Assembly: GCA_003223215.1 (NCBI GenBank)
Contig: QHYH01000186.1
Coordinates: 1 to 34,521 of the forward strand
Length of the DNA: 34,521 nucleotides
Source: Acidobacteriota bacterium
Lineage (GTDB): Bacteria > Acidobacteriota > Terriglobia > Acidiferrales > UBA7541
Direction of reading: 5' to 3'
Notes under the pieces: generated by a model
What the model was told of the DNA's origin: nothing
What the model saw: only the letters and a program-made list of their open reading frames with translations
Databases searched by the model: none
Program-made: the position numbers and the translations under genes
Shown: in pieces, positions 1 to 34,521 of the stretch
How positions within the stretch are numbered: position 1 is the stretch's first letter
Layout of the letters: the number at the start of each line of letters is the position of its first letter

Positions 1-186
1 CTGGGAATGCATGGTGACTGTGTCGGCAGGGATATCACTTGACCGGACGATTTCCGCACGATCGAGTTCCTGCGCCAGCATCTCCAGGTGTTCCTGGTCC
101 CGCGTCCGCAATTTCAAGCGAGAGCCAAGCGGAGCCATCAGCTTCTCCATGTCACCTTCTGTTACCTGAATCACTTTCTTGTTCAT
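1..186 (-). CDS. rnk: Rnk/GreA-type nucleoside diphosphate kinase regulator (N-terminal part, cut by window edge)
   Basis: The first 62 codons of a minus-strand gene are visible and the rest lies left of the window. The ATG at 186-184 is preceded by a GAGGAAC ribosome site. The segment IPADTVTMHSQ is the hallmark of the Rnk/GreA-C-terminal family, where it opens the FKBP-like domain that binds RNA polymerase near the secondary channel. The preceding residues form a short helical arm (MEKLMAPLGSRLKLR, then DQEHLEMLAQEL) as in Rnk. Family members modulate transcription and indirectly nucleoside diphosphate kinase and alginate output. It follows the hibernation-factor gene on the same strand after 89 bp that carry a perfect hairpin. 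The family is fairly sure; the exact role in this organism is inferred. Confidence 0.8.
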   Translation of the reverse strand, partial: MNKKVIQVTEGDMEKLMAPLGSRLKLRTRDQEHLEMLAQELDRAEIVRSSDIPADTVTMHSQ

Positions 187-221
187 CTCTGTTCCTCGAA
201 TTTCCACTGGGCATAACCCGG

Positions 222-251
222 GGGTCCAGAGAGTGAGAATCCTCTGGACCC
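222..251 (-). terminator. Perfect 10-bp inverted repeat downstream of the hibernation factor gene
   Basis: GGGTCCAGAG (222-231) and CTCTGGACCC (242-251) are perfect reverse complements around a 10-nt loop, 24 nt beyond the stop codon of the minus-strand gene that ends at 276. The stem is GC-rich. No U-run follows on the minus strand, so it is not a textbook intrinsic terminator. It could be a processing hairpin, a partial terminator, or a stabiliser between the hibernation-factor and rnk reading frames. Confidence 0.5.
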
Positions 252-275
252 GTCCGGCCCGGCACGCCTCCGAAT

Positions 276-632
276 TTAGGATTGGCGCTGCCGAGAAAAC
301 CGTACCGTCTCGCGTTGCCGTTTGCGTTCGCGGTTCCGTCCAAGGGCCCGAGCGAACGAGCGGCCGATTCCTTCCGTAGCTCGACCGATGGCGGCGTAGA
401 GATTCGCGTCGGTTGCCTGTTGAAGGAGCGTCATGCCGGATGGCAGGAGTTCCGCCGAAATATGACACGACTTGTCCGGTCCGCCACGAGGACCATTGAC
501 GTCCGTTATGCGGACTCTCACGCGACCGACTCGCCCGCCGAAACGGCTTAAGGAAGAACGCAGCCGTCGTTCGATGTACAACTGCAAAGCCCCGGTCAGG
601 TCTATGCCCAAGATGCGAATCTCCGTGTCCAT
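276..632 (-). CDS. hpf: Ribosome hibernation promoting factor (HPF/RaiA family, short form)
   Basis: A 118-aa protein of the sigma-54 modulation/S30EA family, which binds the 30S decoding region in stationary or stressed cells and inactivates or protects ribosomes. The N-terminus (MDTEIRILGIDLTGALQLYIERRLRSSLSR is the region at residues 1-30) has the family's beta strand and long helix. The middle, around VRVRITDVNGPRGGPDKSC, matches the strand with conserved Asp/Asn-Gly. TDANLYAAIGRATEGIGRSF is the second helix, and the tail is basic. There is no C-terminal dimerisation domain, so it is the short type. The start at 632 follows GGAGG with 5-nt spacing. It sits beside stress proteins; homologous hibernation factors belong to hypoxia and dormancy regulons elsewhere. 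Confidence 0.85.
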   Translation of the reverse strand: MDTEIRILGIDLTGALQLYIERRLRSSLSRFGGRVGRVRVRITDVNGPRGGPDKSCHISAELLPSGMTLLQQATDANLYAAIGRATEGIGRSFARALGRNRERKRQRETVRFSRQRQS

Positions 633-660
633 TTGGGTCCTCCGTTGTCCCGCATCACCT

Positions 661-736
661 TTGTACGATCGTTTAAGACTTAGAGCCAGTAGAAAATATG
701 GTATCTATAGTTAGGTACAACCGAACGATTGTACGA
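661..736. promoter_or_regulatory. Palindrome GTACAA-N8-TTGTAC plus a second TTGTACGA half-site
   Basis: In the 213-bp gap between the hibernation-factor and stress-protein genes, GTACAA (715-720) and TTGTAC (729-734) form an inverted repeat with an 8-bp spacer. The octamer TTGTACGA occurs twice as a direct repeat, at 661-668 and 729-736. The two sites flank an AT-rich stretch (about 690-712) that could be the promoter of the minus-strand gene starting at 632. This arrangement is typical of an operator for a dimeric repressor or activator, but no regulator can be assigned. Confidence 0.35.
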
Positions 737-845
737 ACCATGGAAGAGGCCACTGCTCGTCGCCGGTTCCGCGTTAGAAAGGTGTTGGCCGAGCGAGCTC
801 ACGTGCGCCCGCTTAGGAAGCCTGATTGCCGACCGGTGCCTGTCC

Positions 846-1301
846 TCAGTTCTTTGCGTTCGCGGGGCAAATCCTGACGATTTCCACCGAACAGCAGGCG
901 TGCCGGGCTACCGCCTCGGATACCCCGCCCATCAGAAAACGGTTGAGGCCCTTCCGTCCGTGGGAGCCAAGTACGATCAAGTTGGCATGCCATTCTTCGG
1001 CGGCGTCGAGGATTTTTGATTTCGGATCGCCCACCTCGAGAGCCGCAGTGGCCTTTAGACCTCGGACACGGAGCAATTCCGCGGTCTTCGCAACGAGCGC
1101 CTCGGCATGCTGTTTCTGAAACTCCAGAGCGTCTTGGAGGGCCGGCTCATATCCTCCCAGTTCACGGCCGACCAAGAGTGGTGGCGGTTCCACAACGTGC
1201 AAAATCCGCACCTCGATACCGTGCGGTCGAGCTTGTTCGATCACCGCCTCGACGGCGGCCTCCGAGAATTTGGAATCATCAATCGCCAGCAGAATTCTCA
1301 T
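846..1301 (-). CDS. Universal stress protein (UspA family, ATP-binding type)
   Basis: 151 aa with a single Usp domain. The N-terminus MRILLAIDDSKFSEAAVEAV carries the beta-1 strand and the conserved Asp of the nucleotide pocket. The C-terminal half has LIVLGSHGRKGLNRFLMGG followed by SEAVARH, which fits the G-x2-G-x9-G(S/T) ATP-binding signature of the UspFG/MJ0577 group, then the closing strand CCSVEIV. Its ATG overlaps the stop codon of the upstream stress-protein gene by 4 nt (ATGA), implying translational coupling. It is the last gene of the run that starts near 3452 (membrane protein, ECF sigma, Hsp20, USP, USP). Such proteins act in the cytoplasm as ATP-dependent stress modulators; the specific partner is unknown. 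Confidence 0.88.
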   Translation of the reverse strand: MRILLAIDDSKFSEAAVEAVIEQARPHGIEVRILHVVEPPPLLVGRELGGYEPALQDALEFQKQHAEALVAKTAELLRVRGLKATAALEVGDPKSKILDAAEEWHANLIVLGSHGRKGLNRFLMGGVSEAVARHACCSVEIVRICPANAKN

Positions 1302-1735
1302 GATTCACCTCGTTCGGCAAGGCGGCATGCTTCCGACTCCCAACGTTCAGGACGAAACCTCACAAGTTCGACGGAGCACGGAGCAGCATGTATCACCGCG
1401 GTCGCCACGCTACCAAACAAGAAACGCTTCACTGTTGTCCGTCCGTGCCAGCCAAGCACGATCAGGTCGGCATCCCATTCTTCGGCTACGCCTACAATGG
1501 ATTCGATAACTATGTCTTTCAGAACCGTACTTTCCGCTCTAAAACCAGCAGTCCGCAGGGCTTGCACGGTCAGGTCGAGAGACCCTTGTGCCTGACGAAC
1601 TTCTTCCTCCGTGACATCCAGCGGAATCACCTTCAGGACTTTCACTTCCGTTCTCTCGGGCCGGCGCTGAGTGATGACGGTGCGCAATGCCGCTTCCGAA
1701 AGTCTGGAGCCGTTGAATGCAAGGAGAATTTTCAT
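1298..1735 (-). CDS. Universal stress protein (UspA family), second copy
   Basis: 145 aa, a paralogue of its downstream neighbour. The N-terminus MKILLAFNGSRLSEAALRTV has Asn where most family members have the Asp of the ATP pocket. The loop LIVLGWHGRTTVKRFLFGS followed by VATAVIH still fits G-x2-G-x9-G-S, so nucleotide binding is plausible. The closing strand is PCSVELVRF. The start at 1735 lies 12 bp after the Hsp20 stop codon and has an AAGGAGA ribosome site. The 3' end overlaps the next stress-protein start by 4 nt. The tight spacing suggests that Hsp20 and both stress proteins are made from one message. Confidence 0.87.
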   Translation of the reverse strand: MKILLAFNGSRLSEAALRTVITQRRPERTEVKVLKVIPLDVTEEEVRQAQGSLDLTVQALRTAGFRAESTVLKDIVIESIVGVAEEWDADLIVLGWHGRTTVKRFLFGSVATAVIHAAPCSVELVRFRPERWESEACRLAERGES

Positions 1736-1747
1736 GATTGGCTGAGC

Positions 1748-2284
1748 CTATCGCCGGGAAGACGCTGCTTTCGCCTTTTCGCGGGGCTTACTGACGGCAG
1801 CGACTTTGGGCATCACGATTTCGAGCACGTCGTACTTTACTTTCGCCGTGGTGCGGGCTGGATCGATATCCACAGGTAACTCTTCCATGCGGAAGATGCG
1901 TTGTGTTCTCTTCTCCACGTGGGTGGGCAGACCTCCCACGCATGTCACTTCCAACTCTCTTTCACCGCTGACTATCAAGCGACGGGGCTCGACACTGACG
2001 TTGAGTTGGTCTGGTGTGAAGGAGCACGGTAACTCGGCGTGGAAAAGGACAGCCCCGGCCGATTCTTTCAAATCGTGTCGATAGGGACGCAAGAGTTCTA
2101 GTTCGGCTGTGATCCAATCATCGACGTCGTGACCATGGCCCCCGCCGCGGCCCTCGAACAGTTCGAAGGCGCGACGAGCAATCATCACGTCTAATTCGGT
2201 TTTTCGGTTAAGCAAAGTGTCAGCCGTAACCCATTGCACCGGTGTGGCGGCCTCACGCTGCTGTGCTACTGTTTGTTCTCGCAT
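1748..2284 (-). CDS. Small heat shock protein with N-terminal DUF2934 (Hsp20/alpha-crystallin)
   Basis: 178 aa. Residues 33-66 (IARRAFELFEGRG, then HGHDVDDWITAELELL) match the short helical DUF2934 domain common in acidobacteria. Residues 70-160 are an alpha-crystallin domain: AELPCSFTPDQLNVSV, then RRLIVSGER, then FRMEELPVDIDPARTTAKV and YDVLEIVMPK. Hsp20 proteins are ATP-independent holdases that keep unfolding proteins soluble. The usual C-terminal I-x-I oligomer motif is not evident; the tail is short and basic. The start at 2284 follows AAAGGAG and overlaps the end of the ECF sigma gene by 32 nt. The first residues, MREQTVAQQRE, closely match the start of the TonB-like protein at 8629. 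The RNA before the start can fold over the ribosome site. Confidence 0.87.
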   Translation of the reverse strand: MREQTVAQQREAATPVQWVTADTLLNRKTELDVMIARRAFELFEGRGGGHGHDVDDWITAELELLRPYRHDLKESAGAVLFHAELPCSFTPDQLNVSVEPRRLIVSGERELEVTCVGGLPTHVEKRTQRIFRMEELPVDIDPARTTAKVKYDVLEIVMPKVAAVSKPREKAKAASSRR

Positions 2285-2987
2285 GATCGATCTCCTTTGA
2301 CCTCCCTCCAGGAGGTTCAGAGCACTTCGGAAGGAGTTGATTCAACTGCCTAGAGTGGCGATTCGCATGTTCGGAAATCTCCTGGCGGGTTCGTGATAGG
2401 CTTGACGTTACCGCCGATACAGGCAGGCCCAGGAAATTTGCGGTTTCGCCAGCTGACCAATTCTCTACATCACATAGAAAGAAAATAATCCGACATATAG
2501 GCTTGAGAACGTTGGTGGCTCCGGTTTCTAGCCGCCCGAGTTCGGCTTGAGTGTACTGCTCGTAAGGATTGTCCGCACAGTACGGCAATTCGGCGCGCAT
2601 CAGCTTGCTTTCGGTCTCCGCGCATTGATCGAGTGCGGTTTCGAGGGGGTATCTGGCGCGTAGCCTGAGCAACGCTTCGATGGCACCGATGCGACAGAGC
2701 CAGGCCGAGAAATGAGAGTCGATTCGAAACGCCTGCAGGTGCTCGCGCGCTTTGATAAAAGTGGCTCGCACCGCATCTTCGGCATCGCTTGGATTTCGGG
2801 TGATGTTTGCGGCAAGGCGATAAATTCTGTCCTGGTTGCGTGCAACCAGCTCGTCAAAAGCCAGGGTGTAGCCCGCCTGCGCCGCTAATACCCATTGGGC
2901 CTCGAGATTCAGCCCGTCCGCAGGCAACCGGCGCAGACTTCTTCGTTCTGAACTCGGCGCGGGATACCCCGGCAAGATGCCGCCCAT
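2253..2987 (-). CDS. ECF-family RNA polymerase sigma factor
   Basis: 244 aa. Region 2 is clear at about residues 40-110: AFDELVARNQDRIYRLAANI, then NPSDAEDAVRATFIKAREHL, then SHFSAWLCRIGAIEALLRLR, the core-binding and -10 recognition helices. Region 4 follows near residues 160-215 (LKPICRIIFFLCDVENWSAG, then ETANFLGLPVSAVTSSLSRT). In region 2 the usual V-Q-E-T-F reads V-R-A-T-F, a mild divergence. The start at 2987 has a strong AAGGAGG site. The gene lies 15 bp after the membrane-protein gene and overlaps Hsp20, so the two are probably coexpressed; the preceding small membrane protein could be its anti-sigma partner, although no anti-sigma motif is seen. The target promoters are unknown. Confidence 0.85.
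   Translation of the reverse strand: MGGILPGYPAPSSERRSLRRLPADGLNLEAQWVLAAQAGYTLAFDELVARNQDRIYRLAANITRNPSDAEDAVRATFIKAREHLQAFRIDSHFSAWLCRIGAIEALLRLRARYPLETALDQCAETESKLMRAELPYCADNPYEQYTQAELGRLETGATNVLKPICRIIFFLCDVENWSAGETANFLGLPVSAVTSSLSRTRQEISEHANRHSRQLNQLLPKCSEPPGGRSKEIDHARTNSSTAA
2292..2336 (-). promoter_or_regulatory. Possible RNA thermometer hairpin over the Hsp20 ribosome binding site
   Basis: On the minus strand the Hsp20 Shine-Dalgarno AAGGAG (2297-2292) is perfectly complementary to CTCCTT at 2336-2331. Between them ACCTCC and GGAGGT (2300-2305 and 2311-2316) form an inner 6-bp hairpin with a 5-nt loop. The combined fold would occlude the ribosome site at low temperature, as ROSE-type or fourU elements do upstream of other small heat shock genes. 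The sequence also encodes the last residues of the sigma factor, so the complementarity could be incidental. Confidence 0.35.
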
Positions 2988-3002
2988 TTCTTCCTCCTTG
3001 AT

Positions 3003-3452
3003 CTAGTTGAACGATGCGTTGCGTTTACTGGCCCGGCCACTCTGTCGACTCTCTGGCACTCCCGGCACTCGGGCAGGTGATGCGGCATGGTGTTGCAGTA
3101 GGGGGCGGAATGAGCGTCCGATCGACGCGGCCCAAAGAAAGCCGTTGTAGACGGCATCGAAAATCAGAATGTAGAGCACAACTAACGTCGCCAAGATTAC
3201 GTAGAGAATGGTGAAGAAGAGGAGTGCGGCAAGCTGCGAACGTACAAAATAGCTCTCGTACGATGCGAGCACGAGCAGAAGCCCCCAAATCCATCTCTGT
3301 CTACGGTGGTCCTTCAATTGGACGGCGCATATTCCGCACACACGCCGAGCAACGAGACAAATCGCTGGGCAGAAGACCGACCGTTCCTCACTCATGTTCG
3401 CTCCCTCAATTCGTGAGGCGGTTCTTGGAGTAGGTTGAGGGATTGATTGCAT
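3003..3452 (-). CDS. Small membrane protein of unknown function, first gene of the stress operon
   Basis: 149 aa from ATG 3452, or 130 aa from ATG 3395. The inner start at 3395 (MSEERSVFCPAI) has the better ribosome site (GAGGGAG). The outer start aligns with the second ATG of the leader cassette seen upstream of other genes, so the first 19 residues may be a fused leader. Two hydrophobic segments follow (around WIWGLLLVLASYESYFV and LAALLFFTILYVILATLVVL), with a short loop between them and a basic, Ser/Arg-rich tail. A Cys cluster precedes the first segment (FCPAIC, then RRVCGICAV). I do not recognise the family. It lies 15 bp ahead of the ECF sigma gene and directly behind a copy of the shared promoter, so it may sense stress or regulate that sigma factor. 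Confidence 0.7.
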   Translation of the reverse strand: MQSIPQPTPRTASRIEGANMSEERSVFCPAICLVARRVCGICAVQLKDHRRQRWIWGLLLVLASYESYFVRSQLAALLFFTILYVILATLVVLYILIFDAVYNGFLWAASIGRSFRPLLQHHAASPARVPGVPESRQSGRASKRNASFN

Positions 3453-3497
3453 GGCACCTCTATCCTCGAACGGTTTTCAATTCACAACAATGAGCCG

Positions 3498-3525
3498 TTC
3501 ATACCCTCTGGAGAAACAACTGTAA
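3498..3525 (-). promoter_or_regulatory. Shared promoter cassette, copy B (drives membrane protein/ECF/Hsp20/USP operon)
   Basis: On the minus strand TTACAG (3525-3520), a 16-bp spacer and TATGAA (3503-3498) form a sigma-70-like promoter, followed by CGGCTCATTG. The spacer ends in AGAGGG like the other copies. The cassette homology continues through ACCGTTCGAGG to the ATG at 3452. The rest of the 153 bp between the two genes here (3453-3605) holds no other recognisable feature. Confidence 0.72.
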
Positions 3526-3605
3526 TGTGCGGTAAGTAGGGCAGGCACTAGGCTGCGCTGGAGTCGGGTTGGACTTGAAATACGACGTCCAAGCCAGCCG
3601 CAGCG

Positions 3606-3749
3606 CTAGGTAGTTAAGAGCCGCGAGCGTCGAAGTGTCAATAGTGTCAGATCGTCGACGAAGATGTCGCAACCATGAAAGCGACGGATCGCACCGACGA
3701 GAGCTTCCGCAAAGGCGTGGAGAGAAACATTCGGAGAGAGCAAGGTCAT
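3606..3749 (-). pseudogene. Out-of-frame C-terminal remnant of the RsbU-like phosphatase
   Basis: This frame reads MTLLSPNVSLHAFAEALVGA, then IRRFHGCDIFVDDLTLLTLR and a short tail, before a stop at 3608-3606. It is exactly the end expected of a SpoIIE/RsbU catalytic domain (final helix, then the DD-x-T-L-L metal site). Its ATG overlaps the TGA of the main frame as ATGA. With one extra base before GCCAACCAG the two frames join as MEL-ANQTMTLLS. Translational coupling through the ATGA is possible but would give two separate fragments. Confidence 0.7.
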
Positions 3750-4417
3750 GGTCTGGTTGGCAGTTCCATGAAGCCTTCGGCGCCCAGGAATCGTCCATCG
3801 AGGGAGAATACGTCTGTGGCCCCGTCGGAGAAAATCAGCAGTATATCTCCCGGTTCGATCCGAATACTCTGTTGCGTGTAGAATTCGCCAGCGATAAAGC
3901 CGATGGGTGGCCCATCAAGTCCTTTTCCAAGCGGATACCAATGTCGTTCGCGTGCGCGCCATAGGATCATGCGCGGGTGGACGGCGTAGGCATAGTTGAG
4001 TTCGCCAGTGTCTCGATCAAATGTGGCAGTGATGACCGTCGTCAAGCGCAATGGCGAGCCTGAGGGTTGTCCGGCCAGGGTGACCTCATCATTGAGCGCA
4101 GCTAGCAACTGGGAACTATCGCGCAGGCCGCGAAACCGGTGAATCAAGCTGTGGATTTGAGCGGCGATAAGGCTGGCAGCGACTCCGTGGCCAACAGAGT
4201 CAGCAAGCACGATGCGTGCCGCACGGTCGGCCCCGCAGGAGAAGAGAGCGTAGAAATCTCCTCCCACTTTGCTATCCGACGGAACTGCGATCAGGTCTCC
4301 CTCGAGACCCACTAACTCCACGTGGCGGTGTGCAAGTTCATTTCCCGCCCACAACTCCACACAGCCGAAGGGGTTCTCCTTTGTTACCTGGCAATCGAGT
4401 TCGGTTTCATTTTGCAT
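3746..4417 (-). CDS. RsbU/SpoIIE-type PP2C serine phosphatase, C-terminus lost by frameshift
   Basis: 223 aa. The protein has the metal-dependent PP2C fold used in partner-switching stress pathways: VGGDFYALF near residue 51, VLADSVGHGVAASLIAAQIH near 70-90, then TTVITATFDRDTGELNYAYA, a glycine-rich stretch with GPPIGF, and GDILLIFSDGATDVFSLDG. Such phosphatases dephosphorylate an anti-anti-sigma factor. The reading frame ends early after GAEGFMELPTRP. The missing last helix and the metal-binding DDLTLL segment are present in another frame directly downstream (3606-3749). One base missing near 3758-3766 explains this. The gene lies 17 bp after the RsbW-like kinase gene. It is either a recent inactivation, a sequencing error, or a split product. 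Confidence 0.8.
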   Translation of the reverse strand: MQNETELDCQVTKENPFGCVELWAGNELAHRHVELVGLEGDLIAVPSDSKVGGDFYALFSCGADRAARIVLADSVGHGVAASLIAAQIHSLIHRFRGLRDSSQLLAALNDEVTLAGQPSGSPLRLTTVITATFDRDTGELNYAYAVHPRMILWRARERHWYPLGKGLDGPPIGFIAGEFYTQQSIRIEPGDILLIFSDGATDVFSLDGRFLGAEGFMELPTRP

Positions 4418-4434
4418 GGTTTGTGACGCTTTCC

Positions 4435-4905
4435 CTAACGGGTTGGATGAAGATCCTTGCGCATGCGGATTTCAGTGCCACCGTTCCGGAATTGAACCTC
4501 GTCCATGAGCAAATTGATCAGGTAGATCCCTCGCCCGTGTTCGGAGAGAATACTTTGGCCAGCGAGTGGGCTCGGAATCTTCGATGGGTCGAATCCCTCC
4601 CCCTGGTCCTTCACGACAATGAGCATTCCGCGTTTTGCATCGCACGCGCAACAGACACGAACCTTCTTGTGTAGATCCTCGTGATTTCCATGAACAATGG
4701 CATTTGCCAGTGCTTCGCGGAGAGCCATCTCGACGTCAATTTCTTGTTCTGGGGGAGAGCAACTAGTCTTGAGCGACTGCATCAGCTGATCCACCGCCGG
4801 GGAAATGGCTTCAATTGTGCTGGCGACAACTACATCCACGCTCCAAGTGAGGTTTGAGCCCATGAATTCACACGGCCGTAGTTCGAACTCGTTCTGCTGT
4901 TTCAT
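4435..4905 (-). CDS. RsbW-like serine kinase / anti-sigma factor (HATPase)
   Basis: 156 aa with a GHKL ATPase fold. The N-box is EMALREALANAIVHGNHEDL (about residues 59-80), the G1 box is VKDQGEGFDPSKIPSP, and the G2 box is SEHGRGIYLINLLMDEV. Proteins of this type bind a sigma factor or phosphorylate an antagonist in partner-switching modules. The ATG at 4905 has a GGAGAG site. It is followed after 17 bp by the RsbU-like phosphatase, giving a kinase-phosphatase pair; no STAS-domain antagonist or type B sigma factor is in the window, so the third partner must be elsewhere. It lies 82 bp downstream of transaldolase, probably in one operon. Confidence 0.86.
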   Translation of the reverse strand: MKQQNEFELRPCEFMGSNLTWSVDVVVASTIEAISPAVDQLMQSLKTSCSPPEQEIDVEMALREALANAIVHGNHEDLHKKVRVCCACDAKRGMLIVVKDQGEGFDPSKIPSPLAGQSILSEHGRGIYLINLLMDEVQFRNGGTEIRMRKDLHPTR

Positions 4906-4987
4906 TTCTCTCCGTGTGGTTCTCCGACCGTCGGCAGGATACGCGAAGCAACAACGGCTTCCGTCTGACAGGCGATCTTCCCGAACC

Positions 4988-5683
4988 TCACCGTCCAGCG
5001 GTGCCCACGCCCGTCATCGTGATGATGTCGCCGAGTACCTTCCGCGCCTTTTGCCAATCCTTCAAGAACGATGCCAGACCGACATCCGTCAGCGGGTGCT
5101 TGAAAAGCTGCTCGAAAACCTTGAACGGCATGGTGCCAATGTGCACGCCCATTCGTGCCGCCGCGACAACATGCAGCGGGCCGCGCAGGCTGGCAGCCAA
5201 TACTTGCGTGGGGAACTGATAGGCGCGGTAGATATCCATGATTTCACTGAGCACATGAAGTCCTTCCTGCGCCGTATCGTCCAATCGTCCGAGGAAAGGG
5301 CTGACGAAATAGGCTCCTGCTTTCGCCACGAGAAGCGCTTGCGCCGCGGAAAAAACCAACGTTACATTGATCCTGATACCCTCGCCGTGCAGCACGTGGA
5401 GAGCGCCCACCCCGGCGGGCGTCATCGGTACCTTCACCACAATGTTCGAGTGCCAGCTCGCCAGTTCACGCCCCTCGCGCAGCATCCCGTCCGTGTCCGT
5501 GGATACCACTTCGGCGTTTACGACACCATCCTTCACGATTTCGCAAGCCTTGAGAATCAGCTCACGAAACGGCCGGCCTTCCCTGGCGGCCAGCGTAGGA
5601 TTCGTCGTGATGCCGTCGAGCAGGCCAAAGTCTGATGCCTGTTGGATTTCGTCCAGGTTGGCGGTGTCGAGAAATATCTTCAT
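4988..5683 (-). CDS. tal: Transaldolase (TalC / fructose-6-phosphate aldolase type)
   Basis: 231 aa, the short bacterial MipB/TalC type of transaldolase. MKIFLDTANLDEIQQASDFG opens the barrel, DGITTNPTL binds the phosphate side, and NIVVKVPMTPAG holds the Schiff-base lysine (Lys84). INVTLVFSAAQALLVAKAGA, then FVSPFLGRLDD and QVLAASLRGPLHVVAAARMG complete the TIM barrel. The enzyme moves a dihydroxyacetone unit between sugar phosphates in the non-oxidative pentose phosphate pathway. The start at 5683 has an AAAGGAG site, only 21 bp after the NnrS stop codon. Its presence in a stress operon suggests carbon rerouting under redox stress. True transaldolase versus fructose-6-phosphate aldolase cannot be told from sequence alone here. 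Confidence 0.9.
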   Translation of the reverse strand: MKIFLDTANLDEIQQASDFGLLDGITTNPTLAAREGRPFRELILKACEIVKDGVVNAEVVSTDTDGMLREGRELASWHSNIVVKVPMTPAGVGALHVLHGEGIRINVTLVFSAAQALLVAKAGAYFVSPFLGRLDDTAQEGLHVLSEIMDIYRAYQFPTQVLAASLRGPLHVVAAARMGVHIGTMPFKVFEQLFKHPLTDVGLASFLKDWQKARKVLGDIITMTGVGTAGR

Positions 5684-5704
5684 GGTTATCTCCTTTAGTA
5701 CTGA

Positions 5705-7060
5705 CTACTCGGTGGTCATGCTTAGCGGCGTGGTGACGACAATCGGCGGGCGCAGGAAGGTGACTGCGAGATTGACGGCGAACAGAAACACCGCGGTGAG
5801 TTCCATCAACGCGGAAACCGGCAAGCCGCTCCAAGCCCAACCCGCATAACCCTGGTAGGCTAGGATTTCCGACCCGACTCGAAGCGTGCAGCCGGTCATC
5901 AACAGTATCAGCATCCACAGCATGAGCATCGGGCTCCACAACACGCGCATCCCGCAAAACGACGGGAGCACTCTCTGCCCCACACAGAAGACCATCGCTG
6001 CGATGAATCCAACCGTCAGAGCGTGCCGGGATGCTCCCCAGATTCCGGCGGCCTCTCCTGCCAGTGACGCCCACACGCTGAGTACCGCGGCGACCAAGAG
6101 CCAACCGTAGGCAATCCGGATGAACATCGGGAAACTTTCGTGGACGTTTGTGGTCTTCGCTGGCTTCGTCGCGGGCTCAAAGAAGCGGATCGCCGCAATC
6201 GCCGTCGCCGCTCCCCCGAGTAGAAGAATTCCGGCCGCGGTGAAACGGTCGAAGAACCCGGCTACGACACCCAACGTATTCAAGCCGAGCCCTGCCAGGA
6301 GTAGGTGCTTCCGCAGAGGTCTCAGCCCCATGAATACTGGAAGCCAACGCGAACTGAAGCCCCAGACCATGGGAACCAGAAAGCCCCAGGTCGAAACAAT
6401 CAAATAGCGCTGATCGAATTCGTGTGAAAAGGCCGGTGACGCTCCGTTGCGTGCCAGTTGAATCGATGCACCCAGATTGAGCATCAACGATGTCAGCAAG
6501 CCCATCGTGGCGGCGATTACTACGAAAATCCAGGGCTCCCACGGCTTCGGCGCTCCGCTCGCCGGCCGGTGACTTGCGACGGCCCTAAAGAAAATGAGGA
6601 AGGCAAGGAATTCGAATGCCGCCGAGATAGGCAACAGGACGCGCCAGTGCCAGGGGTAAATATTGGCAAACCAGCGGGAGGTCACACCAACGACCCACAG
6701 GGCCAAACACAGCCAGCCCTCCCGGAGTGCAAACGGCTTCAGCTTCCGCAGCTTCGGAATGGAGTAGAAGCCGATTCCCAGGATGAACGTACCGACCCAC
6801 CCGAACAATTGCGCGTGGCCATGGGCCTGAATCCAGGCCGGAGAAACGGAGTTGACCGCTTGGCGGCTGCTAATCTTGATGAGATTCCACACGCCAAGAA
6901 AGGTTCCCGGCAGCAGCACAAAGATCAAGCCGGTGACGATGAAGGTCATCAATAAACGCGAGAGCGACTGCTCCCTCGCTATGGCTCGGTCCATGATCGA
7001 TTTCGTTTTGTCGTCCAGCCGCACCGGCCGTAAGCCGGGAACCGGGGCAAGATCGGACAT
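5705..7060 (-). CDS. NnrS-family heme/copper membrane protein
   Basis: 451 aa with about 12 predicted membrane segments. The diagnostic stretch is WIQAHGHAQLFGWVGTFILG (around residue 75), followed by FYSIPKLR. Later come NIYPWHWRVLLP, FDQRYLIVSTWGFLVPMVWG and a conserved SRHALTVGFIAAMVFCVGQR. NnrS proteins are linked to nitric oxide resistance and denitrification. The start at 7060 (MSDLAPVPGL) is chosen for its AAGGAGAG site; the frame stays open upstream to 7207, but that part is neither hydrophobic nor NnrS-like. It heads an operon with transaldolase and the kinase/phosphatase pair. No copy of the shared promoter was found ahead of it. Confidence 0.85.
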   Translation of the reverse strand: MSDLAPVPGLRPVRLDDKTKSIMDRAIAREQSLSRLLMTFIVTGLIFVLLPGTFLGVWNLIKISSRQAVNSVSPAWIQAHGHAQLFGWVGTFILGIGFYSIPKLRKLKPFALREGWLCLALWVVGVTSRWFANIYPWHWRVLLPISAAFEFLAFLIFFRAVASHRPASGAPKPWEPWIFVVIAATMGLLTSLMLNLGASIQLARNGASPAFSHEFDQRYLIVSTWGFLVPMVWGFSSRWLPVFMGLRPLRKHLLLAGLGLNTLGVVAGFFDRFTAAGILLLGGAATAIAAIRFFEPATKPAKTTNVHESFPMFIRIAYGWLLVAAVLSVWASLAGEAAGIWGASRHALTVGFIAAMVFCVGQRVLPSFCGMRVLWSPMLMLWMLILLMTGCTLRVGSEILAYQGYAGWAWSGLPVSALMELTAVFLFAVNLAVTFLRPPIVVTTPLSMTTE

Positions 7061-7303
7061 CACACTCTCCTTATGCAGCCTGCATCGACCACGAAGCAAC
7101 CGAGCCACGTTCACCACATGTTCAGCGCCCGGCCGCTCGTCTGGAAACGATGCGGAAAACGTCAAGGGAGAAACTAGGTCCGGCATCCGCCACAAAGACG
7201 TAAACACCGGTTCGCCACGCCTTTAGAGTAGTTCGCGGAGATGACCTGCCAATTCATTGTCGCCCAAGCTCCACAGGCGTTTTTCTTTCGGGCAATGAAA
7301 GCT

Positions 7304-7564
7304 TTACTCCGCCACTGTAGGTTGGGGCTTCTCTACGGCAACTACCACCACGTGCTTCAGGGGCGAACCGGAGAACTCATGACTCACTTCAACTACCTTG
7401 AACTTACCTCCTTTTAGTTCAATCTTCTCGCCCGTGCGTGGCGTTGTCGCTACCGAGACGCCCTGCAGCCTTACGATCGTACCGCTCGAAGCCGTGACCT
7501 CCACGATTCTCAACTCGGCTTCGGGTACCTGATTTGTCGCGACCTTCTCTATCTGTCCAGCCAT
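7304..7564 (-). CDS. Small hypothetical protein (86 aa), beta-rich
   Basis: 86 aa starting MAGQIEKVATNQVPEAELRI. The start at 7564 follows AAAGGAGAACC with good spacing. The sequence alternates short hydrophobic strands with polar turns (LRIVEVTASSGTIVRLQGVS, then GEKIELKGGKFKVVEVSHEF, then LKHVVVVAVEK), suggesting a small beta barrel. It has no signal peptide, membrane segment or Cys residues. I do not recognise the family. It lies 159 bp downstream of the TonB-like gene on the same strand, so it could be read from the same promoter, and 243 bp ahead of the NnrS start. It is likely a real gene because of the ribosome site and coding-like composition. Confidence 0.6.
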   Translation of the reverse strand: MAGQIEKVATNQVPEAELRIVEVTASSGTIVRLQGVSVATTPRTGEKIELKGGKFKVVEVSHEFSGSPLKHVVVVAVEKPQPTVAE

Positions 7565-7723
7565 GTGACTTGGTTCTCCTTTGGATCGCATGGATCTATC
7601 CTTTCCAGGTTGCGAAAGCCTTTGAGCCAGCCCACTGGTTCGTGACTCGGGCTGCGACCGGTCGCGTCAGCAACTTGCACTTAACCCGTTCCTGCGATGC
7701 TCCACCCTTTCCATCCGAACCTG

Positions 7724-8629
7724 TTATTGCTGCTGTCCCAGCTGGAAGGTGATTGTCACGATCATTTGGACGGCGATCGGCTGATCGTTCAAATACGTCG
7801 GTTCATACTTCCATTTCTTCAACGCATCGAGTGCGGCTTGATACAGGAGGGGCGGTCCGGAGACGACCTTCATCTCTATGACGTTCCCTTGTTCATCCAA
7901 AACTGCGTCGATCTGCACCTGACCCTGAATGTGCACTTGCCGCGCGAGTGGCGGATATTCGGGTTGTACTTTTACGATTATTTTCGGCGGTCGTACGTGC
8001 CCACCAACGCGTATGGGACCTTTCGGTTTAACGGAGGGAGGCGGGGGAACAGGCCTCGCTGCGGTATTCAGCACTCCACCAATCACTCCGCCGAGCACTC
8101 CACCCATTTGCCCACCGGGCACACCGCCTGGCACTCCGCCGGCTACTCCACCAAAACTATCCGGTTCCAGAGGCGCTTCCTTGATCTCCGCAATGTGCTT
8201 CGGGATTACGGTCGGTGCCAAGAGTTTCCCCGCATTCATGAGCGTGTGGTGGACAACCTTCGACTTGATCACTGCGCCGGTCGCAGGCGGGGGAGGGGGA
8301 GGTGGTGGTGGTGGTGCAACCAGCATTGTCGACGCAAATTGTTTGATGTTGAGAGGGTCTGCAAAATAGAGTCCTGCGAGGATTACTCCGGCGATGACTC
8401 CCACGTGCAGCAACACCGCGATTGCGCCACTCAGCGTTCGCGAACCAGTCTTCATGTGGTTTTCTTCGAGAAGAATGGCCTTTGAAAACTCAAATGCCGG
8501 TTTGATTTTGCGCTGAACGTCGGGCTTTGGAGCAGGCCTTCCAAGAGGGGCGGTTTCCACTACATGCCCAGGAACACGATTCATTGGCGCGCTGGGTTCA
8601 TGCCGCTCTGCTACGGATTGTTCTCTCAT
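7724..8629 (-). CDS. TonB-like energy transducer with poly-Pro and Gly-Gly-Val linker
   Basis: 301 aa from MREQSVAERHEP. The cytoplasmic N-terminus runs to about residue 65, one membrane helix spans about 66-90 (LSGAIAVLLHVGVIAGVILA), and a run of ten Pro lies at 106-115. A periplasmic linker has GGV/GGVP repeats (160-187), and a TonB C-terminal domain covers about 215-298 (IIVKVQPEYPPLARQ, then GNVIEMKVVSGPPLLYQAAL, then KKWKYEP). TonB passes proton-motive force to outer-membrane receptors. No ExbB/ExbD is present here. The start at 8629 has an AAGGAGTGG site; an in-frame extension to an ATG at 8752 corresponds to the leader frame behind the shared promoter. Its first 33 nt are about 79 percent identical to the start of the Hsp20 gene. 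Confidence 0.86.
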   Translation of the reverse strand: MREQSVAERHEPSAPMNRVPGHVVETAPLGRPAPKPDVQRKIKPAFEFSKAILLEENHMKTGSRTLSGAIAVLLHVGVIAGVILAGLYFADPLNIKQFASTMLVAPPPPPPPPPPATGAVIKSKVVHHTLMNAGKLLAPTVIPKHIAEIKEAPLEPDSFGGVAGGVPGGVPGGQMGGVLGGVIGGVLNTAARPVPPPPSVKPKGPIRVGGHVRPPKIIVKVQPEYPPLARQVHIQGQVQIDAVLDEQGNVIEMKVVSGPPLLYQAALDALKKWKYEPTYLNDQPIAVQMIVTITFQLGQQQ

Positions 8630-8797
8630 GGTCCACTCCTTTTGCTCTTCTTGCCCCGAGCAGCTTCTTCGTCGCGAACTGCATGACCGAAAAGACGGCT
8701 TCCATGGCGACCGGGCCGGCAGCGGATTGGCACGCTCTGATGGTTTCTCCATGACGGTTGTTATTTTGAACCGCGGGCAACTGATGACAATGGGTCG

Positions 8798-8825
8798 TTT
8801 ATACCCTCAAGGGAGACCGCTGTAA
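8798..8825 (-). promoter_or_regulatory. Shared promoter cassette, copy A (drives the TonB-like gene)
   Basis: On the minus strand TTACAG (8825-8820), a 16-bp spacer and TATAAA (8803-8798) are followed by CGACCCATTGTCAT. Further down, ACAACCGTCATGGA (ending in the ATG at 8752) aligns with the leader start of the other copies, but the first leader ATG reads TAA here. The cassette lies about 45 bp before that ATG and about 170 bp before the likely true start at 8629. Confidence 0.75.
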
Positions 8826-8857
8826 TGTCCTGAGGTGATGAAGGATTTCGCTAGGTA

Positions 8858-8900
8858 AGTTCCGCCAACAATCATCCGTTGATTCTTTGTCGGCGGAACT
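8858..8900. repeat. Imperfect 43-bp palindrome AGTTCCGCC...GGCGGAACT
   Basis: AGTTCCGCC (8858-8866) and GGCGGAACT (8892-8900) are perfect reverse complements. Inside them ACAA and TTGT can extend the stem after a one-base mismatch. It lies 86 bp beyond the stop codon of the PAS-LuxR gene (minus strand) and upstream of promoter copy A. No U-run follows on either strand, so it may be a Rho-independent-like stop, an mRNA stabiliser, or an operator. Apart from this and the promoter, the 356-bp gap 8630-8985 shows nothing else. Confidence 0.45.
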
Positions 8901-8985
8901 ACTGCGCCGGGTGATTGCGGCAAACATCGGAGGCTGATTCAGGTGGTGGTTTGAAAAGAGGCTCGACCGCAGGAATTCAAAACGA

Positions 8986-9639
8986 TTAGAGAAGTCTCCG
9001 CTGCATGGCGTGCGTGACTGCCTCTAGGCGGTTGTGGGTGTGGAGTTTCTGATTGATGTGGTGCAAATGGTTGCGCAGGGTTTGCAATGTTATTTTCAGC
9101 CTGCGCGCAATCTCCGCCGCGTTTTTGCCTGTCGAAAACATGCGCAAAATCTCTATCTCGTGTTCGGAAAGAGGAGTGATTGGCACTGGATTCAACGCCA
9201 CTTCTTGTATGTTGGACAGTTGACGCGAAACATCAATCATTTTGTGCAGGAGGACTTCGTTCTTCTTGCCTTCGGTGATGTCGTGTGCGAGATGCACGAT
9301 GAGACGCCGATGATTCCGAGGGTTTTCAAAAACTAGAATAGAGACACTCACCCAGAGGCGCCGCCCAGAACGGATTTTCACTTGCAAATCAAAATTTGGG
9401 ATTTCCAGGTGCTTTTCAGCGCGATGACAGATGCTGCAATTCTCACCACACATCTCGTTGCCCAAAGGCCCCAGCCCTTGCAAGACACTTCCGCAAGTCT
9501 TGTTGATAGCTTCTTTGGCCGTATAGCCGAACAATTTTTCTGCGGCCTTATTCCACGAACAGATCTCACCCTGATCGGTGACCGCGAAAGCGGCGTCAGA
9601 CGTTCCCTCCAGCAGATTGAATAGCTCAATTTCCAACAT
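8986..9639 (-). CDS. PAS-domain LuxR-type transcriptional regulator with a Cys-rich loop
   Basis: 217 aa. A PAS domain covers about residues 8-122 (SDAAFAVTDQGEICSWNKAA, then LFGYTAKEAINKTCG, and LIVHLAHDITEGKK at the end). A LuxR/GerE helix-turn-helix covers about 157-213 (LSEHEIEILRMFSTGKNAAE, then IARRLKITLQTLRNHLHHIN). Inside the PAS domain, Cys49, Cys64, Cys68 and Cys71 with His72 cluster in a loop (GNEMCGENCSICH), which could hold a metal or act as a redox switch. There is no receiver domain. The regulator is transcribed away from the flavin reductase/GAPDH genes across a gap with a degenerate copy of the shared promoter. It is the best local candidate for a sensor of oxygen, NO or redox state, by inference. 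Confidence 0.85.
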   Translation of the reverse strand: MLEIELFNLLEGTSDAAFAVTDQGEICSWNKAAEKLFGYTAKEAINKTCGSVLQGLGPLGNEMCGENCSICHRAEKHLEIPNFDLQVKIRSGRRLWVSVSILVFENPRNHRRLIVHLAHDITEGKKNEVLLHKMIDVSRQLSNIQEVALNPVPITPLSEHEIEILRMFSTGKNAAEIARRLKITLQTLRNHLHHINQKLHTHNRLEAVTHAMQRRLL

Positions 9640-9651
9640 CGTCGAGCTCCT

Positions 9652-9680
9652 ATGACGGTTGTCTTCATTGGCGGTACAAA
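9652..9680 (+). promoter_or_regulatory. Shared promoter cassette, degenerate copy H (ahead of flavin reductase/GAPDH)
   Basis: ATGACG (9652-9657), a 17-bp spacer and TACAAA (9675-9680), followed by CGGATTATTG and then ACCGTTCGAA. It most resembles copy G (ATGACA, TACAAA, CGGACCATTG). There is no leader ATG at the fixed distance. The reductase start lies about 140 bp downstream. Confidence 0.45.
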
Positions 9681-9820
9681 CGGATTATTGAGCCAAGAGA
9701 CCGTTCGAATCATTCTAGCACTGGTGTTATCAGACCAAGACGATATCGGATGCGGCGCTCAGTCCGCGAAGGCTACGGACAAGAATTGCAGCGGCGGGTC
9801 CGGTTGGAAGGGTTTTTTCT

Positions 9821-10543
9821 ATGACGACCTACCAGAGTCGACTCAGGGGCCGTGAAGAAGTTGCCGAAGGCACAATGGCCTTCCATCTGGAAAAGCCCGC
9901 GGGCTTCCAGTTCAAGGCGGGGCAATATGTCGACATATCGCTGATCAATCCACCCGAGACGGATTCGCAGGGCATCATCAGGAGTTTCTCCATTGCGAGC
10001 GCACCCTACGAGAATGAACTCCTCGTTGTAACTCGAATGCGCAACAGTGCCTTCAAGCGGGTCCTGTCAGTCCTTCCGCTCGGAACCGAGGTGAAGCTCG
10101 AGGGCCCGATGGGCTCTTTCACCCTCCACAAGAACCGCGTGAAGGCCGCGGTCTTCCTGGCCGGCGGAATTGGCATTACACCTTTTCTATCGATGATCCG
10201 CCAGGCTGCCGAGGAAAAATTCCCTCAGCTGCTTTATCTCTTCTATTCCAACCGGCGCCCCAAGGACGCCGCATTTCTCAAGGATTTGGAGGTTCTCTCC
10301 CAACTGAATGGGAATTGCGCTTTCATTCCTTCAATGAGCGAAATGGATAAATCTAAGCTGGACTGGCAGGGAGAGCGCGGCTTTATCAACCGCGAAATGC
10401 TGTTGCGGCACATGGACGGCCTAAAGGGACCGATCTATTACGTCGCGGGACCTCCCGCCATGGTTGCGGCAATGCGAGAAATGCTCACAAATGCAGGGGT
10501 CGAGGAAGACGATATCCGTACGGAGGAATTCGGTGGGTATTGA
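9821..10543 (+). CDS. FAD/NAD(P)-binding oxidoreductase (ferredoxin-NADP reductase-like)
   Basis: 240 aa with the two-domain flavoprotein reductase fold. The FAD part has FKAGQYVDISLI, the flavin motif RSFSIAS (residues 54-60) and GPMGSF. The NAD(P) part has FLAGGIGITPFLSMIR (113-127), YLFYSNRRPKDAAF, and YYVAGPPAMVAAMREML. It ends in EEFGGY, an aromatic C-terminus of the type that stacks on the flavin. No ferredoxin domain or CxxC cluster is attached, so it must pass electrons to a separate carrier. The ATG at 9821 follows GGAAGGG. GAPDH is 109 bp downstream on the same strand, so both may be made together. The electron acceptor is unknown. Confidence 0.85.
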   Translation: MTTYQSRLRGREEVAEGTMAFHLEKPAGFQFKAGQYVDISLINPPETDSQGIIRSFSIASAPYENELLVVTRMRNSAFKRVLSVLPLGTEVKLEGPMGSFTLHKNRVKAAVFLAGGIGITPFLSMIRQAAEEKFPQLLYLFYSNRRPKDAAFLKDLEVLSQLNGNCAFIPSMSEMDKSKLDWQGERGFINREMLLRHMDGLKGPIYYVAGPPAMVAAMREMLTNAGVEEDDIRTEEFGGY

Positions 10544-10652
10544 TTGCGGCTTGTGGCGGAGAAGTTCGGTTTTACTGCCGCCACCGTCGTGGAACCAGGC
10601 TTTGGTCTTACCGACAAGGTGATTCCAGCCTCATAAAGATCGGAGAGCAAAA

Positions 10653-11657
10653 ATGTCAGTCAAGATCGGGATCAACGGGTTCGGTCGAATCGGTCGGAAC
10701 ATTTTTCGAGCCTCGCTCGGAGATTCTTCCATTGAAATAGTGGCGGTGAACGACGTCACCGATCCTAAAACCCTGGCGCATCTTCTGAAATACGACTCGA
10801 TTCTAGGAAACCTGCCGAACACTGTAGCGGCGGGTGTGGACTCGATTTATGTCGATAATAAGTCGACCAAGGTTTTCAAAATGAGCGATCCAGCCGAGAT
10901 TGACTGGTCATCGGTCGGCGCGCAGATCGTGATTGAAGCCACGGGGCATTTCACCAAAGGCGCGGGTGCGCGCACGCACCTCCGAGGCACCGTGAAAAAG
11001 GTCATCATTTCGGCGCCATCGAGTGAACCTGACCTAACGGTTGTGCTGGGAGTCAATGACAAGGCATACGATCCGGTGAAGCACAATGTGATTTCGAACG
11101 CCTCGTGTACCACAAACTGTTTGGCTCCCGTCGCCAAGGTTCTACAGCACAACTTCGGAATCGTCAGCGGCATGATGACGACTGTCCACTCTTATACGAA
11201 CGACCAGCGGCTGCTTGATCTTCCGCACAAGGACTTGCGGCGGGGCCGTGCCGCGGCGCTTTCCATCATTCCGACGTCTACAGGGGCAGCCAAGGCCCTG
11301 CATCTGGTGATTCCCGAGTTGGAGGGCAGGCTTTACGGCTACTCGCTGCGGGTGCCAACGCCCGACGTCAGCATCGTGGACCTGACGGTGATGACGGAGA
11401 GGCCGACGACGGCGGAAAGTGTCAACGCTGCTTTCCGCAAGGCAGCCGAAGGTCCTATGAAAGGCATACTGGCCCTAAGTGAAGAGGAACTCGTCTCGAT
11501 CGACTTCCGCGGGAATCCGAATTCCGCGATCGTAGATGTTGCATATTCGCATGTAGTCAGAACGAACTGCGTTAAGGTCGTGGCATGGTACGACAATGAG
11601 TGGGGTTTTTCGTGTCGTTGCCGCGACTTGGTACACCTTCTGGCTAAGAACCTTTGA
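10653..11657 (+). CDS. gap: Glyceraldehyde-3-phosphate dehydrogenase, type I
   Basis: 334 aa. The Rossmann start IGINGFGRIGRNIFRA and VAVNDVTDP (Asp34, the NAD-selecting acidic residue) precede the catalytic ISNASCTTNCLAPVAKV with Cys152, and MMTTVHSYTNDQRLLDLPHK with the catalytic His. The substrate-binding stretch ALSIIPTSTGAAKAL is intact. The C-terminal signature WYDNEWGFSCRCRDL has Cys321 where most enzymes have the Asn that contacts the nicotinamide; a second Cys follows at 323. The enzyme oxidises glyceraldehyde-3-phosphate in glycolysis, or runs in reverse. The start at 10653 has a GGAGAG site. No pgk or tpi follows, so this is a stand-alone copy within a redox cluster. Confidence 0.93.
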   Translation: MSVKIGINGFGRIGRNIFRASLGDSSIEIVAVNDVTDPKTLAHLLKYDSILGNLPNTVAAGVDSIYVDNKSTKVFKMSDPAEIDWSSVGAQIVIEATGHFTKGAGARTHLRGTVKKVIISAPSSEPDLTVVLGVNDKAYDPVKHNVISNASCTTNCLAPVAKVLQHNFGIVSGMMTTVHSYTNDQRLLDLPHKDLRRGRAAALSIIPTSTGAAKALHLVIPELEGRLYGYSLRVPTPDVSIVDLTVMTERPTTAESVNAAFRKAAEGPMKGILALSEEELVSIDFRGNPNSAIVDVAYSHVVRTNCVKVVAWYDNEWGFSCRCRDLVHLLAKNL

Positions 11658-11728
11658 CGCGCAGCGCCTTCCAAGGACGTAACTCCCCTCGCGCAGATGG
11701 AGGAGTTCCGTTGGTCGGGAGAATTTCT

Positions 11729-12106
11729 ATGACTTTCGCATCAGCAGATATTTTGGGCCGTCATCTTAGGCCGCTTTGCTCACGGGACAACCATGCAATG
11801 AAGTACGAATCCAGCGGCTCCTCGTCAAACAATGCCGGGAACCAAGCGGCGTACCATTGCGGCTTCATGGGTTGCAGTGTTCGATACAATTTGGTCGACG
11901 GATACTACATGCTCATCGGAATGCCCGACCACGCGAACCCTGTCGACGAGCCTGGTGTAAATACTAGGACGTGTCCCAGACACGGTTGCTGGTTGTACCG
12001 GCGCGAGAATGTTACTGCCAAACCGGGTGCTCTTTGGTGTTGTGGCGTCGAAGGCTGCGACTACCGTTACCAGGCCAACACAAAGGGCGATTGGGTAAGA
12101 ACCTGA
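11729..12106 (+). CDS. Cys-rich protein with three C-x4-C knuckles (putative zinc-binding)
   Basis: 125 aa from the ATG at 11729 (GGGAG site); a later ATG at 11801 is possible, and the frame is open back to 11654. The protein has C44-x4-C49, C82-x4-C87 and C105-x4-C110. The first and last knuckles sit in repeated sequence, HCGFMGCSVRY and CCGVEGCDYRYQ, so the protein probably arose by internal duplication. The middle one reads CPRHGCWLYRRE. Such pairs usually hold zinc in short ribbons. I do not recognise a named family. It lies 71 bp after GAPDH and could share its message. The next gene starts 247 bp further on, in a stretch where I see no other feature. Confidence 0.62.
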   Translation: MTFASADILGRHLRPLCSRDNHAMKYESSGSSSNNAGNQAAYHCGFMGCSVRYNLVDGYYMLIGMPDHANPVDEPGVNTRTCPRHGCWLYRRENVTAKPGALWCCGVEGCDYRYQANTKGDWVRT

Positions 12107-12353
12107 TAACGATGGGCAAAAGCGGACGCGACCGCGTTCGAGAGGGCAGCCGGAAGTAGCGTGGCAGAACCGTTGGCTGGGCCCGCAGAGCTGGCGACCT
12201 CCGCATTTTCAATCCTCTAGATATCAATTCGTTCAAACCGTTGATTCCGTACTCTATTTTCTAATTGTCGTGATTCAACCGCGCCGCCTAAAAGAGATGT
12301 TGTGGCTAGTGGATGCGCGGCAGAGTTGAAGAAAAGAAGTGCGGAGAAAAACT

Positions 12354-12836
12354 ATGAAAGAAACGACGCTGTTTTATCCTGGGGGTGAGGCGACGCATTC
12401 TTCAAACACGGCGCTTCGACATGGCAGGAATGAAGGTCGAAAAGCCCTGATGCTCGCCACCGACATTGGTGCTTCCCAATGTATCGGTGAAGCACTCGAC
12501 CGATGCGGGTTTGAGCCAGTGTTGCTCTCCACGGTTGCCGAATTGCGATCCTGGATTCGAAAATCGGACATCTCGGTACTGGTTTGCGAAGAAGTTCTTC
12601 GTGACGGCAATTACAAGGAAGTTCTACGAGTTTCTTGTGGTGTGGGAGGCCACATTCCGGTGGTGGTCTTCTCGCGGCTCGGAGAGTGGGATCACTATCT
12701 GGAAGCAATACGACTGGGTGCATTTGATTGTCTGCGCTATCCGTTCCGCACCGGCGAACTGCGATGGGTCGTCAACCGAGCGTTGCAGGAGCGAGGTATG
12801 AGCTGTCCTGGTGAAAACCGAACGACGCGTGGTTGA
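12354..12836 (+). CDS. Pseudo-receiver protein (CheY-like fold, phospho-acceptor Asp replaced by Glu)
   Basis: 160 aa. From about residue 29 (KALMLATDIGASQCIGEALD) the sequence follows a CheY-like receiver. The strand at the phospho-site reads ISVLVCEEVLRDG, placing Glu79 where the phosphorylated Asp should be. PVVVFSRLGEWDHYLEAIRL and GAFDCLRYPFRTGELRWVVN give the last strands and helix, but the conserved Lys before Pro is Tyr. The acidic pair near the first strand is weak (TD). No output domain follows. It is therefore likely a phosphorylation-independent receiver, possibly a permanent phospho-mimic. The start at 12354 is chosen over 12339 because the sequence between looks untranslated; the ribosome site is GGAG. 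It is followed after 19 bp by a similar protein. Confidence 0.7.
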   Translation: MKETTLFYPGGEATHSSNTALRHGRNEGRKALMLATDIGASQCIGEALDRCGFEPVLLSTVAELRSWIRKSDISVLVCEEVLRDGNYKEVLRVSCGVGGHIPVVVFSRLGEWDHYLEAIRLGAFDCLRYPFRTGELRWVVNRALQERGMSCPGENRTTRG

Positions 12837-12855
12837 ACGGGAAAGGAGAAATAGT

Positions 12856-13338
12856 ATGAGTGTCGTAGGAGTAGAAGTTCTGCTTGTGGGCCCGAGGGCG
12901 AGGGGCTCCTCGCAACTGCTGCAGTGGCTGGGCAGCCGCGAATGTGAGTGTCACTTCGCGACCACCTGCAAAGAAGCTTGCGCTCTACTATCCCGCTCCG
13001 GCTACGATCTTGTACTCAGTGAGTACGACCTACCCGATCGGGCGGCGTATCCTCTCCTGGAGAAGCTCATCGGATCGACTACGACTTTATTCCTTTCCGC
13101 GATCGTGGAAAACGGCTTCCTGTGGGTTCCCGCGCTCCTACGTGGTAGGAGGTGGCTCGAGTCACACATGCTGCGACCGGGTGAGTTGCGCGAAGCGCTG
13201 AGTGATGTCCTGAAAGAAGTGAGACGCGACAAAGTGGAGAGCGAAGAGACGGCCTACGCGGTCACTCTTGGTGACGAGGTGGCGCTGGTGACAGTTGCAC
13301 CAGCACCAGGCGACGCTCGCAAATCGGACGAGTTTTGA
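12856..13338 (+). CDS. Second pseudo-receiver protein with Glu at the phospho-site
   Basis: 160 aa from MSVVGVEVLLVGP, start chosen for its AAAGGAG site. The fold again follows a receiver: VEVLLVGPRARGSSQLLQWL, then YDLVLSEYDLPDRAAYPLLE with Glu56 at the phospho-acceptor position, TTTLFLSAIVENG, and SHMLRPGELREALSDVLKEV with Arg in place of the conserved Lys. About 35 further residues form a charged tail. It shares the Asp-to-Glu change with its upstream neighbour but little other identity. The pair may be a two-protein regulatory unit without a kinase; no histidine kinase lies in the window. Copy G of the shared promoter lies just downstream. Confidence 0.68.
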   Translation: MSVVGVEVLLVGPRARGSSQLLQWLGSRECECHFATTCKEACALLSRSGYDLVLSEYDLPDRAAYPLLEKLIGSTTTLFLSAIVENGFLWVPALLRGRRWLESHMLRPGELREALSDVLKEVRRDKVESEETAYAVTLGDEVALVTVAPAPGDARKSDEF

Positions 13339-13389
13339 CGCGACATCTTCTCAAGCTCGATCGCGACTCGCAAACGTGCTCGTTGAGCC

Positions 13390-13417
13390 ATGACAAATGT
13401 TCTTTTGGAAGTACAAA
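13390..13417 (+). promoter_or_regulatory. Shared promoter cassette, copy G (drives SCO1/cytochrome oxidase genes)
   Basis: ATGACA (13390-13395), a 16-bp spacer and TACAAA (13412-13417) are followed by CGGACCATTGTCACC, identical over the ACGGACCATTG core to copy E. The leader ATG at 13452 lies exactly 40 nt after the first base of the -10 box, the same distance as in copies C, D, E and F. The SCO1 start is 230 bp downstream. Confidence 0.72.
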
Positions 13418-13451
13418 CGGACCATTGTCACCAGGACAGCTTGGTCTCAGG

Positions 13452-13565
13452 ATGCGAATCGAAATGGAGAACGAGATAGCTCTAGCAGTTCGAGGCCTGT
13501 TAGCCACAGGCGACTGCAGATTACGAAAGCACCGTGCAACGTTCATTGATCGAGACTGTAGGTGA
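13452..13565 (+). CDS. Short leader reading frame behind promoter copy G (37 aa)
   Basis: The frame opens MRIEMENEIALAVRG and stops at 13565, 81 bp before SCO1. The first residues match the leader behind copy E (MRTAMENE) and are similar to D (MRIAM) and F (MRVAM). There is no strong Shine-Dalgarno sequence. The conserved distance from the promoter argues that the start matters, but translation is not shown. Confidence 0.35.
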   Translation: MRIEMENEIALAVRGLLATGDCRLRKHRATFIDRDCR

Positions 13566-13646
13566 TTTAACGGATGATCCACTCCGGCCTTCATCACCTC
13601 AATCGGTCCTGTTCATTCGAACGGATGTTTGAGGGAGTTTAGCGAT

Positions 13647-14480
13647 ATGAGGCGGATTCTTTGTTTTCTTTCAAGGGCACTGGTCTTGTTCGTTTGCGCG
13701 CTTCCGACACAGCTCAAGGCGGAAGTCCCTATGCGTGTGGCTACTCAAAGCAGTCTCCCACCTCTGCTCCACGAAGTCGGAATCGATCAGAAACTGAACA
13801 ACCAAATTCCGTTGGATCTAATGTTTCGGGATGAGGCCGGAAACGATGTGAGGCTCGGACAATATTTCGGACAGAGGCCGGTCCTTCTGGTGCTCGCTTA
13901 TTACGATTGTCCGATGCTTTGCACGATTGTGCTGAACGGCGTGCTGCACAGCGTAAAAGAACTGAAATACAACATCGGCCGAGAGTTTGAAATCGTCACC
14001 GTCAGCTTCGATCCCACCGAGAAACCTTCCCTTGCTGCCGCAAAAAAGGCAATTTATGTCGGTCTCTACAATCGACCGAACGCTAGCGCAGGCTGGCATT
14101 TTCTGACCGGTGATGAGCCTTCGATTCGTGAACTGACACAGGCCGTAGGCTTCCGATACAACTACGATCCGCAAACCAAACAATACTTTCACGCCACGGG
14201 AATTATGGCGCTGACCCCGGGAGGCCGTCTCGCAAGATATTTCTACGGAATTCAATACCCAAGCGGGAATCTGCGTCTTGGATTGGTCGAGGCGTCAGAG
14301 GGAAAGATCGGATCGCCGGTGGATCAGGTTCTCTTGTACTGCTCGCAGTACGACCCCGCAACCGGGAAGTATAGCGTGATCGTTTCCCACGTGCTCAAAA
14401 TCGCTGCCGCAGCAACCGTTCTCTCGCTGGCTGGCCTGATCTTTGCAATGTCTCGCGTTCGCAAGCGCGCGGCGGCCTGA
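13647..14480 (+). CDS. SCO1/SenC-family copper chaperone
   Basis: 277 aa. An N-terminal signal or anchor (MRRILCFLSRALVLFVCALP) is followed by a thioredoxin-like SCO domain. The copper site is YYDCPMLCTIVLNGVL (Cys88 and Cys92), with the partner His in the later YFHATGIMALTPGGRLARY. A C-terminal helix (about residues 246-268, LKIAAAATVLSLAGLIF) anchors it, followed by a basic end. SCO proteins load copper into the CuA centre of cytochrome c oxidase subunit II, and that gene follows 54 bp downstream. The start at 13647 has an AGGGAG site; a TTG at 13629 is an in-frame alternative. It is the first gene behind promoter copy G and its leader. Confidence 0.88.
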   Translation: MRRILCFLSRALVLFVCALPTQLKAEVPMRVATQSSLPPLLHEVGIDQKLNNQIPLDLMFRDEAGNDVRLGQYFGQRPVLLVLAYYDCPMLCTIVLNGVLHSVKELKYNIGREFEIVTVSFDPTEKPSLAAAKKAIYVGLYNRPNASAGWHFLTGDEPSIRELTQAVGFRYNYDPQTKQYFHATGIMALTPGGRLARYFYGIQYPSGNLRLGLVEASEGKIGSPVDQVLLYCSQYDPATGKYSVIVSHVLKIAAAATVLSLAGLIFAMSRVRKRAAA

Positions 14481-14534
14481 ACCGCAAGTCCTGGGCAGCT
14501 TTTCCGGAAGAGTGAGGAGTAGTGCAGAAAAATC

Positions 14535-15500
14535 ATGCCGCTTGAGCCCTCCAGCAACTTCACGCAGGCCTCCAGTTGGGCAAACGACTGGGAAACGCTT
14601 TTTTATTTCGAAGTGGGGATTTTCATTTTTTTCAGCGTCTTGATTTTCAGCCTAATCCTGTATTTTGCGATCAAATACCGTCGTCGCCCAGGGAATGAAG
14701 CGGCCCCACCAACCAAGGATCATCTTCCCCTTGAGGTCACCTGGACCGTAGTTCCTGCGGCCATCTGCGTTGTGATGTTCGTGTGGGGCGCCTCGCTTTT
14801 CATTCGCAACGGGCTTCCGCCGGCTGGAGCGACTGAAATCTTCGTGGTGGGAAAGCAATGGATGTGGAAGATCCAGTATCCGGATGGAAGGCGTGACATT
14901 AACGAACTCCACGTACCCGTGGGCGTTCCGATAAAACTTACGATGGCTTCCGAGGATGTGATCCACGATTTCGCGATTCCCGCCTTCCGGATCAAGAAGG
15001 ATGTTGTGCCCGGCCACTACACGACACTTTGGTTTACGGCGACGAAGACGGGAACGTATCACCTGTATTGCGATCAGTACTGCGGAACCTCGCACTCGGC
15101 CATGGTCGGCTGGGTCATCGTCATGGAACCGGCACAGTATGCGCAATGGCTGAGCGGAGGTGGTGGCGGAGGCGGCGGCGGAAAATCGTTGGCCGCGGCA
15201 GGAGCGGATCTGTACAAGCAGTACGCGTGCAGCACCTGCCACGACACAGGGCGGGGGCCGTCATTCGTCGGTGTGTACGGTTCGACCGTCAAACTGACCA
15301 GCGGCCAGACCGTGAAGGCCGACGATGCTTACATTCGCGAATCCATACTGAACCCCTCGGCGAAGATTGTGGCTGGCTATACGCCGATCATGCCGACGTT
15401 CCAGGGACAGTTGAGCGAAGAACAAATTCTGCAGCTCACCGCCCACATCAAGTCACTTGCAAAATCCGACGCCGACGGACGAAAGGTGGCGAAACCATGA
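14535..15500 (+). CDS. coxB: Cytochrome c oxidase subunit II with fused cytochrome c domain
   Basis: 321 aa. Two membrane helices (about residues 23-47 and 72-90) precede a cupredoxin domain. The CuA ligands are His144 ([10 protein letters not shown]), Cys179, Cys183, His187 and Met190 in [16 protein letters not shown] run of nine Gly (208-216) links to a cytochrome c domain with heme motif CSTCH (232-236) and distal Met286 in IMPTF. It accepts electrons from a soluble or membrane carrier and passes them to subunit I in the caa3-type oxidase. The gene follows SCO1 by 54 bp and its TGA overlaps the ATG of subunit I. No subunits III or IV follow. Confidence 0.92.
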
Positions 15501-17079
15501 GTCAAGCAGTGCAAGAAGTCGGCGTTTTGCCGCGGGTCCATTATCTCAACGCCAGTTACGGATGGAAAACCTGGCTTTTCACCACGGATCACAAAAGGAT
15601 CGCCTGGCTGTACCTCGCTGCGATTACCTTCTTTTTCTTCGTCGGCGGCGCGGCAGCAACTCTTATGCGCTTGAACCTGATCGAACCGCAGGGCTCTCTC
15701 ATCGAACCGTCCACGTACAACAGGATGTTCACTCTGCATGGCCTGGTGATGATCTTCTTTTTTCTGGCGCCTTCGATACCCGCAGTACTCGGCAACTTTC
15801 TTATTCCTTTGATGATTGGCGCGAAAGACGTCGCCTTTCCGAAACTGAATCTGCTCAGCTGGTACATCTTCATGGCCGGGGGGACGGTCTTCCTGTATTC
15901 CGTCATCGCCGGCGGCGGCGTGGACACCGGCTGGACGTTTTACACTCCGCTCAGTTCGACCTACGCCAACTCGAACGTAATGTCCGCGGCGATGGGAGTC
16001 TTCATCTCCGGATTTTCCTCGATTCTGACGGGCCTTAATTTCATCGTAACAATCCACACGATGCGGGCTCCCGGGCTGACGTGGTTTCGTCTGCCGCTTT
16101 TCCTGTGGTCCATGTATGCGACTAGCATCATCTTCATTCTTGCCATGCCGGTCATTGCCATCACGATGGTCCTGCTGATGCTTGAGCGGTTCCTTCATTT
16201 TGGTTTCTTTGACCCCGCCTTGGGCGGGGATCCCATTCTCTTCCAGCACTTATTCTGGTTCTTCGGACATCCGGAGGTATACGTACTTGTGCTGCCCGCG
16301 ATGGGGGTCATCAGCGAACTCATCGCGACGTTTTCGAGAAAGCGAGTCTTCGGCTACGGTTTTGTCGCCTTCTCGAGCGTGGCGATCGCAGCGCTTTCCT
16401 TCTTCGTCTGGGGGCACCACATGTTCGTCAGTGGCGAATCCCTTTACTCGGGTTTGGTTTTCTCATTCTTCAGTTTCGCCGTCGCGATTCCAAAGGATCG
16501 ATTTCGTTTGAGGCCCCCATGCTCTATGCGCTGGGCTTCATCGGTCTTTTTACGATGGGAGGATTGACCGGCCTCTTTCTCGCCACCCTGGCCATCGACG
16601 TACACGTCCACGACACTTACTTCATCGTCGCTCATTTTCATTTCATCATGGTAGGCGGCGCGGTAATGGGATACCTCGGCGGCATCCATTATTGGTGGCC
16701 TAAGATAACGGGACGGATGTACTCGGACCGATGGGCCAGGATCGCAGCGGTTCTGGTGTTTGTTGGGTTTATCCTTACCTTTGGCCCACAATTCATTCTG
16801 GGTTATCTCGGGATGCCCAGACGGTACGCGGTCTACCCACCCGAGTTCCAAACATTGAATGTGCTGTCGTCGGCCGGAGCATCGATTCTGGCCGTCGGTT
16901 ATGTCATTCCCCTCATCTATTTGATCTGGTCAGCCCGATACGGTCCGGTGGTTGGCCCCAATCCGTGGGGAGCCAAGGGACTCGAGTGGACGACTGCTTC
17001 GCCGCCCCCCACTGAGAATTTCGAAGTGACGCCAGTGGTCACGGAAGAAGCGTACGCATTTGGCACAGGGACGGAGTGA
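15497..17079 (+). pseudogene. coxA: Cytochrome c oxidase subunit I, disrupted by an internal ~40-bp deletion
   Basis: The first frame (15497-16567) starts [20 protein letters not shown] and carries the heme ligands and copper site: [40 protein letters not shown] and [16 protein letters not shown]. After SFAVAIP at about 16490 it runs into another frame and stops. The rest, from [20 protein letters not shown] on, continues in the next frame to 17079 with [20 protein letters not shown]. Compared with the family, about 13 residues (the segment ending in ATLY before KGSISF) are missing, and the net loss of about 40 bp breaks the frame. In A-type oxidases that segment holds the K-channel lysine. 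As read, no working subunit I can be made. It overlaps subunit II by ATGA. A sequencing or assembly error is the alternative. Confidence 0.85.
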
Positions 17080-17221
17080 ACCTGCGTAGAGCACCGCTTC
17101 AGGCGAAAGGCTTGATGTGGGAGGTCGCGAAAGTAGGCTAGCGATGTCCTCAATGATGGAAACCGTGAAAGCCTTCGCCATCGTCACGATTTCCGCGGGG
17201 ATTCCCTCCTTCGAGCAACTG

Positions 17222-17249
17222 TTACAGGCGGTTCTCTCGCAGGTATAAA
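17222..17249 (+). promoter_or_regulatory. Shared promoter cassette, copy E (drives MmgE/ComA/FolE genes)
   Basis: TTACAG (17222-17227), a 16-bp spacer and TATAAA (17244-17249), followed by CGGACCATTGCGACAAA. The leader ATG at 17284 is exactly 40 nt from the first base of the -10 box and its frame (MRTAMENEDPRC) runs without a stop into the MmgE/PrpD gene. This is one of the best-preserved copies. Confidence 0.78.
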
Positions 17250-17346
17250 CGGACCATTGCGACAAATCTCGAACGATTCCAACATGAGAACCGCTATGGA
17301 AAATGAAGATCCTCGTTGTCTGTCCTGTGGAGAACAGGAGGTAAAC

Positions 17347-18759
17347 ATGACATGTGCCGAACAACTCGCTGGATTTGTGAGCCGGGCATCCTTCGATGAC
17401 ATCTCAAACGCCGCTCGTCTACAGCTCAAGATTCGCATCCTGGATGCCCTCGGCTGTGCCATCGGTGCTATGGGAGGTGATCCTGTCGCGCTGTTACGAG
17501 ATCAGGTTGAAGAGTTCGACGGTGAGGGGAACTGCACACTCATTGGGGGTGGGCGAGCGGCACCGGATCGAGTTGCATTCTACAACGGAGCTCTAGTCCG
17601 CTACCTGGACTTCAATGACAGCTATCTCAGTAAGGGAGAGACCTGTCATCCGAGCGACAATCTGGCTCCGGTGCTTGCCGCGGTCGAATACTCGAACGGT
17701 TCCGGTCGTGACCTCCTGACCGCTCTCGCGGTCTGCTACCAAGTGCAGTGCCGCCTCAGCGATGTGGCTCCGGTGCGGGCCGCAGGTTTCGACCACACGA
17801 CGCAAGGGTCCTACGCCGTGGCAGCGGGAGTTTCGAAAGCGCTCGCGCTCAATGACGTGAAGACCGCCAACGCCATCGGCATCTGCGGCACGGCTTTCAA
17901 TGCCTTGCGGGTCACTCGCACGGGCAAACTCTCTCACTGGAAGGGGTTGGCGTACGCGAACACCGCCGCCGCTTGCACGTTTGCGACGTTTCTGGCAATG
18001 CGAGGTGTTACGGGACCACTGGAAGTCTTTGAAGGCGACAAAGGCTTCATGGACGCCATCGCGGGATGCTTCCTGATCGATTGGTCTGAGGAGAATCTTG
18101 AACGCGTAACGGCCACCGTTCTCAAGAAATACAACGCGGAGGTTCACTCCCAATCGGCAATTGAGTGCGCTTTGCAATTGAGAAGGCAAGAGAAATTCAC
18201 TGTCGCGGAGATAGAGCAGATCGACCTAGAAACCTTCGACGTCGCTTACAACATTATCGGAGGAGGGGATGAGGGAGACAAGACTCTGGTGGCCACGAAG
18301 GAGCAAGCAGACCACAGCCTCCCGTACTTGATTAGCGTTGCGTTGCTGGACGGGCAGGTGATGCCCGAGCAGTATACGACGGAAAGAATCAACCGCCGCG
18401 ATGTCCAGGAATTGCTGAATAACGTGTCGATCCATCCGACGGATGACTTTTCCGGTCGTTTTCCAGCGGAGATGCCTTGCCGACTGGCGATTACCCTCCG
18501 GAACGGCCGTGTGCTGAGCAAGGAAATTTATGATTATCCGGGTTTTGTCAGCAACCCCATGTCCTGGGAAATGGCGTTCGAGAAATTCGAGCGGCTCACC
18601 GGGCCGTTTACGACTGGCTCTTCGCAACGGTCGATTGCGGATGCTGTGAAGAACCTGGAATTAATTCCAGTGAGAGACCTCGCGCAGCTTCTCCATAACG
18701 TCGAAGGACGGCACGGAAAGAGCGAGCCGAAGGCCGTGCACCGCGTGAAGGAGCGGTGA
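17347..18759 (+). CDS. MmgE/PrpD family protein (2-methylcitrate dehydratase-like)
   Basis: 470 aa. Typical features are a helical N-terminal domain (ARLQLKIRILDALGCAIGAM), the active-site region with RYLDFNDSYLS and GETCHPSDNLAPVLAAVEYS, then GFDHTTQGSYAVAAGVSKAL, and a C-terminal alpha-beta domain ending EKFERLTGPF. Family members dehydrate 2-methylcitrate in propionate breakdown or decarboxylate cis-aconitate; the substrate here is unknown. No prpB or prpC is nearby. The ATG at 17347 has an excellent AGGAGG site; a leader frame starting at 17284 is in frame and would add 21 residues. The gene runs into the phosphosulfolactate-synthase-like gene (TGATG overlap), so the two are probably coupled. 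Confidence 0.88.
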   Translation: MTCAEQLAGFVSRASFDDISNAARLQLKIRILDALGCAIGAMGGDPVALLRDQVEEFDGEGNCTLIGGGRAAPDRVAFYNGALVRYLDFNDSYLSKGETCHPSDNLAPVLAAVEYSNGSGRDLLTALAVCYQVQCRLSDVAPVRAAGFDHTTQGSYAVAAGVSKALALNDVKTANAIGICGTAFNALRVTRTGKLSHWKGLAYANTAAACTFATFLAMRGVTGPLEVFEGDKGFMDAIAGCFLIDWSEENLERVTATVLKKYNAEVHSQSAIECALQLRRQEKFTVAEIEQIDLETFDVAYNIIGGGDEGDKTLVATKEQADHSLPYLISVALLDGQVMPEQYTTERINRRDVQELLNNVSIHPTDDFSGRFPAEMPCRLAITLRNGRVLSKEIYDYPGFVSNPMSWEMAFEKFERLTGPFTTGSSQRSIADAVKNLELIPVRDLAQLLHNVEGRHGKSEPKAVHRVKER

Positions 18760-19604
18760 TGGCCGAGCGAACTCAACAGGTGATCGACGAAAGAGCGTTT
18801 GGTTTCCTCAGAACCAATGACCGAGGTTCCAAACCGCGGAAACACGGGATAACCGAAATACGAGGTCCCTACTACTCAGCCCTAGGCAAACGGTACCTGG
18901 AAGACCTTTTCGAGACGATGGGGACCTATGTGGACGCTCTGAAGTTCGCAGGCGGATCGTTTAGCTTGATGCCCCGAGATGTATTGAAAGAACTGATTTC
19001 TCAGTGCCACGAACACCATGTGTTGGTATCCACGGGTGGGTTTATCGAACATGTCCTCACGCAAGGGCCGGACGCCGTAAACCGCTATATCACGGAGTGT
19101 AAAGAAGTCGGCTTCGACATCGTCGAAGTATCGAGCGGATTTATCACGCTGCCGGCTGATGACTGGCTGCGAGTGGTGGAGAAAGTTCAGAAGGCCGGAC
19201 TGAAAGCCAAACCGGAAGTAGGCATTCAATTTGGTGCCGGCGGGGCAACAAGACCGGAACAACTTGAGGCCGAAGGGACGCGTGATCCTGAATGGCCGAT
19301 CCTGCTTGCCAAACGGTTTCTCGAGGCCGGGGCGTATATGGTCATGATCGAGTCGGAAGGAATCACGGAAAGCATCAAAACCTGGCGAACAGATGTGCCC
19401 GCGAAGATTATCAACGCTTTGGGCCTGGATAAAGTGATGTTCGAGGCGGCCGATCCGGAAGTGTTTGCCTGGTATATCAAGAACTACGGCCCGGAAGTAA
19501 ATCTATTCGTGGACCACAGTCAGATCGTGCAGCTGGAATGCCTGCGCTCCGGAATATGGGGAACGGCAAGTCTCTGGGGGCGGGTCGTAACCTACAAGGG
19601 ATAA
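18759..19604 (+). CDS. Phosphosulfolactate synthase-like (ComA family) TIM-barrel protein
   Basis: 281 aa. The ComA family is recognised by KPRKHGITEIRGPYYSALG, then YVDALKFAGGSFSLMPRDVL, VLVSTGGFIEHVLTQG, FDIVEVSSGFITLPADDWLR, KAKPEVGIQFGAGG, and MVMIESEGITE followed by FEAADPEVFAWYIKNYGPEV and NLFVDHSQIVQLECL. ComA joins phosphoenolpyruvate and sulfite to phosphosulfolactate, the first step of coenzyme M synthesis in methanogens and of sulfolactate synthesis in some bacteria. The ATG overlaps the upstream stop codon by one base and has a GGAG site. No comB or comC homologue is present, so the product may be different. Folate gene folE follows 23 bp downstream. Confidence 0.86.
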   Translation: MAERTQQVIDERAFGFLRTNDRGSKPRKHGITEIRGPYYSALGKRYLEDLFETMGTYVDALKFAGGSFSLMPRDVLKELISQCHEHHVLVSTGGFIEHVLTQGPDAVNRYITECKEVGFDIVEVSSGFITLPADDWLRVVEKVQKAGLKAKPEVGIQFGAGGATRPEQLEAEGTRDPEWPILLAKRFLEAGAYMVMIESEGITESIKTWRTDVPAKIINALGLDKVMFEAADPEVFAWYIKNYGPEVNLFVDHSQIVQLECLRSGIWGTASLWGRVVTYKG

Positions 19605-19627
19605 AGCAGAAACGGAAGGAAGTCAGC

Positions 19628-20308
19628 GTGAGAAACGGAAATGGACACCAGGATTTGAGCGCCGTCGCGACATTGGAGGGTCGGCTCGAGGTGTTCCCAG
19701 AAGAAATCCTTCCCGTTGTCCACCGTGAGACGGCGGCTCCGCACAGCGATCGATTGGCGGAGATCGTGAAACTGTTGCTGGTGGAATTGGGAGTGGACGT
19801 TGCGAATCAACACTTTCGCGAGACGCCGGAAAGAGTGGCGCGATTCTATCGAGAGTTTGCGGGCGGGTTCTGTGTGAGACCCGAAACCATCCTGAAGACA
19901 TTTCGGTCTGAGGCCCGCGAGCTCGTGGTCGTTTCGGGCATCGATTTCTTTTCTCTCTGTCCCCATCATCTCCTGGTTTACGGAGGAAGGATTCATTTCG
20001 GCTACATACCCAACGGTCAAATCGTGGGTGTATCCAAAATTCCGCGGCTGGTTCATGCCTTGGCTGCGCGACCGATAATTCAGGAGGAGTTGGTGTCGAG
20101 CATCGCCGATGCGTTCATGTCCGTAGTGAAGCCCTCCGGCTGCATCGTGAAGGCAATCGGCAAGCATGATTGCGTCGCCGTACGCGGAGTGCACTGCCCT
20201 GCCGTGTCGATGACGACCGTGACAAAGAGAGGAATTTTCGAGCAGGAGCGGCTCCATGTCGAGGAATTCGATCGGGCCATCACGGAGGGACAACGTTGTG
20301 TCCGTTAG
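19628..20308 (+). CDS. folE: GTP cyclohydrolase I (FolE)
   Basis: 226 aa from a GTG start at 19628 (GGAAGGAAG site). The FolE core is clear: NQHFRETPERVARFYREFAG, then SGIDFFSLCPHHLLVYGGRI, GYIPNGQIVGVSKIPRLVHA, and DCVAVRGVHCPAVSMTTV. Zinc ligands are Cys111, His114 and Cys182. The enzyme converts GTP to dihydroneopterin triphosphate and formate, the first step to folate and pterins. It ends about 27 bp before an AhpD-like gene. The frame is open upstream to 19538, inside the previous gene, but that part is not FolE-like. Its place in a stress operon is unusual and may point to a pterin requirement of a neighbour. Confidence 0.9.
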   Translation: MRNGNGHQDLSAVATLEGRLEVFPEEILPVVHRETAAPHSDRLAEIVKLLLVELGVDVANQHFRETPERVARFYREFAGGFCVRPETILKTFRSEARELVVVSGIDFFSLCPHHLLVYGGRIHFGYIPNGQIVGVSKIPRLVHALAARPIIQEELVSSIADAFMSVVKPSGCIVKAIGKHDCVAVRGVHCPAVSMTTVTKRGIFEQERLHVEEFDRAITEGQRCVR

Positions 20309-20335
20309 AAGCGTGTAGGAAGTAAAGGCGGAACG

Positions 20336-20863
20336 ATGAAGCCGAGAATTGACTATCGGAAAACCGCGCCGGATGGGATCTCCGCGCTGTCCGGCCTAGA
20401 GAACTACGTGCGGCAGAGCGGCCTGGAACCTGCGCTTCTGGAGTTGGTGAAGCTGCGAGCCTCGCAAATCAACGGATGTTCCTACTGTATCGATATGCAC
20501 ACGAAGGACGCGCGAACGGAAGGTGAGTCAGAGCAGCGCCTCTACGCCGTCGTTGCCTGGCGCGAAACACCATTCTTTACGGAACGGGAACGCGCGGCGC
20601 TGGCTTGGACGGAAGCGGTAACTCAGGTGAGCCAGGAGCACGTCCCCGAAGAAGTCTACGGGTGTGCTCATCAACATTTCAGTGAGAAAGAACTAGTGGA
20701 CCTGACGCTGGCTATCATCGCGATTAACGGTTGGAATCGGCTGGCGATCAGTTTCCGTTCAGTACCGGGCAGCTACCAGCAACCGGCACATCGAAGAGCC
20801 CTTACGCCCGCGAATTCCGAATCGGGATCAAAGCACGGAAGGGACGTCAGCAGGAGTCAGTAA
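20336..20863 (+). CDS. AhpD/carboxymuconolactone decarboxylase family protein
   Basis: 175 aa. The helical AhpD fold has the motif INGCSYCIDMHTKDA with Cys48, Cys51 and His55, which in AhpD forms a thiol redox site that reduces peroxiredoxin. GSGLEPALLELVKLRASQ-like residues precede it, and WRETPFFTERERAALAWTEA follows; both are typical of the AhpD-like branch. The C-terminus (about 25 residues) is polar and may be unstructured. The start at 20336 has no strong ribosome site within 8 nt, though AGTAAAGG precedes it. The stop overlaps the next ATG (TAATG). Likely role is peroxide or thiol defence, by homology. Confidence 0.86.
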   Translation: MKPRIDYRKTAPDGISALSGLENYVRQSGLEPALLELVKLRASQINGCSYCIDMHTKDARTEGESEQRLYAVVAWRETPFFTERERAALAWTEAVTQVSQEHVPEEVYGCAHQHFSEKELVDLTLAIIAINGWNRLAISFRSVPGSYQQPAHRRALTPANSESGSKHGRDVSRSQ

Positions 20864-21885
20864 TGATGGACCGGAATGTCACTCATGGAGCAGCGTTTCC
20901 CACGCGCCGCGGCAGAGGGAGGCCGCCGATTTTGACGGTGGGCCATTCTACGCGTGCGCGGCAGGAATTCATCGATTTACTCCAAGCAAATGGCGTGAAA
21001 CAGTTGATCGACGTCCGAACGATTCCACGCTCTCGCCACAATCCGCAGTTCAACCGCCCGGTATTGTCGCGCGCCTTAAGACGTAGGGGCATCGGTTATC
21101 GCCATATGGCCGGGCTCGGGGGTCTGCGACATTCCCGGCGGGACTCGATCAACGCAGGCTGGCGGAACAAGAGCTTCCGAGGGTATGCAGACTACATGCA
21201 GACGTCGAAGTTTCAAATTGCTCTGCACAAGCTGATCGCGCATGCCAGGCAGAAGCGAGTTGCATTGATGTGCGCTGAGGCGGTGCCTTGGCGCTGTCAT
21301 CGTTCGCTGATTGCTGACGCGCTCCTGATTCGGGGTTTTCCTGTCGAGGAAATTCAAGGCGCGACGCGACGACGCCCACATTCATTGACTCCGTGGATCC
21401 GTGTCAAAGGAACACGGATTACCTATCCGCTGGCCCCTGCCACGACCAAACGGCACGGACTTGCCGGAGAATCAGAGAGGAGAACGAAAATGATTCAGCT
21501 CAAGCGTGTTTACGACAAGGCAGCCCCGGAAGATGGCAAGCGTTTCCTCGTCGAGCGGCTTTGGCCCCGTGGAATTACGAAATCCGCGCTGGGCATTGAC
21601 GCCTGGCTGAAAGAGCTTGGACCAAGCACTTCTTTGCGGAAATGGTTCGGGCATGAACCGAAGAGATGGGAGGAATTCCGCCGTCGGTATTTCCACGAGC
21701 TGGAGAAAAAGGCCGAGGCTTGCAAACCAATTCAGAGAGCCGCCGAACGCGGAAGGGTAACGCTCGTCTACAGTTCACATGATACGGAACACAACAACGC
21801 GGTGGCCTTAAGAGAATTTCTGGAAGCGCAATTGAAGAAAAGCCGGACAGCAGAACGAATGCGGCACCTCAAGACTGCCGCTTGA
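20863..21885 (+). CDS. Double DUF488 protein (two DUF488 domains in one frame)
   Basis: 340 aa. Domain 1 (about residues 20-190) has LTVGHSTRARQEFIDLLQAN, QLIDVRTIPRSRHNPQFN and VALMCAEAVPWRCHRSLIAD. Domain 2 (from Met210) has LKRVYDKAAPEDGKRFLVER, LWPRGITKSALGIDAWLKEL and VTLVYSSHDTEHNNAVALRE, the YeaO-like branch. DUF488 proteins are of unknown function; the Cys-x6-Cys-His-Arg motif suggests a metal or thiol site. The internal Met210 (21490) is preceded by a good AGAGGAG site, so the second domain may also be made alone. The first ATG at 20863 overlaps the AhpD-like stop codon. The linker has no stop codon, unlike the common two-gene form. Confidence 0.8.
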   Translation: MMDRNVTHGAAFPTRRGRGRPPILTVGHSTRARQEFIDLLQANGVKQLIDVRTIPRSRHNPQFNRPVLSRALRRRGIGYRHMAGLGGLRHSRRDSINAGWRNKSFRGYADYMQTSKFQIALHKLIAHARQKRVALMCAEAVPWRCHRSLIADALLIRGFPVEEIQGATRRRPHSLTPWIRVKGTRITYPLAPATTKRHGLAGESERRTKMIQLKRVYDKAAPEDGKRFLVERLWPRGITKSALGIDAWLKELGPSTSLRKWFGHEPKRWEEFRRRYFHELEKKAEACKPIQRAAERGRVTLVYSSHDTEHNNAVALREFLEAQLKKSRTAERMRHLKTAA

Positions 21886-22002
21886 TGAGCTGCATCGCCA
21901 GGTCGTTTGTACTTGGCGAACGGGTGGGAGTTATTCAGAAGAGTTGTGCAGGCGTACGAAGTTAGTTATTGAAATTGGAGCTTCTCACCCTAGGAGAGAG
22001 AC

Positions 22003-22425
22003 ATGACCAACACAACGCAGCAACCACCTCATTCCGGGGCGATACGATCACCGGGCTCTCTCGGTAGTCCGACGCTCACCTTTGATCTGACGGCTGAGAT
22101 AAAAGGATTGCGGGAAGAGAATGCTTGGCAGGGCGGACGAAACTCCAAGACGCTTGTCAAGAACGAGGATTTCCGGATCGTGTTGACCGTGCTGCAATCC
22201 AATGCTCTTGTTCATGAACACAAGGCGACAGGCAGAATTTCCGTGCAGGCTCTTTCCGGCCACATTCAAATGCACGTCGAGGACAAGGTCTTCGATTTGC
22301 CCGCGGGGCATCTTCTAGCACTGGATCGCGCGCTTCCTCATGACGTGAAGGCGCTGGAGGACAGCGCCTTTCTGTTGACCATCGCTTGGCCGGAGGCGGG
22401 GCAAAGGCATTTGACCGAATATTAG
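22003..22425 (+). CDS. Cupin-domain protein
   Basis: 140 aa with one cupin barrel. VLQSNALVHEHKATGRISVQ holds motif 1 with its two His, and FDLPAGHLLALDRALPHDVK holds motif 2 with the third His. Such barrels bind a metal and serve as small-molecule sensors or enzymes. The N-terminal 45 residues are polar. The ATG at 22003 follows AGGAGAG. It stands alone between the double DUF488 gene (117 bp upstream) and the AlkA-like gene (105 bp downstream), all on the plus strand. The ligand is unknown. Confidence 0.78.
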   Translation: MTNTTQQPPHSGAIRSPGSLGSPTLTFDLTAEIKGLREENAWQGGRNSKTLVKNEDFRIVLTVLQSNALVHEHKATGRISVQALSGHIQMHVEDKVFDLPAGHLLALDRALPHDVKALEDSAFLLTIAWPEAGQRHLTEY

Positions 22426-22530
22426 ACTGCAACTCTGGCATTTCATGAGGAGTGAGGTCGAAATCTTTGCCGTTGAGGATGTACTTCATTTTAATCGCGT
22501 TTCTGGCAGTGAGTAGGGTGATGGTGTCTT

Positions 22531-23562
22531 ATGGCGTGGGCAGACACGAAGGACGAAGGAATGCCGCCGAATGCGGTTGGTAACCGTTCGCACGATTCAA
22601 ACACACGCGGACCTTTCGTGGAACGTCGGCTGACGTTTGAGCTATCACCGATCGCTCCGTTCTGTTTGGAATTCGCCGTTTGGGGATTGCGGCGCCGTCC
22701 GCAGAATCAAGTGGATCGCTGGGATGGCACGACCTATCAACGCGTGATTTCCATCCGTGGGCGACCTGCGGAAGTCCGTGTCAGCGAGCTAGGATCCCGC
22801 GAAGCTCCGCGTTTGGAAGTGAACGTGATCGGGGAGCGGGTTCATGCGGGAGCCGAGGCCGAAGTCAGGGCCTTGTTAACTCCCTTGCTTGGTCTGGAAG
22901 TGCACTTGAAGCCTTTTTATCGAATGGCGTCGCGCGAACCGAAACTTCGAGAACTGGCCGAGAGATATCGAGGCCTGAAACCAGGTAGATTTCCGACTGT
23001 CTTCGAGACTTTGGCAAACGCGTTCGCGTGCCAGCAATTCACAATTGCCGCCGGGCTTCAGTTGTTAAACCAGCTCGTACGAAGAGGAAGTGTTGGCATC
23101 AAGACGCAAGCAGGGATGGTGTTCGGGTTTCCGGAACCGTCAGACCTATTGCGTGTTTCACCGCGCGCGTTCCGGAGTCTTGGGTTCAGCGGCCAGAAAA
23201 CGAAGGCTTTCCGCGAGTTGAGCAGGAAACTTGTGGCCGAGCCTCTGGCCTTGGATACCTTGACCAATCGCAAGAATGAAGATGTGATCAATTTGCTGCT
23301 TGAATTGCGAGGTGTCGGGCGGTGGACGGCGGAGTACGTATTGTTGCGAGGGCTGGGGCGGCTGGATGTCTTTCCAGGGGATGACGTCGGTGCACGGAAT
23401 CGTCTGGCCAAGTGGCTACATCGTTCCGAGCCGATGGACTACGCAAGCGTGCGACGAACCGTGGACCGTTGGCAGCCCTATGCTGGATTCATCTATTTTC
23501 ACATGTTGATGGAATCGTTGACGGCGACCGGCAAACTCCGTGTTGGACGAACGTCTGCTTGA
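22531..23562 (+). CDS. DNA-3-methyladenine glycosylase II-like (AlkA/HhH-GPD)
   Basis: 343 aa. The N-terminal part (about 1-120) resembles the AlkA N-terminal domain (RRLTFELSPIAPFCLEFAVW, then NVIGERVHAGAEAEVRALL). The HhH-GPD part contains FETLANAFACQQFTIAAGLQ, then LLELRGVGRWTAEYVLLRGL, the helix-hairpin-helix, and DVFPGDDVGARN with the likely catalytic Asp285. The enzyme excises alkylated bases to start base-excision repair. The chosen ATG at 22531 has a weak ribosome site; 22561 is an alternative. Downstream of 23562 only a small reading frame at 23733 precedes the next gene. Alkylation repair fits a stress region. Confidence 0.85.
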   Translation: MAWADTKDEGMPPNAVGNRSHDSNTRGPFVERRLTFELSPIAPFCLEFAVWGLRRRPQNQVDRWDGTTYQRVISIRGRPAEVRVSELGSREAPRLEVNVIGERVHAGAEAEVRALLTPLLGLEVHLKPFYRMASREPKLRELAERYRGLKPGRFPTVFETLANAFACQQFTIAAGLQLLNQLVRRGSVGIKTQAGMVFGFPEPSDLLRVSPRAFRSLGFSGQKTKAFRELSRKLVAEPLALDTLTNRKNEDVINLLLELRGVGRWTAEYVLLRGLGRLDVFPGDDVGARNRLAKWLHRSEPMDYASVRRTVDRWQPYAGFIYFHMLMESLTATGKLRVGRTSA

Positions 23563-23732
23563 GCGTGTCGAGGGTCGGTGTCGGCCGGAGACGACGAGTT
23601 CCCTCCTCCAGTGACATGCGTAATGCCGGCCGGGACATGCGACCCATTGAGTACTCATGGCAAGCGGCGGAGTATGGTCTCGAACTCTAGAAAACTTCAC
23701 GGAATCTCGACCGGAGCAGAGAGGAGAGGGCC

Positions 23733-23852
23733 ATGTCAATGACTCTGATTTTCACTGGTAAGTGGAACAGGTGGTACCGCGTCCTGCGGCACGGCCATGG
23801 ATTCGGACTGTTTGATTCTGTGCGCTATGGGCTGTGGCTGGCGCGTGGCTGA
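23733..23852 (+). CDS. Small 39-aa protein ending in GLFDSVRYGLWLARG
   Basis: An ATG at 23733 follows a strong GAGGAGAGG site and opens MSMTLIFTGKWNRWYRVLRH, then GHGFGLFDSVRYGLWLARG, stopping at 23852. It is rich in Trp, Arg, Gly and His. It lies 107 bp ahead of a universal stress protein gene on the same strand. I do not recognise a named family, but the ribosome site and aromatic/basic make-up suggest a real small protein, perhaps membrane- or nucleic-acid-associated. The rest of 23563-23959 shows no other gene. Confidence 0.55.
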   Translation: MSMTLIFTGKWNRWYRVLRHGHGFGLFDSVRYGLWLARG

Positions 23853-23959
23853 GCGTGAGGCGCTTGCCATGACTCGAATACAAACCGCGAACGGACCGTC
23901 GGATTTGCGACCGCATTCGAATCCGATCTTTCCGAGTTGGCGAGACGAGAGGCAATCCG

Positions 23960-24463
23960 ATGGTAAATACGAGACTCCTTGTCGTCCATGATGATTCGGT
24001 CGCGTCGAGACGGGCGGTCAAGTACGTAGGCAAATTTGTGGGAAAGCGAAGGGCGTTTCGCATTTGTCTGGTTCATGTTCTACCGCCATTACCGCCGGAA
24101 CTCCTGGAACACGGCGGCTCTGAGGACCCTGCGAAGGAGGCACAGCTGGAGGCTGAGCTAAAGGTTGGACAGCATCGCTGGATTTCGGCCGCCAAGAAAG
24201 CCTCCCAGAAAGGCTTGCATGAAGATCGCGTAGTCCTGCGGAAAGCGGGAATTTCAGCGAGAACGGTGAAAGCCTCATTCTGTGAACCGGGAGAAGGCAG
24301 AGGTGCGGCTGATGCGATTCTGCACATGGCCCGGGGACGACGTTGTCGTACGGTCGTTGTCGGCCGACAGTCGGTTTCCTGGTTTCACGAGTTATTCAGC
24401 CACGATTTGTCGGAAGAACTCCTTCGCCGTGGCAAAGGGTTCTGTGTTTGGGCCGTTGAATGA
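23960..24463 (+). CDS. Universal stress protein-like, degenerate ATP site
   Basis: 167 aa. The N-terminus MVNTRLLVVHDDSVASRRAV and the second strand CLVHVLPPLPPELLEHG fit a Usp domain. The C-terminal part reads RTVVVGRQSVSWFHELFSHD, then LSEELLRRGKGFCVWAVE, where the usual G-x2-G-x9-G(S/T) signature is lost. An insertion around residues 40-75 (charged, EDPAKEAQLEAELKVGQ) is longer than in the other copies here. It probably does not bind ATP in the standard way. It is followed after 80 bp by the second AhpD-like gene. The start at 23960 has a GAGAGG site 9 nt upstream. Confidence 0.75.
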   Translation: MVNTRLLVVHDDSVASRRAVKYVGKFVGKRRAFRICLVHVLPPLPPELLEHGGSEDPAKEAQLEAELKVGQHRWISAAKKASQKGLHEDRVVLRKAGISARTVKASFCEPGEGRGAADAILHMARGRRCRTVVVGRQSVSWFHELFSHDLSEELLRRGKGFCVWAVE

Positions 24464-24543
24464 CCCACGGCCTGCTCCGAACAGCGAACGTTGGGAAACG
24501 TGGTCTTCGTTGGAAATTTAGAAGAGCCGAAGGAGAAAACAGC

Positions 24544-24990
24544 ATGTCAGAGTCAATGTATCCGCCAGCATCGCTGGATCTCGCTCGCAAGCGTCGGGAC
24601 CTCGCACCCCTCATCCGGGACGCCTTCCACGCGTTCAGCCAGCTCGTCTTCGCCGATGGTGCTCTGCCAGCCAAGACAAAGCAACTGATCGCAGTCGCGG
24701 CTGCCCACATCACGCAGTGTCCCTATTGCATCCAGAGTCATACCAAAGCGGCGCTAAAGCACGGAGCAAACCCAAAGGAAATCATGGAGGCGATCTGGGT
24801 CGCCGCCGAGATGCGAGCCGGTGGTTCCTACGCGCATTCGGCAATATCGCTTACCATACCACGATCAACGAGGAGCAGCAACGCCACGAATCCTGAGGCA
24901 GTTGCGTGGGCCGCGTGGATTTATGTCTTGAATCAAACGCAGACTCAGGAGCGATCAATGTTGGATTCCAACTCTGCGAAGGCCAAGTGA
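24544..24990 (+). CDS. AhpD/carboxymuconolactone decarboxylase-like protein with frameshifted C-terminus
   Basis: 148 aa as read. Residues 1-100 are a good AhpD-like domain: FADGALPAKTKQLIAVAAAH, ITQCPYCIQSHTKAALKHGA with Cys59, Cys62 and His66, then EIMEAIWVAAEMRAGGSYAH. The usual end is found in another frame as YHTTINEEQQRHES, stopping at 24894-24896, so one base is missing near 24847-24855. The present frame instead runs on through 45 unusual residues to 24990. The catalytic thiols are intact, so the protein could still fold. The ATG at 24544 follows GGAG. The ECF sigma gene starts 26 bp after the present stop codon. This is the third frame break in the window. Confidence 0.78.
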   Translation: MSESMYPPASLDLARKRRDLAPLIRDAFHAFSQLVFADGALPAKTKQLIAVAAAHITQCPYCIQSHTKAALKHGANPKEIMEAIWVAAEMRAGGSYAHSAISLTIPRSTRSSNATNPEAVAWAAWIYVLNQTQTQERSMLDSNSAKAK

Positions 24991-25016
24991 ATCGGAATTG
25001 ATTCGGAGGTTATGGT

Positions 25017-25832
25017 ATGGGCTTATTGCAAACAACGATTTCTGAAGCTCAACGATGGCCCGCTTCGGGCGCGCAGGTGCGGGGAAGCGTGGTGAGTCAG
25101 CGCGCACGAGGTAGGACGGACTTGCCGCCCAAGGTATCGGCACGCTCGGGCAAGGCGATTGATTCGAGCCCGGCAGCCGAAGAATGGCGGCTCATTCAAC
25201 GCGCACTCGCAGGAGATCCCGATGCGCTTTCGCCAGTCTTCATTCGCCACAGCTCCAAACTCTTTCGCGCCGCATTCTCGTTGTTGCGCAACAAGGAAGA
25301 TGCAGAGGACGCGCTGCAGGAGGGTCTGATCAACGCATACATCCATCTGAATTCGTTCCAAAGGCGATCGCTGTTTTCCACGTGGCTGACTCGCATTGTC
25401 ATAAACGCCGCGTTAATGGCTCTCCGTCGCAAGCGTGCTCGTCCGGAAACATCTCTGGATGAGGGTCAGGACAGTGAATCGGACGACTGGCCAGCCTGGG
25501 TCGTCGACTTCCGCCCGAACCCCGAGCAAGCGTGCGCCGCGAGGGAAGCCAAGCAGATCGTCGAAAGCCATGTCGAGCAACTTTCATCGTGCCTCCGTTC
25601 GGCATTCCGGCTCCGCGAAATGGAGGGCCTCTCGACGAAAGGAGTGCGAAAAGTACTTGGTCTTACGGAAAACGTCGTTAAGTCACGAGTGTTCCGGGCA
25701 CGGGGAGAATTGACGAAGTCGCTGCGACAATCGTTCCGGATAATTTCTCAAGATGTCGAAGATATTTCGTCAAGGAAGACAATGTTGGCCGTTGCTGTGC
25801 CATCTCTCAACTCAAACTCTCCCCGGCCATGA
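25017..25832 (+). CDS. ECF-family RNA polymerase sigma factor, second copy
   Basis: 271 aa. A polar N-terminal stretch of about 55 residues precedes region 2: LIQRALAGDPDALSPVFIRH, then FRAAFSLLRNKEDAEDALQE, LINAYIHLNSFQRRSLFSTW, and LTRIVINAALMALRRKRARP. Region 4 follows near residue 190 (VEQLSSCLRSAFRLREMEGL, then KGVRKVLGLTENVVKSRVFR). Region 2 is closer to consensus than in the sigma factor at 2253-2987. The ATG at 25017 has a GGAGG site. No anti-sigma gene follows; the next gene, heme O synthase, is convergent. A weak inverted repeat (25837-25842 and 25876-25881) sits in the 51-bp gap. Confidence 0.85.
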   Translation: MGLLQTTISEAQRWPASGAQVRGSVVSQRARGRTDLPPKVSARSGKAIDSSPAAEEWRLIQRALAGDPDALSPVFIRHSSKLFRAAFSLLRNKEDAEDALQEGLINAYIHLNSFQRRSLFSTWLTRIVINAALMALRRKRARPETSLDEGQDSESDDWPAWVVDFRPNPEQACAAREAKQIVESHVEQLSSCLRSAFRLREMEGLSTKGVRKVLGLTENVVKSRVFRARGELTKSLRQSFRIISQDVEDISSRKTMLAVAVPSLNSNSPRP

Positions 25833-25883
25833 AATCTGTCCGGCATACCAGTTCTGCGACTCTTCGCGACACATACGGACAAA

Positions 25884-26816
25884 CTAAGTCTTAGCACACA
25901 TCATCAGAGCAAAAATCAGTGGAAGATAAACGATAGAGGCGAAAAGCAGGCGGCGCGCCGTCGTGTTCGTTCTGCAAAAGGCCAAACGGGCAGCGTAGTA
26001 GAAAAAGCCCGAGCTCAGCACAAAAACTCCGACAAAGTAAACTAACCCGGCCCTATGCAGCAGCGCCGGACCGAGGCTGACGGGGATGAGGGCGAGCGAA
26101 AACACGATGGTTTGCCACGCCATGAAGCGCCCCTGCCTCTCACCTAGGGGTAATGTCCGATACCCCGCACGCGCGTAGTCCTCGCGATACATCCAGGCAA
26201 TGGCCATGAAATGTGGAAACTGCCAAAGAAAGAGAATGGCGTAGAGAACCCACGCCTCTGCGCTTAGGCTTCCGCTCGCCCCGGCCCACCCGATCAACGG
26301 GGGCGCGGCGCCCGGCAATGCTCCGACCAGCGTGCACAACGGAGTCTTCCTCTTCAGCGGCGTGTACAGGAGCAAATAGGTGCTCAATGTCAGCAAGGCC
26401 AGCAAGCTGGCAAGGAAATTTACAAGAACAGCCAAGTAAAGACCGCCAGCCACCGAAAGCACCACGCCGAACCACAGCGCGCGCGAGGGATTGATCCTCC
26501 CGGCGGGCAGCGGACGCCGTGCCGTTCGCCGCATCTGAGAATCGAAACACCTTTCAAAATACTGATTCAGTGTTCCCGTGCCACTTGCGACGAGCATCGT
26601 GCCCACAATGGTGTTGAAGAGCAGCAGAATCCGCCAGTGGGAAGCAGGTGAGGCCAGGTAGAAGCCGGCGAAGGTTGTGATAAGAATCAGGAAATTCACC
26701 TCGGGCTTGGTCAGCGTCCAATAATCGGCCAGCACAACCGTCCAGCGTGAGAAGCCACCTGCTGCCAAGCGAGGAGCCATCATATTTGCCTCAGCCAATC
26801 GAGTTCCGCGCGTCAT
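25884..26816 (-). CDS. ctaB: Protoheme IX farnesyltransferase (heme O synthase)
   Basis: 310 aa with about nine membrane segments. The prenyltransferase motif NQYFERCFDSQMRRTARRPL is present (N-x3-[DE]-x3-D-x2-M-x-R-T), and a second aspartate-containing loop, MYREDYARAGYRTLP, follows FPHFMAIAW. The enzyme farnesylates heme B to heme O, the first step to heme A, needed for the caa3-type oxidase encoded at 14535-17079. There is no ctaA (heme A synthase) in the window. Start 26816 is the longest; MMAPRL (26783) with a GAGG site is an alternative. It lies 111 bp after the M50 protease gene on the same strand and may be read from promoter copy C. Confidence 0.9.
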   Translation of the reverse strand: MTRGTRLAEANMMAPRLAAGGFSRWTVVLADYWTLTKPEVNFLILITTFAGFYLASPASHWRILLLFNTIVGTMLVASGTGTLNQYFERCFDSQMRRTARRPLPAGRINPSRALWFGVVLSVAGGLYLAVLVNFLASLLALLTLSTYLLLYTPLKRKTPLCTLVGALPGAAPPLIGWAGASGSLSAEAWVLYAILFLWQFPHFMAIAWMYREDYARAGYRTLPLGERQGRFMAWQTIVFSLALIPVSLGPALLHRAGLVYFVGVFVLSSGFFYYAARLAFCRTNTTARRLLFASIVYLPLIFALMMCAKT

Positions 26817-26927
26817 GTTATGGCCTCGCTAAGAGTCGAGATTTTCTCCGCAGGAGCTCTGCTCGGTGCGGCGACATGCCGGTAAATGGCCGCCACTATG
26901 AACTACCTCAGTGCGAAGAACGTCTTC

Positions 26928-28046
26928 CTATGCCTTCAGGGCCTGCAAGATGCCGAGATAATGAATGAGATCGTCTCGCGACAACGTCCCCAATAGCTTC
27001 TTATCCGTCATCACGGGGAGTTGGTCGATGCCACTTCTGCCCATCTTGTCGAACGCCGTCCATAACTCGGCATCAGGCCTGATCCATTGCATTTGTTCCG
27101 CCGGTATCACGGCTTGTAGAGCAGTCGTGGTCGGCCATTGGGAGCGCGGCACGTTTTTGATAGCAGGTAGAGTGAGCAGGCCGACGACCTCAGAATCACT
27201 TATGATCACAAAGCTCGTGCGCCCGCTGGTCAAGATGTGGTCGTGCACTACGCTTTCCAGCGTCGTGTCGGCAGGGATGGGGGTGTAATCGCGGCCCATT
27301 GCCTCTGATACCTTGTGGCCGGCCAACAATCCCTGCATTACCTGCTGCTGAACTTGCGCTGCTGCGGCGCTTTCGAGGAACCAGCCGATGAAGGCTATCC
27401 ACAGACCGTTAAAAAAGTTTCCCCGCAAAGCGAGCCATACACCGAAAGCTATGAAAAGGAAACCGACGAAACGTCCGGTGTCGGCCGCAATCAGAGTTGC
27501 TCTCCGGAAATTGCGAGAAACACCCCACACAATCGCGCGAAAAACCCGTCCGCCGTCCAACGGGAATCCGGGAATGAGATTAAAGAGGGCAAGCATGGCA
27601 TTGATGAGAGCCAGGTATTTGGCGGCAGCCAGTAGCGGACTGATAGGCGTTAGCAAAGGCTGCATGATGAGAAACAGTGCCGCCAGGGCAAAGCTGACAA
27701 TGGGCCCCGCAACCGCGATCCAGAACTCAGCGCTAGCGCTTGGAGGTTCTCCCGCTATTTGCGAGACCCCTCCGAAAATAAACAAAGTGATGCGGGGCAC
27801 TTGAACCTTGTAGCGCATGGCCACAAGCGAATGCCCAAGCTCGTGGGTTAACACGCTCGCAAAGAACAGGACCGCGGTGAGTGAACCCACGAACCAATAC
27901 TCAGCGGTGTTCCAGTTCTTGAACTCACTCGGGAAGTAGCTGACCGCCAACATCCACGTGAGCAAGCCAAACACCAAGAACCAGGAATAGTCGAGGTCGA
28001 CAGTGATACCGAAGATTCGCCCCAACGGGATTGTATGGCGGAACAT
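26928..28046 (-). CDS. Site-2 protease (M50) with two C-terminal CBS domains
   Basis: 372 aa. Membrane zinc protease with HELGH at residues 68-72 (SVLTHELGHSLVAMRYKV) and the third zinc ligand in NLIPGFPLDGGRVFRA (Asp164). Four to six membrane segments precede two CBS domains (about 240-300, KVSEAMGRDYTPIPADTTLE, and 305-370, ending in GTLSRDDLIHYLG). CBS pairs usually bind adenosyl ligands and switch activity. Enzymes of this type cut anti-sigma factors or membrane proteins. Mycobacterial Rv2625c, a DosR-regulon member, has the same make-up. The start at 28046 has an AGGTGAAG site that overlaps the stop codon of a leader frame. Confidence 0.88.
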   Translation of the reverse strand: MFRHTIPLGRIFGITVDLDYSWFLVFGLLTWMLAVSYFPSEFKNWNTAEYWFVGSLTAVLFFASVLTHELGHSLVAMRYKVQVPRITLFIFGGVSQIAGEPPSASAEFWIAVAGPIVSFALAALFLIMQPLLTPISPLLAAAKYLALINAMLALFNLIPGFPLDGGRVFRAIVWGVSRNFRRATLIAADTGRFVGFLFIAFGVWLALRGNFFNGLWIAFIGWFLESAAAAQVQQQVMQGLLAGHKVSEAMGRDYTPIPADTTLESVVHDHILTSGRTSFVIISDSEVVGLLTLPAIKNVPRSQWPTTTALQAVIPAEQMQWIRPDAELWTAFDKMGRSGIDQLPVMTDKKLLGTLSRDDLIHYLGILQALKA

Positions 28047-28049
28047 TCT

Positions 28050-28127
28050 TCACCTGCCTTCAGTTTCCGGGCGCAATGCGCGGCCTCGTTCCGTTAGATA
28101 ATAAAATCGCTCGCATGACGGTTTCAT
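28050..28127 (-). CDS. Short leader reading frame behind promoter copy C (25 aa)
   Basis: ATG at 28127, exactly 40 nt from the first base of the copy C -10 box, opens MKPSCERFYYLTERGRALRP and stops with the TGA at 28050-28052, 3 nt before the M50 protease ATG and inside its AGGTGAAG ribosome site. Tight coupling with the protease start is the notable feature. The peptide differs from the MR-x-A-M set. Confidence 0.4.
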   Translation of the reverse strand: MKPSCERFYYLTERGRALRPETEGR

Positions 28128-28161
28128 TCTCGAACTCGGCTGAGTTTGTGACAATGGGTCG

Positions 28162-28189
28162 TTTATACTCTCTGAAGGAACAGCTGTAA
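28162..28189 (-). promoter_or_regulatory. Shared promoter cassette, copy C (drives the M50 protease)
   Basis: On the minus strand TTACAG (28189-28184), a 16-bp spacer ending AGAGAG, and TATAAA (28167-28162) are followed by CGACCCATTGTCACAAA. The ACGACCCATTGTCA stretch is shared exactly with copy A. Its distance to the protease ATG is 116 bp, filled by the leader. Confidence 0.76.
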
Positions 28190-28210
28190 GCGCCAAGGAA
28201 CAGAAGAAAT

Positions 28211-28438
28211 TCACGCGAAGGCTAATTGGGAAAGGAGCTGCCAATTCTGTGTCCGTGGAACGGGTAGTCCAGATGGTGGCAGTGTTATTGCGGTTCGTTG
28301 GGGAACGAGGTAGGAGGGATGATTCGCAACGAACGCTCCGAGAACGAGGAAGGCGAGAAGCGAGACAATTACAATGTTCCACCTCCGAAAGCGTCTCTTG
28401 GTAGTCGCACCATCTCCAGCATAGCGTAAGAAACACAT
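28211..28438 (-). CDS. Possible small single-span membrane protein (75 aa)
   Basis: From the ATG at 28438 (AGGA 10 nt upstream) the frame reads MCFLRYAGDGATTKRRFRRW, then a hydrophobic segment NIVIVSLLAFLVLGAFVA, and a proline-rich tail. The positively charged stretch before the hydrophobic segment fits an inside-out anchor. It lies 50 bp after the DUF2945 stop codon on the same strand and ends ahead of promoter copy C. I do not recognise a family. The frame is open further upstream to 28474. Confidence 0.4.
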   Translation of the reverse strand: MCFLRYAGDGATTKRRFRRWNIVIVSLLAFLVLGAFVANHPSYLVPQRTAITLPPSGLPVPRTQNWQLLSQLAFA

Positions 28439-28488
28439 GTACTTCGATTTCCTAGTCGGAGGATTCCGAGACACCGTAAGGATTTTCG

Positions 28489-28743
28489 CTATCGCTTCAT
28501 TTTTCTTCTCTTGGATTTCTTCTTTACCTGAGCCTGGATGTGTCTCAGTGCTTTCCCTTTGTGGATCGCCACATGATCGGTCTTGTCACTTTGGATGAGG
28601 TATTGAGGTTCGTCTCTAGAAGCGTGGTGCACATAGCCTTTGATCCGGATATCAGAAACAACTTTCTTCATAATGACCCCGCGAACCCTCCCAGCTTCCG
28701 AATTCCATTCAACGTGGTCGCCGCGCATAAATATTTTGGGCAT
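28489..28743 (-). CDS. DUF2945 (TUDOR-like, hypervirulence-associated) small protein
   Basis: 84 aa from MPKIFMRGDHVEWNSEAGRV; an ATG 15 nt upstream (28758) is possible. The DUF2945 pattern is clear: GDHVEWNSEAGRVRGVIMKK, then IKGYVHHASRDEPQYLIQSD, then KTDHVAIHKGKALRHI. The fold is a small TUDOR-like beta barrel. The C-terminus is very basic (QAQVKKKSKRRKMKR), so DNA or RNA binding is plausible. Family members are widespread in soil bacteria and their function is not established. It precedes a possible small membrane protein and lies downstream of the cupredoxin gene on the same strand after 148 bp. Confidence 0.8.
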   Translation of the reverse strand: MPKIFMRGDHVEWNSEAGRVRGVIMKKVVSDIRIKGYVHHASRDEPQYLIQSDKTDHVAIHKGKALRHIQAQVKKKSKRRKMKR

Positions 28744-28891
28744 CGCTTTTGTCTCCACAGCAAGAAATCACACGCAACGATTTCTTGTTTGAGGAAGTTA
28801 CCGTTACCAGTCTTGTACCAGATTCATGCACATCAGATTGAGGAGCACTGTTTCTTGCCAGGGTCCGGTTTTCTATGGGTTGATGAGGAAC

Positions 28892-29281
28892 TCACCGCAC
28901 GATTAACTCAGCTTTCATATTCGGGTGCAAAGTACAGTCATAGAGGTAGGTTCCCCTTTTCGTGACCACATATTTCCAGGAGCTGCCAACAGGAAGAATG
29001 CCGGAATCGAATTTCTTCGGTCTTGTCGACGTTGCGGTGTGAGGGACGATGTCGTCGTTCTTCCATTCAACCGTATCGCCAACCTTTACAGTGAGCACGG
29101 CGGGTTGAAACTTAAGTTCACGGATGACGATCGTGTGCGTTTGCGGACCTTTAGGAACAGCGGCCAGCACGAATCCGCCCGGAGGTCCCTGCGTGCCCAG
29201 CGAGCACGAAACCAGTAACAACAAGGCTGTCGCTACTAATGTTGAGGCTACCGATCGCATGCTCGAGTGGGGCGCGTTCAT
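28892..29281 (-). CDS. Plastocyanin-like cupredoxin lipoprotein
   Basis: 129 aa from MNAPHSSMRSVASTLVATAL; the ATG at 29281 follows AAGGAG. A lipobox (LLLLVSCS, Cys26) suggests a lipid anchor after export. The cupredoxin domain has TIVIRELKFQPAVLTVKVGD, then VEWKNDDIVPHTATS with His81, then TYLYDCTLHPNMKAELIV with Cys116, His119 and Met122, a complete type 1 copper site. It could carry electrons in the periplasm, for example to the cytochrome oxidase. It lies 31 bp after the DUF4142 gene, so both are likely transcribed from promoter copy D. Confidence 0.86.
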   Translation of the reverse strand: MNAPHSSMRSVASTLVATALLLLVSCSLGTQGPPGGFVLAAVPKGPQTHTIVIRELKFQPAVLTVKVGDTVEWKNDDIVPHTATSTRPKKFDSGILPVGSSWKYVVTKRGTYLYDCTLHPNMKAELIVR

Positions 29282-29312
29282 TGCTATATCTCCTTGGTTG
29301 TAACGCCGGCTC

Positions 29313-29879
29313 TTACTTGGGGTTCTTTGCATCATGTGCAGCGGTGGGGTCAACGGTGGCTTGCACGTTTCGTGCATGCTCAAGATGGCCGAGAAAAAGA
29401 GTCTGAGCGCCCTGGAGAGCGGCCTTAAGTTCCCCGTTCTGTGCGTTCGGAATCAAGACACCCGCGATGGCATCCGTAACTTGCTTGTGATAGGCCACCT
29501 CGTTGTCGATGTAGAACTTGTCAAAGGCCTTGCCGCGCAGGCTCTTCAGCTTTGCCGTAACCTCCACGGACTTCGCTTTGAGACTGTTGCTCGTGTCATT
29601 TTCGACTGGGGTTAGGTGAAGCTTGCCCGCCAGTTCAATGACGGACTTCTGGACCGCCCCGTGATCGGTTACCATCTGTTGCGCAAAACCCCGAACTTCC
29701 TTGTTCTTCGACTTGGTCAATGCGAGTTTGCCGTAGTCGATGTCAATCTGATTTGCAGCCAGAACGATCGCGCCGATATTCGCGTCGCTCGGAGGCTGTT
29801 GTGCGACACACTCGGAAGCGAAACCAAGCGAACCGAGTAAAGCAACCGCGGACAGAACCAAAACGCTTGAACTCTTCAT
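29313..29879 (-). CDS. DUF4142 exported protein
   Basis: 188 aa. A signal peptide (MKSSSVLVLSAVALLGSLGF, ending near ASECVAQQ) precedes a long helical domain of the ferritin-like DUF4142 family: VLAANQIDIDYGKLALTKSK, NKEVRGFAQQMVTDHGAVQK and YIDNEVAYHKQVTDAIAG, then LFLGHLEHARNVQA. Members are periplasmic, frequent in soil bacteria, and of unknown function; a four-helix bundle with His and Glu may bind metal. The ATG at 29879 follows AAAGGAG. A 22-codon leader behind promoter copy D ends 14 bp upstream. The cupredoxin gene follows 31 bp downstream. Confidence 0.88.
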   Translation of the reverse strand: MKSSSVLVLSAVALLGSLGFASECVAQQPPSDANIGAIVLAANQIDIDYGKLALTKSKNKEVRGFAQQMVTDHGAVQKSVIELAGKLHLTPVENDTSNSLKAKSVEVTAKLKSLRGKAFDKFYIDNEVAYHKQVTDAIAGVLIPNAQNGELKAALQGAQTLFLGHLEHARNVQATVDPTAAHDAKNPK

Positions 29880-29893
29880 TTGTGTAACTCCTT

Positions 29894-29962
29894 TTATAAT
29901 TTTCTGTGGTACCCCTGCATGGCCTGGGAACAACGGTGATCCTTATTCATGGCGATCCTCAT
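29894..29962 (-). CDS. Short leader reading frame behind promoter copy D (22 aa)
   Basis: ATG at 29962, exactly 40 nt from the first base of the copy D -10 box, opens MRIAMNKDHRCSQ and stops at 29894. The opening resembles the leader behind copy E (MRTAMENEDPRC): both have MR-x-A-M and then Arg-Cys. There is no clear ribosome site. It ends 14 nt before the DUF4142 ATG and is in another frame. Confidence 0.38.
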   Translation of the reverse strand: MRIAMNKDHRCSQAMQGYHRKL

Positions 29963-29996
29963 CCTGGAGGTGTTTCGCACTTGTCACAATGGTTCG

Positions 29997-30024
29997 TTCA
30001 TACCGGGGAAAGAGACGCTTGTAA
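29997..30024 (-). promoter_or_regulatory. Shared promoter cassette, copy D (drives DUF4142/cupredoxin)
   Basis: On the minus strand TTACAA (30024-30019), a 16-bp spacer ending CCCCGG, and TATGAA (30002-29997) are followed by CGAACCATTGTGACAAG. The region 30025-30320 upstream of it shows only a 15-bp palindrome (30263-30277) and no gene. Confidence 0.75.
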
Positions 30025-30320
30025 CAGATGCCAAAAGGTATTCGAACAAGGGCTCGATGCCGACTACGCGCATTCAACCGCCAGTCAGACGACTTTGGAG
30101 ATCCTCTCCACTAGAAAAGTCTCCAGCGGACAATTGGATACGTCTGCTCGATCTTTCTTGTCTCGGGGGAACCGGCCCTGCCGCCGGCTAATGCACAGCG
30201 CGAAGCAGTTATTCATCATATATCTGGTCCTAGACGGATAAGACAGTCTTGAACTGGATTGGCTCAATTCAATTGAGTGCTGCTTCTGCCTCTCGAATCG
30301 ATGGAAAACAGCTTCATCGC

Positions 30321-30758
30321 TTATTTTCGCGGCGGGATACCGAACACTACATAGCACGGTGAATGTTCGGCCACGTGTTTAGCCGTCGTGCCAAATACTA
30401 TCTCGCCTAGCGTACGTCCGTGGTGATAGCCGAGGACGGCTAGATCGCTTTTCTTTTCCTTTAATTCATCAAGCAGCGCGTAGCTGGCGGAGTGTGCCCG
30501 TAAAACTAGCGTCCTTGCCTTCAAATGGCTGCGGCGGGCCACGCTCTCGCCGGCGCGCAAGATTTTCTGCGCTGCTGCTTCCAGATCCGGTACTTCCGCG
30601 TCGAGAGCCGTGTTGTCGGGAAGTTCTATTACATGAACCAGAATGAGTGATGCTCCCCGCGAGCCCAGGCGGCTAGCCAACGTGGTTAGTTCCACAGCGT
30701 TTTCTAGGGTTTTCAAACCTACTAAGATCCGCTTAGGTTTCCTCATCTGTTGAGCCAT
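30321..30758 (-). CDS. Universal stress protein (UspA family)
   Basis: 145 aa from MAQQMRKPKRILVGLKTLEN, chosen for its AGGAGGAAGG site; the frame is open to 30854, but that would overlap promoter copy F. The Usp domain continues with SLILVHVIELPDNTALDAEV and ends SDLAVLGYHHGRTLGEIVFG, then TTAKHVAEHSPCYVVFGIPP. The glycine spacing G-x3-G-x8-G-T is close to, but not exactly, the usual G-x2-G-x9-G(S/T). The N-terminal nucleotide loop has Gly-Leu-Lys in place of the usual Asp. It stands alone, diverging from the GH15 gene, and is the fourth Usp-like protein in the window. Confidence 0.85.
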   Translation of the reverse strand: MAQQMRKPKRILVGLKTLENAVELTTLASRLGSRGASLILVHVIELPDNTALDAEVPDLEAAAQKILRAGESVARRSHLKARTLVLRAHSASYALLDELKEKKSDLAVLGYHHGRTLGEIVFGTTAKHVAEHSPCYVVFGIPPRK

Positions 30759-30818
30759 ACCTTCCTCCTCGTTTTGAGGTTGGATCATCCTGTCATGTAA
30801 AACTGGATCACGTCGATG

Positions 30819-30846
30819 TAACAGGCGTTTCTGTCGAAGGTATAAA
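30819..30846 (+). promoter_or_regulatory. Shared promoter cassette, copy F (drives GH15 enzyme)
   Basis: TAACAG (30819-30824), a 16-bp spacer ending CGAAGG, and TATAAA (30841-30846), followed by GAGACCATTGTTAGG. The leader ATG at 30881 is exactly 40 nt from the first base of the -10 box and has an AAGGAGG ribosome site, the strongest of the set. Confidence 0.74.
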
Positions 30847-30880
30847 GAGACCATTGTTAGGAACGCAAGGAGGTTTCAGC

Positions 30881-31048
30881 ATGAGAGTCGCAATGAAAGC
30901 GATGATGTCGCTGTCATCTGTGCTGGCGGGCCGTAGGGAGAGAACATGCGTGCTGGGAAGAAGGTCCCGACTTGAAAGTGGAAGAGTCGTTACAAGTGAC
31001 CGTTCCGGGAGCGCTCGAGGGGCATTCGAGCCTCAGAAGTCAATCTAG
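30881..31048 (+). CDS. Short leader reading frame behind promoter copy F (55 aa)
   Basis: ATG at 30881 follows a near-perfect AAGGAGG at 7-nt spacing and opens MRVAMKAMMSLSSVLAGRRE, stopping at 31048. It overlaps the start of the GH15 gene in another frame. Of all the leaders this one is most likely to be translated. The remaining sequence (Arg/Ser-rich) is not recognised. Confidence 0.45.
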   Translation: MRVAMKAMMSLSSVLAGRRERTCVLGRRSRLESGRVVTSDRSGSARGAFEPQKSI

Positions 31049-33431
31049 GCAGAAAGTCAGAGCTTTCGGGCGACCGGGCATCGAGCCCCGATGGACTCAC
31101 GGCGACAAAGACGGCGTGGGGACAGCGTATGCAGCTGCGAGCCGAATTTGGTTCACCTTGTGGAATGGCATCATCACTGAAGTCTATTATCCGACAGTGG
31201 ATCACCCGCAGATCCGAGACCTGCAGTGTCTCATTACGGATGGAAAGACCTTTTTCCATGAAGAAAAGCGCGACCTGAAATCCATCTGCGAGCGTCTTTC
31301 AGATAATTCACTTGGCTACCGCTACACCAACACCGATTCCGAGAGCCGGTACTCCATCATTAAGGAAATCATCACGAATCCGCATCTTGCCTGCATTCTC
31401 CAGCACGTTAAACTCGTCGGTGATGAAGCGTTTATCTCGAAGTTGCACCTCTACATGCTTTGTGCGCCTCATCTTCAAGTCGGCGGATGGAGTAACAACG
31501 GCTATGTGATCCAGGTAGCGGACCGGAAGATCCTGATGGCAGAGAAGGCAGGGGTATGGTTGGCACTCGGGGGCACACTCCAATTTTCTCGAGCTTCCTG
31601 TGGCTACGTTGGTCGGAGTGACGGCTGGACCGATCTCGCCGGTAACTTTCAAATGGACTGGGAGTTCGATCAGGCCTCTGACGGAAACATTGCCCTGATG
31701 GGAGAAGTTGACCTCGGTGGCAAGCGCGAGTTCACCATGGGACTGGCGTTCGGTGACACGGAGCACTGTGCGATAACAACCCTTTTTCAGGCGCTTGGCA
31801 TTCCGTTCAAAGAACACCTGAAGCGATACACGGAACAATGGGACCGCACCTCCGCGCACCGGCTTCCTTTGGAAAAGTTTTCGAGTGACAACGGCAACCT
31901 ATACCACAGCAGCTTCAGTTTGCTTCTGAGTCATGAAGACAAGTCTTATCCGGGTGCCTTGATTGCTTCTCTCTCGATTCCTTGGGGAGAAGCAAAGGGT
32001 GATGCGGACAACGGCGGATATCACCTTGTGTGGACCCGTGATCTGGTGGGCAGCGCCTCTGCCATGCTCGCTGCCGGCGATCGCATCACACCTTTGCGCT
32101 CGCTGATTTATTTGGTGGTATCACAGCAGGAAGACGGAGGCTTTGCACAGAATTTCTGGATTGATGGCGGGCCATACTGGCGAGGAATCCAACTTGACGA
32201 AGTGGCTCTTCCGATTCTTTTGGCCTGGCAGCTCCAAAGGGAGAATGCTCTTCAAGATTTTGACCCGTACCCGATGATCCTGAAGGCGGCTGCTTATTTA
32301 ATTCGTCATGGACCTGTCACTGAGCAGGAACGCTGGGAAGAAGCGAGTGGCTACTCTCCTTCGACGCTCGCTTCCAACATTGCTGCTCTGATTGGGGCGG
32401 CATGGTTTGCGCGTGAGCGAGGGGATGAGGCCGTTGCAACAATGTTAGAGGAGTACGCTGATTTTCTGGAATGTCATATCGAAGCTTGGACCGTCACAAC
32501 AGAGGGCGCGCTCGTCCCTGGGGTTCAGCGGCACTACATACGAATTCTGCCCGAGGATGTCGGCAACGCCAATCCCTTGGAAGACCCAAACTCGAAAGTT
32601 CTGCAGATCAAGAATCATCCGGACGGGTCGCAAGATTCATTCCCAGCAAGAGATATCGTTGATGCCGGCTTTCTTCATCTCGTGCGTTATGGGATAAGAC
32701 GGCCCGATGATCCAGTGATCGTGGACTCTTTGAAGATCATCGATGCGGTATTGAAGGTGAACACTCCGGTCGGGCCGGTTTGGCGTCGTTACAATCACGA
32801 TGGTTACGGCCAGCGAGAAGACGGCGGCCCGTACGTGGGGTGGGGCAAAGGTCGCGCGTGGCCTCTTCTGACGGGAGAACGGGGGCATTTCGAACTCGCT
32901 GCAGGACGAGACGTGAAACCGTTCATACGAGCGATTGAAGGTTTCGCCTCGAGAACAGGTTTATTACCCGAGCAAGTATGGGACGAACCGGACCGAGCGG
33001 GCGTTTATATGTTCCTTGGTCGACCGACGGGCTCGGCCATGCCTCTGATGTGGGCTCACGCGGAGTACATCAAGCTACTCAGGTCCGTGTCTGATACTCG
33101 CGTTTTCGACATGATCCCTGAAGTTGCAGAGCGCTACCTGGGAGATCGCAAGACTCGTCAATTGTTCGAGATCTGGAAGCCCAATCGACAGGCTCGCACC
33201 GTCAAGCGAGGCTACGCTCTTCGCATTCAGGTTCCAGTTCCCTTCCGCCTTCACTGGTCGGCCAACGAATGGCAGTCTGTGGAAGATAACCCCTCATCGA
33301 CCCCAGTTCTCGGATTTCATTTTGTGGATATTCCAATCTCTGCTGCGCAACAAGCGCCGATTCGCTTTACTTTTTATTGGGCGGTCGAGAATCGCTGGGA
33401 AGGTCGAGATTACATGGTAGCAATTGAGTGA
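30972..33431 (+). CDS. GH15 glucoamylase/glucodextranase-type glycoside hydrolase
   Basis: 819 aa from a TTG at 30972; the true start could be later, since the family-like sequence begins at FGRPGIEPRWTHGDKDGVGT. The N-terminal beta-sandwich domain (about 40-300) contains RIWFTLWNGIITEVYYPTVD. The catalytic (alpha/alpha)6 barrel follows, with YHLVWTRDLVGSASAMLAAG, WKGKGRAWPLL-like GWGKGRAWPLLTGERGHFEL and LLPEQVWDEPDRAG. Glu636 and Glu667 are the likely acid/base pair. Such enzymes release glucose from the ends of alpha-glucans such as glycogen or dextrin. There is no signal peptide, so it is probably cytoplasmic. It lies behind promoter copy F and overlaps its leader frame. Confidence 0.88.
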   Translation: MKVEESLQVTVPGALEGHSSLRSQSRQKVRAFGRPGIEPRWTHGDKDGVGTAYAAASRIWFTLWNGIITEVYYPTVDHPQIRDLQCLITDGKTFFHEEKRDLKSICERLSDNSLGYRYTNTDSESRYSIIKEIITNPHLACILQHVKLVGDEAFISKLHLYMLCAPHLQVGGWSNNGYVIQVADRKILMAEKAGVWLALGGTLQFSRASCGYVGRSDGWTDLAGNFQMDWEFDQASDGNIALMGEVDLGGKREFTMGLAFGDTEHCAITTLFQALGIPFKEHLKRYTEQWDRTSAHRLPLEKFSSDNGNLYHSSFSLLLSHEDKSYPGALIASLSIPWGEAKGDADNGGYHLVWTRDLVGSASAMLAAGDRITPLRSLIYLVVSQQEDGGFAQNFWIDGGPYWRGIQLDEVALPILLAWQLQRENALQDFDPYPMILKAAAYLIRHGPVTEQERWEEASGYSPSTLASNIAALIGAAWFARERGDEAVATMLEEYADFLECHIEAWTVTTEGALVPGVQRHYIRILPEDVGNANPLEDPNSKVLQIKNHPDGSQDSFPARDIVDAGFLHLVRYGIRRPDDPVIVDSLKIIDAVLKVNTPVGPVWRRYNHDGYGQREDGGPYVGWGKGRAWPLLTGERGHFELAAGRDVKPFIRAIEGFASRTGLLPEQVWDEPDRAGVYMFLGRPTGSAMPLMWAHAEYIKLLRSVSDTRVFDMIPEVAERYLGDRKTRQLFEIWKPNRQARTVKRGYALRIQVPVPFRLHWSANEWQSVEDNPSSTPVLGFHFVDIPISAAQQAPIRFTFYWAVENRWEGRDYMVAIE

Positions 33432-33540
33432 AACTCGAATTGGGGTTACGGAAAAAGACAGTAATGGGAGTCCATCAAAGAGCTTGGCATCAGCATGAAA
33501 CAGGTGGATTCCGAACCATGACCCAGCCTAGGATTGTCAC

Positions 33541-33924
33541 ATGGAACGAGAAAAGTTCGTCAAACTCGTCGAAGAGGCCTTGGATACGTTGCCTATCAGA
33601 TTTCACAAACGAATGCAGAACGTCTCCGTTCTAGTCGAGAACATACCTCCAGAGCAGCGCTCACAAAGAGGCTCGCGGAACTCGGGGATCGCAGATGTCG
33701 GCGACTTGGACAATTTAGTGCTTGGCGTTTTCGAGGGAGTACCCGCAACTCAGAAAAGCGTGTTTGAGGTGCCTACCGGCCCTGACCGCATCGTGCTCTA
33801 TCAGAAGAACATCGAGGCCGTGTGCTCCAATGAAGACGAAATCAGGCGGGAAATTCGTCTGACAGTAATCCACGAACTAGGTCATTATTTCGGGATGACC
33901 GAAGCTCAACTCGAAGGGATCTAA
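33541..33924 (+). CDS. Zincin-like metallopeptidase (DUF1025/PF06262 type)
   Basis: 127 aa. A short alpha/beta zincin with HELGHYFGMTEAQLEGI at the C-terminus (His111, Glu112, His115), the typical ending of the small family. The N-terminal helix (MEREKFVKLVEEALDTLPIR) and NVSVLVENIPPEQR complete it, and FEVPTGPDRIVLYQKNIEAV precedes the active-site helix. It is probably cytoplasmic and its substrate is unknown. The ATG at 33541 has AGGA 7 nt upstream. It lies 109 bp after the GH15 stop codon and may be on the same transcript. The 222 bp beyond its stop codon show no gene. Confidence 0.84.
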   Translation: MEREKFVKLVEEALDTLPIRFHKRMQNVSVLVENIPPEQRSQRGSRNSGIADVGDLDNLVLGVFEGVPATQKSVFEVPTGPDRIVLYQKNIEAVCSNEDEIRREIRLTVIHELGHYFGMTEAQLEGI

Positions 33925-34146
33925 TTCCTAAAAACGGATCCTAACCATCTGTAACGAAATCTATTCGATCGCATCTTGCGTCTGTTGATGCCGTGAATTT
34001 GGATCCGTGCACGAGAAGTTTGATGGTTTTCTTGCGCTGGGCAGAATCTCGATCACGAATTGCCTGCCTCGATTTGCCGAGGTTTGTTGAGTTTGGCTGG
34101 ACTCTACTTCGCCTCTTGCCCGCACTTGTGTTAGTATAAAACTCGC

Positions 34147-34278
34147 ATGAGCGCACCAATTCTTATTAGCGGTTTATTGGCGGTTTTGGCAGGGACAGCT
34201 GCTACCGTATGCACCGCAAGCGAACAGTGCGCTGTATGCGAATCTTGCAAAGGCTTTATTTGCAAGGTTTTAGGCTAA
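34147..34278 (+). CDS. Possible Cys-rich exported peptide (43 aa)
   Basis: The frame opens MSAPILISGLLAVLAGTAAT, a plausible signal or anchor, then VCTASEQCAVCESCKGFICK with five Cys, and stops at 34278. No Shine-Dalgarno precedes it; instead TATAAA ends at 34140, six bases before the ATG, so a leaderless message is possible. It lies 18 bp before the tRNA-Asp remnant. The spacing Cys-x2-Cys-x2-Cys is unlike random sequence, but the small size makes the call weak. Confidence 0.35.
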   Translation: MSAPILISGLLAVLAGTAATVCTASEQCAVCESCKGFICKVLG

Positions 34279-34296
34279 GTTGTTGATTCCACGGCT

Positions 34297-34365
34297 GGGG
34301 ACGTAGTTCAGTTGGTTAGAACGCTGCCCTGTCGTTGGTTAGAATCCTACACTGTCACGGCACGG
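34297..34365 (+). tRNA. tRNA-Asp(GTC) remnant: 5' half with a tandem 23-bp duplication, 3' half lost
   Basis: From 34297 the sequence gives the 5' acceptor strand GGGGACG, D-arm GTTC-AGTTGGTTA-GAAC and anticodon stem CTGCC with anticodon GTC, ending at 34333. The expected ACGGCAG does not follow; instead the 23-bp stretch 34311-34333 is repeated with five to seven mismatches at 34334-34356, followed by ACGGCACGG. No T-arm or CCA end follows. It cannot make a tRNA as it stands. Confidence 0.65.
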
Positions 34366-34521
34366 TTTATTCTTAAGAGTCGATTTCCAAAGTCACGCAC
34401 TGCTCTAGCCCCAGTTTACGAGTTATTTCAAGGGCGCCTCGGAATTAGTTGTTGACCAACGACTTACAGCCGGGGCGTTCTATGCCCTAAATCGAGTGTT
34501 TTTGAGATGGGAGTCCGAATA
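34366..34521. other. Unassigned right end of window
   Basis: No reading frame with a ribosome site and no RNA gene is seen in these 156 bp. If the tRNA remnant marks an integration site, this stretch would be the first sequence on the other side. Confidence 0.4.

Follow-up and report, generated by a model that had tools for sequence, protein, structure and literature searches.

How a tRNA-Asp gene came to be broken off at its anticodon near the end of a contig is the question raised by the locus studied here. The window, i.e., the whole stretch of DNA that was analyzed (34,521 nucleotides), is the entire contig C166 of genome G000, which comprises 8.8 Mb in 279 contigs; G-numbers denote genomes and C-numbers contigs throughout. 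The broken gene retains the first 37 bases of tRNA-Asp(GTC) (GGGGACG ... CCCTGTC) and ends at the anticodon. It is followed by a second copy at 34334-34356, in which 19 of 23 bases are identical to positions 34311-34333, the part from the D-arm to the anticodon, and the two are direct repeats 23 bp apart. ACGGC extends the second copy to 34361, into the 3' side of the anticodon stem; T-arm and acceptor 3' strand are absent after it, which leaves a tRNA-Asp half without its 3' half. The preliminary description, which had reported a 5' half ending at the anticodon, a diverged 23-bp copy and a missing 3' half, was borne out by the sequence in all three respects. A complete tRNA fold, as expected of a functional tRNA gene, was not displayed by the fragment: ARAGORN called no tRNA in the window, no Rfam family reached its gathering score within the window, and the Rfam tRNA model scored the tRNA-Asp half at 19.6 bits as compared to a gathering score of 29. 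Past 34365 only 156 bp of the contig remain, and therefore DNA further downstream is unreadable in G000.

Locus comparison revealed that the tRNA-Asp half and the second copy close a unit of about 265 bp, extending from approximately 34099-34108 to approximately 34361 (Table 1), and the conserved unit is larger than the fragment first described. A 121-base query taken round the fragment gave 11 further matches in G000 (E ≤ 5e-4, best 3e-30), which is far beyond chance; the matches include C45, C50, C256 (four) and C116 (one), and a weak match on C70 is an ordinary tRNA-Val. Many of the matches to the leader alone begin at 34099-34109. An 86-base core (E ≤ 1e-6) was matched in 26 of the 36 genus genomes, in many cases through intact tRNA-Asp alone, and an exact pattern for the second part was found in 21 stretches, several of them from one MAG, in a GTDB species-genome scan that may not cover records of the window's own genome. 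By title, all of these stretches belong to Acidobacteria MAGs, 18 of the 21 being labelled gp2. Within the fetched stretches, 87 places were classified by a script rule, an incomplete census in which some displaced copies are short or degenerate: 61 were displaced copies (from 13 of the 36 genus genomes), eight were intact tRNA-Asp genes with the element leader, 13 were intact genes with other upstream DNA, three were tRNA-Val and two were cut by the contig end. Two of these 13 intact genes, G011:C121 and G017:C81, belong to another tRNA-Asp variant. This second, divergent tRNA-Asp type was also seen at G000:C37:25712-25782 (L095), with an integrase about 1.1 kb off on C37, and in a similar form in G006:C113. 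Neighbouring copies elsewhere lie about 0.5 to 29 kb apart.

Table 1. Features of the conserved unit and its surroundings in the window.
Feature	Position	Strand	Basis
Unit leader, conserved (right end of an integrative module), with promoter-like block, tandem and inverted repeats and, last, TAAGTTGTTGATTCC	34099..34296	+	46 matches among the loci compared; 30-copy alignment
Promoter-like -10 TAGTAT with TGTGT ahead, near left edge of conservation; proposed promoter of regenerated tRNA	34132..34137	+	Conserved in 30-copy alignment and in A2; promoter role putative
Two tandem 10-mers TTATTAGCGG / TTATTGGCGG, proposed integrase arm-type sites	34163..34183	+	Co-change among copies
Inverted repeat GCATGAGCGCAC ... 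GTGCGCTGTATGC, conserved, enclosing the two 10-mers; either an RNA stem or DNA sites	34145..34239	+	Copy comparison
TAAGTTGTTGATTCC motif, just ahead of tRNA half	34276..34290	+	30-copy alignment
Displaced tRNA-Asp(GTC) 5' half, end in anticodon loop, crossover region CTGTC[AC]	34297..34333	+	Sequence and genome/relative comparison
Left end of next module: GTTGGTTAGAATCCTACACTGTCACGGC, diverged copy of D-arm to anticodon stem	34334..34361	+	Comparison of left ends
Body of next module, beginning only, cut at contig end	34362..34521	+	Like G044:C130 from ~313 (81% over 48 bp)

In relatives, the tRNA-Val/tRNA-Asp locus was observed in an empty, a native-junction and a regenerated state. The empty site consists of tRNA-Val(tac), about 20 bases and an intact tRNA-Asp (e.g., in G010, G022, and G051). 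At the left junction, present in G020, G013:C24, and G048, tRNA-Val is followed by a tRNA-Asp 5' half stopping at the anticodon, the second copy and foreign DNA; here tRNA-Val was called by ARAGORN in G020 and recognized by its visible 3' end in G013:C24 and G048. The right junction, with the leader of the unit ahead of an intact tRNA-Asp, was present in eight genomes (G011, G012, G018, G023, G024, G042, G043, and G050), and G050 has two copies of the gene, one empty and one preceded by the leader. The native-junction and regenerated states thus described come mostly from different genomes, and a full insertion was compared with the empty site for G049 alone, against seven relatives. A single 141-kb contig of G049 (C14) carries a left flank and tRNA-Val syntenic with G004, G005, G007, G010, G022, G050, and G051, followed by the native half at 13947, which is already diverged, a leader with a half at 12459 and the intact tRNA-Asp at 3687. 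The distance from native half to intact gene is about 10.25 kb in this genome, while tRNA-Val and tRNA-Asp lie side by side in G051. The inserted DNA is divided into a 1.5-kb module (from the 13947 to the 12459 side) and an 8.8-kb module reaching up to the intact tRNA-Asp, and both begin with the same left end (ACTCGAMCGAATC...). The main ORF of the first is leucine carboxyl methyltransferase-like, and the second contains a tyrosine integrase whose end lies 30 bp ahead of the tRNA. The 1.5-kb module, which lies between two halves, has att-like ends on both sides and lacks recombination genes, the combination looked for in a cis-mobilisable element or accretion array. A displaced tRNA fragment upstream of a regenerated tRNA in the same orientation was found in G049:C14, G012:C256, and G018:C166. 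As for the window's own copy, the regenerated gene lies off its contig, and the empty-site comparisons concern the loci of relatives.

The empty, cut and regenerated states together with the G049 array lead to the interpretation that the islands insert at the anticodon loop by way of the 5' side, the rarer one, and bring a new leader and a new 5' half with them. We regard the fragment in the window as very probably a tRNA-Asp 5' half that was displaced when an element integrated site-specifically into this loop. We propose that the right end of the element carries the leader with its promoter-like block and a complete tRNA-Asp 5' half, and that recombination with the chromosomal gene takes place within the CTGTCAC loop (7 nt) between the arms of the CTGCC/GGCAG stem, the chemistry of the crossover being presumed. 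The 5' half of the element would be joined to the native 3' half, regenerating a tRNA that might be transcribed from the leader, and the previous 5' half would be left behind at the element's other, left-hand end. With further rounds of integration, modules would then stack up on the 5' side of the gene, each bounded by an old 5' half. Simple stacking of this kind would not place a copy downstream of the intact tRNA, as is the case for G024:C20:4669. The second copy in the window would be the left end of the next island and not, as the preliminary description had it, an internal tandem duplication; in three relatives it begins where the native tRNA stops. The left ends vary among families in the bases between CTGCC and CACTGTCACGG, and therefore the crossover point is not uniform. 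The empty sites, native-side junctions, regenerated tRNAs and integrase-bearing islands at tRNA-Asp lend strong support to the earlier suggestion of an integration scar.

Recurrence of the modules was observed directly. The bodies following 50 left ends were assigned by a script criterion to eight shared families (33 members, some via weak likeness) and 17 singletons, and G000:C50 and G024:C142 were 98% identical over the full 6 kb compared. For 17 pairs, hand-picked from 64 because their likeness past the junction was long or close, identity was 88-98% in the 250 bp after the junction as compared to 37-75% in the 250 bp before it (shuffled sequence: 58 on average, 63 at most), and therefore the likeness switches at the anticodon junction. 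The drop upstream of the left-end point was sharp in 17 of 17 chosen pairs with a shared left end, and the higher identities before the junction mostly stem from pairs in which both members have the conserved leader. With regard to cargo, a two-gene set with a ParE-type toxin is common to G048 and G012, its first gene being present also in G024 (92-99% identity), and a Fic-like protein, just over the Pfam cut-off, is encoded in G044:C130, whose left end is like that after the window's copy. Other cargo included PIN proteins (three of the 102 ORFs of at least 110 aa in 17 module intervals) and efflux pumps, and PADLOC matched 23 models on the modules with one member each. The ParE-type toxin set was seen directly after the left end of a module at L189:2878-3461, L142:18438-19021, and L132:1413-1682.

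A short, sharp-edged unit in many dispersed copies might also be a transposable or MITE-like repeat derived from tRNA-Asp and inserted at random, in which case the surrounding DNA would form no module. This explanation is improbable: the half lies at the native tRNA-Val/tRNA-Asp locus in three genomes and the leader ahead of intact tRNA-Asp in eight, the downstream DNA in the 17 chosen pairs is common to genomes whose upstream DNA differs, and places on one contig agree in orientation. In the 10 contigs with at least two places, all 28 places (displaced, intact or cut) were uniform in strand within their contig.

As judged from its sequence, the leader may combine an arm of an attP site with a promoter for the regenerated tRNA. 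It opens with the promoter-like block TTCGCCTCT..GCA..CATCTGTGTTAGTAT, and upstream of TAAGTTGTTGATTCC it contains a near-invariant inverted repeat and a second hairpin. The tandem 10-mers co-vary: in the 22 copies (of 30) in which the two repeats could both be read, 3.91 of five variable positions matched within a copy as compared to 3.07 after shuffling, and none of 10,000 shuffles, which ignore the kinship of copies, was as high. Motifs resembling TAAGTTGTTGATTCC follow the stop codon of 5'-side integrases in G017, G049, and G043. Inspection of the leader for coding by eye revealed an ATG at 34147 that opens a short frame in the window copy, which is broken in some other copies. At window positions 34241-34269, a hairpin with a short T run precedes the tRNA half and occurs in two sequence types among the copies; it may be a terminator or a protein site.

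The same anatomy would suit a small structured RNA or tRNA-like RNA gene with a function of its own, composed of promoter, leader RNA and tRNA-like 3' part. The RNA tests of the leader gave a good single-sequence fold and mixed, weak covariation. The part 34144-34296 folds better than 200 of 200 shuffles (z -2.75), and its long stem is near-invariant. Over 28 copies, paired cells amounted to 87.2% versus 86.3% after shuffling (0/500), cells with two-sided change to 24 versus 11.0 (0/500) and the covariation score to 0.128 versus 0.118 (6/500), and among 15 copies two pairs with two-sided change were seen. Contrarily, RNAalifold kept 22 pairs for the 28 copies, none of them with two-sided change and with a covariation term of about zero, pairs with two-sided change numbered 5 versus 5.7 in shuffles, and further pair types numbered 36 versus 39.3. 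Related sequences can exceed shuffles without any structure, as the covariation tool itself warns, and inverted and repeated DNA sites account for the same conservation. Given also that the only Rfam match is that to tRNA, below threshold, we consider an RNA gene an improbable reading of the unit, to be ranked slightly behind a dispersed repeat.

A former tRNA-Asp gene, duplicated in tandem on the spot and decayed with no mobile DNA involved, would account for the two copies as direct repeats 23 bp apart, and a copy of the same genome, C256:17521, indeed resembles a deletion between the direct repeats. However, at many loci in 13 genomes the gene is broken at or near the anticodon with different DNA alongside, a pattern not expected of decay, and this origin appears very improbable. 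Finally, several contigs, including that of the window, end within some hundred bases of a copy, as chimeras in the assembly of metagenome-assembled genomes might do, but the same structure lies inside longer contigs (G049 with 141 kb; G024, G017) and in several MAGs, making such an artefact scarcely credible.

Integrase-bearing members were observed. In G049, G017, and G043, a tyrosine integrase (Phage_integrase) codirectional with the tRNA has its stop 30-31 bp before tRNA-Asp or its half. These integrases keep the R, HxxR, H and Y motifs, which we take to be catalytic. Searches of the genus (36 genomes) and the class (299 genomes) yielded 24 distinct homologues. For 16 of them, a codirectional tRNA (Leu, Gln, Asn, Met, Thr, Asp) or Asp half lies at most about 70 bp from the stop codon or includes it, and therefore this integrase clade usually lies on the 5' side of tRNA genes. 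Two homologues are convergent with a tRNA, and six are without a downstream tRNA in the available DNA (three of these with a codirectional tRNA-Leu upstream, one with a divergent tRNA-Arg). At L258 (G212:C386), around 2403-2479 in integrase orientation, the integrase frame enters tRNA-Met, and the stop codon is supplied by the tRNA sequence. The window contig itself had no PF00589 match. The tandem-repeat pattern, which finds 21 of 30 leaders, matched at none of 59 integrase loci, some of them overlapping; an integrase lying next to such a leader was thus not found. Integrases account for only two of the 102 module ORFs, and because so few modules carry one, the integrase-less modules would likely be mobilised in trans by 5'-side tyrosine integrases of the kind found in G049, G017, and G043.

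Integration from the classical side was likewise seen at tRNA-Asp. Displaced 3' fragments of the gene starting at CTGTCACGG are present in G000 on C268 (L215), C279 (L216), C143 (L217), and C69 (L218), and for C268 convergent integrases were noted beside three of four fragment positions, the canonical 3'-side layout at tRNA-Asp. The occurrence of 3'-side fragments as well as 5' halves at this gene suggests that both sides use the same anticodon loop. Integrase-tRNA pairs within 700 bp of each other number 17 in G000, of which nine are on the 5' side (all codirectional) and eight on the 3' side (all convergent). As side observations, G000 has 87 integrase matches in all, and clusters of three neighbouring tyrosine recombinases on C234, C85, C21, C149, C265, and C191 resemble recombinase-in-trio elements.

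The preliminary description had further suggested finding the intact tRNA-Asp of the genome. ARAGORN, run with 150 of 328 candidates scored and 50 tRNA places in G000, recognized as its only tRNA-Asp the divergent one on C37; the standard gene does exist, in two contig pieces. C256 ends in CTGTCACG, and its continuation is probably C268, which starts at GTCGCGAG, a join that is uncertain because C69 ends with the same flank. The tRNA-Val on C33, whose upstream flank is syntenic with G049, has no Asp half after it. Without this half on C33, and with tRNA-Asp divided between contigs, the array is not readable from end to end in G000.

What this means for the stress region of the window, which according to the preliminary description may have arrived or been rearranged at the tRNA, is a separate matter. 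The module on the left of the window copy, whatever its content, has the unit as its right border, and its left end is outside the window. Of the two nearest genes, the GH15/glucodextranase-like protein is encoded in seven of 36 genus genomes (E ≤ 1e-60) and the zincin-like protein in three of 36, G000 being counted in both cases; in relatives, both lie on other contigs than the tRNA-Asp/unit matches or about 650 kb away (G010). Window DNA 14100-34098 was matched by 33 of 36 genomes at E ≤ 1e-30, mostly through cytochrome oxidase genes, a second set of which is present in G000 on C1, and otherwise through GH15 and short stretches; among the candidates scored, at most eight per genome, the stress region did not occur as a block in any relative. 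G+C is 0.51-0.53 in the last 6 kb of the window versus 0.54-0.57 before. The patchy nearest genes and the G+C fit accessory DNA, a fit that falls short of proof of arrival by integration. A relative with the fragment at the same place and no stress region, named beforehand as evidence against such an arrival, was not found, and the fragment does occur beside other DNA in relatives. We consider it possible, but less likely than not, that the stress region reached its site by the tRNA-Asp integration route.

Beyond the window, a wider hypothesis can be formulated, which we regard as speculative but possible: gp2 Acidobacteria might practise a cassette-like gene capture on one tRNA gene, in which a unit of about 250 bp, comprising promoter, paired arm-type sites and 5' half, ends each integrase-less module, and modules are moved into and out of the anticodon loop by trans-acting 5'-side tyrosine integrases. 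tRNA-Asp would then be a two-sided hub, with promoter-swapping modules on its 5' side and classical islands on its 3' side, and paired changes in the tandem repeats would mark distinct integrase specificities. Integron gene cassettes are likewise arrays of modules in one orientation, each module ending in a conserved site. The cargo, which here includes a toxin-antitoxin-like set and unknown genes, is a further likeness; unlike in integrons, copies are spaced by up to about 29 kb, and the target is a tRNA gene. More generally, an island that brings a new 5' half to a tRNA gene also exchanges its promoter, and 5'-side islands are common here, as seen from the nine 5'-side pairs in G000. The arrays provide a series of junctions on which to test how modules are exchanged, how an essential tRNA has its promoter replaced and how elements lacking their own integrase are mobilised, and the 265-bp unit is a practical marker of module ends in these large soil genomes.

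Comparison with known systems places the locus among tRNA gene islands. For Candidatus Solibacter, genomic islands near tRNA genes and many integrases were reported, 5' halves not being mentioned in the accessible part of the paper (PMC3174227). Within the reach of our literature search, which included accessible text of PMC9897764 and lay outside most subscription papers, no description of a 5'-half array arrangement in Acidobacteria was found. According to the portion of the Islander report available to us, 159 of 3919 tDNA islands (4%) have a 5' fragment, and four islands are entered under 'Tandems >= 3' (PMC4383910). As far as described there, these islands are alike in that a tRNA gene is split by a tyrosine-integrase island, with the regenerated gene at one end, the 5' fragment at the other and an anticodon-centred site; they differ from the present case, in which integrases are few, the leader has its own promoter-like block and copies are stacked as well as dispersed in large numbers. 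The pTN3-like archaeal integrases, as summarized in the available part of a review, take the tRNA 5' half, and the recombinant tRNA is expressed from the integrase promoter (PMC8371274); dependence of a regenerated tRNA on expression from the element is stated in the same part to be seldom encountered in bacteria (PMC8371274). In contrast to what is described there, the elements studied here belong to a bacterial clade and comprise leader-type modules without an adjacent integrase. The ssrA islands of Dehalococcoides, in the accessible account, form tandem arrays, part of them without integration modules, and were proposed to be cis-mobilisable with accretion (PMC3146451). On that account, the two systems share tandem islands at one tRNA-like gene, some lacking an integration module, whereas Dehalococcoides uses a serine recombinase and repeats of the ssrA 3' end instead of the tyrosine integrases and tRNA-Asp 5' halves seen here. 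Taken together, the case of the window is of the tDNA-island kind, in a 5'-side, promoter-carrying and largely integrase-less array form.
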